Below, in pieces: positions 1-64,000 of a DNA stretch of 64,000 bases. Under the pieces are notes generated by a model, which saw only the letters and a list, made by a program, of their open reading frames with translations, had not been told where the DNA came from and searched no databases. Where the stretch lies: contig DFMV01000016.1 in NCBI GenBank assembly GCA_002375765.1, positions 99,087-163,086 of the forward strand, written 5' to 3'. Source of the DNA: Rhizobiales bacterium UBA3584 (GTDB lineage: Bacteria > Pseudomonadota > Alphaproteobacteria > Rhizobiales > Devosiaceae). The first letter of the stretch is position 1; every line of letters begins with the position of its first letter. The position numbers were made by a program, and so were the translations under genes.

Positions 1-68
1 TTGAAATCCAAGATCAACAAATCTATGGTTCGATCTGGAAAATAACAACTTTTACCGGGGCACTTGCG

Positions 69-569
69 TTGGACAAATCGCCAGACGCCTTCCGGACGAT
101 ATCCGAAGCGGCAGACGAACTCGATCTACCACAGCATGTGCTGCGTTTCTGGGAAACGCGGTTCACGCAGATCAAGCCACTCAAGCGTGGCGGCGGGCGG
201 CGATATTATCGCCCCGATGACGTTCAGTTGCTCAAGGGTATCCGTCACCTCCTCTACGATCAGGGTTTCACTATCAAGGGCGTGCAGCGCATCCTCAAGG
301 AGCAGGGCGCCAAACATGTCGTGGCCATTGGCGAAACCGGATCCATCCGCCCAATAGCACCCCAGCCGCATGTCGAGGCAGCCGAAGCTGTCGACGCTGT
401 AGAGTTTGTCGAACTCGGCGCGCACCATACGCTGGCGGCGCCCAAGACACATGGCGAGTCGCATCCCCCCGTATCAACAGGACTTTCCGCCGAGCAGCGC
501 CAGACACTATCATCGGCCCTGGAGACGCTCGAGCAATGCCGCGACCTGCTGGACAAGGCGCGCACCTAG
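69..569 (+). CDS. MerR-family transcriptional regulator
   Basis: A 166-residue DNA-binding regulator read from a TTG codon at 69; a GGGG stretch 9-12 bases upstream is the likely ribosome site. Residues about 8-75 form the MerR winged helix: a helix-turn-helix, then a FWETRF segment, then the [12 protein letters not shown] wing, then a short second helical pair. The C-terminal half is low in complexity and has one cysteine only, so it does not look like a metal sensor. Family knowledge: MerR proteins of this short type often sit downstream of ihfA in alphaproteobacteria; that neighbour would lie outside the window, so this is not testable here. Target genes cannot be told from the sequence. 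Confidence 0.85.
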
Positions 570-607
570 CCATCAGCGTTTTAACCTGATTGTAACGATC
601 AACTATA

Positions 608-636
608 TTGACGCAAGCTATCGTGCTGGCTAATAA
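608..636 (+). promoter_or_regulatory. Promoter of the siderophore-uptake operon
   Basis: TTGACG at 608-613, a spacer of exactly 17 bases, then TAATAA at 631-636: a near-consensus housekeeping promoter. It predicts a transcript start near 643. Codons at or before this point therefore cannot start the downstream binding-protein gene. I see no convincing Fur or Irr box by eye, although iron control is expected for this pathway. Confidence 0.7.
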
Positions 637-700
637 CCTGATGTTGATGGTCATCTTTTGGCCGCGCATCCGACCTTTAGCCAATGATTGGATTGTGATC

Positions 701-1642
701 GTGAACTCTTCAAACTATCTTCGGACCGCGACTGCGGTACTCGCCCTAGCAGCTTCGCTCGCCCTCACCGCTGGAGCGTCTGCGCAGGAAATCACTGCCG
801 AACACGCGCAGGGCGAAACCGTCCTGCCTAGCGTACCCGAAAAGATCTTCTCGTTTGATCTCGGGACCATCGACACACTTAATGCCATCGGTGTTGAGGT
901 TGACGGTGTGCCCGATGCCAGCTTCCCCGAGCATCTGAGCCAGTACCGTGACGCCCTCAAGATCGGTTCGCTTTTTGAGCCCGATTATGAACTGGTCAAT
1001 GCCGAGCAGCCCGATGTGATTTTCGTGGCCGGCCGCTCCTCATCGGTCTATCCGCAGCTTTCCGAGATTGCGCCCACGCTCGATCTGTCGGTCGACTGGA
1101 CCGATTTCCCGGCCACCATCAAACAGCGCTCCGAAACGCTCGGGGAAATCTTCGGCAAGCAGGCCGAAGTGGCTGAACTGATCGCCGGGATCGACGCCAA
1201 CATTGCAGCCGTGCAGGAAATCGCGCCCACCGCAGGCAACGCCCTGTTCATCAGCATCAGCGGTGGCCGGATTTCGGCCTTTGGGCCGGGTTCGCGCTTT
1301 GGTTGGGTCCACGATGATCTGGGCATTGTGCCGGTGATCGAGGATGTTGAAGAGGCTACCCACGGCGAAGCGGTTTCGTTCGAGTTCCTGCTCGAAACCG
1401 ATCCTGACTGGCTCTTTGTCCTCGACCGCGATGCCGCCGTCGGCACTGCCGAGGGCGCCCAGCCGGCCCAGCAGGTGCTCGATAACGATCTCGTGCACCA
1501 GATGAAGGCCTGGCAGAATGACCAGGTGGTCTATGTCAATCCGGTGAACTTCTACATCGTCAATGGCGGGCTTTTTACGCTCAACGAGATGATCGTCGAA
1601 GTCGGCTCGGCCATCGGCGCCGACGTCCAACAACAGCAATAA
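701..1642 (+). CDS. Ferric-siderophore periplasmic binding protein (CeuE/FatB/YclQ type)
   Basis: Periplasmic solute-binding protein that captures an iron-loaded, probably catecholate-type, siderophore and passes it to the permeases encoded next. The start is taken as GTG 701 (GTG 695 is possible), because the frame is open further upstream only across the promoter. From 701 the protein begins with a classic signal peptide: a basic start, a hydrophobic Ala/Leu core and cleavage after GASA. The mature part has the helical-backbone class III fold signatures: VPEKIFSFDLGTIDTL near the start, the PDVIFVAGR segment and a C-terminal hydrophobic helix. Length (313 residues) is normal. The exact ligand cannot be told. 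Confidence 0.85.
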   Translation: MNSSNYLRTATAVLALAASLALTAGASAQEITAEHAQGETVLPSVPEKIFSFDLGTIDTLNAIGVEVDGVPDASFPEHLSQYRDALKIGSLFEPDYELVNAEQPDVIFVAGRSSSVYPQLSEIAPTLDLSVDWTDFPATIKQRSETLGEIFGKQAEVAELIAGIDANIAAVQEIAPTAGNALFISISGGRISAFGPGSRFGWVHDDLGIVPVIEDVEEATHGEAVSFEFLLETDPDWLFVLDRDAAVGTAEGAQPAQQVLDNDLVHQMKAWQNDQVVYVNPVNFYIVNGGLFTLNEMIVEVGSAIGADVQQQQ

Positions 1643-1656
1643 TCCGCTGAACCGAT

Positions 1657-1689
1657 CGGCGCACACCCCATCTCTCGGGATGTGCGCCG
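1657..1689 (+). other. Intercistronic hairpin
   Basis: A perfect 9-bp inverted repeat (CGGCGCACA / TGTGCGCCG) with a 15-base loop separates the binding-protein gene from the first permease. There is no T-tract, so it is more likely an mRNA-stabilising or attenuating hairpin than a terminator. It would give more binding protein than permease. Confidence 0.6.
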
Positions 1690-1702
1690 CATCATATCGG
1701 AG

Positions 1703-2677
1703 ATGACAACCCCGGTGACCCGCCTTCTTATTGCTGCAGCTTTCGTGCTGGCCCTTGCCGTTGTCAGTCTGTTCATCGGCGTTTCCAACGTTTCGCTCGC
1801 GACCCTGGTCTCGGGAAGCGAGGATGGCCGCGACCTGATGATCCTGCTTGTGAGCCGTATTCCACGTACCCTGGCGCTCATCCTTTCCGGGATGGGGCTG
1901 GCCATCGCCGGCATGATCATGCAGATGCTGGCGCGTAACCGGTTCGTGGAACCCTCCACGGCCGGGACGACGGAATCCGCCGGGTTGGGCATGCTGGTCG
2001 TACTGCTGTTCTTCCCTGACATCCCCCTGATCGGCAAAATGCTTGTGGCGGCAGTCTTTGCACTGGCCGGAACGGCGCTTTTTCTGCGCATCCTGCGTGA
2101 AATCCCCTTGCGCTCGGTGCTGCTGGTTCCGCTTGTCGGCATCATGCTGGGGGGCATCATCTCCTCGATCACCACGTTTTTCGCCTACCGGTTCGAGCTG
2201 CTGCAATCGTTGGGCAACTGGCAGTCAGGAGATTTCTCGACGGTGCTGAGCGGACGATATGAACTGCTCTGGATTGCCGCGGCGCTAACGCTGGTCGCGT
2301 GGCTGGCAGCGGACCGGTTTACGGTGGCGGGAATGGGAGAGGAGTTCACCACAAATCTCGGCCTGAACCACCGCAGCGTGATGACACTGGGGCTCATCAT
2401 AGTCTCATTGGTCAGCGCGACCGTCGTCGTGACCGTCGGCGCTGTTCCGTTCCTTGGCCTGATCGTACCCAATGTCGTCTCAATGCTAATGGGAGACAAT
2501 CTGCGACGATCAATTCCCTGGATTGCGGTATTCGGCGCAGGTTTCGTTCTGGCCTGCGACATCGTGGGGCGCGTCGTCCGCTATCCATACGAAATTCCGA
2601 TTGGAACGGTCGTGGGCATCGTGGGCAGCGCCATCTTTCTCTACATTCTGCTGCGTCGCGAGGCCCGTTATGGCTGA
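1703..2677 (+). CDS. Siderophore ABC transporter permease (FecCD family), first subunit
   Basis: Inner-membrane permease of the BtuC/FecCD family, with eight or more hydrophobic segments. It carries the family hallmarks: RIPRTLALILSGMGLAIAG near residue 50, the VGAVPFLGLIVPNVV cytoplasmic loop that contacts the ATPase, and the C-terminal IPIGTVVGIVGS segment. It should form the channel as a heterodimer with the next gene product. The start is uncertain: GTG 1682 lies inside the intercistronic hairpin, so ATG 1703 or GTG 1715 is preferred. The stop overlaps the start of the next permease, indicating coupled translation. Confidence 0.85.
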   Translation: MTTPVTRLLIAAAFVLALAVVSLFIGVSNVSLATLVSGSEDGRDLMILLVSRIPRTLALILSGMGLAIAGMIMQMLARNRFVEPSTAGTTESAGLGMLVVLLFFPDIPLIGKMLVAAVFALAGTALFLRILREIPLRSVLLVPLVGIMLGGIISSITTFFAYRFELLQSLGNWQSGDFSTVLSGRYELLWIAAALTLVAWLAADRFTVAGMGEEFTTNLGLNHRSVMTLGLIIVSLVSATVVVTVGAVPFLGLIVPNVVSMLMGDNLRRSIPWIAVFGAGFVLACDIVGRVVRYPYEIPIGTVVGIVGSAIFLYILLRREARYG

Positions 2678-3650
2678 CGTCATCATGATGGCGCGCCGCC
2701 GCATTCGGCCCTGGCAGGTGCTGGCCGGATTGGGTGCGCTGGCTCTCATCTGCATTGTCCTTTTCATGACCCTTGGCGCTCGGGGAAGCTGGAGTTTCAT
2801 CATCCCGTTCCGGGGCACCAAGGTGCTGCAGATGATCCTCGTGGGCTACGCCATAGCGGTATCGACGGTGCTTTTTCAGACTGTGACGCACAACCGCATC
2901 CTCACCCCCTCGATCATGGGGTTCGATGCGATGTATGTGCTGATCCAGACAACGTTGGTGTTTTCGGTGGGAGGGCTGGCAACGGCGATGATCAATCCCA
3001 TGACCATGTTCTTCATGGAAACCGGGGTGATGATCGCATTCGCGCTGCTTCTGTTCCGTTGGCTGTTTACCGGGGCCCAGCGCAGTCTGCACCTTCTGGT
3101 GCTGGTCGGGATCATTATCGGGACGTTCTTTCGCTCGTTCTCCAACTTCATGCAGCGCATCATCGATCCCAACGAATTTGCCATACTTCAGGACCGGTTC
3201 TTCGCCAGCTTTAATTCCGTCAATTCCGATCTGCTGCTCATTTCAACAGTGATAATAGGCATTGTTTCTGTTATCGCCTGGCGCATCAATCACACATTCG
3301 ACGTGCTCTCGCTCGGACGCGACAACGCCATCAATCTTGGCGTTGACTACAAACGCACGGTTTCAATCATTCTGGTGCTGGTCGCAGTGCTCGTTTCTGT
3401 ATCTACGGCGCTGGTCGGGCCCGTGACCTTCTTTGGCCTGCTGGTGGCCAATCTGGCCTATGTCATGATCGGCAACGCCAAACATCGATATGTGCTGCCG
3501 GCGGCGGTTCTGCTGGCGGTCATTTGCCTGGTGGGCGGGCAGATGGTTGTCGAGCGCCTCTTCTCGTTCAACACAGCGCTTTCGATCATCGTCGAGTTCC
3601 TGGGCGGTATCGTCTTCATTATCCTCATTCTGCGTGGAGCGGCCCGATGA
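2670..3650 (+). CDS. Siderophore ABC transporter permease (FecCD family), second subunit
   Basis: Second FecCD-type membrane subunit of the iron-siderophore importer, 326 residues. The start ATG 2670 lies inside the 3' end of the upstream permease gene. Many transmembrane helices are visible, with the loop LVGPVTFFGLLVANLAYVMIG (family-specific ATPase-coupling region) and a C-terminal FLGGIVFIILI segment. In VctDG/FatCD-type systems the second subunit has this divergent form, and its partners are the permease before it and the ATPase after it. The stop overlaps the ATPase start as ATGA. Confidence 0.85.
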   Translation: MADVIMMARRRIRPWQVLAGLGALALICIVLFMTLGARGSWSFIIPFRGTKVLQMILVGYAIAVSTVLFQTVTHNRILTPSIMGFDAMYVLIQTTLVFSVGGLATAMINPMTMFFMETGVMIAFALLLFRWLFTGAQRSLHLLVLVGIIIGTFFRSFSNFMQRIIDPNEFAILQDRFFASFNSVNSDLLLISTVIIGIVSVIAWRINHTFDVLSLGRDNAINLGVDYKRTVSIILVLVAVLVSVSTALVGPVTFFGLLVANLAYVMIGNAKHRYVLPAAVLLAVICLVGGQMVVERLFSFNTALSIIVEFLGGIVFIILILRGAAR

Positions 3651-4405
3651 TCATCGCATCCGGCATCAAGAAATATTATGGTGAAACCGCCGTTGTCGAC
3701 GACGTGTCACTCGAGTTGCCGTCGCGCGGCATCACTTCGATTATCGGGCCCAACGGGGCCGGGAAATCTACGATGCTATCCATCGTTTCCCGCCTGCTTG
3801 GCATGGATGCGGGCTCGGTGACAGTCGACGGACTCGACGTCTCCACAACGCCTAGCGACGTTCTTGCCCGGCGACTGTCGATCCTGCGGCAGGACAATCA
3901 TATGACGGCACGCCTGACGGTTGCCGATCTAGTGGCCTTCGGGCGCTATCCCTATTCCAAGGGAAGGCTGACGATCGAGGACAAGTTCCATATCGATCAG
4001 TCCATCGCTTACCTTAACCTCGACGATCTCAGGGATCGGTTTCTCGACGAGCTTTCAGGCGGCCAGCGCCAGCGGGCATTCGTTGCCATGGTGCTGTGTC
4101 AGAATACCGGTTACGTCCTGCTCGACGAGCCGCTCAACAATCTCGACATGAAGCACGCTATGGGAATGATGAAGCTCATGCAGCGCGCCTGCCAAGAGTT
4201 GGGCAAGACGGTCGTTCTGGTCCTGCACGACATCAATTTCGCGTCTTGGTATTCCGACTATATCATCGCCATGAAAAATGGGCGGGTGATCCGCCACGGC
4301 TCGCGCGACGAAATCATCACGCCTGAGGCCCTCAAGGACATCTACGACATGGATATCAACGTCCATCAGATCGGCGGACACCGGGTGTCCTTGTTTTATG
4401 ATTGA
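3647..4405 (+). CDS. Siderophore ABC transporter ATP-binding protein
   Basis: Cytoplasmic ATPase that powers siderophore import. Visible motifs in order: Walker A GPNGAGKS, Q-loop RQDNH, signature LSGGQRQR, Walker B YVLLDEP and the H-loop VLHD. The length, 252 residues, fits the FecE/CeuD family. It starts at ATG 3647, overlapping the permease stop by four bases. It is the last gene of the importer; the next gene converges on it only three bases away. Confidence 0.92.
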   Translation: MIIASGIKKYYGETAVVDDVSLELPSRGITSIIGPNGAGKSTMLSIVSRLLGMDAGSVTVDGLDVSTTPSDVLARRLSILRQDNHMTARLTVADLVAFGRYPYSKGRLTIEDKFHIDQSIAYLNLDDLRDRFLDELSGGQRQRAFVAMVLCQNTGYVLLDEPLNNLDMKHAMGMMKLMQRACQELGKTVVLVLHDINFASWYSDYIIAMKNGRVIRHGSRDEIITPEALKDIYDMDINVHQIGGHRVSLFYD

Positions 4406-4407
4406 GC

Positions 4408-4432
4408 CTTACCGGTCGATAGTGCCGGTAAG
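4408..4432. other. Hairpin at convergent gene ends
   Basis: Perfect 8-bp inverted repeat CTTACCGG / CCGGTAAG at the meeting point of the importer operon and the convergent kinase-fold gene, partly inside the latter's last codons. It could act as a weak bidirectional transcription barrier. There is no clear T-tract. Confidence 0.4.
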
Positions 4433-5383
4433 GAGATAGCGTTCGGCCATCTCCGCTGTGCCGGCGGCGAAAGTCGCATGCAGGCTCTGCGCCAGATCGG
4501 TCTCCGCATGTGATCCTGTCCACGCCAACAGCGCCATGCGGCGCAGCATGACCATGGCGTCGAGCATGGCCTCGTGCTCCGGCCCATAGGCACGGTATTC
4601 GCAGTACCCCTCGAGCCACGCTGCACGCAGGTCAGGGACGGTTTCACTGTCCTCGAAAAAGGAGACTGCCGCGCCGAAATCATAGCCGAACCAGCAAAAG
4701 CCGCAGTCGTCGAAATCGATGAGCCGCGTCACGCCGTCCGACACCAGCAGGTTGGCGAGGCGCATATCGGCATGGATGAGCCCGAACCGGTCCTTGCCCA
4801 TGCCATAGGTGCCCAGTTGGGCCCGCAGATGTGTGTCGAGGCGATCCAGCGTTGATCGTACAGGACCGGTGACTCCAGGCGCTGCCCGCCAATCGCCCCA
4901 GATGGCGTCTGGATCGAGGATCGCGCCCTCGGTCCAGACCTGTCGCTCAAATGGCTGCGGCGGTTTCCAGTCGATGACGTGCGAATGACATTGGGCCGCA
5001 AGCGCGCCGAGTTGCCGAAAGACCGGTGTAAGGTCGTCAAACACCTGGGGTTCCACCCCCTCTTCGAAAGCGAAGGCGACCATATACCGTGTTTCGTTGA
5101 GGAACAGCGCTTCCTGAACCAGCACGCCGTCTTTACCGGCCAGCGGTCTCGGCGTGAAAAGCCCGGTGTCACGCCGCAAAGCCTGCATCCAGGCCAGTTC
5201 ACTCTCGATGGCCAGACGAGAATGATAGCCGGGTCGATGAACGCGAAGGATCGCCTTGCCGCCATCGGGGCTATCGATACGGAAGGTGTGATTCTCCGAA
5301 AGATTGATAAGCGTCGCAGCGCCCCGTTCAAAACCCGGCCAAAGCAAAAGGGCTTCGGAGAGCCCCTTCCAATTGTCAGTCAT
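4409..5383 (-). CDS. Aminoglycoside/choline phosphotransferase-family kinase
   Basis: A 324-residue small-molecule kinase of the APH/ChoK/HSK2 fold. The catalytic loop HADMRLANLL (His-x-Asp with the Asn four residues on) and the metal-binding DFDDCG are intact. The N-lobe has the ILRVH lysine-equivalent strand. The start is ATG 5383, preceded by AGGGGATAGAA. Families with this architecture include homoserine kinase II, choline kinase and 4-hydroxylysine kinase-like proteins; substrate cannot be assigned from sequence alone. It is transcribed towards the siderophore operon and shows no functional link with it. Confidence 0.75.
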   Translation of the reverse strand: MTDNWKGLSEALLLWPGFERGAATLINLSENHTFRIDSPDGGKAILRVHRPGYHSRLAIESELAWMQALRRDTGLFTPRPLAGKDGVLVQEALFLNETRYMVAFAFEEGVEPQVFDDLTPVFRQLGALAAQCHSHVIDWKPPQPFERQVWTEGAILDPDAIWGDWRAAPGVTGPVRSTLDRLDTHLRAQLGTYGMGKDRFGLIHADMRLANLLVSDGVTRLIDFDDCGFCWFGYDFGAAVSFFEDSETVPDLRAAWLEGYCEYRAYGPEHEAMLDAMVMLRRMALLAWTGSHAETDLAQSLHATFAAGTAEMAERYLLTGTIDR

Positions 5384-5451
5384 TTCTATCCCCTTGCAGG
5401 CCGTCTTATCGAACAACGCCGGGGAGTATGTCCATGGAAGAATGTGAAAAA

Positions 5452-5484
5452 GCCCGGCATGGCGGATGCCTGCCGGGCCTTTTT
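5452..5484 (-). terminator. Rho-independent terminator of the SH3-protein gene
   Basis: GCCCGGCA and TGCCGGGC form an 8-bp perfect stem. It is flanked by an A-run on the left and a T-run on the right, so it can terminate in both directions. It lies just beyond the stop codon of the minus-strand SH3-domain gene. Confidence 0.8.
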
Positions 5485-5489
5485 CCAGG

Positions 5490-6548
5490 TCAGTGCGACC
5501 AGGTGGTATAGCCGATCGCCAAAGAGGAGGGCGCTATGCCATTGATGCGGAACTGGCTGATACGCCCTTCACCGGTCTTGGCGCATATGTAGGTTCCCAC
5601 CGAAACGGCTTCGAGCGGTACGGGATCGGCGCTGAAGGTTTCAGTAAAGCAGCCGACGAAGCCGCGATTGCTGCCATCGCCCAAAGCAAGGCTGGCGCCA
5701 TTGACCGGGGTAATGAACCGGCTCGAGGGCGTGACCGCCCGGAACCAGATGTCGGTTCCCGATCCGCCGACTGCGCCATTGTCCAGGTTTGCCCGGAAGG
5801 TTTGCGGCAGATCGATCGGTCCTGTCGAATAGGTAGAGAACGATGGAATCGGTGTCGGCAGGGGTACCGGCAGCGGCAGCGGAAGGGGTAGAAGCCCTGT
5901 GTAGACCCGCAGCGAAGAGGCCTGATTGGCAATGGCTGGCTCGAGAATTGGCGAGTCGACCGTCACGTTGACGCACGAACCGGTCAGATTGACGTTTGTG
6001 CATAGCCGGGCTTTTGCTGCGCCGAACAACCGGACCGATGATATTTCGTCATTGAAGGTCGCGTTCAGCGTATTGCGGGTACCAACACCATAGCAGAATT
6101 CGTCGCCGCCATAATTGATGCCCGTGTAAAAGCAGGCTTCATCGCCAGTCGGGGGCGGTGGCGTCGGGGCAGGCGGTGTGGGCGTCGGAGCGGGTGCGCC
6201 GCCGCAATTGATCGAAAAATCGGGGCCAGAGGGGCCGATAGTAATTCCGAAGCTGCAATCGGGGCTTGGTGGTGTCGGGGGTGGGGAAACGGGTGCCAGA
6301 TAGCTGCCGCTGACCCAACCATTGGGTCCTGAGTGGGTAATATGGCACCAGCCGCTGGGGACACATTCGGTAACGTCCACAACCTCGCCGGGCGAGAGCG
6401 TATCAAGGACGCCAAAGCTGGTGCCGGGGCCGGAGCGAACATTGAGTGTGGTTGTGGACGCCGCTGGCGCGGCCAATACTGCAGTCGCCGACGAAACAAT
6501 ACCCGCCAGTCCGATTGCCGCTGAGATAATCGTCTTGAAAGACGTCAC
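5490..6548 (-). CDS. Secreted SH3-domain and crystallin-like protein
   Basis: A 352-residue exported protein. The start is GTG 6548, set by a perfect AGGAGG five bases upstream. Residues 1-26 are a signal peptide. Next comes a bacterial SH3 domain (LNVRSGPGTSFGVLDTL ... GWVSGSYL), which often binds cell-wall peptides. A proline/threonine linker follows, then a region like a beta/gamma-crystallin or I36 inhibitor motif (ACFYTGINYGGDEFCYG) with several cysteine pairs. After a second proline/leucine linker comes a C-terminal domain of unknown function. The role is probably in the envelope or extracellular; no enzymatic residues are recognised. Confidence 0.7.
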   Translation of the reverse strand: MTSFKTIISAAIGLAGIVSSATAVLAAPAASTTTLNVRSGPGTSFGVLDTLSPGEVVDVTECVPSGWCHITHSGPNGWVSGSYLAPVSPPPTPPSPDCSFGITIGPSGPDFSINCGGAPAPTPTPPAPTPPPPTGDEACFYTGINYGGDEFCYGVGTRNTLNATFNDEISSVRLFGAAKARLCTNVNLTGSCVNVTVDSPILEPAIANQASSLRVYTGLLPLPLPLPVPLPTPIPSFSTYSTGPIDLPQTFRANLDNGAVGGSGTDIWFRAVTPSSRFITPVNGASLALGDGSNRGFVGCFTETFSADPVPLEAVSVGTYICAKTGEGRISQFRINGIAPSSLAIGYTTWSH

Positions 6549-6745
6549 GGTAGCCTCCTGAGTGTGGTGAACGCCACGTTGGCGCCACATTCCACATCGG
6601 TATCGCTTGACGGCTGAACGCCTTCTGAACCGCCTTGTTAGAGGGCTTTCAGGAATGTTGGCCTCGGCCCCCCGGGCCAAGGCACACTGAAATGGTACAG
6701 GCGGGATACCAAGTTTGCCACATATATGGCCAAGCGCGCAGCAAA

Positions 6746-6778
6746 AAAGGGCCCGCGCATTCTCTGCGCAGGCCCTTT
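6746..6778 (-). terminator. Original terminator of tRNA-Pro, cut off by the prophage
   Basis: Read on the minus strand: AAAGGGCC, GCGC, a 7-base loop, GCGC, GGCCCTTT and then six T. This is a very strong intrinsic terminator. It lies immediately beyond the tRNA-Pro 3' fragment and points the right way for it. Its natural partner, the tRNA gene, is now 48 kb away on the other side of the prophage. Confidence 0.8.
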
Positions 6779-6784
6779 GAAAAA

Positions 6785-6833
6785 ATGGTCGGAGCGGCCG
6801 GATTTGAACCGACGACCCTTTGTCCCCCAGACA
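6785..6833. repeat. attL core: 49-bp direct repeat with the tRNA-Pro 3' fragment
   Basis: Identical to 54680-54728. It contains the T arm, variable region, 3' anticodon stem and CCA end of tRNA-Pro on the minus strand, but not the 5' half, so it is not a functional tRNA. The integrase stop codon lies 14 bases away. Confidence 0.92.
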
Positions 6834-6846
6834 TCAGACCATAAAT

Positions 6847-8004
6847 CTATTTGCCCACTTCCCTCAATGCCTTGGGGGGATCCCCTACATCATCGGTGGG
6901 ATTTTTGGTGGGATTTGCTGCTTCCATCGCTGCACGCACGTCTTCGACCATGGCGTGAGCATACTTCTCTGTCGTGGTCAGCCGCTCGTGTCCAAGCATG
7001 TTCTGCACCACCTTGATATTGGACGCCCTGAGCGTCCTCGTGGCCATGGTGTGCCGTGTGTCGTGGAACCGGAAGTTCTCGACCCCTGCGCCCTTTGTGG
7101 CCCTTCTGAGCGCCGTTCTGAGGCCCGCATCCGTGATGGGGTATCGGGCGCCGCGTATCCTCTCAGCGCCTTTGCGCTTGCTCACCCGGGCAGCGACGTA
7201 TGTGAATACGCTCGTCGGGTGATGGCCCTGCTGTGACCATAGCAGCTTAAACAGGGTCGTGGTCATCGGTATGATGCGCGCCTTGCCGCCCTTGCCGATC
7301 ACGGTGAACTGCTTGTTCCCGAAATCCACACGCTGCCATTCCAGCCCTACAATCTCCATCCGCCGGCAACCACTGGCAAAGGCGAACGCCACGGCGTCGT
7401 CATACCCGCGCTCGAGCTGGTCCATGATGCCGGTTTCCTCGTCCCGGGTCGCCTCGCGTATCCGTTCCCGGGGCTCTGGCAAGAGATGCGTGCGCCAGGT
7501 CACGTCTCCCACCTTCACCTTCCACACCTTTGCCGCGCGCGTCATGATCTTGCGCAACGGCTCCGTCATGGTTCGATTGACCGTGGCAGGGCCGATGCGT
7601 TTGGGCGGCGGTGCGTCTTTCTTGGGCTTGCGATTTGTAGGTTTGTGCTCGGCCCTGCGGCGCGCGACCAACTCAGCCACTACGGAATCATCGATACGGG
7701 ATAGCGGCGTGGAATTCCCGATAGCCGCTTGGAGCCATCCCAGAGATTTCCATGTCGTGGCGGCATTGGCATGATGCTCACCCACTTCCGCCCAATAGCG
7801 AGAGGCGGCAACGCCAAATGGCATATCGCCGCCTCGGGTCGTTTGGCTCTGGGAGTGCTCGGCTTTGACCTGGGCCTTTATCCGGCGTTCTTCGACTTCC
7901 GCGTCTCGCCTGTTTTTTGCGGATAGGGTGCCCGAAAATCGACCACGTTTGTATTGGAAATCGTAGGAGTACGTCTCGGCGCCCGGGCGTTTGTAGACCG
8001 ACAT
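6847..8004 (-). CDS. int: Prophage tyrosine integrase
   Basis: Site-specific recombinase that inserts and excises the phage at tRNA-Pro. It has 385 residues: an N-terminal arm-binding segment (MSVYKRPGAETYSYDFQYKRGRF), a core-binding SAM-like domain, then the catalytic domain. Catalytic residues are visible: Arg in GCRRMEI, Lys in GKGGKARII, HxxR in FHDTRH, His in LGHERLT and the nucleophile Tyr in TEKYAH. It lies directly at attL, as usual. The last gene of the leftward operon, it overlaps the 3' end of the excisionase-like gene. Confidence 0.95.
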   Translation of the reverse strand: MSVYKRPGAETYSYDFQYKRGRFSGTLSAKNRRDAEVEERRIKAQVKAEHSQSQTTRGGDMPFGVAASRYWAEVGEHHANAATTWKSLGWLQAAIGNSTPLSRIDDSVVAELVARRRAEHKPTNRKPKKDAPPPKRIGPATVNRTMTEPLRKIMTRAAKVWKVKVGDVTWRTHLLPEPRERIREATRDEETGIMDQLERGYDDAVAFAFASGCRRMEIVGLEWQRVDFGNKQFTVIGKGGKARIIPMTTTLFKLLWSQQGHHPTSVFTYVAARVSKRKGAERIRGARYPITDAGLRTALRRATKGAGVENFRFHDTRHTMATRTLRASNIKVVQNMLGHERLTTTEKYAHAMVEDVRAAMEAANPTKNPTDDVGDPPKALREVGK

Positions 8005-8183
8005 AGGAGCTTCTTTCGCTCTGCCTTGAATGCTTCGATATCATCGGGATCATACCGGGCCGCGCGGCGCTTGCCCCTCCCAATGTTGATGAAGGGAATG
8101 GCGCCGTCTTCGGTCAGGTCACGCAACTGTCGATCCGAGATTCCAAGTTCGGCGCGAACCTGTGCTGGTGTCAAGAGGCCCAT
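7878..8183 (-). CDS. Excisionase-like helix-turn-helix protein
   Basis: 101 residues starting at ATG 8183, with AGGGGA seven bases upstream. It has an N-terminal MerR/excisionase-type helix-turn-helix (LTPAQVRAELGISDRQLRDL, then a wing with INIGRGKRRAARY). This fold is typical of phage Xis and AlpA-like directionality factors. It lies just before the integrase and overlaps it by 127 bases, which fits an Int/Xis pair. The basic C-terminal tail has no recognised domain. Confidence 0.7.
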   Translation of the reverse strand: MGLLTPAQVRAELGISDRQLRDLTEDGAIPFINIGRGKRRAARYDPDDIEAFKAERKKLLCRSTNARAPRRTPTISNTNVVDFRAPYPQKTGETRKSKNAG

Positions 8184-8518
8184 CACCGTTCCCCTTGTGA
8201 CTTGCGGAGGGCGGCTTTTGGGTAGAGTTGATCTTTAATGACGAGCGGACCTGACCCATCAATAAATAGGTCTTGTGCGTAAAAGACCCCACTTTCGCCC
8301 GTCTCTACGGCTAGAAAAGCATCTTGTTTAAAACTTATCCGGCGCATTAGCATGATGCCGAACTGCCTAGCGCTACCGCGCATTTTTACGTTCAAGAATG
8401 CTATGCCTTTGCCAGCCTCTTTCCTCCGAATGGCCCCGCTCGGCAGAACCTCGGCATTGATCACAACCAAATCGCCGTCCGCTAAGGTTTCGAGAAGCCA
8501 TCTCCTGAACTTATTCAT
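8183..8518 (-). CDS. Hypothetical prophage protein
   Basis: About 111 residues. Start ATG 8518 has GGGAG at good spacing, and ATG 8524 is possible. No family is recognised. The predicted protein is mostly beta strands (LVVINAEVLPSGAIRR, IAFLNVKM, FGIMLMRRISF), suggesting a small globular fold. It is joined to both neighbours by short overlaps in the leftward operon. Confidence 0.6.
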   Translation of the reverse strand: MNKFRRWLLETLADGDLVVINAEVLPSGAIRRKEAGKGIAFLNVKMRGSARQFGIMLMRRISFKQDAFLAVETGESGVFYAQDLFIDGSGPLVIKDQLYPKAALRKSQGER

Positions 8519-8894
8519 TCTCATGCTCCCCGATCTTTGCTCGAAGCTGCGAAGGCACGGCGATCATTTGAAAGCCCTGCGGCTTTACCTCAACCACATA
8601 GCGGAGCTTGCCCGCTGTCGTGTGGTAGGCAGAGACAATCACACCGTCCCACTGAGCCTCGCCGGTGAACTTCTCGACGGGCTGGCCATATGAATATTCG
8701 GCTTCGGCTGGCCACGCCGAATCTTCATCACGACCTTGATTGCGGGCGGTGAGGAGGGCGCGGGCGAACGACTGCGCAAGCACATGTTCTGCGTCTGCAT
8801 CGATCGGCGTGGGTATGAGCCATTCGACGTACTTCATCGCTTCGATTTCGGCTTGCATCCAGATATCGTCTGGGCACCACTCTGGCTTACTCAT
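8511..8894 (-). CDS. Hypothetical prophage protein
   Basis: 127 residues with a helical first half (CPDDIWMQAEIEAMKYV; QSFARALLTARNQGRDED) and a beta-rich second half. Not recognised. It overlaps the genes on both sides by a few bases, so it is translated as part of the leftward operon. The style (short, acidic, helical) is that of accessory genes of phage early operons. Confidence 0.6.
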   Translation of the reverse strand: MSKPEWCPDDIWMQAEIEAMKYVEWLIPTPIDADAEHVLAQSFARALLTARNQGRDEDSAWPAEAEYSYGQPVEKFTGEAQWDGVIVSAYHTTAGKLRYVVEVKPQGFQMIAVPSQLRAKIGEHENE

Positions 8895-10006
8895 GACTGC
8901 CCTCCCTGTTTGGCTGGCAGAGCGGCGAGGGCGGTGCGGGCGATGTTTCGCATAGATAATTCGGAATTAGTTGAGGGAACGGGGTCACCGTCATCAAGGT
9001 CGCGAATTTTTTCCAGCGCCTCCGATAGTGTTGTGTTGAGGGCTTCGGCGGCAGCGCGTGCTCCCATCTCTTTCCTATGGGCTGATTTCCAGTCTTTCAA
9101 ATCTTCGTGTCGCCGTGTTAACTCCCGCTCCAACCGCTCTGCTCTTTCGTTGGCTGCGGTGATAGCTTTCTGGGCATCTTCGAGAGTGACGAGGGGTTCG
9201 CGGCATCCATGCACAGGAACTAATGCAAGAGCGTCGATGTGGCCGTCTTGTGCTTTGTGGCCATATCCCACCACCTCCATCTGCTCCCCGCTGGCAACCG
9301 GTGCATCATAGACGCGATACCCAACAACGTCGCGTGTATCCATGTCGAACAGGATTGCCACCAGCCCATCAATCTCTCGCACTACGGTTGGGCCGTCCTG
9401 ATTGACGAACTCGGTAAATCCCGCTTCGTCGTTGCGCGTTTCGATATGTCTTGGCTCCCCGCTGGTAGGGGTTGGGGGTTGGGTGGCCAGAACCAAATTC
9501 ACGCCCAGCGCCTTTGCCGCATCAGTCGCGCAATCCGGGCATAGCAGCCCACCATATTGGTGTTCTGGATAATCGCCCAGCGTCTCAGGCTTAGGAGCGA
9601 TCTTGGTCCATAGGTCGTTCGGTACGCTGTAGACGGCGGTGTAGCGACGGTGGCACTTGTCGCACTGGTCTCCGTTCGCTTCTGGCTTGGTGGAGAGGGC
9701 GTCTGGTGGCCCATCGCGACCGATTTCCTTGAACGGGTCAGACAGCGCATAGAGCGGGATGGCGAAATATTCCTCGCTGTTCTCAAGCGGGTCCATTTCG
9801 AGGGTCCAGTTTTCCTCGTTCAGCGCACGATGACCATTGAGCCAGCCATATGGGCCGTGAAGTTCGACGGGGGCAACTTGCTGGGCGCGACGCTGCCTCA
9901 ATTCCTGCACGACCTGTGCGACTTCTCCCGCCATGATCGGTACGCAAGGCATTCCGGCCCCGACCATCTCGGCAAGGCGTTCGTCGCTTACGGTTGGTTT
10001 TGTCAT
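8891..10006 (-). CDS. Hypothetical prophage protein with a CxxC pair and a coiled coil
   Basis: 371 residues, apparently a mosaic of small domains. A central CDKC ... CPDC pair could bind zinc. Residues about 285-345 form a charged coiled coil (ANERAERLERELTRRHEDL). The C-terminus ends in an ARTALAALPA motif, which is common at the end of phage accessory proteins of the Ea22 type. Its function is unknown. It overlaps the genes before and after by four bases each. Confidence 0.55.
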   Translation of the reverse strand: MTKPTVSDERLAEMVGAGMPCVPIMAGEVAQVVQELRQRRAQQVAPVELHGPYGWLNGHRALNEENWTLEMDPLENSEEYFAIPLYALSDPFKEIGRDGPPDALSTKPEANGDQCDKCHRRYTAVYSVPNDLWTKIAPKPETLGDYPEHQYGGLLCPDCATDAAKALGVNLVLATQPPTPTSGEPRHIETRNDEAGFTEFVNQDGPTVVREIDGLVAILFDMDTRDVVGYRVYDAPVASGEQMEVVGYGHKAQDGHIDALALVPVHGCREPLVTLEDAQKAITAANERAERLERELTRRHEDLKDWKSAHRKEMGARAAAEALNTTLSEALEKIRDLDDGDPVPSTNSELSMRNIARTALAALPAKQGGQS

Positions 10007-10482
10007 GTCGTCACCTTCCTGCGCAGATCATTGCGCCCTTGAATTTTTCGGACGCCCTTCGGCCCCCATGCATCTGGTCTGGTCGGTATCTCGGCCCGCT
10101 CGCCCTTGGGCTTTCGTGGCTTCGCGGGGCGCTCGCTGGATGGCTTGGGCTTATCGAGGGGCACTGGGATAGTCCCTGACAGCGTTAGCCGCCTGATGGT
10201 CCTCTGTAGCCCTCGCAGCAGCGTCTTGTAGAGCGACGCTTCGTCCAAGCCCGTCTTGTGCTGATCCAATGCGGTGTGGCATGCGAAACACGCATGAACG
10301 GCACTGGTGTCGTCGGCCTTGATGCCCCGCCCGAACGTTTCGTCATGCAGATGCGCAAGCACGGTTGTCTCGGCATCATAGGTACAGATATCAGGGAAGT
10401 TCAGGACACAGCGCTGGCCCCGCGCGGCATCGCGCAGCTTCTTGGAGCGGATGGGTTCGCGGCGGAAGTCTGGCTCGATCAT
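10003..10482 (-). CDS. DUF1364-family putative nuclease
   Basis: 159 residues. The N-terminal part matches the phage DUF1364 pattern: KKLRDAARGQRCVL, then C-x-x-C-like spacing (CVLNFPDIC), a conserved AHLHDE segment and a CFACHTALDQH metal-binding motif. Such proteins are thought to be HNH-like nucleases encoded near phage recombination genes. The C-terminal third is basic and proline-rich, without domain. It overlaps its neighbours by four bases. Confidence 0.65.
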   Translation of the reverse strand: MIEPDFRREPIRSKKLRDAARGQRCVLNFPDICTYDAETTVLAHLHDETFGRGIKADDTSAVHACFACHTALDQHKTGLDEASLYKTLLRGLQRTIRRLTLSGTIPVPLDKPKPSSERPAKPRKPKGERAEIPTRPDAWGPKGVRKIQGRNDLRRKVTT

Positions 10483-10688
10483 ACCGCGTTCATTCCCGCC
10501 TGAGTTGCGCGAAACACGGGACCATCGTCCAGAACGTCCGCAAACGCATACTTCTTGCGCACCAGGCTCCGCAGGTTCTTCTCCACCTCAATGCCCAGTT
10601 CACTTGCTGCTGCATCCCCAAGGCAGATAGAGCCGCGAGATACGAGGACGGTGAGGGTGTGGTGTTCGGCTGGGGTCAAGCGTCTCAT
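10479..10688 (-). CDS. Small winged-helix-like prophage protein
   Basis: 69 residues. Helix-turn-helix-like pattern (TPAEHHTLTVL ... LGIEVEKNLRSLVRKKYA) followed by a beta wing (FADVLDDGPVFRATQAG). This resembles small phage regulators with a winged helix, but no named family is recognised. Confidence 0.55.
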   Translation of the reverse strand: MRRLTPAEHHTLTVLVSRGSICLGDAAASELGIEVEKNLRSLVRKKYAFADVLDDGPVFRATQAGMNAV

Positions 10689-10954
10689 CGATCGTTCGCC
10701 CCCTTTACAGGAAAGAAGTCGTCAGCGGCGACGATTGCGTCCCCGAGGCAATAGGCCAGTGTCTCGCTGACCTTCTGGATAGGCTGGCGGCTGTATTGGA
10801 GCGAAAGATGGGCGGCAGCCGTCAGTAGCGCCATGATGGCGTCTGCGGGGTCTTCACCGGCGGATTGGCACACGGCCTTTGCCGCCGCCTCGATGGCGAG
10901 AACACGGCGCTGCGGATCGTTCGGGACTTTGCCCTTAATGATGATCTCAACCAT
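10685..10954 (-). CDS. Hypothetical prophage protein
   Basis: 89 residues, largely alpha-helical (RRVLAIEAAAKAVCQSAGEDPADAIMALLTAAAHL). Not recognised. It sits in a chain of four-base overlaps within the leftward operon. Confidence 0.55.
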   Translation of the reverse strand: MVEIIIKGKVPNDPQRRVLAIEAAAKAVCQSAGEDPADAIMALLTAAAHLSLQYSRQPIQKVSETLAYCLGDAIVAADDFFPVKGANDR

Positions 10955-11387
10955 TCGCGGCCTCCTGAGCGATCAGGGCCTTGAGCATGGCAGCGAGGAC
11001 GGCGAGTGGGAGCGTCGGCGCTTCGCCGCTGGCATATCCGCTGTCGAGGTCGGCATCGTCCTCGGCTACGAAAAATTGATAGCCGCCAGAATTAAAAACC
11101 TCACCATCCGGGAACTTCTGGTGGCCGTGTGTCCAACCCGGCAGCACCCGCTCTACAAGAGCAAGGGCGGCGTCGATTGAGGCGGTCGAGTTTGGCGGCA
11201 GAGGCAAAGACGGGCCATCGTTAGAGAACCAAACGGTGAATGCGCCATTCTCACTGCGGACAACTCGCTCAATACGATCTTCTGGCCAGAACCCGGTCAC
11301 ATAGGCGATCTCGACCTCAAGATTGTAGTTAGGCCCGGTCGCCTTCTCCACGCGCTCAAGCAGCGCTTCCAGCTTCGACTTACCCAT
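10947..11387 (-). CDS. Hypothetical prophage protein (phage IDAALALVE-type)
   Basis: 146 residues. The central segment, a threonine/serine followed by SIDAALALVERVLPG, is frequent in small proteins of rhizobial phages whose role is unknown. The protein ends in a helical LPLAVLAAMLKAL stretch. It is part of the overlapping leftward operon. Confidence 0.55.
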   Translation of the reverse strand: MGKSKLEALLERVEKATGPNYNLEVEIAYVTGFWPEDRIERVVRSENGAFTVWFSNDGPSLPLPPNSTASIDAALALVERVLPGWTHGHQKFPDGEVFNSGGYQFFVAEDDADLDSGYASGEAPTLPLAVLAAMLKALIAQEAANG

Positions 11388-11658
11388 GGTGCAATTCGCT
11401 CCTGAGCTTCGCCGTGCACGCCGCCCTGGCGTCGTGCTTCACGGGCGGGTGCCAATCGATCCCGAGACTGGCCGCAAGGTCGGAATGGACGATCTCCGAC
11501 AGGCGGGACCGCTCGCGTTCTGTGGACTGCTTGCGCTTCGACTTGATGGTGATGCGGGTATTCAGAACGTCGATGCGGTTCTCACGCTTCCACTGGCAAA
11601 GGCGGCGCCATTCGAGCCAGCTTTCGATGGCGGTGCGGATATATCGGGGGATGCTCAT
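11380..11658 (-). CDS. Hypothetical basic prophage protein
   Basis: 92 residues, starting at ATG 11658, which overlaps the stop of the small membrane protein as ATGA. It is rich in Arg and Lys (ESWLEWRRLCQWKRENR; KSKRKQSTERERSRL), which suggests nucleic-acid contact. No domain is recognised. Confidence 0.5.
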   Translation of the reverse strand: MSIPRYIRTAIESWLEWRRLCQWKRENRIDVLNTRITIKSKRKQSTERERSRLSEIVHSDLAASLGIDWHPPVKHDARAACTAKLRSELHHG

Positions 11659-11828
11659 GATGCACCTGTGAACATCAGGGCGCTCATCCAAACCGTTGCG
11701 GCACCGATGGCCGCCGGCAGCAGGCGAAACATAAACCCGTTGATGATCCCGGCGGCGCTTGTCATCGCCGCTATGATCAGCAGCGTTGTGCCGGAAAGAG
11801 CGAGGAAATGCGGGGCATATTCAATCAT
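11655..11828 (-). CDS. Small two-helix membrane protein
   Basis: A 57-residue protein, MIEYAPHFLALSG to LMFTGAS. Two hydrophobic helices are evident (FLALSGTTLLIIAAMTSAAG and LLPAAIGAATVWMSALMF). Its start overlaps the NinB-like gene's stop and its stop overlaps the next start, both as ATGA, which strongly supports translation. Function unknown. Small membrane proteins in lysogeny operons sometimes affect superinfection; that is only a possibility. Confidence 0.65.
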   Translation of the reverse strand: MIEYAPHFLALSGTTLLIIAAMTSAAGIINGFMFRLLPAAIGAATVWMSALMFTGAS

Positions 11829-12319
11829 GTCATTGCGTCCTCATAAACGGCCACTGGGGGCGACGGGCGCCAGTCCAGTGACTTGTCCTCGGGGATGGTC
11901 AGCTCAACGCCCTGGGTGCTGAACTCGCGATGCACGGCGTCCAGATAGGCCGATAGCTGCTTGGTGTTCATCTTGGAGGTGATGGGCCAGTCAAACGGCG
12001 CTTTCATCAGGGCCAGCTTGAACGGGTAGGGCGCCGGGCGGACCTTGTCGTCATAGGCTTGGCGGAAGTCCTCATCGGCCTCGCGCAAGATCGGAACGCC
12101 GTGGTGCAGCTTACAATGCGCCCGTGCGTCCTCGGTGCTCTCAAATGATCCGGGAAGCTGCTCGGCAATCTCGCCGTACCATTTGAATGCAAGTTTGTTC
12201 TGAGCGATCGACCGACGCCCGCCCTTCGATATGCTCACGGTGAACGGCGGCTCCTGACGCTCGATGAAAGCAATGAGGCGCTTGTGCTCGAACTCGTCCT
12301 CTACGATGCGCTGTACCAT
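11825..12319 (-). CDS. NinB-like recombination protein
   Basis: 164 residues. The pattern RSIAQNKLAFKWYGEIAEQL resembles the RSxxQNxxLW(x)xLxDI signature of the lambda NinB/Orf family. Those proteins bind single-stranded DNA and act as recombination mediators. The context supports this: the next two upstream genes in the same operon encode a RecB/Cas4-like nuclease and a Sak4-like ATPase. The family match is by eye, hence moderate confidence. Confidence 0.55.
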   Translation of the reverse strand: MVQRIVEDEFEHKRLIAFIERQEPPFTVSISKGGRRSIAQNKLAFKWYGEIAEQLPGSFESTEDARAHCKLHHGVPILREADEDFRQAYDDKVRPAPYPFKLALMKAPFDWPITSKMNTKQLSAYLDAVHREFSTQGVELTIPEDKSLDWRPSPPVAVYEDAMT

Positions 12320-12374
12320 GTGATCCTCCTGCGCATCGGGGGCGACGTTTCCGCCGACCCCCGCCCTGCGCTGG

Positions 12375-12980
12375 TTAAGCTGCGATCTTTGCGTCCGGCA
12401 GGTTTACCGACCGCGCGAATTCATAGAAGGTTGAGGCATGGCGCTCACAATCGGCCGCCATGCCGGGGTAGCGGTAAGCCCGCATGATCTGGGGAGGCTT
12501 GACGGTGTAGGTCTTGGCCTCGGTTTCCTTGATCTCGAAGATGTTCCAGACGAACACATCGGCGCCGAACAACTCGAGATAGAAGCGCCATTGGCATCCG
12601 TCCAAATACCGCTCCGGATCAAACCGGCTCGTGGTCTTGTGGTCGGTGATGATCGCGCCTTCGATCCCGTCCACCTGTCCGGTGACGGTGAGCGGCCCAT
12701 ACTGCCCATAGCCGCGAAGCTCACGAATGGACGGCAGAGATAGCTCAGCATCGGGTAAATGGAATTTGTAGCCATTGGCCTCCAGAACTTCGTAATCGCC
12801 GTCCTGAGCTATCTCTAGGGCCTTGTGGAATGCTGTGCCGGCACTCATCTGCTCTGTCGGCTCATCGACGGTGAGGAACCGTATGTGGTCCTCAAGCGTC
12901 GGCTCCTCCTGCCCATCGAACAGCGGCTTCCAATTCAACCACTGGCGATGGGCTTCAACATTGCTTACACGTGCCAACAT
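12375..12980 (-). CDS. PD-(D/E)XK nuclease, RecB/Cas4-like
   Basis: 201 residues from ATG 12980, which overlaps the upstream stop. Family motifs are visible in order: GTAFHKALE (helical motif I), VDGIEGAIITDHKTT (the D ... D-x-K catalytic core) and the following CQWRFYLELF helix (Q-x-x-x-Y-like motif). Such phage nucleases resect DNA ends for single-strand annealing. The ATPase encoded just upstream is the usual partner. There is no clear four-cysteine iron-sulphur cluster. Confidence 0.75.
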   Translation of the reverse strand: MLARVSNVEAHRQWLNWKPLFDGQEEPTLEDHIRFLTVDEPTEQMSAGTAFHKALEIAQDGDYEVLEANGYKFHLPDAELSLPSIRELRGYGQYGPLTVTGQVDGIEGAIITDHKTTSRFDPERYLDGCQWRFYLELFGADVFVWNIFEIKETEAKTYTVKPPQIMRAYRYPGMAADCERHASTFYEFARSVNLPDAKIAA

Positions 12981-13885
12981 CAAGCGGCCTCGGTTTCCTT
13001 GGCCACATAGGTGCCGGTTGCCTTGTCGCCGGTCAGGCCAATGTCGGTTGCCCGAGCATGCAGCAATGTGATGCACGACTTGCCGGCAAGCTTGGCGCGA
13101 TCTATCAGCGCATTGATGCCGTCGGCGTCCTTGACGTTCGGAAGGTTGGTGCGGAACCATTCCTGTTCGGCCACGACATGCTGTTGCTCGGCGGATAGCT
13201 CATTGAGCTTGGCCTTGGTCTGCTCGATTACGGACGCCAGCAAAGTGCCGAAAGCGGGATCATCGACATTCGGAACCGAGATTGGCGGCAACTGGCCGGG
13301 GTTTTTGCCGAACGCCGCATCCGTGGGGGAGAAGCGCAACCAGCGCTGCCCGTTGTCGATCACGAGACGCCCCATAGCATCTGCGGCCTTGTAGATTTCA
13401 TTCTTCGATCCGCCCTGCACATCAAGGCGCTCGATTACGTCATCGCCGCTGCGCTGTTCGTCCATGTGAGCAACCAGCACCACGTCCTTGCCAAAGCTGT
13501 TGAGGAGCTTCAGGAACGACACAAAGCGGGACTTGAGCTCGCCATAGCCCTGAAGCGTCAACGCGCCTCCACGGCCATGCTTGGGGTTCTTGGCGATGAT
13601 ATCGACGGTGAGCGAATCCAGCGCACGACCGGCTGTGTCCACGATGACGGTCTTGAACGGCGCCAAGTCCTCGGCGGTGATGCCTGCGATGTCGCTCCAG
13701 CCTTCGACGCGCACAATGTCCTTGCGGTTGGCGGCACGGTGACTGCCTTGGTCGAAGTCGAGCAGGAGCGGATCGTCCGCGGTAAATGCAAGGCTGGTCT
13801 TGCCCAACCCTGGCGGGCCATACACCACGAGGTTGAGGCGTTCGACGTTGATGGGATCTGATGATCGTGTGATTTTCAAAGGCAT
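12980..13885 (-). CDS. Sak4-like ATP-binding recombination protein
   Basis: 301 residues with an AAA/RecA-type core: Walker A GPPGLGKTS near residue 27, then LLLDFDQGSH and Walker B-like TVIVDTAGR. After that comes a strand ending LVAHMDEQ, where sensor residues are expected. This matches the phage AAA_24/Sak4 group, single-strand annealing ATPases that work with an exonuclease. The start is ATG 13885 with GGAGAA upstream. The C-terminal 90 residues are a family-typical helical tail. Confidence 0.75.
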   Translation of the reverse strand: MPLKITRSSDPINVERLNLVVYGPPGLGKTSLAFTADDPLLLDFDQGSHRAANRKDIVRVEGWSDIAGITAEDLAPFKTVIVDTAGRALDSLTVDIIAKNPKHGRGGALTLQGYGELKSRFVSFLKLLNSFGKDVVLVAHMDEQRSGDDVIERLDVQGGSKNEIYKAADAMGRLVIDNGQRWLRFSPTDAAFGKNPGQLPPISVPNVDDPAFGTLLASVIEQTKAKLNELSAEQQHVVAEQEWFRTNLPNVKDADGINALIDRAKLAGKSCITLLHARATDIGLTGDKATGTYVAKETEAA

Positions 13886-13909
13886 CGGTATTCTCCGTGG
13901 TTGTGCGGC

Positions 13910-14113
13910 CTATGCCGCATGATCGATTGGGAAGGGCAGGCGCTCTGCAAAGCTGTCTCGCCATGCCAAGTGCATCGCGGCACCCTTTCGCAGCCGTGCG
14001 GCCTCCTGTGCGTCTCCATCGGCCTCGTATTTGTCAGCCGTGGCATTGAGCCCAGCAGCGGCGCGCTCACAGGCATCGCGGCATGCTTGGGGGTCGAGAA
14101 ATCTGGCACTCAT
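13910..14113 (-). CDS. Hypothetical small helical protein
   Basis: 67 residues, almost wholly helical and alanine-rich (DPQACRDACERAAAGLNATADKYEADGDAQEAARL). It overlaps the next upstream gene by four bases. No function is recognised; such short helical proteins are common in phage early operons. Confidence 0.5.
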   Translation of the reverse strand: MSARFLDPQACRDACERAAAGLNATADKYEADGDAQEAARLRKGAAMHLAWRDSFAERLPFPIDHAA

Positions 14114-14304
14114 GCGACTTTCCTTTCGCGTATCAACTTCTGTTCCAGCTCGATTGCTGTGTTTATGTCTGAGGTAGGCGGGCCGTATCCGGCGCGCTTG
14201 TTCTCGATTGCTTCGTCAATCAGGGCCTTGAGCGCTTCCAGATCACCGGCATCGGATAGGGCGCGGGCCTTCTGGTCGAAAAAGCAGAGGAAGGGATCGG
14301 TCAT
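14110..14304 (-). CDS. Hypothetical small protein
   Basis: 64 residues, helical (FDQKARALSDAGDLEALKALIDEAIENKRAGYG). Starts and stops overlap both neighbours by four bases, supporting translation. Function unknown. Confidence 0.5.
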   Translation of the reverse strand: MTDPFLCFFDQKARALSDAGDLEALKALIDEAIENKRAGYGPPTSDINTAIELEQKLIRERKVA

Positions 14305-14798
14305 GCCGCCACCTTTGCCGTGCTGCGTTTGGCCTCGCGCATCAGCACCTTTTCAGCGACTGACAAATGGCCAGCCTCTTGGTTGCAATCGGGGCACGAC
14401 AGAACGAGGTTCGAGACGTGGTTCGGACCGCCATGGGCAACAGCAACCAAATGCTCGATGGTGATCTCTCGGCTATCGGCGTCGAGAAATCCGTTCTCGC
14501 AAAACCAGCATTCAAGCCCGTCGCGCTCTGCCAGGGTTTCGATCTGGTGGCGCAGCTTGCGGCGTGCCTTCTGGTCTGGCGACAGCGGGATATTCTTGCC
14601 GTCGAGATAGGCGGACCGAATGCGGTCAATGCCCTCGGGCCAGGTTTGCGCGCCCTTCTTGTTCTGATAGACTACGAACACCCCGTCAGCGGTATCGACG
14701 CGCAGGATTTCATAGGGGTTCGTTGGCGACTGGATCACCGCGCCACGCGCGACCAGCCAATCCCTGAATTTCTCCATCTCGAAGCGCTTGCGGGCCAT
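14301..14798 (-). CDS. HNH endonuclease
   Basis: 165 residues from ATG 14798. The HNH core is complete: zinc ligands CWFCE and CPDCN flank the ITIEHLVAVAHGGPNHVSNLVLSC segment with its His and Asn. The N-terminal part may be a specificity domain (RFEMEKFRDWLVARGA). This is a small phage-type HNH enzyme within a recombination/accessory operon. It is far from the terminase, so a packaging role (as with HK97 gp74) is less likely but not excluded. Confidence 0.75.
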   Translation of the reverse strand: MARKRFEMEKFRDWLVARGAVIQSPTNPYEILRVDTADGVFVVYQNKKGAQTWPEGIDRIRSAYLDGKNIPLSPDQKARRKLRHQIETLAERDGLECWFCENGFLDADSREITIEHLVAVAHGGPNHVSNLVLSCPDCNQEAGHLSVAEKVLMREAKRSTAKVAA

Positions 14799-14920
14799 CA
14801 CAGCCACCCCAGCGACTGAGCGATCGTTTCCCCATGCCTCGCGATGAAAGCAAACCACAGGCTTCCCAACACCGCAGGGACGCATAGAGCGGCAGTCGTG
14901 AGGTGGGGGTGGCTACGCAT
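14798..14920 (-). CDS. Tiny single-helix membrane protein
   Basis: A 40-residue protein (MRSHPHLTTAALCVPAVLGSL to AQSLGWL) with one transmembrane helix. The start at 14920 overlaps the preceding gene's end, and the stop overlaps the HNH gene's start. Function unknown. Confidence 0.5.
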   Translation of the reverse strand: MRSHPHLTTAALCVPAVLGSLWFAFIARHGETIAQSLGWL

Positions 14921-15206
14921 TGGAACCTCCGGTGGCTTTGGCGATGGCTTCACGTGCCTCTGCCATATCCTCCGGCTCACCATCCCATTCGTGGACGATG
15001 CGCTTAAGAGCCTTGAGCATGTCGGGGGCGGCAGATATTAAATGGGCGTCCGCTAGACTCTGTTCGTCCGGGCCATCACCGTCCCCGTCAAATATCGCTA
15101 GGACGCGATTGGTCGGCATCCCGGCCTGAACGAGCAATTCTCCTTCGTTGTACTTTGACCACTTCGCTGTCCACTCGCCCGGCGTATGCTTCACTATCTC
15201 TGTCAT
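14913..15206 (-). CDS. Phage accessory protein of the AHLISAAPDMLKAL type
   Basis: 97 residues. It shows the pattern of a very common phage early protein: HTPGEWTAKW at the start, a DGDGDGPDEQSLADAHLISAAPDMLKALK centre and a helical acidic tail. No biochemical role is established for the group. Confidence 0.6.
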   Translation of the reverse strand: MTEIVKHTPGEWTAKWSKYNEGELLVQAGMPTNRVLAIFDGDGDGPDEQSLADAHLISAAPDMLKALKRIVHEWDGEPEDMAEAREAIAKATGGSNA

Positions 15207-15211
15207 TGTCG

Positions 15212-15544
15212 CTACTCCGGTTGGGTTTGAGAGGGGGATGCGGCGTCGATCAGATTGTGCCAGTCGTCAAAGCCCTGATCCTTCGCGTATATGCGGCTGG
15301 GCATTGAGTTCAGACCCAGCCGATCAACCGCTTGCCACTGGCATGCACGGGCGTCTGCGATCTCCCGCTCAAGCTCTTCCCGGTTAGTGCGTCCGGTATC
15401 GGGATCGATCTCATCAATGCCGTGAATGATGCAGCGTGCAGCGCGCGCCGATAGCTCGTTGCACTCTTCGATCAGCTTGCCGAGGATCGCTAGACGGTGC
15501 ATGTCCTGCTCTGGAAGCCATGGGGAAATTTGACCTTCGGCCAT
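15212..15544 (-). CDS. MazG-like phage protein
   Basis: 110 residues. The helical motif LIEECNELSARAARCI, with a second acidic helix REELEREIADARAC, resembles the ExxE ... ExxD metal site of all-alpha NTP pyrophosphohydrolases (MazG-like). Such enzymes would act on nucleotides during infection. AGGAGG lies upstream of the start. The identification is by motif only. Confidence 0.5.
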   Translation of the reverse strand: MAEGQISPWLPEQDMHRLAILGKLIEECNELSARAARCIIHGIDEIDPDTGRTNREELEREIADARACQWQAVDRLGLNSMPSRIYAKDQGFDDWHNLIDAASPSQTQPE

Positions 15545-15661
15545 CTGGCCCTCCTGTGAATTTGTGGGGCGGTGATACCGGGGCGCCCAGCCCGCTCGTT
15601 GTGGAGATTGGCCCCCAGCCCCGCATTCGTTCCGGTGCGGTGTCCGGTGCCCACTGACGGG

Positions 15662-16063
15662 CTATTCAGCAGCGACGGCAAAAGCCGCGCGTTCGTTGCG
15701 GGACTGGCGAACAAGCGCCTCGTGAATGTCCATCTGATTGGCGCACCAGCGCATGATCCAGGCTTTCGCCTTGCGGATTGCAGCCGGATCAATGGTCGTG
15801 ATAACCTCGCGATAGGGCTTGCCGCCGATGATTTGCTCCTGCCCGACGCGCTTGGTCTTGCCCACGATGCGCAGGTTGAAATCAAACCGCTCGTCGCACT
15901 CGATGCGCCAAATCTGCGGCTTGCATCCGGGGAAAGAGGCAACGGCACTGGCAATGCCGCCCTGAATGGTTCCATCGAGGTCGTTGCCCTCAAGGCCCAA
16001 TTCCAGCTTGATCTCGGCAACGCTGATCGGTGTGTCGCCATCACTCAAAAGATATGCGGGCAT
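15662..16063 (-). CDS. Hypothetical prophage protein
   Basis: 133 residues, with a beta-rich first half (PISVAEIKLELGLEGNDLDG; IWRIECDERFDFNLRIVGKTKRVG) and a helical C-terminal part. Not recognised. The 117 bases between this gene and the next hold only the latter's ribosome-binding site. Confidence 0.5.
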   Translation of the reverse strand: MPAYLLSDGDTPISVAEIKLELGLEGNDLDGTIQGGIASAVASFPGCKPQIWRIECDERFDFNLRIVGKTKRVGQEQIIGGKPYREVITTIDPAAIRKAKAWIMRWCANQMDIHEALVRQSRNERAAFAVAAE

Positions 16064-16093
16064 GGTCGTCTTTGCCTCCGGTGAGGATGGGGG

Positions 16094-16753
16094 TTAGGCG
16101 GCCTTCACGGCGCGAAGGTGCGGCGCGTTGGCGTTGAAAACGGCTCTTGAAAACCCCATGGGGGTGGCGCTGCGAAAGTCTGCGCGTCCATCGCCGGGGG
16201 TTGCTTTGTGGATGCGGTCGTCTGGCTCGCCGAGCCAAGGAGCCGGGCACTTCTCCGGCATTACAAAGCCGTTGTAGGCCCACACGCAGGTCTTCTTGCT
16301 GTAGTTGTCGTCTTCGCAGAGAGCCGCGTAATCGCTTGGATCGAAATAGTGGTCAGGCTTCCCGGTGTGGGGTATGCTCGACAGGACACCGACAGGGTTC
16401 TCGCTAAACGAGGGAGCGCCGGACCACTTCAGAACCTGCCGGCCAGCCTCGAACATCTCCAAGGCGTCGCGGAGCATGTATCCGCCCTTCTTGGCGAAGT
16501 CCCGAGCGCCTGAACCGGCGACATTGGTGCAAGGCGTCCAAGCGGCCCCGAATACAATCTCGACGCCAGCCGGGGGAGCCCAAGTCCGGACATCACCCCA
16601 GACGTAGTGGATGCGACCAGCACCAACCTGCTCAACACGATCACGGCGAATGGAGTGCTCGATATCGACACAGAAGCATTCATAACCAGCCTCGGCCCAT
16701 GGGCGAACAAAGTTGCCAGTCAGATCGCAGAGGGAAACAACAGCCCGTGTCAT
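16094..16753 (-). CDS. DNA (cytosine-5)-methyltransferase-like protein
   Basis: 219 residues. The start carries an AdoMet-site-like segment (LCDLTGNFVRPWAEAGYECFCVDIE), equivalent to the DLFxGxG...AG-Y and acidic strand of C5 methyltransferases. Then come GDVRTW and a PC-containing catalytic loop (WTPCTNVAGSG). The usual target-recognition domain is very short. It could methylate phage DNA against restriction. Phage homologues of this short form are known; their activity is often untested. Confidence 0.55.
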   Translation of the reverse strand: MTRAVVSLCDLTGNFVRPWAEAGYECFCVDIEHSIRRDRVEQVGAGRIHYVWGDVRTWAPPAGVEIVFGAAWTPCTNVAGSGARDFAKKGGYMLRDALEMFEAGRQVLKWSGAPSFSENPVGVLSSIPHTGKPDHYFDPSDYAALCEDDNYSKKTCVWAYNGFVMPEKCPAPWLGEPDDRIHKATPGDGRADFRSATPMGFSRAVFNANAPHLRAVKAA

Positions 16754-16899
16754 GCCGCACCTGCCGCAATCTCACGAGCCATGCCGATGGACGGGCAGAC
16801 GCGAACCAGCTTGTCGGACGCATAGACGTAGAAATCGTCGCCATGGCTTTCCGTGACGCGCCAGATTTCGATGCTTCCGTATTTCGCTACCAGTTCCAT
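16750..16899 (-). CDS. First small gene of the leftward operon
   Basis: A 49-residue protein (MELVAKYGSIEIWRV to AREIAAGAA). The stop overlaps the methyltransferase start as ATGA, and GGAG lies eight bases before the start. A short beta hairpin then a helix is likely. Function unknown. It is the first gene behind the leftward promoter. Confidence 0.55.
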   Translation of the reverse strand: MELVAKYGSIEIWRVTESHGDDFYVYASDKLVRVCPSIGMAREIAAGAA

Positions 16900-16967
16900 G
16901 TCTGCGCTCCATCTGTTCTGAGAAGATCGGCCCGGGAGGGCGATCGGTCTCGCTGTCGATGAATTAC

Positions 16968-16996
16968 GTTATATACGCTCAAAACGTATAGCGCAA
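16968..16996 (-). promoter_or_regulatory. Leftward early promoter (PL-like)
   Basis: On the minus strand TTGCGC (16991-16996) and TATAAC (16968-16973) are separated by exactly 17 bases. The start of transcription should be near 16961, 60 bases ahead of the first gene. Repeated ACGT half-sites (TTACGTT, AAACGTA) overlap it and resemble the operator at the rightward promoter, so the CI-like repressor probably controls it. Confidence 0.65.
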
Positions 16997-17014
16997 GCAT
17001 AATAACGCTGACCG

Positions 17015-17028
17015 CGTAAATAATTACG
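17015..17028. promoter_or_regulatory. Palindromic operator candidate (left)
   Basis: CGTAA-ATAA-TTACG is a perfect inverted repeat just upstream of the leftward promoter. It shares the TTACG half-site with the 19261-19275 palindrome, so it is likely a repressor site. Confidence 0.45.
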
Positions 17029-17047
17029 GCGCGAACGTAAAAATGTG

Positions 17048-17081
17048 TTGACAAGCCTTTCGCGCGGAGAGATATATCTCT
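17048..17081 (+). promoter_or_regulatory. Rightward promoter with a palindromic -10 region, no gene behind it
   Basis: Consensus TTGACA at 17048-17053, and 17-19 bases on, an AT-rich -10 (GATATA/TATATC). The -10 lies inside the perfect 14-bp palindrome AGAGATATATCTCT (17068-17081). It points into 17085-17230, which has no protein gene, and then antisense to the genes behind the repressor. Confidence 0.5.
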
Positions 17082-17230
17082 GGGGTTAGCGACAAGCCTT
17101 GAGTGAAACGAAAGGTTTGGAGCGGGTGGTAAGCGCGCTTTACAGCGCTTCCACGAACTCAGAGATCAAGGCTCTTGCCGTAGACTCTCAGTTCTGAGCC
17201 GCGCGAGAGAAAGCGCCGTTCAGGCGCGCT
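17082..17230 (+). ncRNA. Possible small or antisense RNA region
   Basis: Non-coding stretch behind a consensus promoter. It has several short inverted repeats: AAGCGC/GCGCTT near 17131, CTCAGA/TCTGAG and GCGCC/GGCGC at 17213-17227. The last could also be a weak terminator for the leftward repressor operon. No RNA family is recognised; evidence is promoter plus structure only. Confidence 0.25.
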
Positions 17231-17806
17231 TTAGGAGGCGGGATTGGATTCGTTCATCCAGTGGGTCAGCGCCTTATCGCCAGCCTTGTTATGGGCCAGC
17301 GCTGCAAGTTCAGCGATCATCGTACTGTCGATTGTATGGGTGCGGGTGAAGATGTTGGGCAACCGCATCCGAGCTTTGGAGCGCAGCGTGGGGCATGTCT
17401 GGAACGTTGCCACAATGCCGGCGGAATGCCCAGGTCGGCCCGGCTGCGGTTGTGGAAAGTCGAGCGCCAACATTTGCCAGTTGGGATACAGGATGAAATC
17501 GAGCGATAATTTTTCGCCGGGATCAATCTGCCGCTCTGGGAACGTGATCGAATTCCCACGGCGCTCGAATCCAGACATTTGAACGTCCGTCGGCTTTCCC
17601 ATCCCGAGATTGAGCAAGGGCTCTGATAGAACTTCAAAGCCGCTCACATACAGCGGGGCGATGCTGCGATTGTGGATCGTGGTTTCAACCGTAAGAACCG
17701 GCCATCCCCACGGCATAACATCTACGATGAACGAGCACTCATAGACGAACGATTGTTTCCAGTCCCATAGGCGCCCCAAGACGCTCGTTACAGCGGACCA
17801 GACCAT
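17231..17806 (-). CDS. Hypothetical protein of the repressor operon
   Basis: 191 residues. A beta-rich domain (FIVDVMPWGWPVLTVETTIHNRSIAPLYVSGFEVL; ERQIDPGEKLSLDFILYPNW), reminiscent of an immunoglobulin-like sandwich, precedes a C-terminal helical segment. There is no signal peptide or clear membrane helix. It lies downstream of the CI-like gene on the same strand, so it may be expressed in the lysogen. Unrecognised; a lysogen-fitness role is possible. Confidence 0.5.
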   Translation of the reverse strand: MVWSAVTSVLGRLWDWKQSFVYECSFIVDVMPWGWPVLTVETTIHNRSIAPLYVSGFEVLSEPLLNLGMGKPTDVQMSGFERRGNSITFPERQIDPGEKLSLDFILYPNWQMLALDFPQPQPGRPGHSAGIVATFQTCPTLRSKARMRLPNIFTRTHTIDSTMIAELAALAHNKAGDKALTHWMNESNPAS

Positions 17807-17815
17807 CTCTCCCCC

Positions 17816-18016
17816 TTACTGGCTATCCTCGCCGTTATCGTTGACGCTCGTGACTGTGCCAGTCTCAAACCCCACGGCGGTCAGCACCGCGTCCACCTCA
17901 TCAAGATAGCTCTCCCAAAGCGGCTTGCCGTCCATCTTGGCGTCGGGAGGATGGCCATGCAGATCGCACAAAGCGCGGGCGGCAAGCTCGCGCGGGTCTT
18001 TGGGTTTCCGTGGCAT
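17816..18016 (-). CDS. Hypothetical small protein
   Basis: 66 residues with a basic start (MPRKPKDPRELAARALCDLHG) and an acidic helical end. It sits between two other genes of the repressor operon at short spacing. Not recognised. Confidence 0.5.
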   Translation of the reverse strand: MPRKPKDPRELAARALCDLHGHPPDAKMDGKPLWESYLDEVDAVLTAVGFETGTVTSVNDNGEDSQ

Positions 18017-18030
18017 GCTCCCTCCTTACG

Positions 18031-18444
18031 CTAGATATCGCGCGTGTCGAACGTCACCTCGATTTGACGCCAGCTATCGTGCGCTTCTCTCGGCATCATG
18101 GTGTAAGGACCGCACCGTTCGACGGCATCAATGGCAGCCTTGTCGAGTGCGGGTTGTTCGTCGCCGACAATGGTGGTCGCGGCCACGCTGCCGTCAGGGT
18201 TGAGCTCCACCAGGACAACAGAGGTCACTCCGCTGTCCAGCATATCGATCGGGGGCGCCCAGCATCGCTGCATGGCGTCGGTGAGGTCAGAAAGTGTGGC
18301 GGGACCGAAAACCGCATCAGGAGCCGCGACAGGGCCGGGTAGGGGTTCGACCTCGACTGTGATCTTGAATCCGCCTTGCGCGAGCGCGGCGCCGCTACAC
18401 AGCAGAAAAGCGGCGCATGACGCGGCCAATGATCTGAATTTCAT
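18031..18444 (-). CDS. Secreted TonB/TolA C-terminal-like protein in the lysogeny operon
   Basis: 137 residues. Residues 1-22 are a clear signal peptide (KFRSLAASCAAFLLCSGAALA), so the product is periplasmic. The rest resembles the C-terminal domain of TolA/TonB-type proteins: LTDAMQRCW, VVLVELNPDGSVAATTIVG and AAIDAVERCGPYTMMP, with one conserved cysteine pair. Its start lies 50 bases inside the end of the repressor gene, behind GGAATGGGG. Expression from the prophage state is therefore likely. It could interfere with envelope machinery used by other phages or colicin-like agents. Confidence 0.6.
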   Translation of the reverse strand: MKFRSLAASCAAFLLCSGAALAQGGFKITVEVEPLPGPVAAPDAVFGPATLSDLTDAMQRCWAPPIDMLDSGVTSVVLVELNPDGSVAATTIVGDEQPALDKAAIDAVERCGPYTMMPREAHDSWRQIEVTFDTRDI

Positions 18445-19210
18445 CTAAGCCCCATTCCTTCGGCGCGTGTTTCGGGTTGTCCGAAATAATCCGAACTGTC
18501 TTTTCGGTGCTACCTGGCCGACTGGCCAGCTCGAGCCGCTTCACGACTATACCACCGAACTCGTCCGCGATGGCGTAAACGCCGTCAGGGGATGGGAATC
18601 GGTGCCGCGTATCCACAAAAACATAATCCCCCTCAACGAGGGTCGGGAGCATCGAGTCGCCTTGAACCGGGATCACCGCAATGTGCCTTGGCCGAATGTT
18701 CATGACCGCGGGCGGCAGCCGCCAATAGTCGCTGATCACGTCATTGGCGAAGGTCATGCCGGACTTGCCCGGCACACCCTCGGCGACAATGGTTATCCCG
18801 CCGCCGCCCATGCCCGCGGTAACATCGATCTGGGCCGACGCATCGGAAGGGATGCCGCGCGGCCCCTCATTGCTGTCCCATGTCTTTGGCGCATCGGGGT
18901 CGATCGGATCGGGGTCGGATGGGTCGTGGGCATCATAGACGTGCTCGCGGGGCGCATATTCGGGCCCGGCAAGCTCCCATACCTCGGGCGCCGTGATCCG
19001 GGGCGTTCCCTTGCCCGCCAGCGCCTTCTCAAGCGTGTCGACAAAGTCGCGGCTCAGATAGCCCTCTTTGAGTTTTTCGGGATCTTCGTACCGCTGGTAG
19101 CTCGAAGCGCCCTTGAAGCCCAACGACTTGGCCATCTGTCCCATGGTGAGCCCGGCTCTCTTTCGCAGAGAGCGCATCCGGGCGGCGATTGATTCTGGGC
19201 TGTTTTCCAT
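18395..19210 (-). CDS. CI-like phage repressor with S24 peptidase domain
   Basis: 271 residues from ATG 19210; GTG 19228 or ATG 19222 are alternatives. An N-terminal XRE helix-turn-helix (AARMRSLRKRAGLTMGQMAKSLGF) binds operators. A long acidic linker (about 85-130) follows, and the C-terminal S24/LexA domain has catalytic Ser186 in QGDSM and Lys224 in IVVKRLE. The protein should keep the prophage silent and cleave itself in the SOS response. The best Ala-Gly candidate (132-133) is 53 residues before the serine, further than in lambda CI, so self-cleavage is uncertain. Confidence 0.88.
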   Translation of the reverse strand: MENSPESIAARMRSLRKRAGLTMGQMAKSLGFKGASSYQRYEDPEKLKEGYLSRDFVDTLEKALAGKGTPRITAPEVWELAGPEYAPREHVYDAHDPSDPDPIDPDAPKTWDSNEGPRGIPSDASAQIDVTAGMGGGGITIVAEGVPGKSGMTFANDVISDYWRLPPAVMNIRPRHIAVIPVQGDSMLPTLVEGDYVFVDTRHRFPSPDGVYAIADEFGGIVVKRLELASRPGSTEKTVRIISDNPKHAPKEWGLDEIQIIGRVMRRFSAV

Positions 19211-19249
19211 AGCCGCAAACATTTTCACGCGCCCATTACGTTTTCCACG

Positions 19250-19279
19250 TTGACTTGACGTACGTTATGAACGTATATG
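19250..19279 (+). promoter_or_regulatory. Rightward early promoter (PR-like)
   Basis: TTGACT at 19250-19255, an 18-base spacer, then TATATG at 19274-19279. The transcript should start near 19286. This excludes ATG 19277 as the start of the Cro-like gene and favours ATG 19310. The spacer is filled by a palindromic operator. Confidence 0.7.
19261..19275. promoter_or_regulatory. Palindromic operator in the PR spacer
   Basis: TACGTT-ATG-AACGTA, a perfect 6-3-6 inverted repeat between the -35 and -10 boxes. Additional ACGT half-sites flank it on both sides (19238-19282). A dimeric repressor bound here would block the rightward promoter. Confidence 0.65.
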
Positions 19280-19309
19280 TACGAAACCGACGAAATTGAC
19301 GTGGATGAC

Positions 19310-19582
19310 ATGAGCAAAATCTCCGGAGCGAAGTTCGTAATCAAGAGGCTCGGCGGGCTGACACGCACCGCCAGGGCGCTTGCTGAACGCACTGGCACCA
19401 AAGTGCCGGTCACAACGGTGCAGGGCTGGAACGAGCGCGACGTGATCCCGCAACAGCACTGGTTGCCGATGATCGAGATCGCCAAGGCGATGGGGATGCA
19501 CCTCAACGTCGAGGACTTCATCGTTGACCACGACGAGGACGAAGTTTCGTTCGCTCGGCAGCCTGAACAGGTGGCGTCGTGA
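19310..19582 (+). CDS. Cro-like regulator
   Basis: 90 residues. A helix-turn-helix similar to YdaS/Cro-type proteins: FVIKRLGGLTRTARALAERT, then TTVQGWNERDVIPQQHW, then IEIAKAMGMHL. It is divergently transcribed from the CI-like gene and is the first gene behind the PR-like promoter, the normal place for Cro. It probably represses the repressor gene in the lytic state. Confidence 0.7.
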   Translation: MSKISGAKFVIKRLGGLTRTARALAERTGTKVPVTTVQGWNERDVIPQQHWLPMIEIAKAMGMHLNVEDFIVDHDEDEVSFARQPEQVAS

Positions 19583-19821
19583 CCACCCTCAATGTCGTCG
19601 ACACGTTTGATCCTGACGCCCTGACCGCGTCAGCGGCATCCAAGTTGGAGCGCGTTGGTTTCGCGATCTATTGCCGGTTCCTTTCGCAGGGGTCGAACAG
19701 GTTCAGCCACCACACGACGAAGATTGATCCATCCGTCGCAGAACGACGCTGGCACGCGATGCCAGCCTTGCAGCGCACTCGCTGGATGGAGTTGGCCGAA
19801 GCCGCTCTGGAGGCAGCATGA
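19579..19821 (+). CDS. Hypothetical early protein
   Basis: 80 residues, GTG start overlapping the Cro-like gene's stop. It is mostly helical (LTASAASKLERVGFAIYCRFL; RWHAMPALQRTRWMELAEAAL). Unrecognised; second gene of the rightward early operon. Confidence 0.55.
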   Translation: MTTLNVVDTFDPDALTASAASKLERVGFAIYCRFLSQGSNRFSHHTTKIDPSVAERRWHAMPALQRTRWMELAEAALEAA

Positions 19822-20126
19822 GCAAGCCCGACGATATCCCGCAGGACGTGTGGGACAAAGCGACCGAATGGATGGATGCGTCCTATCTCAATGGTGGCCG
19901 TGAAGTTGTCGCTCGCGCCATCCTTGCGGAGCGCTACCGCATTGCTGACCGGCTGGACGAAGAAGCCGAAGTGACGCCTTGCTTCGAGGATGCTGTCATC
20001 ACCCGCAGCAATGCCGATCTGGTGCGCGCCAACTTCTCCTATGACGACGCTGAAAAGATCGCGGCGGCCCGTGATGCCGGGGTTTCTGACTTCATCACTG
20101 CCATCCGTGGAGGCTCCAATGCCTGA
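19818..20126 (+). CDS. Hypothetical early protein
   Basis: 102 residues, helical (QDVWDKATEWMDAS; VVARAILAERYRIADRLDEEAE). The start VWDKA ... VARAILAER pattern recurs in small phage proteins of rhizobial prophages, including the 127-residue protein in the leftward operon here (DDIWMQAEIEA). No function is assigned. Confidence 0.55.
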   Translation: MSKPDDIPQDVWDKATEWMDASYLNGGREVVARAILAERYRIADRLDEEAEVTPCFEDAVITRSNADLVRANFSYDDAEKIAAARDAGVSDFITAIRGGSNA

Positions 20127-20259
20127 TGAACTCCGCCTCCACATCAACGCCAAGCACCGCCGCAACACCCAGGCCCAGATCATCATAGGTCTGCTCATGG
20201 GATTGCTGCTGGTCGCAACGGGCGCGTGGGTCATGTTCGAATACGGGTGGCTCTCATGA
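20119..20259 (+). CDS. Small single-span membrane protein
   Basis: A 46-residue protein with a basic N-terminus (NAKHRRNTQAQ) and one transmembrane helix (IIIGLLMGLLLVATGAWVMF). A GGAGG is located just before its start within the upstream gene. Both ends overlap neighbours. Function unknown. Confidence 0.55.
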   Translation: MPDELRLHINAKHRRNTQAQIIIGLLMGLLLVATGAWVMFEYGWLS

Positions 20260-20555
20260 AGTACGCATGGGCAGTGCCGGGCGCCAAGGTGGTTTGTGTC
20301 GTGACCGGACCATTGCCGGAAAGCGATCCGATCGATCCGCTTTGGGAGCCGAGCGTCGGCAAGGTTTATACGATTTCTGCAGTCATCGATCACCCGCGCT
20401 GGCTTTCGGTGATGCTGGAGGAAAGCCCGCTGGACGACTGGTGCTACTCGGCTCGGCGCTTCCGCCCTGTCATCGACCGCACCCAAGAGCAGGACGTGGC
20501 AATCTTTGCCCCTCTGCTCACTCAAAAATCTATCCACGTTTCCGAGGACGCATGA
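20256..20555 (+). CDS. Hypothetical early protein
   Basis: 99 residues from ATG 20256, overlapping the stop of the membrane protein as ATGA. The centre is a small SH3-like beta barrel: VVCVVTGPLPESDPIDPLWEPSVGKVYTI ... SARRFRPV, the pattern of a widespread phage protein of unknown function. Confidence 0.55.
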   Translation: MKYAWAVPGAKVVCVVTGPLPESDPIDPLWEPSVGKVYTISAVIDHPRWLSVMLEESPLDDWCYSARRFRPVIDRTQEQDVAIFAPLLTQKSIHVSEDA

Positions 20556-20950
20556 TGGTCCTCGCTGGGCATACGTTCGAACACACAGACCACGGCGACC
20601 AGATCGCCTGTGTTCGATCGCCTGTCCAGAATGGTTCTGGGCAGGACATTGCAGTTAACCACAGGTTCCCCTCTGTGTTTGATTGCCCCTGCAAAACTGG
20701 CCGGCGCTTCGGCGTCGGTCCCTTTGCCACCAGTTTCAGATCGGGGCGCCACTCCTCCTCCCTGGCTACCCGTAGGGTCGATCTTACGTCCTCCTCCTCC
20801 CTCGTGAGGTCGACCCGCCTTTCTCACCACGTCTGCGACCACTTCCCCAAGCGGGCGCATCGTGCCGGAGCGCGAGCGCTCCTCGGCAATCCATCTTTCC
20901 AGCGGCAGCATCTCTGCATGGCGTCCAACCTTGGCGGTGCTGCGCTTCAT
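20522..20950 (-). CDS. Hypothetical reverse-strand protein in the early region
   Basis: 142 residues from ATG 20950, with GAAAGG eight bases upstream. The first 50 residues look genuine (KRSTAKVGRHAEMLPLERWIAEERSRSGTMRPLGEVVADVVRKAG, helical and charged). The remainder is glycine-rich and less convincing. It runs against the early operon and overlaps the end of the preceding gene by 34 bases. If real, it interrupts the rightward transcription unit. Confidence 0.4.
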   Translation of the reverse strand: MKRSTAKVGRHAEMLPLERWIAEERSRSGTMRPLGEVVADVVRKAGRPHEGGGGRKIDPTGSQGGGVAPRSETGGKGTDAEAPASFAGAIKHRGEPVVNCNVLPRTILDRRSNTGDLVAVVCVFERMPSEDHHASSETWIDF

Positions 20951-21037
20951 CGTAATGACCTTTCGTTTGTCCGTTCGTCCAGTGCTGAAAGAAAAGCACG
21001 GAAACGGAGACAAGGTCTTGGCTTTCTCGAACAAAAG

Positions 21038-21056
21038 CTTGGCCCAAAAGGCCAAG
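21038..21056. other. Hairpin before the 21069 gene
   Basis: CTTGGCC-CAAAA-GGCCAAG, a perfect 7-bp stem between two oppositely directed genes. There is no T-run; it could be a control element. Confidence 0.4.
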
Positions 21057-21068
21057 TCGGGGTCGCGT

Positions 21069-21422
21069 ATGCATGACACCGCTGTAGCTCAGAACATTCT
21101 CTTTGAAGCCTTCCCGATCTCAGCAACGAGGAAGGTCAAAACCGCCATCGCGGAAGCATTCAAGGCGCTCCGCGAAATCGAAAAAGGTCTGTCACGCGAT
21201 GTGCTCGATGAGCGCCCGCGCCGGTGGACCGAACGCAGGGTTAAGGCGATCTGGAAGGGCGAAGCCAGAAGGATCGATCACTATGAAATCAACGATTTGG
21301 AACAGGTGCAGTTTGAGCAAGCGAAAGCCCAATACGAAGCGCTTCAGGCCGATCTTCGCGCTGTTGAGGCGTTTCTTGCGGGCAGAAACGCGAGCCGCAT
21401 GGGCGCGTCACCGCATCCGTGA
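21069..21422 (+). CDS. Hypothetical early protein with a coiled coil
   Basis: 117 residues from ATG 21069. An N-terminal helical domain with an Arg/Lys-rich centre (RRWTERRVKAIWKGEARRID) precedes a heptad-like helix (LEQVQFEQAKAQYEALQADLRAVEAFL). The basic patch suggests DNA or RNA contact. No family is recognised. Confidence 0.5.
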   Translation: MHDTAVAQNILFEAFPISATRKVKTAIAEAFKALREIEKGLSRDVLDERPRRWTERRVKAIWKGEARRIDHYEINDLEQVQFEQAKAQYEALQADLRAVEAFLAGRNASRMGASPHP

Positions 21423-21488
21423 GGCTAGCCGCTTCGCAAGGGATATCGCGCCTGAGGTTCCGTGGCCCCAGGACCAAAAGGACGACTG

Positions 21489-21833
21489 ATGACCGAGCAA
21501 TCCAAACTGGCACCTCTTGAGCCGACAACCCGACAGGACATCGAGGCGGTCCACGAACTGACCAGCGCGATCATGCAAGAGCTGAGCGACCTGCCTCATG
21601 TCAAATGGGTCCGCGTCAATCGCCTCGCCGACGAGCTTCTTTCCACCTTTGACGAAAAGCTCCCCGGCGGCTTCGCCGATCAGTGCGACGGCTGCAACAC
21701 GCCGCTTGGCCACGACGACAACTATTCCACCAGCGAAGACGTGACGATCTGTGCCGATTGCGCGGCCCGATACGAGGCCGAGAGGGCCGGGTCGAACGTC
21801 TCCTACCTCAACACCACGAAGGAACCGGCATGA
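21489..21833 (+). CDS. Hypothetical protein with a zinc-ribbon-like motif
   Basis: 114 residues from ATG 21489, with AAAGGA upstream. A helical first half is followed by CDGCN and CADCA, 32 residues apart, which can form a four-cysteine zinc site. Unrecognised. Its stop overlaps the next start as ATGA. Confidence 0.55.
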   Translation: MTEQSKLAPLEPTTRQDIEAVHELTSAIMQELSDLPHVKWVRVNRLADELLSTFDEKLPGGFADQCDGCNTPLGHDDNYSTSEDVTICADCAARYEAERAGSNVSYLNTTKEPA

Positions 21834-22270
21834 CCCAGTTGAATAACCTTTACGAGGACGAAGACTTCAAGGCCGTCATTGACGAGATCGAAGGCATGGA
21901 CGCCGAGGTCGAAGAGATCATGGCATCGGCCCGCGGCAAGGCATCGAAGATCCGCGAGGCACAAAAGCGCAAGAAGAAGATGGCGAAGCAGGAGTTGAAC
22001 ATTCCTACGCCGATCCTCAATGCAGTGCTCAAGGATCGCAAGCTCGATCGTCAGAAGCAGCGCAATGCTCAGGGCATCCCGGAAGAGATGGCCGAGCTGT
22101 TCATTGATGCGGTTGGGCAGTTCAGTTTTCTGAAGCCCAGAGAAGGCGAGAACGCTGCCCAGGCAGCGGCCCGCGCCGAGGCTCTGGCAGCGCGCGAGCG
22201 CGAGGAAGCCGAGCAGCGGGAAGGCAATGCCGTCCTCGAGGAAATGGCTTCGGGCACGGTGCTGAACTGA
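21830..22270 (+). CDS. Hypothetical helical protein, faintly GapR-like
   Basis: 146 residues, highly charged and helical (DFKAVIDEIEGMDAEVEEIMASARGKASKIREAQKRKKKM; ILNAVLKDRKLDRQKQR). The order of an acidic coiled coil then a basic KDRK helix recalls GapR/DUF2312 DNA-associated proteins of alphaproteobacteria and their phages, but I cannot confirm this. It overlaps the RuvC-like gene by one base. Confidence 0.5.
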   Translation: MTQLNNLYEDEDFKAVIDEIEGMDAEVEEIMASARGKASKIREAQKRKKKMAKQELNIPTPILNAVLKDRKLDRQKQRNAQGIPEEMAELFIDAVGQFSFLKPREGENAAQAAARAEALAAREREEAEQREGNAVLEEMASGTVLN

Positions 22271-22773
22271 TGAAGGTATTGGCCCTAGATGTCGCGTCAG
22301 TCACCGGATTCGCCGTGGGCACGATCGGAGAGGTTCCGGTGTCCGGCGCCCTCCGGTTTGCCGAACGCGGCGCCCCGCCTGTCCGCGTCTGGTTCAAGGC
22401 CATGGTCTGGATGCATGAACAACTCAAGGTGCACCAGCCCGACGTCGTTTACATGGAAGGCGCGATCAACAGCGCCAGCCTGGGCGGCAAGTCCAACCCC
22501 TCCACATTCATTCTGCTCAATGGCCTGCAGGCGGTTCTCTCCACCGTTGTCGAGGCGCGTCTGCCGGTATCGGCCAAGACGATCGCGGTCAGCACGGTTC
22601 GGAAGCGGTTTCTCGGCAAGGGGAACCTGCGCAGCGAGGACGCCAAGCCGATGGCAAAGGCCAAGTGCATCGAACTTGGATGGGCATCCGAAGACGCGAC
22701 CTATGACCAGACAGATGCTCTGGCGGTTTGGGGCGCGGCCTGTGAAATTGAAAGCGCGAGGATCGCGGCATGA
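22270..22773 (+). CDS. RuvC-like Holliday-junction resolvase
   Basis: 167 residues with the RNase H-fold acidic positions in the expected order: Asp7 in LALDVAS, Glu in VVYMEGAI near residue 63, and Asp residues in TYDQTDALAVW near the C-terminus. Phage RuvC-like enzymes resolve branched DNA before packaging or during recombination. It stands in the early operon directly before the DNA methyltransferase gene, with four-base overlap. Confidence 0.75.
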   Translation: MKVLALDVASVTGFAVGTIGEVPVSGALRFAERGAPPVRVWFKAMVWMHEQLKVHQPDVVYMEGAINSASLGGKSNPSTFILLNGLQAVLSTVVEARLPVSAKTIAVSTVRKRFLGKGNLRSEDAKPMAKAKCIELGWASEDATYDQTDALAVWGAACEIESARIAA

Positions 22774-23588
22774 CGGTCCAGATTATCACCGGCGATTGCC
22801 GCGACGTGCTCAAGACGCTGCCAAGCGAGAGCATCGATTGCGTCGTAACCTCACCACCATACTTCTGGCTTCGCGACTATGAGGTTGATGGTCAGACAGG
22901 TCACGAACCAGACGTTGACACCTTTGTCGATGTGTTGGCCGGCATATTCGATGAAGTGAAGCGGGTTCTGAAAAAGAGCGGCGTCGTCTGGCTGAATCTC
23001 GGGGACACGTACTACAGCGGCAACGGGCAATCGACCGGCCACGATCCGCGGTCGCCGTCGCGCAATTTCAGCCGCACCAAGCTCCGCCCGGTTGATGTGA
23101 GCGGCTGGGACATTCCGAAGAAAAGCCTGTGCGGCGTTCCGTGGCGCGTTGCGCTCGAAATGCAGCGCCGTGGCTGGACGCTCCGGTCGGACGTAATCTG
23201 GTGCCGCCCCACGGCCTTGGCAGAGCCTTCGGTGAAGGACCGGCCCGGTCGCCAGCACGAATATCTATTCATGTTCTCCAAGTCGCGCCGGTACTGGTTT
23301 GACCGTTCGGCGCTGAAAGAGGAAAGCGTCTGGCACATAGCGCATCAGCGCGGCCTAGGCGGCCACAGTGCGGCGTTTCCGGTCGAGTTGGCGGAACAGT
23401 GCATCCTTTCCGGTTCGCCCGCTGGCGGAGCTGTTCTGGACCCGTTTGGCGGGGCAGGGACCACTGGCCTCACAGCCGCCCGCCATGGCCGCAGCGCCAT
23501 CCTGATCGAACTTAATCCTGAATACGCAGAGATGGCGCGCCGTCGAGTTTCGTCCGACGCGCCCTTGTTTTCGGAGCCCGCAGCATGA
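22770..23588 (+). CDS. DNA methyltransferase, beta class (N4-cytosine or N6-adenine)
   Basis: 272 residues. The catalytic motif IV, TSPPY at residues 27-31, precedes the AdoMet motif I, DPFGGAGTT near residue 223, which defines the beta-class order with the target-recognition part between them. It will methylate an exocyclic amino group. Target unknown; it may protect phage DNA or mark promoters for the GcrA-like regulator encoded two genes on. No restriction enzyme gene is adjacent, so it is an orphan methylase. Confidence 0.85.
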   Translation: MTVQIITGDCRDVLKTLPSESIDCVVTSPPYFWLRDYEVDGQTGHEPDVDTFVDVLAGIFDEVKRVLKKSGVVWLNLGDTYYSGNGQSTGHDPRSPSRNFSRTKLRPVDVSGWDIPKKSLCGVPWRVALEMQRRGWTLRSDVIWCRPTALAEPSVKDRPGRQHEYLFMFSKSRRYWFDRSALKEESVWHIAHQRGLGGHSAAFPVELAEQCILSGSPAGGAVLDPFGGAGTTGLTAARHGRSAILIELNPEYAEMARRRVSSDAPLFSEPAA

Positions 23589-24481
23589 CCATCGACATTA
23601 TCGCAGCCGCTCAATCAGAGCGTGAAGACAAGATCGGCCAGCTTCAGACTTGCCGCGATCAGGTCCGCAAATTGACCGACGAGGCCATCCGCCTGCAGCT
23701 CGACGTGATCGAGATAGACGCATTCATCGCCAAAGCCCGCTCATATGCGGGGGATGGCGAGACAGACACAACGGCTCCTAAGCCGCTCCCCGAGGACCAA
23801 GGCGACAGTGCCACCGAGTCCATAGCGCCAGAGCATCAGCCAACGGAGGCAAAGACCGTGGATCAGGAGCCGTTGTCGAACGGCTCCGGCGGGGTGCAGG
23901 ACGGATTGCCAGTCCACCCCGCCAACCCAATCCCCACCATTCCCCAGCCCCAAGAGGGTGAGGAAACCGGCGCTGTGGCAGAGCCGGCGCCGGTCAAGCG
24001 CGCCACCAAATACGAACGCGTCCTTGAAGCGCTGCGCAAGAACCCCAAGGCCAATGCACGAGCGCTGGCGACCATTTCTGGCTGCACGATCTCGACGGCG
24101 AAGGTTTACCTTTTGAAGGCTCGGGCCGAGATAGAGGACGAACGGGTCAGTGAGCCGCCAGCGGAGCCCGTCAAGGCCCGGAAGCCCGCGCCCGCTCCAG
24201 TTGCCGCCAAGAAGCCCGAACCCCGCCCCACGCTTCCCAATGAGCCGATACGGACCGTTCACACCGTGGCGCGGCAGCAACCCAAAGGGACCATGTTCCG
24301 GCTCCGCAATGCGGATGGGCTTTTCCTCCACTGCGATCTGAACGCGATGATCCGCAAAGGTCTGCGGTTCGTGGGCAAACACGAATACCCGTGGGAGGGA
24401 AGCGAGCGCCAGCTATTGGCGGTCCGCAAAATGCTTCCGGCAACGATCGATCTGCGCGAGGAGGTCATCACTAATGGGTAA
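23585..24481 (+). CDS. Hypothetical DNA-binding-like early protein
   Basis: 298 residues. A coiled-coil N-terminus, a long proline/glutamate-rich linker (about 55-135), a helix-turn-helix-like block (RATKYERVLEALRKNPKANARALATISGCTISTAKVYL), a second proline-rich linker and a C-terminal domain without match. The HTH resembles replication-initiation or regulatory modules. It lies between the methyltransferase and GcrA-like genes, overlapping both. Confidence 0.55.
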   Translation: MTIDIIAAAQSEREDKIGQLQTCRDQVRKLTDEAIRLQLDVIEIDAFIAKARSYAGDGETDTTAPKPLPEDQGDSATESIAPEHQPTEAKTVDQEPLSNGSGGVQDGLPVHPANPIPTIPQPQEGEETGAVAEPAPVKRATKYERVLEALRKNPKANARALATISGCTISTAKVYLLKARAEIEDERVSEPPAEPVKARKPAPAPVAAKKPEPRPTLPNEPIRTVHTVARQQPKGTMFRLRNADGLFLHCDLNAMIRKGLRFVGKHEYPWEGSERQLLAVRKMLPATIDLREEVITNG

Positions 24482-24917
24482 GGCATGGACGCAGGCGCAG
24501 CGTGACGAGGCCGCCGATCTCTACCGCAAGGGCTACAGTTCATCGCAGATCGCTGGGCAGGTAGGGCGCACCCGAAACAGCGTTATCGGTCGCCTCACCC
24601 GTGACGGACTGATCGGCAACGCCAACAGAGCCCGGAAGACTAACCGGCGATCGGCAATGAAGGCAGAGCGCACTCATACCCGGCAGCCCAGCAGCCCTTT
24701 GCGCGCCAACCCGGATTCGGAAGGGGTGAAGCTCCTCGCCGCCGATGTCTGGAAGCCGCTTCCCGGAACGAATCCCGTTCGGCTTGATGAAGTCGAGGGT
24801 TGCCGCTGGCCGCTTGGTGAAATCCGAGAGGGCACGTTTTGCATGTGCAACGCGCCCAAGGTCGAGGGCTCGAGCTATTGCCCGACCCACAAACGAGTTT
24901 CGGAGCCCAGCCGGTGA
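24474..24917 (+). CDS. GcrA-family cell-cycle transcription regulator, phage-borne
   Basis: 147 residues. The N-terminal Myb/SANT-like HTH matches GcrA: WTQAQRDEAADLYRKGYSSSQIAGQVGRTRNSVIGR. The C-terminal zinc-like signature of the family is present: GCRWPLG ... FCMCNAP ... YCPTHK. Family knowledge: GcrA in alphaproteobacteria binds RNA polymerase sigma70 and activates promoters carrying methylated sites. A phage copy could redirect host transcription or time phage genes. It shares the early operon with a DNA methyltransferase. Confidence 0.85.
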   Translation: MGKAWTQAQRDEAADLYRKGYSSSQIAGQVGRTRNSVIGRLTRDGLIGNANRARKTNRRSAMKAERTHTRQPSSPLRANPDSEGVKLLAADVWKPLPGTNPVRLDEVEGCRWPLGEIREGTFCMCNAPKVEGSSYCPTHKRVSEPSR

Positions 24918-25105
24918 GCCAGGCACTATCCGACATCTCCCAAGAGGACATGGAGAAGGCGGTTCTCAACGCCATCCATGACGTGGCGCGAAAGCAGCTT
25001 GAGCGTCGGCTGATGGCGAACACGTTCGAGGAAAAGCAGGAGGCCGGGCTTCGGGCCGCGCTTCACCGGCTTCGCCAGACAGCAGACCTTGAGGTGCAGT
25101 CTTGA
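24914..25105 (+). CDS. Hypothetical small helical protein
   Basis: 63 residues with GTG start 24914, overlapping the GcrA-like stop. Helical throughout (SQEDMEKAVLNAIHDVARKQLERRLM; FEEKQEAGLRAALHRL). Unrecognised. Confidence 0.5.
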   Translation: MSQALSDISQEDMEKAVLNAIHDVARKQLERRLMANTFEEKQEAGLRAALHRLRQTADLEVQS

Positions 25106-25320
25106 CCGACGCGATACCCACACATTGGAAGGTGAGAGCCCTGCGCCGCCATATCCAGTCCTGCGAGGACGCGGTGTGGTTTCAGGAGCGCCATGGCGAC
25201 TTCAAGAGCCAGGAGGCGGCAGGTGCCTTGCTGCGCACGTTCCGGTCCATCCTTGCCGATTACGAGGCACAGAAGATCGAAGACGGCCTACAGGGCCGGA
25301 GGAGGGCGGCAAATGGCTGA
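25102..25320 (+). CDS. Hypothetical small protein
   Basis: 72 residues, TTG start 25102 overlapping the previous stop. Helical and basic (KVRALRRHIQSCEDAVWFQERHG). Precedes and overlaps the primase-helicase gene. Unrecognised. Confidence 0.5.
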   Translation: MTDAIPTHWKVRALRRHIQSCEDAVWFQERHGDFKSQEAAGALLRTFRSILADYEAQKIEDGLQGRRRAANG

Positions 25321-27664
25321 GCGCTTCACCGATGCCTATCTGGACGAACTGCGCTCCGCTCTCCCGATCACTCGCCTTGTCGGCGAATACGTGACCTATG
25401 AGGCTGGCAAAGGCCGCGAGGGCGATCAGTGGGCGTGTTGCCCGTTCCACGGCGAAAGCACGCCCAGCTTCCATGCCACCGACGACAAGCAGTCGTACCA
25501 TTGCTTTGGGTGCGGCGTTTCCGGGGATCATTTCGAGTTCCTGATCGAAAGCCAGGGCATGACCTTCCCCGAGGCGGTGCAGACCGTCGCTGAACTTGCG
25601 GGCATACCGCTGCCAGAGGGCGTCGAGATCGCCAAAGGACCGGCACGGGCACCGGAACACCCCCGAGCAGAGAAAACGCCGCCACAGCCTTCCGCTGTGC
25701 GCGAGAAGAAAGAAATGGTGAAGGTCTATCCCTACACCGACAACGACGGCGAGTTGCTTTACGAGGTCTGCCGCATCCAGATCAGGATGCCGGATGGATC
25801 TTGGGCGCGCACCAAGGACGGCAAAGGCACATGGAAGGATTTCCGGCAGCGCCGCCCTTCCGGTATGCCCGATGGATCGAAGGTGTGGGGCCTGCGGGAA
25901 GGAGAATATATTCGCCCCGCGCCCGGCAAGGACTGGTCGCCATGGGACAGGGACAAGGCCGACAAGTGGTCTGATCATCAAACCCATTGGTTCGATGCCG
26001 TCGAGCATACGATCTATCGCCATCCCCAGGTTGAGATCGCGATCGCCGAAGGGCGGCCCGTCATCATCACCGAAGGCGAAAAGGACGCCGAGACAGTCGA
26101 AACCCTTGGCTTCACCGGCACCACGAACAGTTCTGGCTCCAAGCACTGGAATGATACACATGCAGCTTGCTTCAAGGGCGCCGATGTCATCATAGCGTTG
26201 GACAACGACGCGGCTGGCGCAAGGGCCGATAAGCTGGCCCGGTCCATGACAGGGATCGCGCGGCGAATCCGAGTGCTGGACTTTGCGGAGCATGTGCCAA
26301 ATTTCCCGGTTGGAAACGACATTACGGATTGGGTTGAGGCTGGGGGCACCACAAATGAACTCGAAAAAATTATCGCGTGCCTGCCGGACTGGCGATCGAA
26401 GCTGCCCGAGGCGTTCGGATGCCGCCCGTTCAAGTCCATTGCGGGCGAGCCCATCGAATACGAATGGATGATCGAGGAACTGATCGAGCACAACGGCGTG
26501 CTCGTGTTTGCCGGGGCTAAAGGTGCGGGAAAGACCTTCGCCGCGCTCGACATGGGCATGAAGGTGGCTCAGGGGCTGCCATACGCGGGCAGAGAGACGC
26601 GCCGTGGCATCGTGATCCACATCGCCGTCGAAGACGGCGCAGGGGTCCGCATGAGGGCTGAGGGCTATCGCCGATACAACGGCATCAGCCCGGACGAAGA
26701 CATTCCTTACGTCATCATGGACCGCGAATTCTCGCTGATGTCCGACGATGCAGTGACCAAGATGATCGCGGCAGTTGCCCAGATCAGCGATCACTACCGC
26801 ATGCCAGTCGAACTGATCATCATCGACACATGGTCGGTCGCCACGGAAGGGCTCAATGAGATCGACGGCGCCGAGGTCGGCAAGGTCTTGGCCCGCATCA
26901 ATCGCCTGAAAGAAAGTACAGGTGCCACGATCTGCCTCGTGCATCACATGAACGCCACCGGCAACCGTGTTCGCGGCCACACATCGATTGAGGCCAACGT
27001 CTCAAACGTCATCGAGATCAAGCAGGTAATGACCGTTCCTGAGCGCAGGGGCGAAGACCCGGTGAAGGTTTGCGACCAAGAGGGGCGCCCGATCCGGCAA
27101 TTGACCCTGACGAAAAACAAGAACGGCCTCGATGACATCAAATGGAGCATGGCGCTCGAGATAGTTGATCTCGGGTTGAACCGAAAGGGCAAGCCGGTCA
27201 GCACGTGCGTGTGTGTTTCCACAAAGCGACCGCGGCAAAGCAAAAGCCGGAGCAAGATCACCTCACAGTTCCAGCGCATCCTCATGGACGCCCTCAATGA
27301 CGCACTGTCCGATGCTGGCAAGCAAATGCCGCCCAATGTTCGCGTTGGGCCCCAGATACAGCTTTGCGTGGCCTATGGCGACTGGCGTGACTACGTGCGC
27401 CGTAGATGGCCGTTTAAATCGCCAGAGGACGACGCTGAGGCCCGCGACGAGGAGCTGAGGAAGTCCATGGCGGCCGCAGAGGCGGCCCTGCTGAACGCGG
27501 GCTATCTCGGCAAGGACAACGACGTCGGAATCGTATGGTCGCTCGGGAAGGACCGGCAGACGACATCGTATCTGCCGCAGGATGACCCGGAACCACCTCC
27601 GTCGCTCCCCGACGATGTGCAACGCGAACTAGCGGAGGTCGGGCATGACGAACCGCCCTTCTAG
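25313..27664 (+). CDS. Primase-helicase, DnaG-type zinc finger plus Toprim plus RecA-like ATPase
   Basis: 783 residues from ATG 25313. Domain order: CHC2 zinc finger at about 41-67 (CPFH ... CFGCG), Toprim core at about 250-300 (EGEKDAE, then ALDNDAAG), and a RepA/DnaB-like ATPase at about 390-600 with Walker A GAKGAGKT near 397. The latter continues with the EDG segment, the IIIDTWS Walker B and the LVHHMNATG sensor. The protein should prime and unwind phage DNA at the fork, like T7 gp4. It is the main replication gene of the early operon. The C-terminal 150 residues have no recognised domain. Confidence 0.88.
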   Translation: MAERFTDAYLDELRSALPITRLVGEYVTYEAGKGREGDQWACCPFHGESTPSFHATDDKQSYHCFGCGVSGDHFEFLIESQGMTFPEAVQTVAELAGIPLPEGVEIAKGPARAPEHPRAEKTPPQPSAVREKKEMVKVYPYTDNDGELLYEVCRIQIRMPDGSWARTKDGKGTWKDFRQRRPSGMPDGSKVWGLREGEYIRPAPGKDWSPWDRDKADKWSDHQTHWFDAVEHTIYRHPQVEIAIAEGRPVIITEGEKDAETVETLGFTGTTNSSGSKHWNDTHAACFKGADVIIALDNDAAGARADKLARSMTGIARRIRVLDFAEHVPNFPVGNDITDWVEAGGTTNELEKIIACLPDWRSKLPEAFGCRPFKSIAGEPIEYEWMIEELIEHNGVLVFAGAKGAGKTFAALDMGMKVAQGLPYAGRETRRGIVIHIAVEDGAGVRMRAEGYRRYNGISPDEDIPYVIMDREFSLMSDDAVTKMIAAVAQISDHYRMPVELIIIDTWSVATEGLNEIDGAEVGKVLARINRLKESTGATICLVHHMNATGNRVRGHTSIEANVSNVIEIKQVMTVPERRGEDPVKVCDQEGRPIRQLTLTKNKNGLDDIKWSMALEIVDLGLNRKGKPVSTCVCVSTKRPRQSKSRSKITSQFQRILMDALNDALSDAGKQMPPNVRVGPQIQLCVAYGDWRDYVRRRWPFKSPEDDAEARDEELRKSMAAAEAALLNAGYLGKDNDVGIVWSLGKDRQTTSYLPQDDPEPPPSLPDDVQRELAEVGHDEPPF

Positions 27665-28034
27665 CGACCGCGACTTGTTCGGGGAAATGCCGGTGCAGCG
27701 AAAAGGTGCCCCGCTCTTTGCCGACCAGTGGCCAAACAAGAAGGTTGCCCGGATTGTCGAGCTCGCTGTCTCAGGGGCAACCGCCCGCTCGATCTGCGAT
27801 GACCTGGCAGACGGAACAATGCCGAACGAGGTTCGGGTGATGCTCAGCCATTGGGGCATCAGAGAGCGGCATACAGTGCCGGTCCCAGTCGAACTCAACT
27901 CCAAGCTGCGCGCCAAGCTCTTTGACGACGCCCGGAAGCGCGGGAAGGACGGGCACGAACTTCTCACAGACTGCGCCCGCCACACGATCAAAGACACCAT
28001 GTACGAGAGCATCATTGATGACAGCGACGTTTGA
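27645..28034 (+). CDS. Hypothetical early protein
   Basis: 129 residues, starting 20 bases before the end of the primase gene. Contains a helix-turn-helix-like stretch (VARIVELAVSGATARSICDDLADGTMPNEVRVMLSHWGI) of the type that recognises DNA, plus a helical C-terminus. It might be a replication accessory or regulator; no family is recognised. Confidence 0.5.
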   Translation: MTNRPSSDRDLFGEMPVQRKGAPLFADQWPNKKVARIVELAVSGATARSICDDLADGTMPNEVRVMLSHWGIRERHTVPVPVELNSKLRAKLFDDARKRGKDGHELLTDCARHTIKDTMYESIIDDSDV

Positions 28035-28548
28035 AATCCCGGAATACGCCAAGACCAATCGTGAGCTCTGGACCCCAAACCTTGTCCAGAGGGCCGTGGT
28101 GTTCGGGCATATCGTCCTGAGCCGGTCGCAGCCCTATGTCGGCCCCGCTGGGGATAGGGCATACTGGCCTGAGACCTTCGACAAAGAGGACAGCCCAAGG
28201 GGCGGGAAGGGCAGGCGCGTTTTCAACTTGCAGGACATGACGCACAGTGAGATGGTTACGCTCGGCTTCACCGATCGGCACGGCGGCAAGCATCCCGCAT
28301 GGATGAACTTTCCCGAGCTTGCCGAAGCCCCCACGGCGCTCCGCACCTTCGACCAGTGGGTGAGATGGTATGTCAGGGGCAGGCGCACGGCTGGGGAATA
28401 CCAGACCGAGGAGATGTTTGCCGGGACGCTCAAGATGTCGCTGGCGACCCTCAAGCGCCACAAGGCGTGTTGCGGTCGCATCATCGGGGAAAGGCTCAAC
28501 AGGGCCAGTGTGCTCCCATGGCGGGTGCCCACCGATAAGCTGAAATAA
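28018..28548 (+). CDS. Hypothetical early protein
   Basis: 176 residues from ATG 28018, overlapping the gene before it. Tryptophan- and arginine-rich with a C-terminal helix-turn-helix-like segment (YQTEEMFAGTLKMSLATLKRHKACCGRII). Last gene of the continuous rightward early operon, a position often taken by late regulators; that role is speculation. Confidence 0.5.
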   Translation: MTATFEIPEYAKTNRELWTPNLVQRAVVFGHIVLSRSQPYVGPAGDRAYWPETFDKEDSPRGGKGRRVFNLQDMTHSEMVTLGFTDRHGGKHPAWMNFPELAEAPTALRTFDQWVRWYVRGRRTAGEYQTEEMFAGTLKMSLATLKRHKACCGRIIGERLNRASVLPWRVPTDKLK

Positions 28549-28678
28549 CCCAAGCCCAGAAATAAACGGTTTGCCTTTGCGCGTTGGACAAGGTGAGCCA
28601 AATCAGGCGTTTATACGCGTGTTCTTTATAGGCTGGATGAACTGTCAGCCAATCCCCCACATCGAAAGGACTGCCACG

Positions 28679-28786
28679 ATGCGCGCCACGCAGATCGCAC
28701 CCCTTTGCCTCACCCTGGCCGATGTGGAGGAAAGCCCGCCCCATACCAGCTATCGCGGCCCGCTCGACCATCGAATACCCACCTAA
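28679..28786 (+). CDS. Possible 35-residue peptide
   Basis: ATG 28679 is preceded at ideal spacing by GAAAGGA. The peptide runs MRATQIAPLCLTLADVEESP to LDHRIPT. No homology known. The rest of 28549-28913 shows no other convincing gene; a GCGTTTATACGC inverted repeat lies near 28608. Confidence 0.3.
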   Translation: MRATQIAPLCLTLADVEESPPHTSYRGPLDHRIPT

Positions 28787-28913
28787 CCTCCGTATTGCCA
28801 GAACAGTCGCGTCATCCAAGGGTGGCGCGGCCTTCTTATCCGGATCGTCTCAGGCGGTCTCGATAAGCAGGTAGCCAGCGGACGGGCAGAGCGTTCGCAC
28901 CAATTCGCCCAGT

Positions 28914-29420
28914 TCAGCCGAGCGCAGCAAGTACTCTATGAGCTCCCGCAATAAAGCTGAACAAAGAAACAAGGCCGGATGCCACGGCGGCGTACATGGT
29001 AGCGGCGACGGGGTTAAATCGGCCCGCATCATTCGGCCATAGGTCCGTGCGGAACAACATCGCCGGTTGAGCCCACTTGATATAGATTACTTCGGCAAAC
29101 TGAAAATTGGCCCAGGCCATAAAGCCAGTGATTAGGATTGATACAATGCCGACCACGTGCCAAGCGGCGCTACTGGCCAGTACTTCTAGCAGTTCTGCGG
29201 AGGCCCCGGACCTCAGCTGACTGAGAACGAATATTGCGCCGGCATGAACGGCGAGGAACGAAGCGACCAGCCATTTCCCGTAGTCGGCGTGCAACTGGCG
29301 TGACTCGCGTCGAAGATCGATGAATTGGGAATAATAGGCATGGGCTTGGATGCGGTAGCGTTCACGCTCTTTCTCATCTGGCCAATCATCAACAAAGAGC
29401 GGTTTGTCTTCAAAGGCCAT
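28914..29420 (-). CDS. Reverse-strand membrane protein next to the terminase genes
   Basis: 168 residues from ATG 29420, with GGGGAG seven bases upstream. An acidic, charged N-terminal region (DKPLFVDDWPDEKERERYRIQ) is followed by two or three hydrophobic helices (WLVASFLAVHAGAIFVLSQL; AAWHVVGIVSILITGFMAWANF; MYAAVASGLVSLFSFIAGA). It is the only minus-strand gene between the early operon and the terminase. Its start codon overlaps that of the small terminase gene. Such isolated membrane genes in prophages are often superinfection-exclusion morons; here this is inference. Confidence 0.65.
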   Translation of the reverse strand: MAFEDKPLFVDDWPDEKERERYRIQAHAYYSQFIDLRRESRQLHADYGKWLVASFLAVHAGAIFVLSQLRSGASAELLEVLASSAAWHVVGIVSILITGFMAWANFQFAEVIYIKWAQPAMLFRTDLWPNDAGRFNPVAATMYAAVASGLVSLFSFIAGAHRVLAALG

Positions 29421-29892
29421 GCCCATTCTCCCCAACCAACGTCATGAAAGCTTCGCCCAGGCACTGGCTCAAGGCAAGACAGCGGATGAAGCCTATGCAC
29501 AGGCTGGATATAAGCCCAATCGCAAGAACGCATGGCGTTTGAAGACAAATGAAGACGTCGCGACGCGTGTTGCGGAGTTGAGCGTCAAAGCAGCCGAGAA
29601 AGCCGAATGGAGCGCCGCTGACAGGCTCAAGAGCCTCAAGTCGATCCATGACACCGTTCTGGAGAAAGACCCGCGCGTGGCCATCTCTGCGATCGGAGAG
29701 GCCAATAAGATGCAGGGCAGTCACGCCGCTGCAAAGCACCATCTCTCCGGCACGGTGCAGGTTGTCACCATCACCGCAAAGCATCTGGACGGATTGAACG
29801 ACGATGAACTTGCCGCTCTCGAAGCAGCATATCCCGTTCTCCAGAAGCTCGGGCTTGTGGGAGGCGATACAGGGTCAGCGGAAGAAGCGTGA
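29419..29892 (+). CDS. terS: Terminase small subunit
   Basis: 157 residues from ATG 29419; TTG 29404 is an alternative. N-terminal DNA-binding pattern RHESFAQALAQGKTADEAYAQAGYKPNRKNAWRLKTNEDVATRV is typical of small terminases that recognise the packaging site. It then has a helical oligomerisation region. It precedes and overlaps the large subunit. First gene of the late, packaging and structural module. Confidence 0.85.
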   Translation: MPILPNQRHESFAQALAQGKTADEAYAQAGYKPNRKNAWRLKTNEDVATRVAELSVKAAEKAEWSAADRLKSLKSIHDTVLEKDPRVAISAIGEANKMQGSHAAAKHHLSGTVQVVTITAKHLDGLNDDELAALEAAYPVLQKLGLVGGDTGSAEEA

Positions 29893-31483
29893 CATTGAGG
29901 AAAGCCAGGGCGGCTGGGAGCGCGAGAAAGAGCGTTGTGCTGCAGACATTGGTTACTGGTTCGACAAATGGGTCTATACCTACGACCCCCGCCTGACCGG
30001 TCAGAAGAACGCCGACGGCACGCGCAAGAGCCCGTATGTGCAGTTCAAGCTCTGGCCGAAACAGCGCGAGGTGGTCAAATGGCTGGCCGATCGCGTTGAC
30101 GCCGCCGAGGAAGGGCTGATCGAAAAGAGCCGGGACACCGGCGCGACATATCTCACAGCGGGCTTTGCGCTTCACCAGTGGCTGTTCGTCCCGGGCTTCA
30201 AGGCCACGTTCGGTAGCCGCAAGGTCGATTACGTCGACAAGAAGGACAACCCGGACGCGATCTTCGCCAAGCTGCGGATCATGCTCCGGCGCCTGCCGCC
30301 TGAAATGCTGCCTGAGGGGTTCTCCTGGGCACAGCACGACAATTACATGCGGATCGCCAACCCAGAGACGGGGGCGGTCATCTCCGGCGAGGGTGGCGAC
30401 GACATGGGCCGTGGTGGCCGTTCGTCGGTGTATTTCGTTGACGAAGCGGCGTTCGTGCCCAATGCGGAATCGGTGGAGAAGGCTCTGTCGGGCAACACCG
30501 AATGCGTGATCTGGGTGTCGTCGGTCAACGGCATGGGCAATCTGTTCGCCCGCAAGCGCCATTCGGTGCTCAAACCGCATCAGATCATGCGCCTACATTG
30601 GCGCGATGATCCGCGCAAGACTGAGGCATGGGCTCAGGCAAAGCGGGCGTCATTCTCTGACCCGACCACATGGGCCAGTGAGTACGATATCGACTACAGC
30701 GCGTCCGTTGAGGGCGTTTGCATTCCGGCCGCATGGGTTGAGAGCGCAAAGCGCATTATGGCGCTGGAGCCTCGCCTGCAGCCATCCAATGCCGGTGTTG
30801 TTGGGATGGACGTAGGTGCCGGCAAGGCCAAGTCAGTTGTGGTGCCTCGCAAGGGCCCGGTGGTTCTGCCTCCGCAGTCCCGTGGCAGCCCGGACACAAC
30901 CGGCACGGCATGGTGGGGATTGGAAACCGCTGTCGAGCATGGGTGTGACGCGCTGAACTTCGACGCCCCTGGCGTTGGGGCTGGCGTGTCATCGACCCTG
31001 ATGCATCGCAATGACGATGAGACCGCCACAGATGCCGCGAGAGCGGGGCGGTTTGAAAGCCTGACCGTTGTGCCGGTGAACACCGGAACGCCGCCCAGTG
31101 ACCGCCTCTGGCCAGATGAGCGCACATCTGAGGAGATGTTCGGCAATAAGAAGGCCGAAATCTGGTGGCTGTGCCGTACCGCGTTGCAGCGCACGCATGA
31201 GCATGTGCTGTGGCTTGAGGGCAAGGACGACGGGAAAGAGCATTCGGTGACCGAACTGCTCGCTCTGCCCAGTGGTGACCCTGACAGTGACGCCCTGTGC
31301 CTGCAGCTCTCGCTCGTGAAGTGGGGCCGCAATGACCGGGGCAAGATAGTGATTGAGAAGAAAGAGGCGCTGCAGCGTCGGGGCATATCCAGCCCTGACC
31401 ATGCCGACGCGCTGATGCTGACCTTCGTGGATCCGCCTGAGACGGCGACCGCGGCCATGTTCCTAACCTCGAGGCACAGATGA
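29804..31483 (+). CDS. terL: Terminase large subunit
   Basis: 559 residues if read from ATG 29804; a TTG at 29855 (just before WEAIQGQRKKRD) would give a more usual N-terminus. ATPase domain: deviant Walker A EKSRDTGATYL near residue 106 and Walker B VYFVDEA near 209. RNase H-fold nuclease domain: GMDVGAGKAKS near 334, FDAPGVG and the last acidic site SPDHADAL near 531. It is the motor that cuts and packages phage DNA and docks on the portal encoded next, with four-base overlap. Confidence 0.92.
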   Translation: MNLPLSKQHIPFSRSSGLWEAIQGQRKKRDIEESQGGWEREKERCAADIGYWFDKWVYTYDPRLTGQKNADGTRKSPYVQFKLWPKQREVVKWLADRVDAAEEGLIEKSRDTGATYLTAGFALHQWLFVPGFKATFGSRKVDYVDKKDNPDAIFAKLRIMLRRLPPEMLPEGFSWAQHDNYMRIANPETGAVISGEGGDDMGRGGRSSVYFVDEAAFVPNAESVEKALSGNTECVIWVSSVNGMGNLFARKRHSVLKPHQIMRLHWRDDPRKTEAWAQAKRASFSDPTTWASEYDIDYSASVEGVCIPAAWVESAKRIMALEPRLQPSNAGVVGMDVGAGKAKSVVVPRKGPVVLPPQSRGSPDTTGTAWWGLETAVEHGCDALNFDAPGVGAGVSSTLMHRNDDETATDAARAGRFESLTVVPVNTGTPPSDRLWPDERTSEEMFGNKKAEIWWLCRTALQRTHEHVLWLEGKDDGKEHSVTELLALPSGDPDSDALCLQLSLVKWGRNDRGKIVIEKKEALQRRGISSPDHADALMLTFVDPPETATAAMFLTSRHR

Positions 31484-32856
31484 ACGCCATATTCAATGCG
31501 GCTCAGCGGCGCCTTTCAACCATGTTCCCCGGCTTCTATCCGGGCGTCAAACACGACTATTACCGCGACTTCGGCTATCCCGAGACGCTGACCTTCGATC
31601 TGCTCTACAAGCGCTATCTCCGCAATGGCATTGCCACGGCCATGGTCAACAAGACCGTGCTCAAGACGTGGGAGTCGATGCCCTATCTGCTCGAAATGGA
31701 GCGGGATGGTTCAGAGAAGGGCACCAAGAAGGAAACGGCGCTCGAAAAGGAGATCCGCCTGCGCTTCGATGATCTGCGCATGTGGGCCCGGCTGGCTGAT
31801 GTGGACCGCATGTCGTTGGTCGGTGGCTATGCAGGAGCGCTGTTGAGCCTGCGGGACAATGGGCGCTGGCAAGACCCTGTTGAGCGTGTACCCGGTGGCC
31901 TGGACGGTATCGCCAAGATCATCCCGGCATGGGCAGGGCAGTTGACGGTTTCGGATTGGGATACAGACCCCAACTCCGAAACGTATGGCGAGCCCCGCAT
32001 GTACCAGTTCAACGAGGCGAACGTTGAGACCGGCAAGGCAAACCAGCGCCAGATGCTGGTGCATCCCGATCGCGTCATCATCTGGTCGCGCGACGAAACG
32101 GTCCACGGCGATTCCCTGCTGGAGCCCGCCTATAACGATCTACTCGATCTTGAGAAGATCAAGGGCGCTGGTGGCGAGGGCTTCTGGAAGAACGCCAAGT
32201 CTGCCCCGGTGATCGAGGTCGACAAGGAAGCCAAGATCGAGCAGATGGCCAAGGCCATGGGCGTATCGGTCGATAAGATCGCCGATGCCATGAACGATCA
32301 GGTCGAGGACTGGCAAAAGGGCTTCGACAACCTGCTCATGGGTCAGGGTATGAAGTTCTCCACCCTGGGGATCACTTTGCCGAGCCCTGAGCACTTCTGG
32401 GCCGCCCCGCTGCAGTCCGCCGCGGCATCCGTGCCCATCCCGCTCAAGATACTCGTGGGCAACCAGACAGGCGAACGCGCCAGCTCTGAGGACAACGAGG
32501 AGTGGGCCCAGACCAACATGAGCCGTCGCGCCAATCAGGTCGTGCCGATCATCATGGGCATGGTGAAGCGCTTTGTGCGGTTCGGCATGCTGCCCGAGGG
32601 CAAGGATTGGTATCTCGATTGGGCTGATCTGACCGAGGCGTCCATGGGCGAGAAGATCGAGCGCGCCGACAAGATGGCTGACGTCAACAACAAGATGAAG
32701 GACTCCGGCGAGGTGGTGTTCACCTCCGAGGAAATCCGCCTGACCGTTGGCTATGAGCCCCTGAGCGATGCGGAGAAGTTCCGCGATGAGCCTACGGACG
32801 ACGACGCCAAAGATGCGTTGCCGCCACCCGCTGACCCGGCCGAAGACGCCGCCTGA
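31480..32856 (+). CDS. Portal protein (DUF1073/Gp6-like)
   Basis: 458 residues. Matches the DUF1073 portal type: an N-terminal YPETLTFDLLYKRYLRNGIATAMVNK region, the central RVIIWSRDETVHGDSLLEPAYNDLLDL block, and the long LVGNQTGERASSEDNEEWAQ segment. Portals form the dodecameric ring at one capsid vertex through which DNA enters. It sits directly behind the large terminase, the standard place. Confidence 0.85.
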   Translation: MNAIFNAAQRRLSTMFPGFYPGVKHDYYRDFGYPETLTFDLLYKRYLRNGIATAMVNKTVLKTWESMPYLLEMERDGSEKGTKKETALEKEIRLRFDDLRMWARLADVDRMSLVGGYAGALLSLRDNGRWQDPVERVPGGLDGIAKIIPAWAGQLTVSDWDTDPNSETYGEPRMYQFNEANVETGKANQRQMLVHPDRVIIWSRDETVHGDSLLEPAYNDLLDLEKIKGAGGEGFWKNAKSAPVIEVDKEAKIEQMAKAMGVSVDKIADAMNDQVEDWQKGFDNLLMGQGMKFSTLGITLPSPEHFWAAPLQSAAASVPIPLKILVGNQTGERASSEDNEEWAQTNMSRRANQVVPIIMGMVKRFVRFGMLPEGKDWYLDWADLTEASMGEKIERADKMADVNNKMKDSGEVVFTSEEIRLTVGYEPLSDAEKFRDEPTDDDAKDALPPPADPAEDAA

Positions 32857-32876
32857 CCAAACACCGGAGAGAACCA

Positions 32877-33995
32877 GTGCCCAAGACAGTCCGCGTCAAC
32901 GTGCGGTCGGTCGCGAACATGGCTGCCGTGCGCAAGGAAAAGCGCAACGGTCGTGATGTCGTGATCGTGCCAAGCGCGACCATGCCAGACGACATCGTGA
33001 TGAATGAAATCATGTACCCGGCAGCCGAGATCGCCAAGTCGTTCAGATCGCTCGAGCGCACCCCGGCGCCGCTGGGCCATCCCACCATCAACGGCAAGTT
33101 TGTCTCTGCCCGTGACCCCGAGGGCATCAATCTGGGCTGGATAGGGGCATGGAACGAAAACGTCCGTCAGGAAAAGGGCAGGGTGCTGGTCGACAAGGTG
33201 ATCGACGTCGAGCGCGCCAACCAGTCCGAGGGTGGGAAGCGCGTTCTCGATGCCATTGAGGCCGGCGACCCGGTCCACACCTCAACCGGCCTGTTGGCCT
33301 TGCTCGACGCTGCCAACGGCGACGTCGACTACAAATTCACCGCCCGCGATATCGAGTTCGACCATGACGCCATCCTCTTGGATGAGGAAGGCGCTGCCAA
33401 GCCCGAACAGGGCGTGGGCATGATGGTCAACTCCAAGGGCGAAAGCGAAGAAATCGAGGTCATCAACTCCATCTGGGAGGACGCTGACCGCGACATGGAT
33501 TGGGCAGTGGAATCGCTGGCCCGAGCTGTGGAGCGCCGCCAAAAGGCCGGGGCTCTGGAGCGAATGAAGACCGCGATTTTGGAGGCCCTGGGGCTTTCTG
33601 AGCGGGAACCCTCTGCAAACATGGAGAAAGCAGAAATGGCTGATGAAAAGCAGCTCGAAGCGCTTTCCGCGAAGGTTGACGCCCTCTCGGAGAGCCTTGG
33701 CAAGATTGGCGAGACCGTCGGCACCGCCGTCTCGAACGCCATCAAGCCTCTGGTCGACGCTCAGGAAGCGATCGTCGCCAACCAGAAGGCCAAGGACGAT
33801 GCGGAGCTTGATGAGCTGCGCGGCAAGATCGTCAAGGCCAATCTCATGGAGGAGGACGCCGCAAAGGAGCTGACGCTCAACGCTGCTCGCGCCCTCGCCA
33901 AGAAGGCCGAGCCCGGCAAGGCCCCGGGTCTGAACGGAGCCTTCAAATCCGGCGGGTCTGACGAGCCCAAGTTCAAGCTGCCCAAGGGGGAGTAA
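32877..33995 (+). CDS. DUF2213 capsid maturation protease with scaffold-like C-terminus
   Basis: 372 residues with GTG start 32877 behind GGAGAG. The first two-thirds match DUF2213 prohead-protease-like proteins (RTPAPLGHPTINGKFVSARDPEGIN; GDPVHTSTGLLALLD; REIEFDHDAILLDEEGAA-type segment). The final 120 residues form a coiled coil (LEALSAKVDALSESLGKIGETV; KAKDDAELDELRGKIVKA) like a scaffold. It acts early in procapsid assembly, in front of the decoration and capsid genes. Confidence 0.8.
   Translation: MPKTVRVNVRSVANMAAVRKEKRNGRDVVIVPSATMPDDIVMNEIMYPAAEIAKSFRSLERTPAPLGHPTINGKFVSARDPEGINLGWIGAWNENVRQEKGRVLVDKVIDVERANQSEGGKRVLDAIEAGDPVHTSTGLLALLDAANGDVDYKFTARDIEFDHDAILLDEEGAAKPEQGVGMMVNSKGESEEIEVINSIWEDADRDMDWAVESLARAVERRQKAGALERMKTAILEALGLSEREPSANMEKAEMADEKQLEALSAKVDALSESLGKIGETVGTAVSNAIKPLVDAQEAIVANQKAKDDAELDELRGKIVKANLMEEDAAKELTLNAARALAKKAEPGKAPGLNGAFKSGGSDEPKFKLPKGE
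33636..33995 (+). CDS. Nested in-frame scaffold protein
   Basis: An internal ATG at 33636 is in frame with the protease gene and is preceded by GGAGAAAG at about nine bases. It would release the 119-residue coiled-coil part alone (MADEKQLEALSAKVDAL ...). Nested scaffold starts inside protease genes are known from lambda Nu3 and related phages. This one is inferred from the strong internal ribosome site and the domain boundary. Confidence 0.5.
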   Translation: MADEKQLEALSAKVDALSESLGKIGETVGTAVSNAIKPLVDAQEAIVANQKAKDDAELDELRGKIVKANLMEEDAAKELTLNAARALAKKAEPGKAPGLNGAFKSGGSDEPKFKLPKGE

Positions 33996-34001
33996 CCAAC
34001 C

Positions 34002-34463
34002 ATGGCACGCTATAACAAAATCTTCCTGGGCCCTGTCCAGAAGAAGCTGCCCCAGGTGCGAGAGGCCCTTGCGTCTGTCGCACTCCTGCCGGGCCGCTTG
34101 GTCGTGATGTCGTCTGGCGAGTTCGCGCTCGCTGGCGCAACGACCGTTGGTCAGGTTCTGCTCGTGCAGGACAACTACCTGGCCAGCAAGGGTGTCGATA
34201 CGGAATGGGCTGCTGATAGCACGGCCATCGGTATCGAGATGCAGAGCGACGAGCTCTATGCCGCCCGCATTGCCAACGGCGTGAACATCACCGCCATTGG
34301 CACACCGTTGACCCCGGCTGCCAATGGCACCTTGGGCATCGCATCCACATCGGACCTCGTCGTCGCCTATTCCGACGAGATCTACAACAACAACAGCGGC
34401 AGTGAGCAGCTTCTGCGGGTCCGCCCCGCCGGTAGCCAGTCCTACCTGTCGGCTGCGACATAA
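34002..34463 (+). CDS. Capsid decoration-like structural protein
   Basis: 153 residues, beta-rich with many small residues (GRLVVMSSGEFALAGATTVGQVLLVQDNYLA). It lies between the protease and the major capsid gene, where decoration or head-stabilising proteins are encoded. No exact family is recognised. Confidence 0.6.
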   Translation: MARYNKIFLGPVQKKLPQVREALASVALLPGRLVVMSSGEFALAGATTVGQVLLVQDNYLASKGVDTEWAADSTAIGIEMQSDELYAARIANGVNITAIGTPLTPAANGTLGIASTSDLVVAYSDEIYNNNSGSEQLLRVRPAGSQSYLSAAT

Positions 34464-34476
34464 GGAGCACGCGACA

Positions 34477-35517
34477 ATGCGATATTTTGACGAACAGCTC
34501 GTCGCCAACTCCCGCCCGCATGCCGCGTGGTGGGATGAGGTGACAGTCAACCGCGAATGGTGGCACCAGGTCGAAGACCAGCTTGCCGAAGTTCGCAATG
34601 CTGCCGCGGTACTGCCCCGCGATGCATGGCTCGACCTCGACGGCATTACCCGCCGTGTGATGCGTGCCGACGAAGGGCAGGCGTGGATGACGGACCTGAT
34701 GCCGTTGGCCAAGCCGGTCAACATCGGCAAGCTGGTCCACCTCAACCGCGTGTCTTCGGATGCCGGTCGCGTTGTCCGCTCGATGTCGGGTCAGGTGCCC
34801 GTCACCATGGACAAGGTGACCTATGACTATCGCGGGACGCCCGTGCCGATCTTCTCGACCGCCTATGGCCGTGAATGGCGCGAGTGGAACACGCTGCAGT
34901 CCGAGAACTTCGACGCTCTGTCGGACGATCAGGAAGCCCACACCGCAAAGATCCGCCGCGACATGGCGCTCTATGCTCTGGACGGCGATTCCTCGATCGT
35001 GTTCGAAGGCTACACCGCCTACGGCATCCGCACGCATCCGCTGTCCAAGTCCATCAACCTGGGCACGGCCGGCAACAACATCAACCTGACGTCCGCCACT
35101 TCGGAAGCCATTGAGAACTTCATCAATGGGCCGTTCGGCACCATGCTTGACGATAACCTCGTCATGGGTGGCGTGAACCTCTACATCTCGCCCGAGATCG
35201 CCCGGAACTTCGACAAGCCCTATTCGGGCGCGGACGGGTTCAAGGTCGGCTCTCTGCGTGAGGTGTTGCTGCGCAATCGTCGCATCAACAAGATCGAGGT
35301 TTCGTTCGAGCTCAGCGGAAACGAGTTCTTCGGCTTCGTTCCGAACGCCGAGTATATCCGCCCGCTGATCGGCATGGCCGTCAACACCCAGGCCGTTACC
35401 CGCACCATGCCCACGGAGAACTACCAGTTCCTGATCATGGGTGCGATGGGTATCGAGATCCGCGCGGACTTCAATGACCGCTCGGGCGTGTTCTACAGCG
35501 TGGTGGTCGACTCCTAA
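34477..35517 (+). CDS. Major capsid protein
   Basis: 346 residues from ATG 34477. Features fit an HK97-fold shell protein of the group lacking a delta domain in the same chain: an N-terminal arm, PVPIFSTAYGREWREWNTLQSENFDAL, an EEH-like helix (HTAKIRRDMALYAL), and a C-terminal beta-rich P-domain (NYQFLIMGAMGIEIRADFN). Position after the protease/scaffold and decoration genes supports it. It is followed by a terminator, which would make it the most abundant late product. Confidence 0.8.
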   Translation: MRYFDEQLVANSRPHAAWWDEVTVNREWWHQVEDQLAEVRNAAAVLPRDAWLDLDGITRRVMRADEGQAWMTDLMPLAKPVNIGKLVHLNRVSSDAGRVVRSMSGQVPVTMDKVTYDYRGTPVPIFSTAYGREWREWNTLQSENFDALSDDQEAHTAKIRRDMALYALDGDSSIVFEGYTAYGIRTHPLSKSINLGTAGNNINLTSATSEAIENFINGPFGTMLDDNLVMGGVNLYISPEIARNFDKPYSGADGFKVGSLREVLLRNRRINKIEVSFELSGNEFFGFVPNAEYIRPLIGMAVNTQAVTRTMPTENYQFLIMGAMGIEIRADFNDRSGVFYSVVVDS

Positions 35518-35544
35518 TCGATCGCTCATCGGTGGACATTATGA

Positions 35545-35570
35545 GGGGCCGGCCCGCGCTGGCCCCTTTT
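35545..35570 (+). terminator. Terminator after the major capsid gene
   Basis: GGGGCC, a 10-base loop, GGCCCC and TTTT. Probably a partial terminator that lets the capsid gene be expressed above the connectors. Confidence 0.65.
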
Positions 35571-35603
35571 GTATGCCCACACCTCCCCCGAAAGGACTGA
35601 ACC

Positions 35604-35927
35604 ATGAAGATCGAAATCACTGCTGGCGGCATCTATGGCAAAGAAGGCAAGCCCGTTCCTATCGGCACGGTGCTGACCGTCAAGGAAGAACCTAAAGGCT
35701 GGAAGGGCCGCTATCGCGTCATCGGCAAGACCGAAGGCAAAGAGGCCATCACCAATCCCGACAATGCCGCGCCGGCCAAGTCTGTCGATGAGGTTCTGGC
35801 CATGGCAGAGGATAGCAATGTCCAGTTCATGACCTTCAAGGCCGAAGCAACCAAGATCCTCGGCGACGGCGCACCGTCCAAGAAGGACGATTTGATTGCC
35901 GCTCTCAAGGCCAAGCAGCCCGCATAA
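35604..35927 (+). CDS. Small head protein with a HeH/LEM-like end
   Basis: 107 residues. The start is beta-rich (ITAGGIYGKEGKPVPIGTVLTVKEEPKGWKGRYRVI). The C-terminus, FKAEATKILGDGAPSKKDDLIAAL, resembles the helix-extension-helix (HeH/LEM) module that binds DNA. Found after capsid genes in many phages, role uncertain. AAAGGA upstream. Confidence 0.55.
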   Translation: MKIEITAGGIYGKEGKPVPIGTVLTVKEEPKGWKGRYRVIGKTEGKEAITNPDNAAPAKSVDEVLAMAEDSNVQFMTFKAEATKILGDGAPSKKDDLIAALKAKQPA

Positions 35928-35983
35928 CACTGGGGCGCGGTACACCCGCGCTCTGATACCTCATTCCAGCCACAGGGGCGGTC

Positions 35984-36433
35984 ATGTACGGCACTATTGC
36001 AGACTGGAGGGCATATGCCACGGCACGCGGTAACAGCGCCCCTGCGGACGCCCCTGACGGCGATGCAACGGCCGCCCTGATACGGGCGTCGGATATGATC
36101 CGGCTGCGCTATGTCCCGCTGCTGCTCTCAGGCTATGGCGTGGACTTCACCCCGACCGGCTCCGATCTTCCGCTGGTCGAGGAGGCAAGCTATATCGCGG
36201 CCGGGCTCGAACTGGAAACGCCTGGGTTCTTCTCTAAGACCTATACGGCCAGCGAGCAGAAGATACTCACGCAAGTGCAGAGCATCCGTTGGCAGGTCGT
36301 GGGCGATGCCAAGGGCACCTATGCCGCCATGCCGGTCAGCACGCTTATCGATGCTCTGTTCTGGCCGTATATCAGCGATCCTGACGACGACAGTTTCTTC
36401 TTTCGCTCGATCGGGCCGGGGGCTTGCGTCTGA
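35984..36433 (+). CDS. Head-tail connector (DnaT_2/gp6-like)
   Basis: 149 residues. The pattern ATAALIRASDMIRLRYVPLLL ... LPLVEEASYIAAGLELE is that of the head-completion adaptor family often labelled DnaT-like. It forms the ring below the portal. Its stop overlaps the next start as TGATG. Confidence 0.65.
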   Translation: MYGTIADWRAYATARGNSAPADAPDGDATAALIRASDMIRLRYVPLLLSGYGVDFTPTGSDLPLVEEASYIAAGLELETPGFFSKTYTASEQKILTQVQSIRWQVVGDAKGTYAAMPVSTLIDALFWPYISDPDDDSFFFRSIGPGACV

Positions 36434-36858
36434 TGGCTGAGGACTGGAACGCCGTCGCTGCCGAAGTGGAAGCGGCTCTTGCCTCGATCGGCGACACCTC
36501 CGAGCCCAACGGCCACCCCGCCGTCATCCGCAAGGTCGTGCCGGGCGTGGTCGATCCCGAGGAACCTTGGGCGCCGGTCACAGACACGATCACCTATCAC
36601 CAGGTCGTGGTGCTGATCAGCGACACGGAATTGCGCGACATCAACGGCACGCTGATCGGCATGGCCAAGCGCACCGTGACCATCTCGGGCGCGGCCGGTG
36701 TTGTGCCCCATGATGATGACCGGATTGTGCTGGGGATGACCTCTGCGCAGGTGACGACTGCCGGGGATGCCAACGTGGCTTGGCGAGATTTGGTCAGCGT
36801 CAAACCCCTCGCTCCGGCAGGGATAGCCGTTTTGTACGAACTCACGCTGCAAGGATAG
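36433..36858 (+). CDS. Head-tail joining protein, hypothetical
   Basis: 141 residues from ATG 36433. Beta-rich (TYHQVVVLISDTELRDINGTLIGMAKRTVTISG; WRDLVSVKPLAPAGIAVLYELTLQG), consistent with a stopper or neck protein. Assignment rests on position between the adaptor and tail-completion genes. Confidence 0.55.
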   Translation: MAEDWNAVAAEVEAALASIGDTSEPNGHPAVIRKVVPGVVDPEEPWAPVTDTITYHQVVVLISDTELRDINGTLIGMAKRTVTISGAAGVVPHDDDRIVLGMTSAQVTTAGDANVAWRDLVSVKPLAPAGIAVLYELTLQG

Positions 36859-36862
36859 ATCA

Positions 36863-36994
36863 ATGGGCTTTCGTGAAGGGTTTCGCCGAGGCTATCAAAA
36901 CCCGACAGGGCTTGGCTCTGTAATCGGGCGATGGTTGGCGGCTGCCGTCATTGTCGCGCCTGTGGTGATTGCCGCTATTCTCGTATTGGCATAA
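36863..36994 (+). CDS. Small membrane protein in the head module
   Basis: 43 residues, MGFREGFRRGYQNPTGLG followed by one hydrophobic helix (WLAAAVIVAPVVIAAILVLA). Start ATG 36863 sits behind AAGGA. Arginine-rich start and single span; function unknown. Confidence 0.55.
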   Translation: MGFREGFRRGYQNPTGLGSVIGRWLAAAVIVAPVVIAAILVLA

Positions 36995-36997
36995 CTC

Positions 36998-38035
36998 ATG
37001 GCCCGTCGCCCGACACGCGCCCAGCTCCGGCGCCAGTTCGAAGCCTTGGCCGATGAATGGTCGCCTCGTGTTCGTGATGCCTTCCTCGCCGCCGTGGCAG
37101 ACATCGCCAACCGGGCAGAGCTTGGGCGCATTATCGAACGCCTGGAGCGCGGAGACATCGCCGGGGCCATAGATGCCGTGCATCTCGATCCAGCCGCCTA
37201 CAGGGCTCTTGAAACGGCTCTAACGGGCGCTTTCGGGGCAGGTGGGGCGGCAACCGTTGCCGGTCTGCCGGTTCTGCGCGATCCCACAGGCGCAAACGTT
37301 GTGATCCGGTTCGATGTCCGGGCCCCGCGCGCCGAGGCATACCTTCGCGAGCATTCGGCCCAACTGGTCACGCGCATCATTGATGATCAGCGCCAGGCCA
37401 TCCGGTCGGTGCTGGAAACCGGGCTGATTGAGGGGCGCAATCCCCGCACAACAGCCCTCGACATCATAGGCCGCACCACAAGGGCCACAAATAGCCGCGT
37501 GGGCGGCATAATCGGCTTGTCGGCACCACAGGCGCAGGCAGTGGACAAAGCCCGCTCAGCGCTTACTTCTGGCGACCCTGCGGCCATGCGGGACTATCTG
37601 AACCTGACACGGCGCGATAAACGCTTCGATGCAACGGTTCGCAAGGCAATTGCAGAAGGCAAGGCGCTGCCGGCCGATGTTGCGCAGCGCATCACGGGCC
37701 GGTATTCAGATCGGCTCTTGCAGCTTCGCGGTGAGACGATCGCCCGAACTGAAACTTTGTCGTCACTTCACGCTTCAAAGGCAGAGGCTTTTGAGCAGGC
37801 GATAGACACGGGCGCGGTACAGCGCAGCCAGGTCAAAAAGCAATGGATCGCTACACGAGATAGCCGATCCCGCGATCATCACGCCTCGGCGGACCGAGAG
37901 CGCGTCGGGTTGGATGAAAGATTTAGCACTGGGCTGCTCTACCCACACGAACCCGGCGCCCCCGCATCAGAGGTGATCAACTGTCGGTGCGATTATGAGC
38001 ATGTGATCGATTTCCTTGCGGGGTTTGGCCAGTGA
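36998..38035 (+). CDS. Phage head morphogenesis protein (SPP1 gp7 / Mu F type)
   Basis: 345 residues. C-terminal domain carries the family signature: GETIARTETLSSLHASKAEAF, then WIATRDSRSRDHHASADRERVGLDERFSTGL, and NCRCDYEH near the end. Such minor head proteins are packaged with the capsid and help DNA ejection or assembly. The gene is normally near the portal; here it stands among the connectors. Confidence 0.8.
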   Translation: MARRPTRAQLRRQFEALADEWSPRVRDAFLAAVADIANRAELGRIIERLERGDIAGAIDAVHLDPAAYRALETALTGAFGAGGAATVAGLPVLRDPTGANVVIRFDVRAPRAEAYLREHSAQLVTRIIDDQRQAIRSVLETGLIEGRNPRTTALDIIGRTTRATNSRVGGIIGLSAPQAQAVDKARSALTSGDPAAMRDYLNLTRRDKRFDATVRKAIAEGKALPADVAQRITGRYSDRLLQLRGETIARTETLSSLHASKAEAFEQAIDTGAVQRSQVKKQWIATRDSRSRDHHASADRERVGLDERFSTGLLYPHEPGAPASEVINCRCDYEHVIDFLAGFGQ

Positions 38036-38436
38036 CCACCTACAAGTTTAGCGAAATGCACCTGTTCACCGACAAGGTGATGAACAGGGTGGATCTTATC
38101 GTAAAGGAAAGCGCTCAGCGTGTCGGGCTGGGTGTCAAATACCGCACAAGACGCGACACCGGGTTTTTGCGGGCGTCATGGCTGGCGTCGACCGCGTCGA
38201 TGCCGCTAATTGATCGCAATGCGCGGCCCGAGAAAGGCGCGCTGTATCAGGACAATGACAGTCAGATCGCGCTGGTGATTGCAGGTGCCACGCTGGGACA
38301 GCCGATCTTTTTCGGCTTCACGGCGGGGTATGCGGACATCCGAGAGTATCACGATGGGATGGTGAGGCTTGAGGCTCAGCGCTGGGGCGCTATCGTCTCC
38401 GAGGTCGTGGCGGAAGCCAAAGCCCGCTACCCCTGA
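38032..38436 (+). CDS. HK97 gp10-like tail completion protein
   Basis: 134 residues, GTG start overlapping the previous stop. Pattern: DLIVKESAQRVGLGVKYRTRRDTGFLRASW, a central beta region and FGFTAGYADIREYHDGMVRLEAQRW. This fits the gp10/neck family, which caps the tail. Followed by the tail terminator gene after an intervening reverse-strand gene. Confidence 0.65.
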   Translation: MTTYKFSEMHLFTDKVMNRVDLIVKESAQRVGLGVKYRTRRDTGFLRASWLASTASMPLIDRNARPEKGALYQDNDSQIALVIAGATLGQPIFFGFTAGYADIREYHDGMVRLEAQRWGAIVSEVVAEAKARYP

Positions 38437-38606
38437 TCCATCTTCTTGAGCAAGGACATCTTGAGCGCGAGCAGTACCTGCCTCGCTGCTTTGAGGCTGT
38501 TCTGCCCGAGCTCTGTTTCGCCTTCGCTGTCATAGCCGATGTCATCGAGCGCCACGCCAAGGCGGGCTTCGATCTGCTCATCGGTTAGGGGCGGCTTATC
38601 TGGCAT
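38427..38606 (-). CDS. Small reverse-strand gene inside the connector cluster
   Basis: 59 residues: MPDKPPLTDEQIEARLGV ... YDSEGETELGQNSLKAARQVLL ... KKMDQG. The amino-acid pattern is that of a genuine soluble helical protein, and it fills exactly the 185-base gap left by the plus-strand genes, overlapping one by ten bases. The ribosome site is poor. Function unknown. Confidence 0.5.
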   Translation of the reverse strand: MPDKPPLTDEQIEARLGVALDDIGYDSEGETELGQNSLKAARQVLLALKMSLLKKMDQG

Positions 38607-38621
38607 TGAGAAAGCAATAGC

Positions 38622-39056
38622 ATGGCAACGCCGAATGTGAACACCAAGATTTGGCTTGCCCTGCGCGCTCGTGTCGCAAGCCTGGCGCTGACGCCGGCGC
38701 TCCCGGTCATCTGGCCGGGGCAGAACAAGGACTTGCCCTCGGTTCGGTGTATCGAGGTGGTGAACATGGTCAACCGGCCAGATCGCCGCTTCATTGGGTC
38801 GAACGATCCACACGATCGGATGGGCATCCTGCAAATCGGCCTCTTATCATTGTTCGCGGACAGCGAGCACGCCGAGACCACAACCCGCGAGATTGCCGGG
38901 GATATCGCCGACCATTTCGTGGTCGACATGCCGCTCCGCTACCAGGACGTCGATGTGCGCGTCTATGAGGCGCCAGAGGTAGGGACGTCACTCAAGGACG
39001 AAGCCCGCAGCCGGATCGTGACGCCGGTCAGCATCAGGTGGCGCACCTTCGCATAA
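38622..39056 (+). CDS. Tail terminator protein (DUF4128-like)
   Basis: 144 residues: NTKIWLALRARVASLALTPALPVIWPGQN and DDPHDRMGILQIGLLSLFADSE-like segments correspond to the DUF4128 tail-terminator family, which stops tail-tube growth and joins tail to head. Its position immediately before the tail tube gene agrees. Confidence 0.7.
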   Translation: MATPNVNTKIWLALRARVASLALTPALPVIWPGQNKDLPSVRCIEVVNMVNRPDRRFIGSNDPHDRMGILQIGLLSLFADSEHAETTTREIAGDIADHFVVDMPLRYQDVDVRVYEAPEVGTSLKDEARSRIVTPVSIRWRTFA

Positions 39057-39086
39057 ACCGAATTCCCGGCCATCCGGGGAACACAG

Positions 39087-39112
39087 GGCTCGCTTCGGCG
39101 GGCCTTTTCTTT
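39087..39112 (+). terminator. Terminator before the tail tube gene
   Basis: GGCTCGC-TTCG-GCGGGCC with a UUCG tetraloop and one G-U pair, followed by TTTTCTTT. Confidence 0.65.
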
Positions 39113-39135
39113 GCCATTGAAAAGGAGAAGCCCCG

Positions 39136-39906
39136 ATGGCGATACACACGAATGCTGATACCAAGATGTTTATCTCGCCGACGCCCGTCGACGTGGACAG
39201 CATCAACGCCATGACGGACCAGAACGCCATTGCGTTCTTCGATGCGATCGATGATTGGATCGAGGTCGAGGAGCTTGAGGATCTGGGCGAGCTCGGCGAC
39301 ACGTCTGAGGCGATCACCTTTACCGCGCTCAACAATGCCCGCGTCCGCAAGCTCAAGGGCCCGCGCGATGCCGGCACACAGGCAATCGTGGTTGGCCGTG
39401 ACCCCCTCGATGATGGTCAGGAGGCATTGATTGCCGCCGAAAAGACCAAGTTCGACTATGCGGTCAAGCTCGAACTGGCCGACGCCCGCACCGATGCCTA
39501 CAGCAATTCGGTGATGTATTACGGGGCGATGATCATGAACGCCCCGACGAACCTGGGCAACGTGTCGAACGTCGTGCGCCGCAATTTCAGCGCGGGCATC
39601 AATACCGCCGTCTTTGAGGTTGGCAGTGCCATTCTGGCCGCCCCGACCAACACGCTTGAACCGTCCATTGCTGGCGTTCTGGCAGAGGACGAGGTGCTTA
39701 CCGCCATCGAAGGCACGTGGACCGGCTCGCCGACCTTTACCTATGTCTGGAATCGCGACGGCACGCCCATCGGTGGGGCTACGTCCAAGACATACACCAT
39801 CGTTGCCGCAGACGTCGGAACGGCCCTCTCGGTCACTGTTACTGGCACCAACTCGGCCGGCAACGCTTCTGCCACATCGGCAGAGACGGCCAACATCCCC
39901 GCTTAA
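39136..39906 (+). CDS. Tail tube protein with a C-terminal Ig-like domain
   Basis: 256 residues. Residues 1-170 match siphovirus tail-tube proteins (HTNADTKMFISPTPVDVDSIN; ALNNARVRKLKGPRDAGTQAIVVGRDP; DYAVKLELADA). Residues about 175-256 form a separate Ig-like domain (EGTWTGSPTFTYVWNRDGTPIGG ... VTGTNSAGNASATSAET), expected to decorate the outside of the tube and to bind surfaces weakly. AAGGAG precedes the start. Confidence 0.8.
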   Translation: MAIHTNADTKMFISPTPVDVDSINAMTDQNAIAFFDAIDDWIEVEELEDLGELGDTSEAITFTALNNARVRKLKGPRDAGTQAIVVGRDPLDDGQEALIAAEKTKFDYAVKLELADARTDAYSNSVMYYGAMIMNAPTNLGNVSNVVRRNFSAGINTAVFEVGSAILAAPTNTLEPSIAGVLAEDEVLTAIEGTWTGSPTFTYVWNRDGTPIGGATSKTYTIVAADVGTALSVTVTGTNSAGNASATSAETANIPA

Positions 39907-39926
39907 CCCCGTTCGCACGTGCGATA

Positions 39927-39957
39927 GGCCCGCTCTGTCGTCGGGGCAGGGCGGGCC
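39927..39957. other. Hairpin between tail tube and chaperone genes
   Basis: GGCCCGC and GCGGGCC, a perfect 7-bp stem with a 17-base loop. No T-tract, so more likely RNA processing or protection than termination. Confidence 0.4.
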
Positions 39958-39993
39958 AACCCCGACACCCGACATTCCCGATAGGTGAAACTC

Positions 39994-40470
39994 ATGACCA
40001 ACAAGACATTCGATTTCGATACCAACTTCGTTTCGGTCGAGAGCCAAGAGAAGGGCTCCGAGTTCGAGGTTATCAGCGATGCCGGAAAAAAGACCGGCAT
40101 GTTCATCCGCCTGGCCGGGCCGGACAGCCCGCGCCGCAAGCGGACACAGGCCCGCCTCAAGGACTTCTACCTCAAGTCTGGTATCGGTGTTCCGAAGGCG
40201 GATGCGGTGAACAACCGCAAGGCCCGCCGCGCTCTGGCCACTCAGGGCGATCGCTACAGCGGCGAGACTGCGGATCAGTTCTATGAGCTGCGCATGGACG
40301 ATCTCGTGGCAGCCACGATCTCATGGCGCTATCCCGAGGGCTTTTCCGGCCCGGACTGCACCCCCGAAAACGCCGCGGACCTTTACCAAAAGCACCCGAC
40401 CCTGTTTGAGCAGGTCGCCGGTGCCGCGGACGATCTTGACCGTTTTACCACGCGCTCGGCGAAGCCCTGA
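39994..40470 (+). CDS. Tail assembly chaperone (gpG-like)
   Basis: 158 residues from ATG 39994 behind AGGTG. Short, soluble protein placed between the tail tube and the tape measure, where siphophages encode the G chaperone. Motifs: KKTGMFIRLAGPDSPRRKRTQARLKDFYL and DLVAATISWRYPEGF. The end of the gene overlaps a second frame in the -1 phase. Confidence 0.7.
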   Translation: MTNKTFDFDTNFVSVESQEKGSEFEVISDAGKKTGMFIRLAGPDSPRRKRTQARLKDFYLKSGIGVPKADAVNNRKARRALATQGDRYSGETADQFYELRMDDLVAATISWRYPEGFSGPDCTPENAADLYQKHPTLFEQVAGAADDLDRFTTRSAKP

Positions 40471-40946
40471 CGGCTTTTGCCGAGCGCTCTTTTGCGCTTG
40501 AACGGAACGAGGAAGGCAGGACGCGGCGAGACAGGCTCGAGTCGCGGCTTGAGCGGGCAATCCGCAAGGGCCGCGATGACATTGCCGAGGAGATCGAGGA
40601 ACAGCTTTTCGTCCCGCCGTTCCCTGATCCTCTAACCCACATTTGGGAAGCATGGATGCGTGTTCGCCGCCGCAAGGCGCCGGGCATGAATGGCCCAAGC
40701 CCAATCGAATGGCCCGACATTGATGCGTTCATTCGTCATTCGGGAGAGAGCTTTGAGCCTTTCGAAGTCCGCTTGATCGAAGACCTGGACGATACCTACC
40801 TCGCATCTGTGTCCGCCGAGGCCAGTGAGGAAGACAAGCAACAAGCGCTGAGGGATGACCTCTTGAGCGCCGGCAAGCCACGAGCAGGGGATCGCCCCGT
40901 GTCTGGAGAAACGCACAATGGCAGACATAGCCCAGCTCGGCCTTGA
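40443..40946 (+). CDS. T-part of the tail chaperone, made by -1 frameshift
   Basis: A frame open from 40440 to 40946 in the -1 phase of the chaperone gene, with no good start codon of its own near the beginning. It encodes YHALGEALTAFAERSFALERN, then a charged helical stretch, then EQLFVPPFPDPLTHIWEAWMRV. The overlap with the G frame is only 40440-40470, and within it the T4 run at 40443-40446 (codons CGT TTT ACC) is the best slip point. The product would be a G-T fusion that recruits tail tube protein to the tape measure. Confidence 0.65.
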   Translation, partial: FYHALGEALTAFAERSFALERNEEGRTRRDRLESRLERAIRKGRDDIAEEIEEQLFVPPFPDPLTHIWEAWMRVRRRKAPGMNGPSPIEWPDIDAFIRHSGESFEPFEVRLIEDLDDTYLASVSAEASEEDKQQALRDDLLSAGKPRAGDRPVSGETHNGRHSPARP

Positions 40947-43302
40947 GGTTCGCTCCGACAGCGTCGTTACGGCCACGGATCGCAACCGCAAGTTTGCGGA
41001 AGGCGCAAGCCATGCCGAAAGGGCGGCGGACAGGATGGGCCGCACCGTGGGCCGTCTCGCCGGGCAGTTCATCGCCCTCGCCGCTGTCACGTTCTCGTTC
41101 AACACCATGATCCGCGAGGCTCGTGCCTTCGATGCCGCATTGGCCGAAGTCTCGACGCTTCTCCCGGTGGTGGAAGGAGAGATCGACGCCATCGCGGAAG
41201 CCTCGCGGCGCATGTCTCGAGAGTTCGGCACCACGGCGGCGTCACAGGCCCAAGCCTTCTATCAGGCCATCTCTGCCGGGGCAGGGGATGCGGCACAGGC
41301 AACGGAATTGCTTACGGTCGCAAACCGTACCGCCATCGGTGGCATCACTCAGGTCACGGTCGCGGTCGATATCCTGACCACGGCGACAAACGCATATGCC
41401 GCCAGTGGCCTCACGGCTTCGGACGCGGCCGATACGCTGTTCGTCGGCATGAGGGCAGGCAAGACCACAATTGACGAGCTGGCGAGCACGCTGGGCCGGG
41501 TTATTCCCCAGGCTACGGCTGTGGGTCTGAGCTTTGATGAGATCGTCGCTGCCACGGCCGCCCTGACCACTCAGGGGCAGTCGACCGAAATGGCCGTCAC
41601 TGGCCTGTCGGGCATCATGACGCAACTGCTCAAGCCTTCTTCTCAGGCCGTCGATCTGGCCAAAGAGCTGGGCATCGAGTTCAGCGCTACGGCTGCACAG
41701 ACCATGGGCCTTGCCGGGTTCATGGAATATCTGGTCGAGGCGACCGGGGGCAGCCAAGAAGCGCTTGCCATGCTGTTCGGATCGACCGAGGCCCTGCGGG
41801 CGGTGTTCTCGCTTGCGGGTCAGGGCGGCGAGAAGTTCAACGACATCCTTGGCGATATGGAGGAACGGGCAGGGGCGGCAGACGAAGCGTTCAACCGGGT
41901 TTCGGAATCGCTCGATCAGCGGCTCAATGTCGTCATGGCCCGCTTTGGCGATCATGCCTTGGGTGCTGGGCAAGTGTTGCTGTCCGTCATGGTCCCTGCC
42001 TTGGAACTGCTTGCCGGTGCAGCCGACATTCTGGCCGCCAATATGGATCGCCTTGTTTCGTATCTTGGTGTTGCCGCGGTAGCTGGGGCCATCGCCTTCC
42101 GTGGTGCGATCGCAGCGGCAGCGGCTGCCACCTGGGGCTTCGTCTCGGCACTGGTCGCAACCCGTGCAGCGTTGATCCGAACCGGGCTAGGCGCCCTTGT
42201 CGTGGTTCTCGGTGAGCTGGTCTATCAGCTTTGGGAGGCCATCGACCGCGCCGGCGGATTCGGCAATGCCATGCAGGCAGCGGGACGCACAGCGAACCGC
42301 GCCATCGAGAGCATCAAGAACGGCGCGACGGCAATGGATCGGGCCCTGCGCGGTGTTGCCTTTAGCGTCGAGGCGGCATTTCGCACGGCATGGGGCAACA
42401 TTCTCATTGGTTTTGAGAACATGATGGCCGCGATCACCGGTCAGGCTCCCGATACATTCGGCGCCATAGCGTCTCCCGGCAATCTCCAGCTTAGTGAGGC
42501 TGATCGCGCACGGGAATCGGCAGATCGAGAGTTCGGCTATGCAAGCCATTTCTGGGATTTGGCGATGAACGGCACGCCTGAGCCCAACGTGCCGGGTACA
42601 CCGGGCGGTCGTGGTCGTGGCGGGGGTCTCGACACTGACAACATGCCCGACATTCCAGCGATGACCCAAGACCTCGAAATGCTTGGCGGCGCGCTTGAGG
42701 CGGCCAACGACAATCTTGATGAGTTTGCCGAGGCGCTTGCCCTTGTGGATGGCCAGAAAAGCCCATTCGAGCAGCTTGCCAATGATATGGCCGTGCTGGA
42801 TGAGGCTTTGGCCGCCGGTGCCATATCGTGGGAGCAATACGGGGCAGCGGCTTTCCGGGCCAACGCCACGGCTGCGAGCTCGGTCCTCGGTCTTGCGGGC
42901 GGCCTGACGAGCGCCCTGAGCCAGATGTTCCAGGACAATAAGGCCTTTGCCATCGCCAACGCGGTGGTTTCGACTGCCGAGGCGGTGATGAAAGCCCTGG
43001 CCACCTATGGCCCAACGCCATGGGGCTTTGCCGCCGCTGGTGTGGCCGCTGCCACGGGCGCGGCCCAGATCGCGGCTATCGCCAGTGCCCAGAAGGGCAG
43101 CGCAAGTGCGCCCGGTGTGAAAGGCTCTGCCGTGTCGCAGGCTTCCCAGCCGCAACAGACGCAAAGCACCACCCAGATCAATCTCACCCTTGGCGGCAAT
43201 GGCCGCTATTCGAGGGATGACGTCAGGGATTTGCTTGAGCAGATGACAAACGAGCTAAGCGATGGCGTCGGGACCAAATTCAAACTGGCGGTGAACCAAT
43301 GA
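40918..43302 (+). CDS. Tail length tape-measure protein
   Basis: 794 residues. Typical tape-measure architecture: a long helical, alanine-rich N-terminal part with the TP901-type core (LAEVSTLLPVVEGEIDAIAE; MSREFGTTAASQAQAFYQAISAGAG; QVTVAVDILTTATNAYA), hydrophobic segments near 370-430, and a helical tail. By the usual rule of about 1.5 angstrom per residue it predicts a tail near 120 nm. The start overlaps the end of the chaperone extension. Confidence 0.9.
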   Translation: MADIAQLGLEVRSDSVVTATDRNRKFAEGASHAERAADRMGRTVGRLAGQFIALAAVTFSFNTMIREARAFDAALAEVSTLLPVVEGEIDAIAEASRRMSREFGTTAASQAQAFYQAISAGAGDAAQATELLTVANRTAIGGITQVTVAVDILTTATNAYAASGLTASDAADTLFVGMRAGKTTIDELASTLGRVIPQATAVGLSFDEIVAATAALTTQGQSTEMAVTGLSGIMTQLLKPSSQAVDLAKELGIEFSATAAQTMGLAGFMEYLVEATGGSQEALAMLFGSTEALRAVFSLAGQGGEKFNDILGDMEERAGAADEAFNRVSESLDQRLNVVMARFGDHALGAGQVLLSVMVPALELLAGAADILAANMDRLVSYLGVAAVAGAIAFRGAIAAAAAATWGFVSALVATRAALIRTGLGALVVVLGELVYQLWEAIDRAGGFGNAMQAAGRTANRAIESIKNGATAMDRALRGVAFSVEAAFRTAWGNILIGFENMMAAITGQAPDTFGAIASPGNLQLSEADRARESADREFGYASHFWDLAMNGTPEPNVPGTPGGRGRGGGLDTDNMPDIPAMTQDLEMLGGALEAANDNLDEFAEALALVDGQKSPFEQLANDMAVLDEALAAGAISWEQYGAAAFRANATAASSVLGLAGGLTSALSQMFQDNKAFAIANAVVSTAEAVMKALATYGPTPWGFAAAGVAAATGAAQIAAIASAQKGSASAPGVKGSAVSQASQPQQTQSTTQINLTLGGNGRYSRDDVRDLLEQMTNELSDGVGTKFKLAVNQ

Positions 43303-44096
43303 TCGTTCTTTCCCGGTCGCTGGTTCTCAGCCCGACCAGCGCCGTTAATCTATCCGCGCCTGTCATCCTGTGGGATTCGATTGCGGACGTTGCATCGATT
43401 ACGGCCAGTTCGGAGGATGATGCATATCCTGCCAGCAACCTTGCGACCGAATCCACCATCGAAGTGTGGAAGGCAGAGGCCACGGGCGAGGTCACCATCG
43501 AGGTCAACACCGGGGGCCAAATCATTGATGCGGTCGGGTTTGCCCGGTCCAACTTCGGCACTGCCGGAGCGATGATCATGGTCGAGGCTCTTATCGATGC
43601 GGTTTGGGTAGAGGTGATCGAGGAATTCATTCCCGCCGACAACTCGCCGCTGTTGATGAGGTTTGAGCCTGCCAACGTCACGACGCTGCGGGTGACCATC
43701 ACGTCGCCGACAGTCGTGGCCTCGGCCGCTGTCATGTTCGTGGGCAAGCTTCTCGTTTTCCCCCACGGGATATCGGCAGGGCATGTCCCTCTCGATCATG
43801 CGCGCGAAACTCAGGTGGTCAATGGAACGTCAGAGGCAGGTAACTTCCTCGGGCGCATCGTGACGGGCCAGTCGGCCCAGACCAGCGCGCAGTTCAACAA
43901 CCTGCCGGCGGACTGGTTCTACGATGAGATGAGTGAGTTTGTTCAACGCGGGGCATCAGGGGCGTTCTTCTTTGCCTGGCTGCCCAAGAGCAGACCCCAG
44001 AGCGTTGGGTATAGCTGGCTGACCGCCGACCCGCAGCCCAACGAAGGATCGATCTATGTCGATGTCGTGCTGAACTACGGCGGCATGGTCCGCTAG
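43299..44096 (+). CDS. Distal tail-like protein
   Basis: 265 residues, beta-rich throughout. The N-terminal half could be a discoidin/galactose-binding-like fold (ASSEDDAYPASNLATESTIEVWKAEATGEVTIEVN ... DAVGFARSNF). The C-terminal part contains FLPADWFYDEMSEFVQRGASGAFFFAWLPKSRP-type tail-tip sequence. Position directly after the tape measure is that of the Dit or tail-tip hub subunit. Assignment mainly from position. Confidence 0.55.
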   Translation: MIVLSRSLVLSPTSAVNLSAPVILWDSIADVASITASSEDDAYPASNLATESTIEVWKAEATGEVTIEVNTGGQIIDAVGFARSNFGTAGAMIMVEALIDAVWVEVIEEFIPADNSPLLMRFEPANVTTLRVTITSPTVVASAAVMFVGKLLVFPHGISAGHVPLDHARETQVVNGTSEAGNFLGRIVTGQSAQTSAQFNNLPADWFYDEMSEFVQRGASGAFFFAWLPKSRPQSVGYSWLTADPQPNEGSIYVDVVLNYGGMVR

Positions 44097-44123
44097 CCGC
44101 ACCGTATCGATGGATTTACCAAC

Positions 44124-44147
44124 GCCGCCTTTCGGGGCGGCTTTTTT
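44124..44147 (+). terminator. Terminator between distal tail and hub genes
   Basis: GCCGCC-TTTCGG-GGCGGC followed by six T. Confidence 0.75.
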
Positions 44148-44157
44148 GTGAGCCGCT

Positions 44158-46446
44158 ATGACTGCCCAACGCGCGATAACCCTAGTCGAGATCGACATTC
44201 CCTATTGCACGCTGAGCTATGGCGTTGCGCCATGCACCGCCGTGCTGGGCGTCGATAGCGAAGTCAAATGCTGGAACACATTTTCGACATGTGCGAAACG
44301 CGAGGACTTTGACGAGGGCACCGTTACGCTGCGGTTCGCCAAGGCAGCCACCTATCTCGATGAGAGCGGCATTGATGCCATTCCATCGATCATAGATGCC
44401 CGCTACGAGCCCGCTGAGCTGTCTTTGGGGGAGCCGAGCCTTGGGGTGCGGGCCAAGCTGTCCGTGACGCTCTCCGACCATCCCTACGGCGATACGGGGG
44501 AAGGTTTCGACAAGTATCGCACCGAACGGACATATGACCCGGCAAAGACGGGCACATTCTGGGGCAAATTCCGCGCCCGGCATCCGGTTCTCAAGGGCCG
44601 CCCCATCCGCCTCATTCGCGGCTTTGTGGGTCAAACACTGGAGGAAATGGAAACCCGGCACCTGTTTGTCGATTCGACGGACACGGATGAGGATGGGCGG
44701 TTCACAATCACCGGCAAGGACGTGATCAAGTTGGCCGATGGCGACCGTGCCCTGGCTCCCACACCTTCGAAGGGCTATCTCGTTGCCGACATCACCGCCG
44801 GGGCAACATCGGCAACGCTGGCGCCGTCTGGCATAGGCAATGCTGAATATCCGTCATCGGGTCATCTGGCGATCGGTGGCAGCGAGATTGTCGCCTTCAC
44901 ACGGTCGGGTGACACCCTGACCTTAACGCGGGGTCAGTTCGGGACCGAGGCGCAGTCCCATAGCGCTCAGGACCGGGCCCAGGTCTGCCTCTATTATCAG
45001 GGCGTCGACCCAGCGGACATCATCGAAGATCTGTTCACGACCTACGCCAACATTCCTGACGCTCAAATCCCGCTGGCGGACTGGAAGGACGAAACCGCGG
45101 CATATCTGCGCCGGGTCTATACCGCGATGATCGCCGAGCCGACCCCGGTTCGCGATCTGGTGTCCGAACTGGTCGAGCAGGCCGCATTGGTCCTGATCCC
45201 GGATGACATCACCCAGACCATCCGGCTCCAGGTGCTGCGGACCATCAACACCGATGCCGCGATCTGGAGCGAGGAGAACATTGGCAAGGGTACGCTGCGG
45301 ATCAAGGATCAGCCCGCAAAGCGCATCACGAACTGCATCACGTATTACGGGCTCATCAACCCGCTTGAGAACGTCGATGACCCCAAGAACTATCGCTCGA
45401 TCGAGGCCTACGACGCGACCGACTTTGACGTTGAGAACCAGCCCACCATCAAGCGCATATTCTCGCGCTGGATACCGGCCTTTGGGCGCACCGTTGCCGA
45501 ACGGCTCAACCTGATCCAGATCGGGCGGTATCAGTCCGCGCCTCGCGCGTTCTCTTTCGACGTGTTCCGCGACCGCGATCCCCAGCTTGGCACAGGCTAC
45601 CTGATGTCTTCATGGCCGATGCAGTTGGCCAGCGGAGAGCGCGATCAGGTGCCGATGCAGATCACGCGCATGCGTCCCGGCGATGCGTGGCTTTCGCTTG
45701 AAGGTGAGGAGGTGCGCTTTCTCGACCTTGATGAGCAGGATCTGACGAACCGCGTCATCATCATCGATGGCAGCGCGAACAACATCAATCTGCGCAGCAT
45801 TCACGACAGCCTGTTTCCGCCACTGACAGAAGGCGATGAGATCACCTTCATCGTCAATTCGGGGGTTGTGGTCGGGTCCACCAGCACCGGCAGTCCCGCT
45901 ATGCACGTCGGCACTTGGCCAGCAGGGTTTGTTCCGCTCGTTCAGGTGCGCGGGAGAATACAGGGCCGCGCCGGTAACGGCGGGCGGGGCGGTCAGAACG
46001 GCGGTAACGGTGCATCAGGTGGTGCAGGCGGGCGTGCGCTCTACACCCGCTCTCCGATTACCCTAGAGCTTCTATCGGGCGCCCAGATTTGGGGCGGCGG
46101 CGGCGGTGGCGGCGGTGGTGGTTCGCGGTTCGGCGCCAGAGGCGGCGGCGGTGGTGGCGGCGGCGCGGGCACACTGCCGGGATCGGGCGGGGCCGGAGGG
46201 TCGGGGCAGCAGAGCGGTCAGCCAGGCAAGCCGGGCACAGCAACCGCTGGCGGGGCGGGTGGTGCTGGCGCCTACTCAGCAGGCGACGGTCGCGCTGGTG
46301 GCGGGCCGGGCCAGTCGGGTACGGCAGGTCAGGCGGGTTACGGAACAAGCGGCGGCGCTGGCGGTGCTGCAGGATCGGCCATCGATGGCGTGTCTTACAT
46401 CACAATAACGGGTTCGGGCGACCTTCGCGGGCCCCAGGTCAACTAG
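44158..46446 (+). CDS. Tail hub protein with a polyglycine adhesin-like domain
   Basis: 762 residues. Residues 1-600 are a tail-hub-like body (SLGEPSLGVRAKLSVTLSDHPYGD; GYLVADITAGATSATLAPSG; SEENIGKGTLRIKDQPAKRI; GYLMSSWPMQL). Residues about 600-745 are extremely glycine-rich, with runs of eight to ten Gly and repeated GGAGG/GQSG/GKPG units, then a short beta end. In T-even Gp38 adhesins such regions fold into polyglycine-II bundles that display receptor-binding loops. It is therefore a candidate receptor-binding tip. Confidence 0.7.
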   Translation: MTAQRAITLVEIDIPYCTLSYGVAPCTAVLGVDSEVKCWNTFSTCAKREDFDEGTVTLRFAKAATYLDESGIDAIPSIIDARYEPAELSLGEPSLGVRAKLSVTLSDHPYGDTGEGFDKYRTERTYDPAKTGTFWGKFRARHPVLKGRPIRLIRGFVGQTLEEMETRHLFVDSTDTDEDGRFTITGKDVIKLADGDRALAPTPSKGYLVADITAGATSATLAPSGIGNAEYPSSGHLAIGGSEIVAFTRSGDTLTLTRGQFGTEAQSHSAQDRAQVCLYYQGVDPADIIEDLFTTYANIPDAQIPLADWKDETAAYLRRVYTAMIAEPTPVRDLVSELVEQAALVLIPDDITQTIRLQVLRTINTDAAIWSEENIGKGTLRIKDQPAKRITNCITYYGLINPLENVDDPKNYRSIEAYDATDFDVENQPTIKRIFSRWIPAFGRTVAERLNLIQIGRYQSAPRAFSFDVFRDRDPQLGTGYLMSSWPMQLASGERDQVPMQITRMRPGDAWLSLEGEEVRFLDLDEQDLTNRVIIIDGSANNINLRSIHDSLFPPLTEGDEITFIVNSGVVVGSTSTGSPAMHVGTWPAGFVPLVQVRGRIQGRAGNGGRGGQNGGNGASGGAGGRALYTRSPITLELLSGAQIWGGGGGGGGGGSRFGARGGGGGGGGAGTLPGSGGAGGSGQQSGQPGKPGTATAGGAGGAGAYSAGDGRAGGGPGQSGTAGQAGYGTSGGAGGAAGSAIDGVSYITITGSGDLRGPQVN

Positions 46447-46456
46447 GAATTAATCC

Positions 46457-49396
46457 ATGACATTGGCAAGATATACCGGAACCGTGCAGGACGCGGCGGG
46501 CAACGCTGTGGCTGGTTGTGAGATCGAGGTGCGCAGCGAAAGCACCGGACTTCTGGCGGTCCTTTATTCTGACAGGGACGGGCTCAATCAGATCAGCAAT
46601 CGGTTCACGGCTCCAGACGCGACGTTTTCGTTCCACACCACGGGCGGGGCTTACCGAGTCACGGCGACTAAGGCCGGGTTCTCGGCAGAATGGCGCTTTG
46701 TGGCCATAGGGACGATGCAGGAACAGGATGTCGAGGGCATTGTGTTCAGCCTGCAGGCGGGCATTGTTCCGGCCCTGACACGGGCCGAACTGGAGCTTTA
46801 CATCCCGCCCGTGCCAGAGGAAGGCGAAGCTCTCCCCCGCGCCGGGGTGGTCTATGCCGATCCAGTCGCGTCGAACAACGGGTATTGGGTCTATAGCTTT
46901 GCTGATGAGGAATGGAAGTGGGCACGGCCCCTGTCCGATACGCTGGCAAGGCTGACGATTGTTGGCGGGGATGAAAACGCCATTGTTGCGACGGCTTCGC
47001 CAGGCGTTGATCCTGCATCGGTGATTGCGTTCTTCATCGACCCTTCGACGCCCAACACCGGCCCGGTGACGATCTCGATCAATGGCGATGATCCGGTTTC
47101 GGCCTATGATTACACTGGGGCTGAATTTCCCGCTGGGGCGTTTTCTAACCGCCTGTTCCTAACGCGCGAGGCGGATGGATCTCTGCAGTCGGTAATGCCG
47201 GCTGACATCGTTGCGCAGGCCGCCGCCAAGCTGGAAGAATTCCTGTCCCATTTCCTTGGCAACTTCGCTGACGATACGGCTGCCGCAACGGCCGCCGGAA
47301 CGCCAGTCGAGGGCCAGTTCTACTGGAACACCACGAGCAAGATCTATCGGTATTTTGATGGATCAACATGGCAGCCCTTCCCGTACGCGGCACTCGATGA
47401 CGGGTCCGTTACCGAGCCCAAGCTTGCAAACGCTGTGGCCCTATCCCTCGCCAATGTGCAGCCGACGCGTGCTGGTATAGCCGCGCTTGATACCACACGC
47501 TACAACGTCGCCTATCTGGCAGAGTCGGGGCGGGCGGGAGCGTTCCTTTGGAACCCGAGCGATCTTTCGGCAAGGCTGTCGCCGTCCTCGCTGACGACGA
47601 CCAGTGTTGACGATGCGGGAGACGTTCTCACGCTCGCAGATCACGGGTTACGCACTGGCGACGGCCTATATCCAACCACGACAGCAGATGGTCTGACAGC
47701 AGAAACGATCTATCGAGTTATCGCGCAGGAAACAGATGCCGTATACTTCTATAATCAGACTGCGGCGTTTACGGTAGGTCAGACGCTGACAGGCGGCACT
47801 TCGGGCGCGACGGCGACCATTGACAAGATCGATGATCGCGGGACGTGGGGCCTTCTTTATCTGAGCAATTTGACTGGCGCGTATGTCGTTGATGAGACGA
47901 TTACCGATGGCGCGGGCGGCTCAGCAGACGCACAGAAGGTCAACGCCACCGAATACGACCCCGACCGTTTTCAAGTGGCATTGAACGCGACTGATGCCTT
48001 TGCGGGAACCGCCGTCAATCTCACAGGAACAACGAACCTCACCTTCAACAAGCATATTGACCCTGGAGAAGGTGTTTACATCATTCCAGATGGTTCTGCC
48101 ATTGACGGATCGCAAGGCGCGTGGGTTCGTCAGCACGATGGCCCTCACGACATACGCTGGTGGGGTGGAAAGTCAGACAGCGGCACGACAAACAACGCTA
48201 TTGCGCTCCACGATGCTCAGGCAGCGCTCCCGTCCGAAGGGGGCAGTATTTACGTCCCCGGCGCTTCAGGGTTTTACCAACTGAATAACAACTTCTACCT
48301 CAAGAGCCATAACTGGTTGGTTGGCGAGGGCGTTGCTTCGTTCCTAAAGGGCAACGGTGCGGGCGTTGTGGTTGATGCTGTCTCTTTCCCAGAGATACGC
48401 ACCTTGTGGGGCATCGATAAGATCAGGGTTGACCGCGCCGGGGCGGTTGGGCCTGCCGTATTCCTGAGGGGCAAGGCTGTAAGCGGCCATGCGCCTGTTC
48501 GTGGTGTCATCCGCGACTTGACAATCCGCGCATCTACCGGCGATGGGCTGGTCTCTGAGGGGTCATATCTTGTCGATATGTATAACCCCAATATTCACGA
48601 TTTGACCAACGGCATTGGGCTGAAGCTCACGCAAGACCCTAATGCATCTTTGGGCGCCTATGCATGGAAGGTGTACGGCGGCGAAATCGCCTGGTGCAAT
48701 ATAGGCGTTTTTATCTACCGCGCATTTGGTGTCCATTTTTACGGAACGGCCATTGAGGGCAACCTGACAAGAGGTGCCGATGTCAATGAATTCTCCGATG
48801 CGGTCGGGTTCTATGGGTGTTATTTCGAGGCGAACGGCGGCAGCACTGGGCAGGACATCCGCACTCCGCCGCTACAGGTTCGGGCTCCGCGCTCGCTCGT
48901 TATTGATGGGTGCAACTTCCAGGACAGCGGAGGGAAAGACCATTCAATTGTACTGAATGCCGGAGAAAACGTCTCCGTCACTAACAATTGGTTCAACGGC
49001 TATCCTGTTTCAAAGGTCATGGTTGGCTCTGGTGTTACTGGGTATGAGCGCAACAATCGCGTCGACGCTTCCAGCCCCACCGTGGACACGTACCGCACCG
49101 GATTTCGTGCTCCGCTGGATGAACACGTGGTTACTGCGGAAGTTGTTTTTGATTGGCCTTCGATCGCGGCTGGCGGCGCATCATCTTCTACGTTTACAGT
49201 TTCCGGGGTCTCCGCAGGAGATATCGTCATCGGATGGTCAACTACGTCGACCGGGATTGTTGGTCTGCAAATGACAGCTGCGGTCGTCGGCACAAATACG
49301 GTCCGCGTTAATATTCACAACCCTTCCGGGTCGGCCGTTGACATGAGCAGCGCAACGTTCCGGTTTATTGTGCTGAAACAGGATGAATGGTTGTAG
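46457..49396 (+). CDS. Tailspike with a right-handed beta-helix, possible depolymerase
   Basis: 979 residues. The N-terminus has a carboxypeptidase-regulatory-like beta domain (YTGTVQDAAGNAVAGCEIEVRSESTG) that anchors to the tail. A linker region follows with Gly/Thr-rich beta repeats. From about residue 570 the pectate-lyase-like signature appears (DIRWWGGKSDSGTTNNAIALHDAQAAL, then IYVPG), followed by beta-helix coils up to about 880 and a C-terminal trimerising domain. Such spikes bind and often cut host capsule or exopolysaccharide. Catalytic residues cannot be named. Confidence 0.8.
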   Translation: MTLARYTGTVQDAAGNAVAGCEIEVRSESTGLLAVLYSDRDGLNQISNRFTAPDATFSFHTTGGAYRVTATKAGFSAEWRFVAIGTMQEQDVEGIVFSLQAGIVPALTRAELELYIPPVPEEGEALPRAGVVYADPVASNNGYWVYSFADEEWKWARPLSDTLARLTIVGGDENAIVATASPGVDPASVIAFFIDPSTPNTGPVTISINGDDPVSAYDYTGAEFPAGAFSNRLFLTREADGSLQSVMPADIVAQAAAKLEEFLSHFLGNFADDTAAATAAGTPVEGQFYWNTTSKIYRYFDGSTWQPFPYAALDDGSVTEPKLANAVALSLANVQPTRAGIAALDTTRYNVAYLAESGRAGAFLWNPSDLSARLSPSSLTTTSVDDAGDVLTLADHGLRTGDGLYPTTTADGLTAETIYRVIAQETDAVYFYNQTAAFTVGQTLTGGTSGATATIDKIDDRGTWGLLYLSNLTGAYVVDETITDGAGGSADAQKVNATEYDPDRFQVALNATDAFAGTAVNLTGTTNLTFNKHIDPGEGVYIIPDGSAIDGSQGAWVRQHDGPHDIRWWGGKSDSGTTNNAIALHDAQAALPSEGGSIYVPGASGFYQLNNNFYLKSHNWLVGEGVASFLKGNGAGVVVDAVSFPEIRTLWGIDKIRVDRAGAVGPAVFLRGKAVSGHAPVRGVIRDLTIRASTGDGLVSEGSYLVDMYNPNIHDLTNGIGLKLTQDPNASLGAYAWKVYGGEIAWCNIGVFIYRAFGVHFYGTAIEGNLTRGADVNEFSDAVGFYGCYFEANGGSTGQDIRTPPLQVRAPRSLVIDGCNFQDSGGKDHSIVLNAGENVSVTNNWFNGYPVSKVMVGSGVTGYERNNRVDASSPTVDTYRTGFRAPLDEHVVTAEVVFDWPSIAAGGASSSTFTVSGVSAGDIVIGWSTTSTGIVGLQMTAAVVGTNTVRVNIHNPSGSAVDMSSATFRFIVLKQDEWL

Positions 49397-49407
49397 TTTC
49401 GGCATCG

Positions 49408-49431
49408 GCGGTGCCCCTAATGGGGCACCGC
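49408..49431. terminator. Strong hairpin between tailspike and flippase genes
   Basis: GCGGTGCCCC-TAAT-GGGGCACCGC, a perfect 10-bp stem with a 4-base loop between two convergent genes. Lacks a long T-run, but probably blocks both transcripts. Confidence 0.6.
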
Positions 49432-49440
49432 GCATACTCC

Positions 49441-50616
49441 TCAAGCGCGATGAGTGGCGGCAACAGGCCCAATGCTACGAGCGGCCAGCACGTATACGAA
49501 CACAAGTGCAACAATGGATATGCTGATTGCCAAATCCGCTGATCCGCTCAAAGCGAAAAGCGCGTAAAACATCGCCATCAGCACCACTGAAAGCAACGCT
49601 GGGAACGTGGTGTTGAAGATGGGAGAAAGGGGTCTGAGGACGAATATGTAGTAGGCCAAGGGCTGCGCAACTAAAAACAGTGAGGCTGCAAGCAGCGTGA
49701 TCCGATTGAACGAAGGGCTGCCGAAAGCCAACTCGTAGGCGAGAGGGAAAGCCGCAACCAGGACGGATGCAAAGACCAAATAAGAAGCCCCATAATATCG
49801 CAACAACGTGGGCAGTTCCGTATCGCCGAATGCCAGGTGCCGCTGGATCGATGCCTGAAGTTTTGCGAGGGGGACGACGTTTATGAAGCGCCCTGAACTT
49901 ATCGCGGCCATGAAGATGCGGAATTCGCCAATGGTGGCCGCCGTTGCTCCGGCGTATCCGAGAACGATCGTTGTGAGGCCGGTTATGCATATTGTGGGCA
50001 GACGAAACGATAACCCGCCTGCGAGTGTTCCAAAAGAGGGCCGGTCCCACCGAAACGACACCCTGCGCTGAGTCAGTAGAATGCCGCCTACAATCGTGGA
50101 CGCCAAGGCAAAGCCAGCCAAGTTGGCAGCAATAATGGCTCCTTCGATATCCAGATAGACCATGGACACGAATGTCACGAGATAAGCCGCAAGGGAGGTG
50201 TATCGGGCAACTGCTGCGAGTTTCACATCTTTCAAGGCAAACGCGGCCGCGCCAATGAGAGAGTAGAGGGCGTAAAATATGGCGACGAAGATCAGCAGAA
50301 TGATATCGAAGTCGCCTATCGTTGCCGCGACGGCGATTGTCATTAACACGCCTGTTTGAAGAGCGATATTCGAGAGATTGATGTTGGCTGTTTCGCCGTC
50401 GGTGCTTGAGTTCAAGTCAGCCTGATAGGATGGTTCCAGAAGCGCCTGGGCAAAGAACACCGGCGCCAAAAACAGCATCTGCGCACCGAATGCCGCAACG
50501 CCGATAATGAACGGGGCCACGAATGACTGAAACATCATCAGGGCAATGTTGCCAAACTGAAAGTGAATCGATGGGCTTCTAACTGCCCTGATCAGAAGCG
50601 ATAGAAGTTTTTTCAT
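49441..50616 (-). CDS. Wzx-like polysaccharide flippase, prophage-borne
   Basis: 391 residues with about ten to twelve hydrophobic helices. Organisation and motifs resemble the MOP/Wzx family: an N-terminal FGNIALMMFQSFVAPFIIGV helix region, FFAQALLEPSYQADL, and a C-terminal hydrophobic block. It should move lipid-linked sugar repeat units across the inner membrane. Start ATG 50616 behind GGGGGG. Locally more A+T-rich than the phage structural genes. It is slightly shorter than typical Wzx proteins (400-500), so a related membrane protein is possible. Confidence 0.65.
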   Translation of the reverse strand: MKKLLSLLIRAVRSPSIHFQFGNIALMMFQSFVAPFIIGVAAFGAQMLFLAPVFFAQALLEPSYQADLNSSTDGETANINLSNIALQTGVLMTIAVAATIGDFDIILLIFVAIFYALYSLIGAAAFALKDVKLAAVARYTSLAAYLVTFVSMVYLDIEGAIIAANLAGFALASTIVGGILLTQRRVSFRWDRPSFGTLAGGLSFRLPTICITGLTTIVLGYAGATAATIGEFRIFMAAISSGRFINVVPLAKLQASIQRHLAFGDTELPTLLRYYGASYLVFASVLVAAFPLAYELAFGSPSFNRITLLAASLFLVAQPLAYYIFVLRPLSPIFNTTFPALLSVVLMAMFYALFALSGSADLAISISIVALVFVYVLAARSIGPVAATHRA

Positions 50617-50730
50617 TATGACCCCCCGAAAAGTTACACTGAGCGAGACCGAGCGTTAAGAATATTGCGACAGCGCTTTGCGTTATCACGAAGCATATCT
50701 GCACAAAACTGGCAAACGCCAGTGCGACAA

Positions 50731-52077
50731 TCATCTTTTTCGTGCTGACTTGTCGCTCTGTAGGGTGGGCAACGCACTCGCAGCAGCTAGCCCGATGAAC
50801 ACCATGGGGTCGTCGATCAACCCTTGGTGCAGAACCGCCATGCCGATAAGTGCGCCACGGTAGGCTAGCAGCCCGATAAAAAATACCCGCGTTTCCGGAT
50901 CAGAAGGACGCAGGGCTGATCGTATGTGATGAGGGATGCCATAAAAAGCCAGCAACAGAATTATCGCAAGCCCGAGGACATATCCGTGTCGATAGATGAT
51001 CATCACATAGGTAATGTGCGGAGCACGGACGATGCGCTCCACTCCACTGGGCGTAGTGACTGTCTGTCGTGTGCCTGCGCCAATCCCGAAAAGCGCCGAC
51101 TGCCAGCTTGAATTCGTAAGGGCGAGAAAGTACTCGGCCTCTGCCAAACGTGTTCCCAAGCCAGCCGCGTTAGAGGCGATAGCGGCCTCCCAACGACTGT
51201 GGGCTTCGGTCGCGTCGGTGAAAGTGGAAGGATCTTCCCCGCCAACGCCGGTGTCGGACGCTGTGCCATATTCGTAATCTGGCGTAGACGGCAGCGCTTC
51301 ATCTTCAAATACGGCGCTCGCATCCAATCGACCAAACCCCGGCATGGAGACAACCATAGGAATCAAGGCTATAATTATCACGAAGGCGCTTATCGCTCCG
51401 AGTGTGATGCTTCTAGGCGTGTGCCGGAAGATTCCTGCTAAGGCAAAAAGTCCGCAAATTCCCGCAGCCAGGATTGTCCCGGCCACCACGGAACGCGTAA
51501 GCCCGAGCGAGAAGATTGCCACCACGGCAAGTAGGGCAGCAGCGAGAGCACCCAGTTGGCGTCTTCGGCAATAGAGGGTGAGTGGAATCAGGAGAGCAGG
51601 GAGAAACACTTCCCACTGAATCCCGTACCGCATTATTCGGTTGGCAATGAGAAGATGAATGACGGTTCGGAGCACAACCCAAACGGCTAGCGAGCTTATG
51701 ATTGCGGTAAGGATGGTCCGGATGGGGAGCGTTCGGAACATCAGCAAGCCAAAGAGCAGATAGCCCACGGGCAATGCGTACCGAACCGCATCGGCTATCA
51801 TGTCGATCCCGAAATTGCCGTTGATGATTCCGATGATGAAATACGGCGATATTAGAAGGAACCAGAGGGCAGCGAGCCAGTTGAACTGCCTAAGCATAGG
51901 TCGGGCGACTGGCAACCACACAGCGCCTTGTGCAAGAACCCACACCGCAAACGCGAGGCGCATGAACTCACGGCGCTGGTCCGGGTCCATATAGACGCGC
52001 AGGTCGTACCAGCCGATTTTAGAGAAAAGAACGAAACAGAACGTCCAGAATACGGCGGTCGCGAAACGCGCGTTCAT
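50731..52077 (-). CDS. Wzy/WaaL-like polysaccharide polymerase or ligase, prophage-borne
   Basis: 448 residues, about ten to twelve transmembrane helices with one large periplasmic loop (about 265-350, FGRLDASAVFEDEALPSTPDYEYGTASD ... SSWQSALFGIGAG), the Wzy/WaaL arrangement. The loop is followed by the HITYVMIIYRHGYVLGLAIILL segment typical of the Wzy_C family. It would link repeat units into a chain with a specific bond. First gene of the two-gene reverse cassette, with its own weak promoter. It lies 114 bases upstream of the flippase. Confidence 0.7.
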   Translation of the reverse strand: MNARFATAVFWTFCFVLFSKIGWYDLRVYMDPDQRREFMRLAFAVWVLAQGAVWLPVARPMLRQFNWLAALWFLLISPYFIIGIINGNFGIDMIADAVRYALPVGYLLFGLLMFRTLPIRTILTAIISSLAVWVVLRTVIHLLIANRIMRYGIQWEVFLPALLIPLTLYCRRRQLGALAAALLAVVAIFSLGLTRSVVAGTILAAGICGLFALAGIFRHTPRSITLGAISAFVIIIALIPMVVSMPGFGRLDASAVFEDEALPSTPDYEYGTASDTGVGGEDPSTFTDATEAHSRWEAAIASNAAGLGTRLAEAEYFLALTNSSWQSALFGIGAGTRQTVTTPSGVERIVRAPHITYVMIIYRHGYVLGLAIILLLAFYGIPHHIRSALRPSDPETRVFFIGLLAYRGALIGMAVLHQGLIDDPMVFIGLAAASALPTLQSDKSARKR

Positions 52078-52110
52078 CGATGAAGTCTTTCCTTCTCAGC
52101 CCCAGTGGCA

Positions 52111-52139
52111 CCTAAACCGCGTCCAACACAGAATTGCAA
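52111..52139 (-). promoter_or_regulatory. Possible promoter of the Wzy/Wzx cassette
   Basis: On the minus strand TTGCAA (52134-52139) and TTTAGG (52111-52116), 17 bases apart. A weak but independent promoter would let the cassette be expressed in the lysogen while late genes are off. Confidence 0.4.
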
Positions 52140-52142
52140 CCC

Positions 52143-52167
52143 GCCCCGCCATAGAGCGGGGCTTTTT
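52143..52167 (+). terminator. Terminator bounding the polysaccharide cassette on the right
   Basis: GCCCCGC, a six-base loop, GCGGGGC and five T. It acts on plus-strand transcripts. With the hairpin at 49408 it encloses the two reverse genes. Confidence 0.75.
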
Positions 52168-52190
52168 CATATCCATCCACAGGTGAACCA

Positions 52191-52253
52191 GTGAACTTCG
52201 TTGGAACGGGGCACGGCCTTGCGCAGGGCGACGTTGGCACCTGCACACCCTGA
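52191..52253 (+). pseudogene. Possible remnant of a second lysin gene
   Basis: A 20-codon frame from GTG 52191 behind AGGTG: NFVGTGHGLAQGDVG then TCTP and a stop. The first residues resemble the beginning of phage N-acetylmuramidase-type proteins, which start with a short FxGxG...L motif. If so the rest of that gene is lost. It lies between the polysaccharide cassette and the present endolysin. Low certainty. Confidence 0.25.
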
Positions 52254-52280
52254 CCATCAAACATCGATAAGGAGGCCGTG

Positions 52281-52964
52281 ATGGCCCGAGAGAACTTCGC
52301 TTCGGCGTTGACGGAGGTGCTTGCCCATGAGGGTGGGTATGTGAACAATCCTGCCGATCCGGGTGGCCCAACCAATCTCGGCGTCACGCTGGGAACGGCC
52401 AAGCGGCTGGGAATTGACGTAGATGGCGACGGCGACACCGACATCATCGACATAAAGCTGCTCCAGCCTGCCGATGCGGCCAAGGTCTATCGAGCAGAAT
52501 ACTGGAACAAGGTGCGCGGCGATGATCTGCCGTCCGGGCTCGATTTTGCCGTGTTCGACTTTGCCGTGAACTCAGGACCGGGCAGGGCAGCGAAATATCT
52601 CCAGGCACTGGTTGGCGTTGCTCAGGACGGTTCCATTGGTCCGAAGACCCTGGCAGCGGTCGCGGCATACGACCCCGCCAAGCTTATCGACCGGCTCTGT
52701 GATCGCCGCATGACCTTCCTGCGCAATCTCTCACACTGGTCCACGTTCGGCAAAGGCTGGACCCGCCGAGTGGAAGGCGTGCGCGCCGTTGCCAAGCAGA
52801 TGGCGGCCCAAGCGCCAGAGATGCCCACGCAGCCGCAAAAGCCCGTTCCGTCGCCGCAAGCACCCGAAACGGGCAAACCCCACTCTCCGATCAAATCTGG
52901 CGGTCTTGTCGCCATCCTCGTAGGGGCCGCCGCTTTGGTGGCCTTCTTTATTTTCGGTCGCTGA
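52281..52964 (+). CDS. Endolysin, GH108 muramidase with C-terminal membrane anchor
   Basis: 227 residues from ATG 52281; AAGGAGG at 52269-52275 fixes the start. The muramidase domain fits GH108: FASALTEVLAHEGGYVNNPADPGGPTNLGVTLGT (catalytic Glu in HEGGY), VYRAEYWNKVRGDDLPSGLDFAVFDFAVNSG and the PG-binding-like DGSIGPKTLAAV. A proline-rich linker leads to one C-terminal transmembrane helix (GGLVAILVGAAALVAFFIFG). It cuts peptidoglycan glycan chains at lysis. Confidence 0.88.
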   Translation: MARENFASALTEVLAHEGGYVNNPADPGGPTNLGVTLGTAKRLGIDVDGDGDTDIIDIKLLQPADAAKVYRAEYWNKVRGDDLPSGLDFAVFDFAVNSGPGRAAKYLQALVGVAQDGSIGPKTLAAVAAYDPAKLIDRLCDRRMTFLRNLSHWSTFGKGWTRRVEGVRAVAKQMAAQAPEMPTQPQKPVPSPQAPETGKPHSPIKSGGLVAILVGAAALVAFFIFGR

Positions 52965-52976
52965 AAGGAAAGCACC

Positions 52977-53252
52977 ATGTCTATCATCTTTCGCATCCTC
53001 TCCATGTTCGGCCCTCTGACAGCGGCCAAGTTCTGGTTCTCCATCGTCATGGCCGGGGTTCACTTCGTCCGCCTGTATTTCGGCATCGATCTTGGGCTTG
53101 ATGAGGGAACCGCACTCACCATCATCAACGGCATCTGGGCCGCTGGGGTTTGGGCTATCGGTAACAAGAAGCCTTCCATCCCGGTCCTGACCGAAGCCGA
53201 GGCTCGGGCACGCACCGGCTATTACGGCGAGATCGAAACCCGCAACCGCTGA
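52977..53252 (+). CDS. Putative holin
   Basis: 91 residues with two hydrophobic helices (LTAAKFWFSIVMAGVHFVRL and TIINGIWAAGVWAIG) and a charged C-terminal tail. Directly follows the endolysin gene behind AAAGGAAAG. Size, topology and position fit a holin that opens the inner membrane; the family is not recognised. Confidence 0.6.
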   Translation: MSIIFRILSMFGPLTAAKFWFSIVMAGVHFVRLYFGIDLGLDEGTALTIINGIWAAGVWAIGNKKPSIPVLTEAEARARTGYYGEIETRNR

Positions 53253-53313
53253 CAACCACCGGCGTCCGGTAGAACCGGGCGCCTACCAAGGGCATTTGAC
53301 TATAGGGGCTCCC

Positions 53314-53700
53314 GTGGCAGATCAGGACAATGACATGAATGTCTCCGCTCCAAAATTCCAATGGGTTTGGAACCTCAACACCATCACCGTGCTGATCGGC
53401 TTTGCCGCTGGTTTCGTAGCGTGGGGCTACACCATCTCGGAAATGCAGACCGGACGAGCGCAGAACGCTGCCAATATCGTACGGCTGGAAACGCGGGTGG
53501 GCAGTCTCGAAGCCTCGACGCGTATGATCGACAACCACGAGTTGCGCATCGGCGTGATCGAAGCCCAGATCAGGGATACGTCGGACGCGATGCGATCTCT
53601 GGAAACCACGCTCAACTCATTGGCGGCCGACCTCCGCGTCACTCGGGAAATACTCGAGCGCCTTGAACGATCACAGACCGCCAGCATCGATCCTCAATGA
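53314..53700 (+). CDS. Membrane-anchored coiled-coil lysis protein
   Basis: 128 residues from GTG 53314, with AGGGGC upstream. One transmembrane helix (LNTITVLIGFAAGFVAWGYTI) followed by a long periplasmic coiled coil (NIVRLETRVGSLEASTRMIDNHELRIGVIEAQIRD ...). The layout is that of an inner-membrane spanin (Rz-like) or a holin-associated protein. No outer-membrane spanin lipoprotein gene is evident beside it. Confidence 0.55.
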   Translation: MADQDNDMNVSAPKFQWVWNLNTITVLIGFAAGFVAWGYTISEMQTGRAQNAANIVRLETRVGSLEASTRMIDNHELRIGVIEAQIRDTSDAMRSLETTLNSLAADLRVTREILERLERSQTASIDPQ

Positions 53701-53864
53701 TTATCTGCCCGAAATGCTCCAAGCCCGTGGACTGGCGGCCCCACAAGATATCCGGGCGTCTCGTTCTCACCTTCGCCTGTTGTGGCGCGGGGCAGACCGC
53801 CGAGGCCGATTTCGTCGTGACAGAGATTCGTGAGGGCCTGCGCCTCATTCGTCCGGCTGACTGA
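53697..53864 (+). CDS. Small zinc-ribbon-like protein
   Basis: A 55-residue protein, MIICPKCSKPVDWRPHKISG ... FACCGAGQTAEADF. CPKC and ACCG can form a zinc site. Start overlaps the previous stop as ATGA, so it is part of the lysis operon. Function unknown. Confidence 0.5.
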   Translation: MIICPKCSKPVDWRPHKISGRLVLTFACCGAGQTAEADFVVTEIREGLRLIRPAD

Positions 53865-54012
53865 TCTCCATATCGGCCCGTCGCAGGTTCTGGGCCAATG
53901 AGAGCAGGGCGGCATAAACCGTCTCTCTGTCCCATCCCGCCTTTATGGCTGCGTCGATCGCCTGCCTGATGTCAGGCTCCATGGCCTCCTCGCAAGCCAG
54001 CACATCATCCAT
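53845..54012 (-). CDS. Small reverse-strand helical protein
   Basis: 55 residues: MDDVLACEEAMEPDIRQAID, then AGWDRETVYAALLSLAQNL. It shares the AGW(D/E)xExVYAA helix with the gene just upstream, so the two look like products of an old duplication or a common small domain. It overlaps the plus-strand zinc-ribbon gene by 20 bases. Unrecognised. Confidence 0.5.
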   Translation of the reverse strand: MDDVLACEEAMEPDIRQAIDAAIKAGWDRETVYAALLSLAQNLRRADMEISQPDE

Positions 54013-54021
54013 TCCCGCCTC

Positions 54022-54444
54022 CTATGTCCCGCCATGCGGATTTCTCCCCGTGGCCTTACGGTCAAATTCTGCCATGTCATCGGTCCATCTGTGAATAGCG
54101 GCGTAGACCGCTTCTGGTTCCCATCCGGCCTTGAACGCCGTGCTGCATATATGGGCCAATGATCCCGCTATGGCATCGAGGCACGCATCTGGCAGGGCTT
54201 CCGCATCCGCATCCTCTGGCGGGGGCTGTATCGTCATGTTGGCGATAAAGCTCTCCCGCTCATCCTCCAGCACCAGCAGTTTCCCGACGGCTTCTTTCAC
54301 GAGCTTGCGCAGCGCAACATAGTCCTGCCATGCCTCCGGGGTGGCCTTGCGATGCTCCTCGGCCTTCCTGCGGGCCAGCTCGAGCTTTGTCACGAACTCG
54401 CTGGGCACTCTGTTGCCGATGGTCCATAGGCGATCTTCTGGCAT
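54022..54444 (-). CDS. Hypothetical reverse-strand protein at the right end
   Basis: 140 residues with GGAGG nine bases before ATG 54444. Helical (EFVTKLELARRKAEEHRKATPEAW; LRKLVKEAVGKLLVLEDERESFI; HICSTAFKAGWEPEAVYAAIHRWTDDM). Its C-terminal helix repeats that of the following gene. It lies outside the lysis operon near attR, a usual moron position. Function unknown. Confidence 0.5.
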   Translation of the reverse strand: MPEDRLWTIGNRVPSEFVTKLELARRKAEEHRKATPEAWQDYVALRKLVKEAVGKLLVLEDERESFIANMTIQPPPEDADAEALPDACLDAIAGSLAHICSTAFKAGWEPEAVYAAIHRWTDDMAEFDRKATGRNPHGGT

Positions 54445-54679
54445 GAAGCGTGTCCTCCGTCCTCTGTCGTGGCTCAGGACGGGCGTTTATGCCATGGGCG
54501 GGACTGTGGGCGCTAGGAGATGTTTCGCCGCTGTGTGAGAACGAATCTCGAACCTGTCGTGGGAATGTCGTGGGACTTTTTGTCCCGCACTGCGCAAATC
54601 GGCGCTGATCTTTCCGTTTCGTTCTCCCCGGGCGTGATCGGCGGGGGATGCCGAAAAGCCCGGGAAAGAAACGGTTTTG

Positions 54680-54728
54680 ATGGTCGGAGCGGCCGGATTT
54701 GAACCGACGACCCTTTGTCCCCCAGACA
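54680..54728. repeat. attR core: 49-bp direct repeat in tRNA-Pro
   Basis: Identical to attL 6785-6833. It forms the 3' two-thirds of the intact tRNA-Pro gene, so the phage copy restores the gene on integration. The 54445-54679 stretch beside it has no gene; it holds a twice-repeated TGTCGTGGGA (54555 and 54566). Confidence 0.92.
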
Positions 54729-54757
54729 AATGCGCTACCAGGCTGCGCTACGCCCCG
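54681..54757 (-). tRNA. tRNA-Pro(GGG)
   Basis: 77 bases with encoded CCA. Acceptor stem CGGGGCG/CGCTCCG, D-arm GCGCAGCCTGGTAGCGC, anticodon loop CTGGGGG giving anticodon GGG, T-loop GTTCGAATC. Chromosomal 5' half lies to the right, and the 3' part comes from the phage attachment site. Now lacks its original terminator, which remains beyond attL. Confidence 0.95.
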
Positions 54758-54878
54758 ATTGGCCTTTCACCTATATAATAGCGCTCCTTAGCGCAAGGGG
54801 TACGATGGCCAAAAAACGGTTATGTGGAACGCGTTTCCACCTGCGCCGTTTCTTCTCAATTCAAACAGGGGATTTTTT

Positions 54879-55046
54879 ATGCCGATACTTTTGATCGTGC
54901 TGGTGGCCATTCTGATCGGCACCGTGGGCTTTTGGGATTCGCTGGGAGCGCTGCTCGGCGCAGTCGTCGTTTTGGGCCTGTTCTGGCTATTGGTGGCCAT
55001 AACCGGAATTCTTGCCGTGCTGTGGCTGGTCCGAAAGATATTTTAA
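54879..55046 (+). CDS. Small two-span membrane protein
   Basis: 55 residues from ATG 54879 behind AGGGGA. Two hydrophobic helices (PILLIVLVAILIGTVGFW; LLGAVVVLGLFWLLVAITGILAVLWLV). No family is recognised. It is the first chromosomal gene right of the tRNA, and its end overlaps the convergent EPS polymerase gene by four bases. Confidence 0.55.
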   Translation: MPILLIVLVAILIGTVGFWDSLGALLGAVVVLGLFWLLVAITGILAVLWLVRKIF

Positions 55047-56308
55047 GGCAGTTGGCGCTCTCGCCGTTCAGTGTGAGGCGCCGCAGCGCAAATACCCCAC
55101 ACCAGTCCTGTTACCAGGAACCAGTGTCTCCAGTGATCGGTATCGATGATTCCCGATAGGGCGATCATCGGCACAAACGTGGCAAACACCGGAATCAGGA
55201 GTGGGCGGTGGGCGCGATGGACCAGTGCCTTGCTGCCGGCCACCAGGGTCGATCCGACAAGAAGGTAATAGATGATTGCGCCGCCCCAGCCATACGTCAA
55301 AGCGACATTGAGATAAGTGTTGTGCGGCTGCTCGGTGATGCGCAGAAATCCGTATTCCAGCGGACCTATACCCCAGGGATGGGTCAGGACCACATCGATC
55401 GTGTACCAGATGCGCCCGAAACGGCCCAACTCGCCGGTGTCATAACTCTGGGTAAGGGAAAATCGCTGGGCGAAAAGCTCAGAGACCACCGGGATCGACA
55501 GGAGCACCGCCATGGCGGCGGCCAACATCATCAGCCCGCCGATGGCGATCAACAGCAGGCGCACTTTTTCCCGCGCCGACGCCTCAAGGAAAAACACCAT
55601 GGCGAAGGTCAGAAGGGAAGAAGCGGCCAGATGGCCCCATGCGCCGCGCGAAAAGCTCACGAAAACGCCCACAAAGATGACGAGATAAGCAGCGCCGTTC
55701 CAAAGGGAGGAGCGCCCGCTTGTTAGCAGTACTCGCTGCAAAACAAACATCGCTGGAAGAATGAGGAAGGGGCCATAAACGTTGGGGTCGTTAAAAAACG
55801 CCTTGGCACGACCAAACCGCAGGAACACATCCTCACCCGGCAAAAAGCCCATATAGGCCAAAGTTCCGACAACGGACGCGATCAGCGCAATGGCAACATA
55901 GGCCTTGGCGATCAGTCGCATATTGGTATGGGGCGCCTGAGCCACAAAGTTGGCGACGAAATAGCTTGTGATCAGTAGAAAGATCGTAACGAGATTGAAG
56001 ATCAATCCATCAAGCACGCCCTGGTAGACCATGAAAAATGGCGAGATCAGAGCAAACGGCGCAAAAGCAACGACTATGAACAGCAGGGGCAATGTCTGGC
56101 GCCGTAGCTGCAGCCCGCCGGCCAGCGCTACGGCAAAGGCAAGCAGAAACATCACCTCATAGGGTGATGGTTCGACGATCACGAACCCTCCTGAAAAAAT
56201 CCATATGCCGACGATCAGCCCCAGCGCCTTTCTGGCGCTCGCGCCGAGCCACGCCCGGCCACGCTCGGACTGCGCAAGCGCGGTTGGAGCGGGCAGGGCG
56301 AGGGTCAA
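55043..56308 (-). CDS. Host EPS polymerase / O-antigen ligase-family protein
   Basis: 421 residues from TTG 56308, overlapping the stop of the sugar-transferase gene; this start is uncertain. About ten to twelve helices, with the Wzy_C signature after the main loop (IWYTIDVVLTHPWGIGPLEYGFLRITEQPHNTYLNVALTYGWGG). This HNTYL/GP pattern is typical of WaaL/Wzy/ExoQ proteins. It polymerises the exopolysaccharide whose first sugar is added by the next gene's product. It differs clearly from the prophage Wzy. Confidence 0.8.
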   Translation of the reverse strand: MTLALPAPTALAQSERGRAWLGASARKALGLIVGIWIFSGGFVIVEPSPYEVMFLLAFAVALAGGLQLRRQTLPLLFIVVAFAPFALISPFFMVYQGVLDGLIFNLVTIFLLITSYFVANFVAQAPHTNMRLIAKAYVAIALIASVVGTLAYMGFLPGEDVFLRFGRAKAFFNDPNVYGPFLILPAMFVLQRVLLTSGRSSLWNGAAYLVIFVGVFVSFSRGAWGHLAASSLLTFAMVFFLEASAREKVRLLLIAIGGLMMLAAAMAVLLSIPVVSELFAQRFSLTQSYDTGELGRFGRIWYTIDVVLTHPWGIGPLEYGFLRITEQPHNTYLNVALTYGWGGAIIYYLLVGSTLVAGSKALVHRAHRPLLIPVFATFVPMIALSGIIDTDHWRHWFLVTGLVWGICAAAPHTERRERQLP

Positions 56309-57834
56309 AACGCGTTCTCGTTCTTGGTGAACAGAGAAATTGGTGTCATCACAAGGATGTAGAGGTCGAGCAGGATGGACCAGTTCTCGATGTAATAAAG
56401 GTCGTGATCGACGCGGGCCATCAGCTTGTCGACCGTATCGGTTTCGCCGCGCCAACCGTTGATTTGCGCCCACCCGGTGATGCCGGGCTTAACCTTGTGT
56501 CGCGCAAAATAGCCATGGACTGCATCGTGATAAAGCCGGTTGGCGGCTTTCGCCTCCAGCGCATGGGGGCGCGGGCCCACGATGGAAAGCTCTCCCTTGA
56601 GGACGTTGAAGAGCTGCGGCAGTTCGTCGATGGACGTCTTGCGAATTATCCGTCCGACCGGGGTAACGCGCGGATCGTTGCGTGTGACGAGCGTTGACGC
56701 TTTGGCGTCGCTCATGTCGGTGTACATTGACCGGAATTTATAGACTGCGATCAACTCGTTATTGAAGCCGTGACGGTTCTGTTTGAAAAGAACCGGCCCC
56801 TTGCTCGTCGCTTTGACAGCGATGGCCGTCCCGATCATCACGGGCGAGAGCACGACGAGCGCGAACAGCGCGACGAGCTTGTCAAACACCCATTTGAAAA
56901 CAAGATTCCAGTCCGAAATCGGCCGGTCGGCCATCTCGAAGACCGGGAGATCGCCGACATAGGAATAGGTCTTGTCGGTAAAGCGCAGCTTGCTCATATG
57001 GGCGCTGAGCCGGATATCGACCGGGAGCACCCACAGTTGGCCCAGCATTTCGAGCAGGCGGGATTCGGCCGACAGAGGCATCGAAACGATGACCAGATCG
57101 ATGCGGGCGCGGCGCGCGAACTCAACAAGATCGGCAACCTTGCCGAGCTTTTTTACCCCGGCGACCGCCTCGGGAGAGCGTTCGTCATAGCGGTCGTCGA
57201 ACAGACCTATGAGGTCGATATCGCTGGTCGCGCTTTTTTCGATTGCCCCGATAAGAGCTTCGGCCGCGGGGCCTCCGCCGACGATCACAGTGCGCCGCCG
57301 CAGGCGGCCCTTGGTGGACCAGTCAAGGACCAGCGCCCGTAGTGTCAGGCGATAGAAGACCAGCGCGACCCCGCCCGATAATGCCCAACTGCCAAGCCAG
57401 ATTCGCGAAACCAGATCGCCCGCCTTGAAGGCGAAAAGGCCGGCGACGACAAGCAGGAAGACACCAGTCCAGCCCCCCAAAACACGCAGGATTTGCTTGA
57501 AAAGCGTCCTGTAGGCCGCAATGCGGTGGGTGCGGGCAACGTTGAAGGCGATGTTTGCCGCTGCCACGATGCCGAGCGAAAGCGGCACATAAAGCACCGG
57601 ATCGATCCCGCCGAGATAAAACAGATAAATACCCAATCCGAGCGTCAAAAGCAGCACGGCTTCGATCAGCTGAGCAAAGCCGGAGACCAGTTTATGCGAA
57701 AGCGTTGGCGAGACGGGGGCCTGCACGGCCGCCTCCGCATCCGCGCCAAGCGTCCCCATGGTTCCGGTGCTCGCGGATATGTGGCTGAGTACGGCTTCTT
57801 TGGGATCGACCCTGAACACGGGTTGGCCTCGCAC
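56305..57834 (-). CDS. Undecaprenyl-phosphate sugar-1-phosphate transferase (WcaJ/ExoY type)
   Basis: 509 residues. Four N-terminal membrane helices, a CoA-binding-like domain (RTVIVGGGPAAEALIGAIEKS ...), a fifth helix (VFDKLVALFALVVLSPVMIG), then the bacterial sugar transferase domain with KFRSMYTD, TRNDPRVTPVGRIIRKTSIDELPQL (catalytic Asp-Glu) and GPRPHALEAK. It starts repeat-unit assembly by moving a hexose-1-phosphate onto undecaprenyl phosphate. Full length for the WcaJ class. Confidence 0.9.
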   Translation of the reverse strand: MRGQPVFRVDPKEAVLSHISASTGTMGTLGADAEAAVQAPVSPTLSHKLVSGFAQLIEAVLLLTLGLGIYLFYLGGIDPVLYVPLSLGIVAAANIAFNVARTHRIAAYRTLFKQILRVLGGWTGVFLLVVAGLFAFKAGDLVSRIWLGSWALSGGVALVFYRLTLRALVLDWSTKGRLRRRTVIVGGGPAAEALIGAIEKSATSDIDLIGLFDDRYDERSPEAVAGVKKLGKVADLVEFARRARIDLVIVSMPLSAESRLLEMLGQLWVLPVDIRLSAHMSKLRFTDKTYSYVGDLPVFEMADRPISDWNLVFKWVFDKLVALFALVVLSPVMIGTAIAVKATSKGPVLFKQNRHGFNNELIAVYKFRSMYTDMSDAKASTLVTRNDPRVTPVGRIIRKTSIDELPQLFNVLKGELSIVGPRPHALEAKAANRLYHDAVHGYFARHKVKPGITGWAQINGWRGETDTVDKLMARVDHDLYYIENWSILLDLYILVMTPISLFTKNENAF

Positions 57835-57910
57835 TGATTGTCATGAATTCGTGCGCGGGACTATGAGGTGCCGATGGTGAAAAGGCGTTAAAACCGCCCT
57901 CGGCAATTGG

Positions 57911-59032
57911 TCAAATGGTTAGCGACTGGTAGAGAGCCTCGATCTCGTCGACCATGCGGGTCAGCGAGAAGCGAGAATGGACGAATTCACGGCGCGCCTC
58001 TGCTTCGGACTCAAAAGAGGCCGGGTCGGCAAGAAACGCCGCCATGGCATCTTTGAGGGGCGCGGAATCCTCGGGCGCAATCAGGCTTTGCGACGTCGGG
58101 CCGAAAATTTCTCCGATCCCCCCAACATCGGTGGCGATGACCGGCCTGCCAGCCGCCGCCGCTTCCATCACAACGTAGGGCAGCGACTCGGCACGAGAGG
58201 GGACCAGAACGCACCGTCCGCTTGCGAAAATCTCCCGCGCGGGACGAATGCCGGCCAACCTGACGCGATCGGTTAGTCCCATTTGGCCGATGCGATCACG
58301 CAAAGCTGCAGCGTCAGGGCCGTCGCCAGCCATGATGATACTGGCGGGGCGACCATCTGGTGCCTTGAGCGGTGCCAAGGCCTCAACGATCAGATCGATG
58401 CCCTTGAGAGTCCGCAATTCACCGACAAAGGCAAAATCTGCAGCATCGGGATTGGGATTTATGGGGATGAACTCGGCCTCGGCTAATCCGTTGTGGATCA
58501 CCTCCTGTCGCCCGTGTGGCGGACTGACATGGGAGGCAAAGGTCGTCTGCGCATAGCGGCTTTCAAAGATCAGCGCATCCGTCAGCCGCAAGAGCGTGCG
58601 TTCGATAGTCATGAACGCGCCACCCGACAGCGAGCGCGGATCGAAATGCAGCGCACCCCCATGCGGCGTGTAGACCGCGCGGGCCTGCTTTCGACCTATA
58701 CGCGCCAGCCTGGCGCCAAAGCCGCCCTTGGCGCCGTGCCCGTGCAGGATGTCGGCCCGCAATGACTTGGCCAGTGCACGAATCTTGTAGGGGGTCGTGA
58801 TGTCCTGCGGCCCCAGCAGGCGCGGGATGGAGAAGCGATGGATGCCCAGTGCGGCGAACGGCGCGATGGTCGCCAGCTTGGCGTCGGATTGCGCATCGCC
58901 ACTTTCATCCACCACGATGCCGATCTCGTGTCCCCGTTCTGCAAGGGTGCGCGTGAGATCGGCAACATGGCGGAAGAGGCCGCCGACCGGAGCGCGCATG
59001 ACCTGCAGAATGCGCAGGCTGTTGTTGGCCAC
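57911..59032 (-). CDS. GT4-family glycosyltransferase
   Basis: 373 residues with the GT-B fold. N-terminal: MRAPVGGLFRHVADLTRTLAERGHEIGIV and DILHGHGAKGGFGARL. C-terminal donor site: FVGELRTLKGIDLIVEALAPL, AGDGPDAAALRDRI, VLVPSRAESLPYVVMEAAAAGRPVIATDVGGIGEI with the E-x7-E motif. It adds a sugar to the EPS repeat unit. Stop and start lie close to the export gene, in the same minus-strand operon. Confidence 0.9.
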   Translation of the reverse strand: MANNSLRILQVMRAPVGGLFRHVADLTRTLAERGHEIGIVVDESGDAQSDAKLATIAPFAALGIHRFSIPRLLGPQDITTPYKIRALAKSLRADILHGHGAKGGFGARLARIGRKQARAVYTPHGGALHFDPRSLSGGAFMTIERTLLRLTDALIFESRYAQTTFASHVSPPHGRQEVIHNGLAEAEFIPINPNPDAADFAFVGELRTLKGIDLIVEALAPLKAPDGRPASIIMAGDGPDAAALRDRIGQMGLTDRVRLAGIRPAREIFASGRCVLVPSRAESLPYVVMEAAAAGRPVIATDVGGIGEIFGPTSQSLIAPEDSAPLKDAMAAFLADPASFESEAEARREFVHSRFSLTRMVDEIEALYQSLTI

Positions 59033-59035
59033 AGC

Positions 59036-59593
59036 TCAGATCCAGCGTTCTGCGATAACGATGGTATCGCCCGGCAGGATCGGGAAGTCGAGTTCGACGC
59101 TCCCTTTGACCATCTCGTTGCCCTGGCGGCGGTAAATTGTTGCGGTGTTGCGGTTTGCCGTATCGGTAAAGCCGCCCGCAGCACTGATCGCGGCCCGCAC
59201 CGTCATGCCGTAGGAATAGGAGTATTGCCCGGAAGAACCGACTGCACCCTGGATGAAAAAGGGCCTGTATTCAGCAACTTCCACGGCAACGTTGGGGTTT
59301 CGCATATAGCCGGCAGCCAGAGCCGATGCGACCTTGCGCGACAGCGCTTCGGTGGTTGCGCCGCGGGCCTGCACCGCGCCCACCAGCGGCATGGCGATGG
59401 CGCCGGAATCGTCGACCCGGTAGGTGTTGGTGAGGTTGGCATCGCCGTAAACGCTGACCCGCAGTACATCGCCGCTGTCGAGCAAATAAGGCCCGCTCTG
59501 TTCGACCAGATAGGTGGCCGGGCGTCCGCTATGTGCGCACGCGCCCAAAAAAAGCGGCAACAAAAGCAAGGCTAGGCGCAGCCGACCCATCAT
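59036..59593 (-). CDS. Polysaccharide export lipoprotein (Wza/OPX family, short form)
   Basis: 185 residues. Lipobox LFLGAC at the end of a signal peptide gives a lipid-modified cysteine. A Poly_export domain follows (YLLDSGDVLRVSVYGDANLTNTYRVDDSGAIAMPLVGAVQARG) and one SLBB-like domain (FIQGAVGSSGQYSYSYGMTVRAAISAAGGF). The short form lacks the C-terminal helix that crosses the outer membrane in Wza. It is the first gene of the leftward EPS operon, divergent from the co-polymerase gene. Confidence 0.85.
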   Translation of the reverse strand: MMGRLRLALLLLPLFLGACAHSGRPATYLVEQSGPYLLDSGDVLRVSVYGDANLTNTYRVDDSGAIAMPLVGAVQARGATTEALSRKVASALAAGYMRNPNVAVEVAEYRPFFIQGAVGSSGQYSYSYGMTVRAAISAAGGFTDTANRNTATIYRRQGNEMVKGSVELDFPILPGDTIVIAERWI

Positions 59594-59734
59594 ATCCGTC
59601 CCGTTTCATGCAGTGAGCTTACGTCTCCCACGTCATGGTTAAAAAGCTCTTAGCGCGAGCCGGGCGAAAAGGGGGCTTAACCGAATGCTTACCATGTCGG
59701 GGCGATAAGCGCGTGACGAACGAAGGGCGACCAA

Positions 59735-61750
59735 ATGAGCGATTCCGCATCCGGGGCAGATAGGTCCGAGGAAAGCATAGACGCTGGCGTCATTCTCAAA
59801 GCGGTGTTCTCAAAGCTGCTTCGCATCGGGTTTGTGACCGTGCTGCTGCTGGCGGCCGCTTATGTGGTTTTGCAGTTTGTGCCCAGGCTCTATGAATCCC
59901 GGGCCGAACTTCTCGTCGAGCCACGCAGTACGGCCTATACAAGCGCCGCGAGCAATCAGAGTGCTGAAACCTATTATATCGACATCGCGACCGTTTCGAG
60001 CCAGATCGAATTGATCAAGTCGCGGGACACGATCCTTGCTGCCGTGGAGACTGCGGCGCTCGGCGACGAGTCAGCCTTCGAGGGGTGGAGCGACAACAGG
60101 ATCATTGGCGAAATCGCTGAAAACCTTGTCGTGACGCAAGAACGCAGCTCCCGGCTGATTTCGGTGGCCTATCGCCACACCGATCCTGAATTGGCGGCCA
60201 GGGTCGCCAATGCCATCGTTCGGGCCCACGTCCAGAGGCGGGCTGGCCAGCAGATATCCGATACGGTCGACGCGACAGCGTGGCTGCAACAGGAAATCGA
60301 CCGGTTGCGCCAAAGCGTTGTCGCTGCGGAGCGGGCCATCGCCGATTACCGAGTTCAGAATGATTTGTTTACGGGGTCCAACAACGAGAGCCTGACCAAT
60401 CAGCAGCTCTCCAATTTTTCGTCACAGATCACCGCAGCCAACGAGCGGCGCAATGCAGCCCAGTCACGAGCTCAACTGATCCGGAGCCTGCTTGAATCCG
60501 GGCAGTCGGTTGGCGGGGTCTCTGATGTGCAGGCTTCTTCTGTCGTGCAGCAGCTTAGCCAGGAACTGGCGCGCCTGCAGGGAGAGCGCGCCCAGCAAGC
60601 GGCAACATTCCTGCCCAGCCATCCCACGATCCGCGCGCTCGACGCCCAGATCGCCGAAATCAATTCCCAGATTGCCAGCGAAGGGCGCCGGGTCGCCCAA
60701 GCCCTGGAAGCTCAGGCTCAAATCGAGGCCGATCTTGAGCAGTCCCTCCGCGCTGAACTCGATCGGGTCAAAGTGACCGCTGGTGCCGATACCATCGAAG
60801 GTGTCGGCCTCGCCGAGCTCGAACGCGAGGCAGCTGCGCAGCGCGAACTGCTCAACGCCTATCTGCTGCGCTTCACCGAGGCGTCGGCGCGGTCTGACAT
60901 GAGTTCGGCGCTGCCCGACGTGCGCATCGTCAGTGAAGCTGTGCCGGCATCTTCGCCCGCATCGCCGAAGTCAAGCCTGGTGCTCCTTGCGGTCGGCGTT
61001 GCTTCGGTTCTCCTGCAGACTGGCGCTGTTATTTTCTCTGAGCTCTTGTCGGGCCGCGCGCTGGTCGAACGGACGGTGCGCAAAGTCAGCTCCGAGATCA
61101 GCGAAGAAAAGAATGCCGCGGGCACACCGGCTTTGGCAGACGAGGCGGCCAAGCCGGCATCTTCACCTCCGTTGGCGATAATCGGTCATCGGCCTCCAGC
61201 GGACCTTATCGACACCGAAATCGAAGCGCTCGCCGCCAGCGTCCTGGCGCGGCTCGACAGGTTGGTCATTGTTGCGTCCGACCGCGACGACGAGGAAAGC
61301 CTTGCCTTTGCCGAGCGGCTCACGGCCGCGGTGGTGGAAAACGGCCAGAGTGTAGCGGAAATCGATGCGGCGAGTGGTCAGCAGGGCATAGAGATGGGGC
61401 TCACCGATCTATGCGCGGAAGGCGCCGACTTCGGAGATGTCGTGCACCGGGGTGCTGACGACCGATTTGCCTTCGTGCCCTGGGGACAAGGAACCCGGCT
61501 CAACCGCAACACCGAACGCGTTGCTACCCTGGTTGATGCACTGTCAGATATCTATGAGGTTATCGTTGTTGTGACGGGCCGGGTCGGCATGACCTCGAGC
61601 CTGCCGCTCTTTGCCGGCGTTGAGGGCAAATGTGTCCTGCTCTCCTCGATAGGGGCCAGCAACAGTGCTGCCGCCAGGGAAATCGGCGCGCTCGGCTTCT
61701 CCGATGTCCGCATCATTGCGACTGCCGAAGCGCAGTCCGAAGTCGCCTGA
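59735..61750 (+). CDS. Wzc-like polysaccharide co-polymerase with degenerate kinase domain
   Basis: 671 residues. N-terminal helix near 27-50, Wzz domain (LYESRAELLVEPRSTAYTS), long coiled coil (about 160-390), a second membrane helix near 410-430, then a cytoplasmic domain resembling a bacterial tyrosine kinase. That domain has the strand LDRLVIVASDRDDEES where the Walker A GxxGxGKT should be, and no tyrosine-rich tail. It should set EPS chain length and contact the export lipoprotein, but is probably not an active kinase. The 141-base gap to the export gene must hold divergent promoters. Confidence 0.85.
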   Translation: MSDSASGADRSEESIDAGVILKAVFSKLLRIGFVTVLLLAAAYVVLQFVPRLYESRAELLVEPRSTAYTSAASNQSAETYYIDIATVSSQIELIKSRDTILAAVETAALGDESAFEGWSDNRIIGEIAENLVVTQERSSRLISVAYRHTDPELAARVANAIVRAHVQRRAGQQISDTVDATAWLQQEIDRLRQSVVAAERAIADYRVQNDLFTGSNNESLTNQQLSNFSSQITAANERRNAAQSRAQLIRSLLESGQSVGGVSDVQASSVVQQLSQELARLQGERAQQAATFLPSHPTIRALDAQIAEINSQIASEGRRVAQALEAQAQIEADLEQSLRAELDRVKVTAGADTIEGVGLAELEREAAAQRELLNAYLLRFTEASARSDMSSALPDVRIVSEAVPASSPASPKSSLVLLAVGVASVLLQTGAVIFSELLSGRALVERTVRKVSSEISEEKNAAGTPALADEAAKPASSPPLAIIGHRPPADLIDTEIEALAASVLARLDRLVIVASDRDDEESLAFAERLTAAVVENGQSVAEIDAASGQQGIEMGLTDLCAEGADFGDVVHRGADDRFAFVPWGQGTRLNRNTERVATLVDALSDIYEVIVVVTGRVGMTSSLPLFAGVEGKCVLLSSIGASNSAAAREIGALGFSDVRIIATAEAQSEVA

Positions 61751-61759
61751 GCGAACCAG

Positions 61760-62806
61760 GTGCCCCGTTACGGAGTTTACAGGGCTGCCTTTGAGGCATT
61801 GGCACTACCGGGGATTGCGGCCGGACTGCGGCGGTTTTCGGCGGCGCGCGGGCTCATCTTTACCCTGCACAGGGTTTTGCCCGATGCCCCGGCAGCATTT
61901 TCGCCCAACTCCATCCTGCAGATCCGGCCCGACTTTCTCGAAGCTGTCATCGTGCGTGCGCGAGAGGCCGGTTTCGATATCGTCGATCTCGACGAGGCTA
62001 CAAGGCGCATCGCGAGCGAGGATGCCAAACCCTTCATCGTTCTCACTTTTGACGACGGCTATCGCGACAATCTCGTCCACGCCTTGCCAATCCTGCGCAA
62101 GCATGCGGCTCCCTTCACCCTCTATATCCCGACCGGTCTGATCGATGGGGTGGGGCTGGTCTGGTGGCAGGCGCTTGAGGATATCATTGCCGCCAATGAC
62201 GTCGTTGTCGTTGAGATGCCCGAGGGACCGCACTACGGCGATGCGGGAACATTGGAGCAAAAGAATACCACTTTTGCTCACATCTACCAGCGCTACCGCA
62301 AAATGCCCGAACCTCAGCGCGAGGCGTCGATCAGGACGCTGGCGCAGCGCTATGGCCTCGACCTGGGGGCGCACTGCCGCGGTCTCATTATGGATTGGTC
62401 CGAGCTCAGGACGTTCACCGACGAGCCGCTCTGCACTATCGGCGCGCACACAGTCCATCATTACGAGCTTTCAAAGCTTGACGAGAACCAGATGCGGGCC
62501 GAGATTGAGCAATCGGCCAATGTGCTCGAAGCCCAGTTCGGCACGCGACCTCGCCATCTGTCCTATCCCATCGGCGGCGTTGCCGCCGCCGGGCCGCGCG
62601 AGTTTGCCGCCGCGACCGACCTTGGATTTGCCACTGCCGTGACCACGCGCCCGGGCGGCCTCTACGCCGAACACGCCGCCCACCTCAACGCGCTGCCTCG
62701 CGTGTCGCTCAATGGATTGTTTCAGAAACAGCGATTCATTGACGTGTTCCTGACCGCCGAAATGTTCACCCTGATGCGGCGCGGTCGTCGGCTCGATGTG
62801 GAATAA
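61760..62806 (+). CDS. Polysaccharide deacetylase-family protein (NodB fold)
   Basis: 348 residues, GTG start nine bases after the co-polymerase stop. NodB motifs: FIVLTFDDGYRDN (motif 1, catalytic and metal Asp), HTVHHYEL (motif 2 His-x3-His region) and RPRHLSYPIGG (motif 3). It likely removes acetyl groups from the exopolysaccharide or a related glycan. Cotranscribed with the Wzc-like gene. No signal peptide is evident. Confidence 0.85.
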   Translation: MPRYGVYRAAFEALALPGIAAGLRRFSAARGLIFTLHRVLPDAPAAFSPNSILQIRPDFLEAVIVRAREAGFDIVDLDEATRRIASEDAKPFIVLTFDDGYRDNLVHALPILRKHAAPFTLYIPTGLIDGVGLVWWQALEDIIAANDVVVVEMPEGPHYGDAGTLEQKNTTFAHIYQRYRKMPEPQREASIRTLAQRYGLDLGAHCRGLIMDWSELRTFTDEPLCTIGAHTVHHYELSKLDENQMRAEIEQSANVLEAQFGTRPRHLSYPIGGVAAAGPREFAAATDLGFATAVTTRPGGLYAEHAAHLNALPRVSLNGLFQKQRFIDVFLTAEMFTLMRRGRRLDVE

Positions 62807-62808
62807 GG

Positions 62809-63015
62809 TCAGGTGTCGGGACGCTGCATCCAGCGTATCACGACCATTGCAGGAAACACCCATGCGAGACCGAACAGAACGAAAAAGCCAAGGTGCACGA
62901 GGTTGTGTGCGCCCACCAGCCACAGTTCGTAAATCCACAGGCCCAGCGCCGTCCACACGACAAGCGTCAAAAGGGTCAGTCCTATGCCGATGGCTTTGCG
63001 CTGGCGCTGGGTCAT
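62809..63015 (-). CDS. DUF2842 small membrane protein
   Basis: 68 residues from ATG 63015 behind GGAG. Matches DUF2842 of alphaproteobacteria: TQRQRKAIGIGLTLLTLVVWTALG, then LVGAHNLVHLGFFVLFGLAWVFPAM, then VIRWMQRPD. Two transmembrane helices, function unknown. Divergent from the haem A synthase gene. Confidence 0.75.
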   Translation of the reverse strand: MTQRQRKAIGIGLTLLTLVVWTALGLWIYELWLVGAHNLVHLGFFVLFGLAWVFPAMVVIRWMQRPDT

Positions 63016-63109
63016 TGGTGTCTCCATACTGCGGCGTTTGTTATCATTGCCATCCGCCGGACATCCCATTAGCACTTCGGGCAGGATTGACAACTCCGGT
63101 ACGCTCACT

Positions 63110-64000
63110 GTGTCTGCCATCGCTTCAGCTGGTTCCGCATCGCTCGATTACGACCGCATTCGGCCCGTCCGCATCTGGCTCTATTGCCTGGCGGCGTTCG
63201 TTTTGCTGATCGTGGTGGTGGGCGGGGGTACGCGGTTGACCGAATCCGGTTTGTCGATCACCAGCTGGAAGCCTATTTCCGGTATCATCCCGCCGCTTTC
63301 CGCCGCTGACTGGCAGGCCGAATTCGAGGCGTATCAGCAGATTCCGCAGTACCGTCTGGTCGAAAGTTGGATGGGCGTCGATGAATTCAAGTTGATCTTC
63401 TGGTGGGAATGGGGGCATCGCTTCCTTGCGCGCATGCTCGGTTTCGCTTTCGCCGTTCCCTTTGTGATCTTCCTTGTCCAGCGCCGCATACCCAAAAGTC
63501 TCGTCTGGCCGATGGCGGGTCTGTTTGTTGCCGGCGCTTTCCAGGGGTTTCTGGGCTGGTGGATGGTGTCCTCGGGTCTTTCAGAGCTGACCTCGGTTTC
63601 CCAATACCGCCTCGCCGCTCATCTATGCGCGGCCAGCGTTTTGATGATGGCGCTCGTCTGGGTGGCGAGAACGCTCGAGCCTCCTGCACGGGGCGCAGCG
63701 CCATCACGCGGATGGCTTGTTGCCAATTGGGTATTGGTTGCGTTGCTGTTTATCCAGATCGGGGCAGGGGCGCTCGTTGCCGGTCTCGATGCCGGATTTA
63801 TCTACAACACCTGGCCACTGATCGACGGTGTGATCGTGCCTGAAGGGCTGTTCACCCTCGACCCGGCCTGGCGCAACATCTTCGAGAATATCCTCACTGT
63901 GCAGTTCAACCACCGGAACCTTGCCTACCTCATCACCGTCTACGCGCTTGTCCTGTGGTGGCGTGGCCGCAAAAGGTCCGACCTTGCAGGCGTTCACGCC
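63110..64000 (+). CDS. ctaA: Haem A synthase (COX15/CtaA), truncated by the window edge
   Basis: 297 residues visible from GTG 63110; the C-terminal part lies beyond the window. Integral membrane enzyme that oxidises haem O to haem A for cytochrome c oxidase. Visible hallmarks: VGGGTRLTESGLSITSWKP, FWWEWGHRFLARMLGF with a haem-binding His, GWWMVSSGL, RLAAHLCAAS with a second His, GALVAGLDAGFIYNTWPLIDG and FNHRNLAYL. The start codon is a choice by alignment pattern; the ribosome site is weak. Confidence 0.9.
   Translation, partial: MSAIASAGSASLDYDRIRPVRIWLYCLAAFVLLIVVVGGGTRLTESGLSITSWKPISGIIPPLSAADWQAEFEAYQQIPQYRLVESWMGVDEFKLIFWWEWGHRFLARMLGFAFAVPFVIFLVQRRIPKSLVWPMAGLFVAGAFQGFLGWWMVSSGLSELTSVSQYRLAAHLCAASVLMMALVWVARTLEPPARGAAPSRGWLVANWVLVALLFIQIGAGALVAGLDAGFIYNTWPLIDGVIVPEGLFTLDPAWRNIFENILTVQFNHRNLAYLITVYALVLWWRGRKRSDLAGVHA

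Follow-up and report, generated by a model that had tools for sequence, protein, structure and literature searches.

Why would a prophage carry two genes for polysaccharide-type membrane proteins on the strand opposite to its neighbouring tail and lysis genes? This question is raised by the window (the whole stretch of 64,000 nucleotides that was analysed), in which, as the first-pass annotation had described, two minus-strand open reading frames (ORFs) of 391 and 448 aa are flanked by two plus-strand genes, one for a tailspike and one for an endolysin of family GH108 (Table 1). The pair is probably, at roughly 0.6, a lysogenic-conversion cassette for surface polysaccharide. Of this reading, the analysis shows the prophage itself, the folds of both proteins, an HX10G motif, an insertion that is specific to the strain, matches that are short and weak at best elsewhere within the searches made, and no PF02397 or second PF00953 transferase in the prophage; expression, substrate, changed polymer, effect on adsorption and a joint arrival with the tailspike tip are inferred.

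Table 1. Features of the prophage, the gene pair and the adjoining host genes, in positions of the window.
Feature	Position	Strand	Remarks
Prophage, att to att	6785..54728 (47,944 bp)		Exact 49-bp direct repeat at each end; integrase inside attL; empty site in same-species genome
attL	6785..6833		49/49 bases identical to 54680-54728
Tyrosine integrase	6847..8004	-	PF00589, E 1e-27; just inside attL
Tailspike	46457-49396	+	N-terminal adaptor, C-terminal beta-helix-like part; low-G+C second half
Perfect 10-bp hairpin between convergent tailspike and wzx genes	49408-49431		4-base loop, no T run
wzx-like flippase, 391 aa	49441-50616	-	
Hydrophobic 51-aa ORF, speculative	50579-50734	-	Overlaps wzy stop by ATGA and, over 38 bases, wzx start
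wzy-like polymerase (or ligase), 448 aa	50731-52077	-	HX10G at 354-365
Terminator-like stem	52143-52162	+	7 GC pairs, then TTTTT
Endolysin (GH108)	52278-52964	+	PF05838, E 1.5e-26
attR	54680..54728		Within 3' part of tRNA-Pro (54681-54757, minus)
Host Wzy_C protein, outside prophage	55043..56473	-	PF04932, E 3.2e-9, over cut-off; start uncertain, overlaps next ORF
Host initiating glucose-phosphate transferase (WcaJ type)	56305..57834	-	TIGR03023, 466.6 bits, cut-off 410.75
Host GT4 glycosyltransferase	57911..59032	-	
Host polysaccharide export protein (Wza type)	59036..59593	-	PF02563, E 7.3e-22
Host Wzz/Wzc-type chain-length protein	59735..61750	+	PF02706, E 6.9e-7
Host polysaccharide deacetylase	61760..62806	+	PF01522, E 2.9e-20

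The prophage setting was borne out by the 49-base att repeat, the integrase, recognisable phage genes (repressor, terminase, portal, tape-measure and major tail genes) and an empty site in a genome of the same species (G533). Specifically, G533 matches the window in two stretches, one of 9,321 bases at 99.957% identity and one of 6,437 bases at 99.938%, and since these overlap in exactly the 49-base att sequence and no more, they represent an empty site; a congener (G008) has the same pattern at 80-84% identity. The att repeat and the empty-site comparison together establish that the gene pair is carried by an integrated phage and is absent from prophage-free kin. The att sites, the empty site in the sister strain and the host polysaccharide cluster just beyond attR had all been missed by the first-pass annotation. 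In IMG/VR the same prophage is present as a 47,598-base record, one end of which is at window position 54444. Elsewhere in the prophage, ARAGORN calls a tRNA-Ser that overlaps the beginning of the terminase gene (29778-29850, minus strand) and that Rfam does not support.

The description of the two proteins as flippase-like and polymerase/ligase-like also holds at the level of structure, the best structural matches being a WzxE chain for one and WaaL, an O-antigen ligase, for the other (448 aa). More specifically, the flippase-like protein has a fold of the MOP type, as expected of a Wzx, though the comparison does not clearly place it nearer to Wzx than to MATE or MurJ, and the 448-aa protein has a membrane fold of the WaaL type together with H354-X10-G365, i.e. 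the H-X(9-10)-G motif of the superfamily, which is conserved in six of six members and whose placement in the large loop takes the periplasmic side of that loop as an assumption. By sequence, the flippase has no family match in Pfam, PHROGs or NCBIfam up to an E-value of 1, its four relatives have none in Pfam either, and the 448-aa protein does not match Pfam Wzy_C. A scan of polymerase relatives against Wzy_C, which covered P0006, P0009 and P0010 and left out P0007 and P0008, gave scores below the cut-off for P0009 (E-value 2.3e-6) and P0010 (4.6e-5) and none for P0006. Sequence searches against solved structures produced no useful match for the pair or for the tailspike. WaaL ligases and Wzy polymerases have both fold and motif in common, and with a ligase as the best structural match the 448-aa protein could be an O-antigen-ligase-type enzyme that passes the flipped glycan to another acceptor (lipid A core or protein) without making a polymer, resulting in decoration and not in a switch of linkage. 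We nevertheless consider this unlikely, given that the gene accompanies a flippase gene, as wzy genes typically do. It is also countered by the Pseudomonas phage D3, whose Wzy-beta is a polymerase and is described, in the accessible parts of PMC4815439, as having the ligase-superfamily motif.

The tailspike gene next to the pair matches PHROG 38233 (tail fiber, E-value 1.8e-35) and PF13229 (Beta_helix, E-value 2.2e-5, below the cut-off of that family). Since the first 118 residues (46457-46810) are 40% identical to a stand-alone 134-aa protein of a related prophage (L021:7333-7737), the tip looks exchangeable, and it may have been fused onto a common adaptor. A 124-aa protein with the same Pfam match as this adaptor-like protein is encoded at L010:12291-12665; this related viral contig also encodes an esterase (BD-FAE, L010:15403-16203), possibly a surface-sugar enzyme, downstream of its tail genes. 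The tailspike is found in IMG/VR in its own record plus one 50-residue match, and there are partial matches in six phage records; in genome scans with the tail-fibre alignment, a glycine-rich pattern predominates among the matches listed.

The pair had been said to be lower in G+C than its surroundings, which was confirmed by values of 0.534 (wzx) and 0.558 (wzy) against 0.599 for the prophage. The dip extends over the second half of the tailspike gene (0.557 from 47501 on), and the 12 segments with the lowest G+C among 454 (2,637 bases each, the length of the pair) all begin at 47985-49485. At third codon positions, wzx, wzy and the tailspike gene have 0.62, 0.61 and 0.62, respectively, while the adjoining tail and lysis genes have 0.72 and 0.69 and the host Wzy gene 0.65. 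This composition fits a joint arrival of tailspike tip and gene pair, which it does not prove by itself.

The host cluster that adjoins attR contains the only PF02397 match of the genome (the WcaJ-type transferase) and its only Wzy_C match, the phage Wzy being too distant to score; in the prophage there is no PF02397 transferase and no second PF00953 transferase. All 13 genomes of the genus, its own included, contain a match to the host Wzy, two of these at 30-31% identity and two with internal stops. Regarding flippases of the host, PF01943 has no match in the genome, PF13440 matches only in part and at one place, a 536-aa frame that is presumably MurJ, and a further flippase-like gene without Pfam match is located on contig C32 beside a GNAT/FemAB-type gene, a neighbourhood presumably reminiscent of holdfast genes. 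The assembly is 92.77% complete, so absences from this genome are provisional. Capture of the pair from the neighbouring cluster was rejected, since phage and host Wzy align with any weight only around the motif (best blastp E-value 0.062; hhalign probability 2.5%, 30 columns), the phage Wzx has no similarity to the C32 flippase (best E-value 1.7), and the phage Wzy alignment, run against 101 genomes (relatives, own included), matched in its own genome only.

The sister strain differs in its polysaccharide genes. An accessory region of G533 (L061, L168; about 390-427 kb) contains a second initiating transferase and, by eye, a flippase gene, dTDP-rhamnose and other sugar genes, and transposases; 6.4 kb of this region matched the genome of the window in no more than four short stretches, and the sole match of its flippase there has 24% identity and is at a place that G533 also has. 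The host flippase-like gene beside a GNAT/FemAB-type gene (L167:8845-11399) has 32% identity with the G533 flippase over 102 residues, with similar-scoring matches elsewhere in the genus. As polysaccharide genes of the host are close by, and the sister strain has accessory ones of its own, the pair might be cargo of benefit to the host, providing an extra polymer (e.g. for biofilm or protection from grazing) with little relation to phage receptors; the placement beside the tailspike and the common G+C dip point, if weakly, to receptor biology, and make this distinctly unlikely in our view.

The pair had been called unusual, and this is supported within the scope of our searches. Neither protein matched in 50,697 phage records (tblastn, E-values up to 1), either matched in IMG/VR only in this same prophage, and no report of a phage-borne wzx or flippase in such a cassette was found in the open-licence literature searched (subscription journals are mostly outside this scope). 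A Wzx-type flippase in a phage conversion cassette, not found in that literature, would be the new element here; prophage polymerases are already known. Among 385 genomes of the class, the flippase alignment found, besides its own genome, a single match of 54 residues that contains two stops (E-value 9e-4), and among 397 genomes of the order the polymerase alignment matched its own plus two partial matches (18.8 and 18.9 bits); against genome contigs, the latter gave 21 stretches with no relative among them. Relatives were found in a set of 5.8 billion proteins, where searches that scored only the 7,997-7,998 candidates with the most words in common yielded four for the flippase (47-55% identity; the same four in a profile search) and five for the polymerase (39-51%). 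Eight of the nine are listed under a source marked lgn, and the flippase's own 90% cluster (P0001) consists of four sequences on three contigs.

Related loci do not support the further idea that the interval from tail to lysis genes is a hot spot for such genes. Of 132 endolysin loci found, 80 were kept, many of them short; leaving aside our own, none of the other 79 has, by a crude span count, an ORF of at least 200 aa with at least six predicted membrane spans. At six tail-fibre relatives (L010, L012, L013, L053, L055, L057) no picked downstream ORF has more than four spans, in counts that left out L011, L014, L016-L022, L054, L056, L058 and L064. Against 144 loci, tblastn with both proteins detected only copies of this prophage, plus a 54-residue stretch in L005 (E-value 0.003).

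The borders of the pair are unevenly marked. On the left, the hairpin with a 10-bp stem that had been reported is indeed there, and is the only perfect 10-bp stem of the prophage with a loop of 3-8 bases; its folding z is -5.0 on the minus and -4.2 on the plus strand, and on neither do any of 200 shuffles fold as well. As a T run is lacking, it cannot be called a canonical intrinsic terminator. On the right, the terminator exists (plus-strand z -2.9; four of 200 shuffles fold as well), but the scan lists it for the plus strand alone: it would stop late-operon transcripts ahead of the lysis gene and does not end a wzy/wzx transcript. Terminator-like sites in the region number six, against 3.4 (sd 2.0) in shuffles, i.e. 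not clearly above expectation. The possible promoter suggested for the pair was not recovered: the promoter scan gave three plus-strand sites (2.0 in shuffles, sd 1.4) and no consensus promoter for the minus strand, where no hexamer pair within 200 bases upstream of wzy agrees at more than 8 of 12 positions, though other promoter types would escape such a scan. The pair could accordingly be passenger DNA, picked up recently as a piece of some foreign polysaccharide cluster and silent in the lysogen, and the related phage loci compared, with no relatives in them, would agree with this; we regard it as quite improbable, as both frames are open and lie between a hairpin unique to the prophage and a terminator. 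A separate observation is that the plus-strand terminator splits the tailspike transcript from the endolysin gene, for which the lysis genes would need a promoter of their own or antitermination.

Among known systems, the Gtr cassettes of temperate phages consist of gtrA, which encodes a flippase, gtrB and gtrC, and add side groups; GtrA is a small, unrelated flippase. The pair is like these cassettes in combining a temperate-phage flippase with a membrane sugar enzyme, and unlike them in having Wzx and Wzy folds. Prophage wzy genes have been described in Acinetobacter, namely wzy1Ph and wzy2Ph (PMC13228068) and the gene for WzyPh1, for which the change of linkage was measured (PMC9241936), whereas the present pair is known from genes alone and comes from another host class. 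As far as the accessible parts of these papers go, the likeness includes a wzy near a tailspike depolymerase gene and, in one Acinetobacter case, tRNA integration; in one prophage pair the sequence shared around wzy reaches the region that encodes the depolymerase C-terminus, and the shielding of a lysogen from kin by tailspike and wzy was published as speculation (PMC13228068). A prophage wzx does not appear there: wzx is absent from the main text of PMC13228068 and, in what is accessible of PMC9241936, occurs once, for the host locus.

The serotype-converting unit of D3 is described as three genes, for Iap, an O-acetylase and the beta-polymerase (PMC4815439; also PMC12373910), of which the small gene iap acts against the host polymerase and Wzy-beta has essential Arg/His residues (PMC4815439); further phage proteins, 40-90 aa in length, suffice by themselves to shift O-antigen bands (PMC12373910). 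According to these sources, as far as accessible, D3 resembles our prophage in its phage-borne Wzy-type polymerase, with sugar units made by the host, and differs in that its unit has an inhibitor and no flippase. The only, speculative, candidate for an inhibitor here is the hydrophobic 51-aa ORF, which could encode a small membrane peptide. Its codon-position composition is not coding-like; when the spacer was shuffled 5000 times with the start kept, 34 shuffles gave an ORF as long and as hydrophobic, and 1440 one as long, in a test made post hoc, after the ORF had been seen. Because of iap, the band-shifting small proteins and this ORF, one may imagine tailspike tip, polymerase, Iap-like peptide and flippase as one travelling block, in which the tailspike would open the cell via one polymer, the peptide would silence the host polymerase in the lysogen, and phage flippase and polymerase would take over the host sugar units, such that the new polymer escapes the same tailspike. 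This is a long shot; if true, a flippase of its own would make the phage independent of the substrates that the host Wzx prefers. It is very improbable that the pair, having no initiating transferase of its own, acts by draining or misrouting lipid-linked units, such that the host polymer is shut down and phages needing it cannot adsorb, as both frames are open at full length, which indirectly suggests selection for working enzymes, even if the sole PF02397 match of the genome belongs to the host and in D3 Wzy-beta is accompanied by a second, separate product that inhibits the polymerase of the host (PMC4815439, accessible parts).

Under lysogenic conversion, the reading we prefer, the phage flippase, once expressed in the lysogen, would move undecaprenyl-linked, host-made sugar units across the inner membrane. 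The polymerase of the phage would join them by a linkage, or into a polymer, unlike that of the host. The likeliest source of these precursors would be the host cluster beyond attR, with the only initiating transferase found in the genome. Adsorption to the altered surface would then be poorer for phages with a tailspike that binds or cleaves the old polymer, among them sister copies of this one. G533, with its empty site and flanks more than 99.9% identical, is a natural comparison strain, though the strains differ elsewhere too and are not isogenic, a second initiating transferase being present in G533.

As the pair is without significant match in three family libraries, similar cassettes may escape notice. 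That viruses rewrite bacterial coats is already evident from phage-borne polymerases; if the present pair works, the phage brings a flippase too, and could handle sugar units that the flippase of the host does not.
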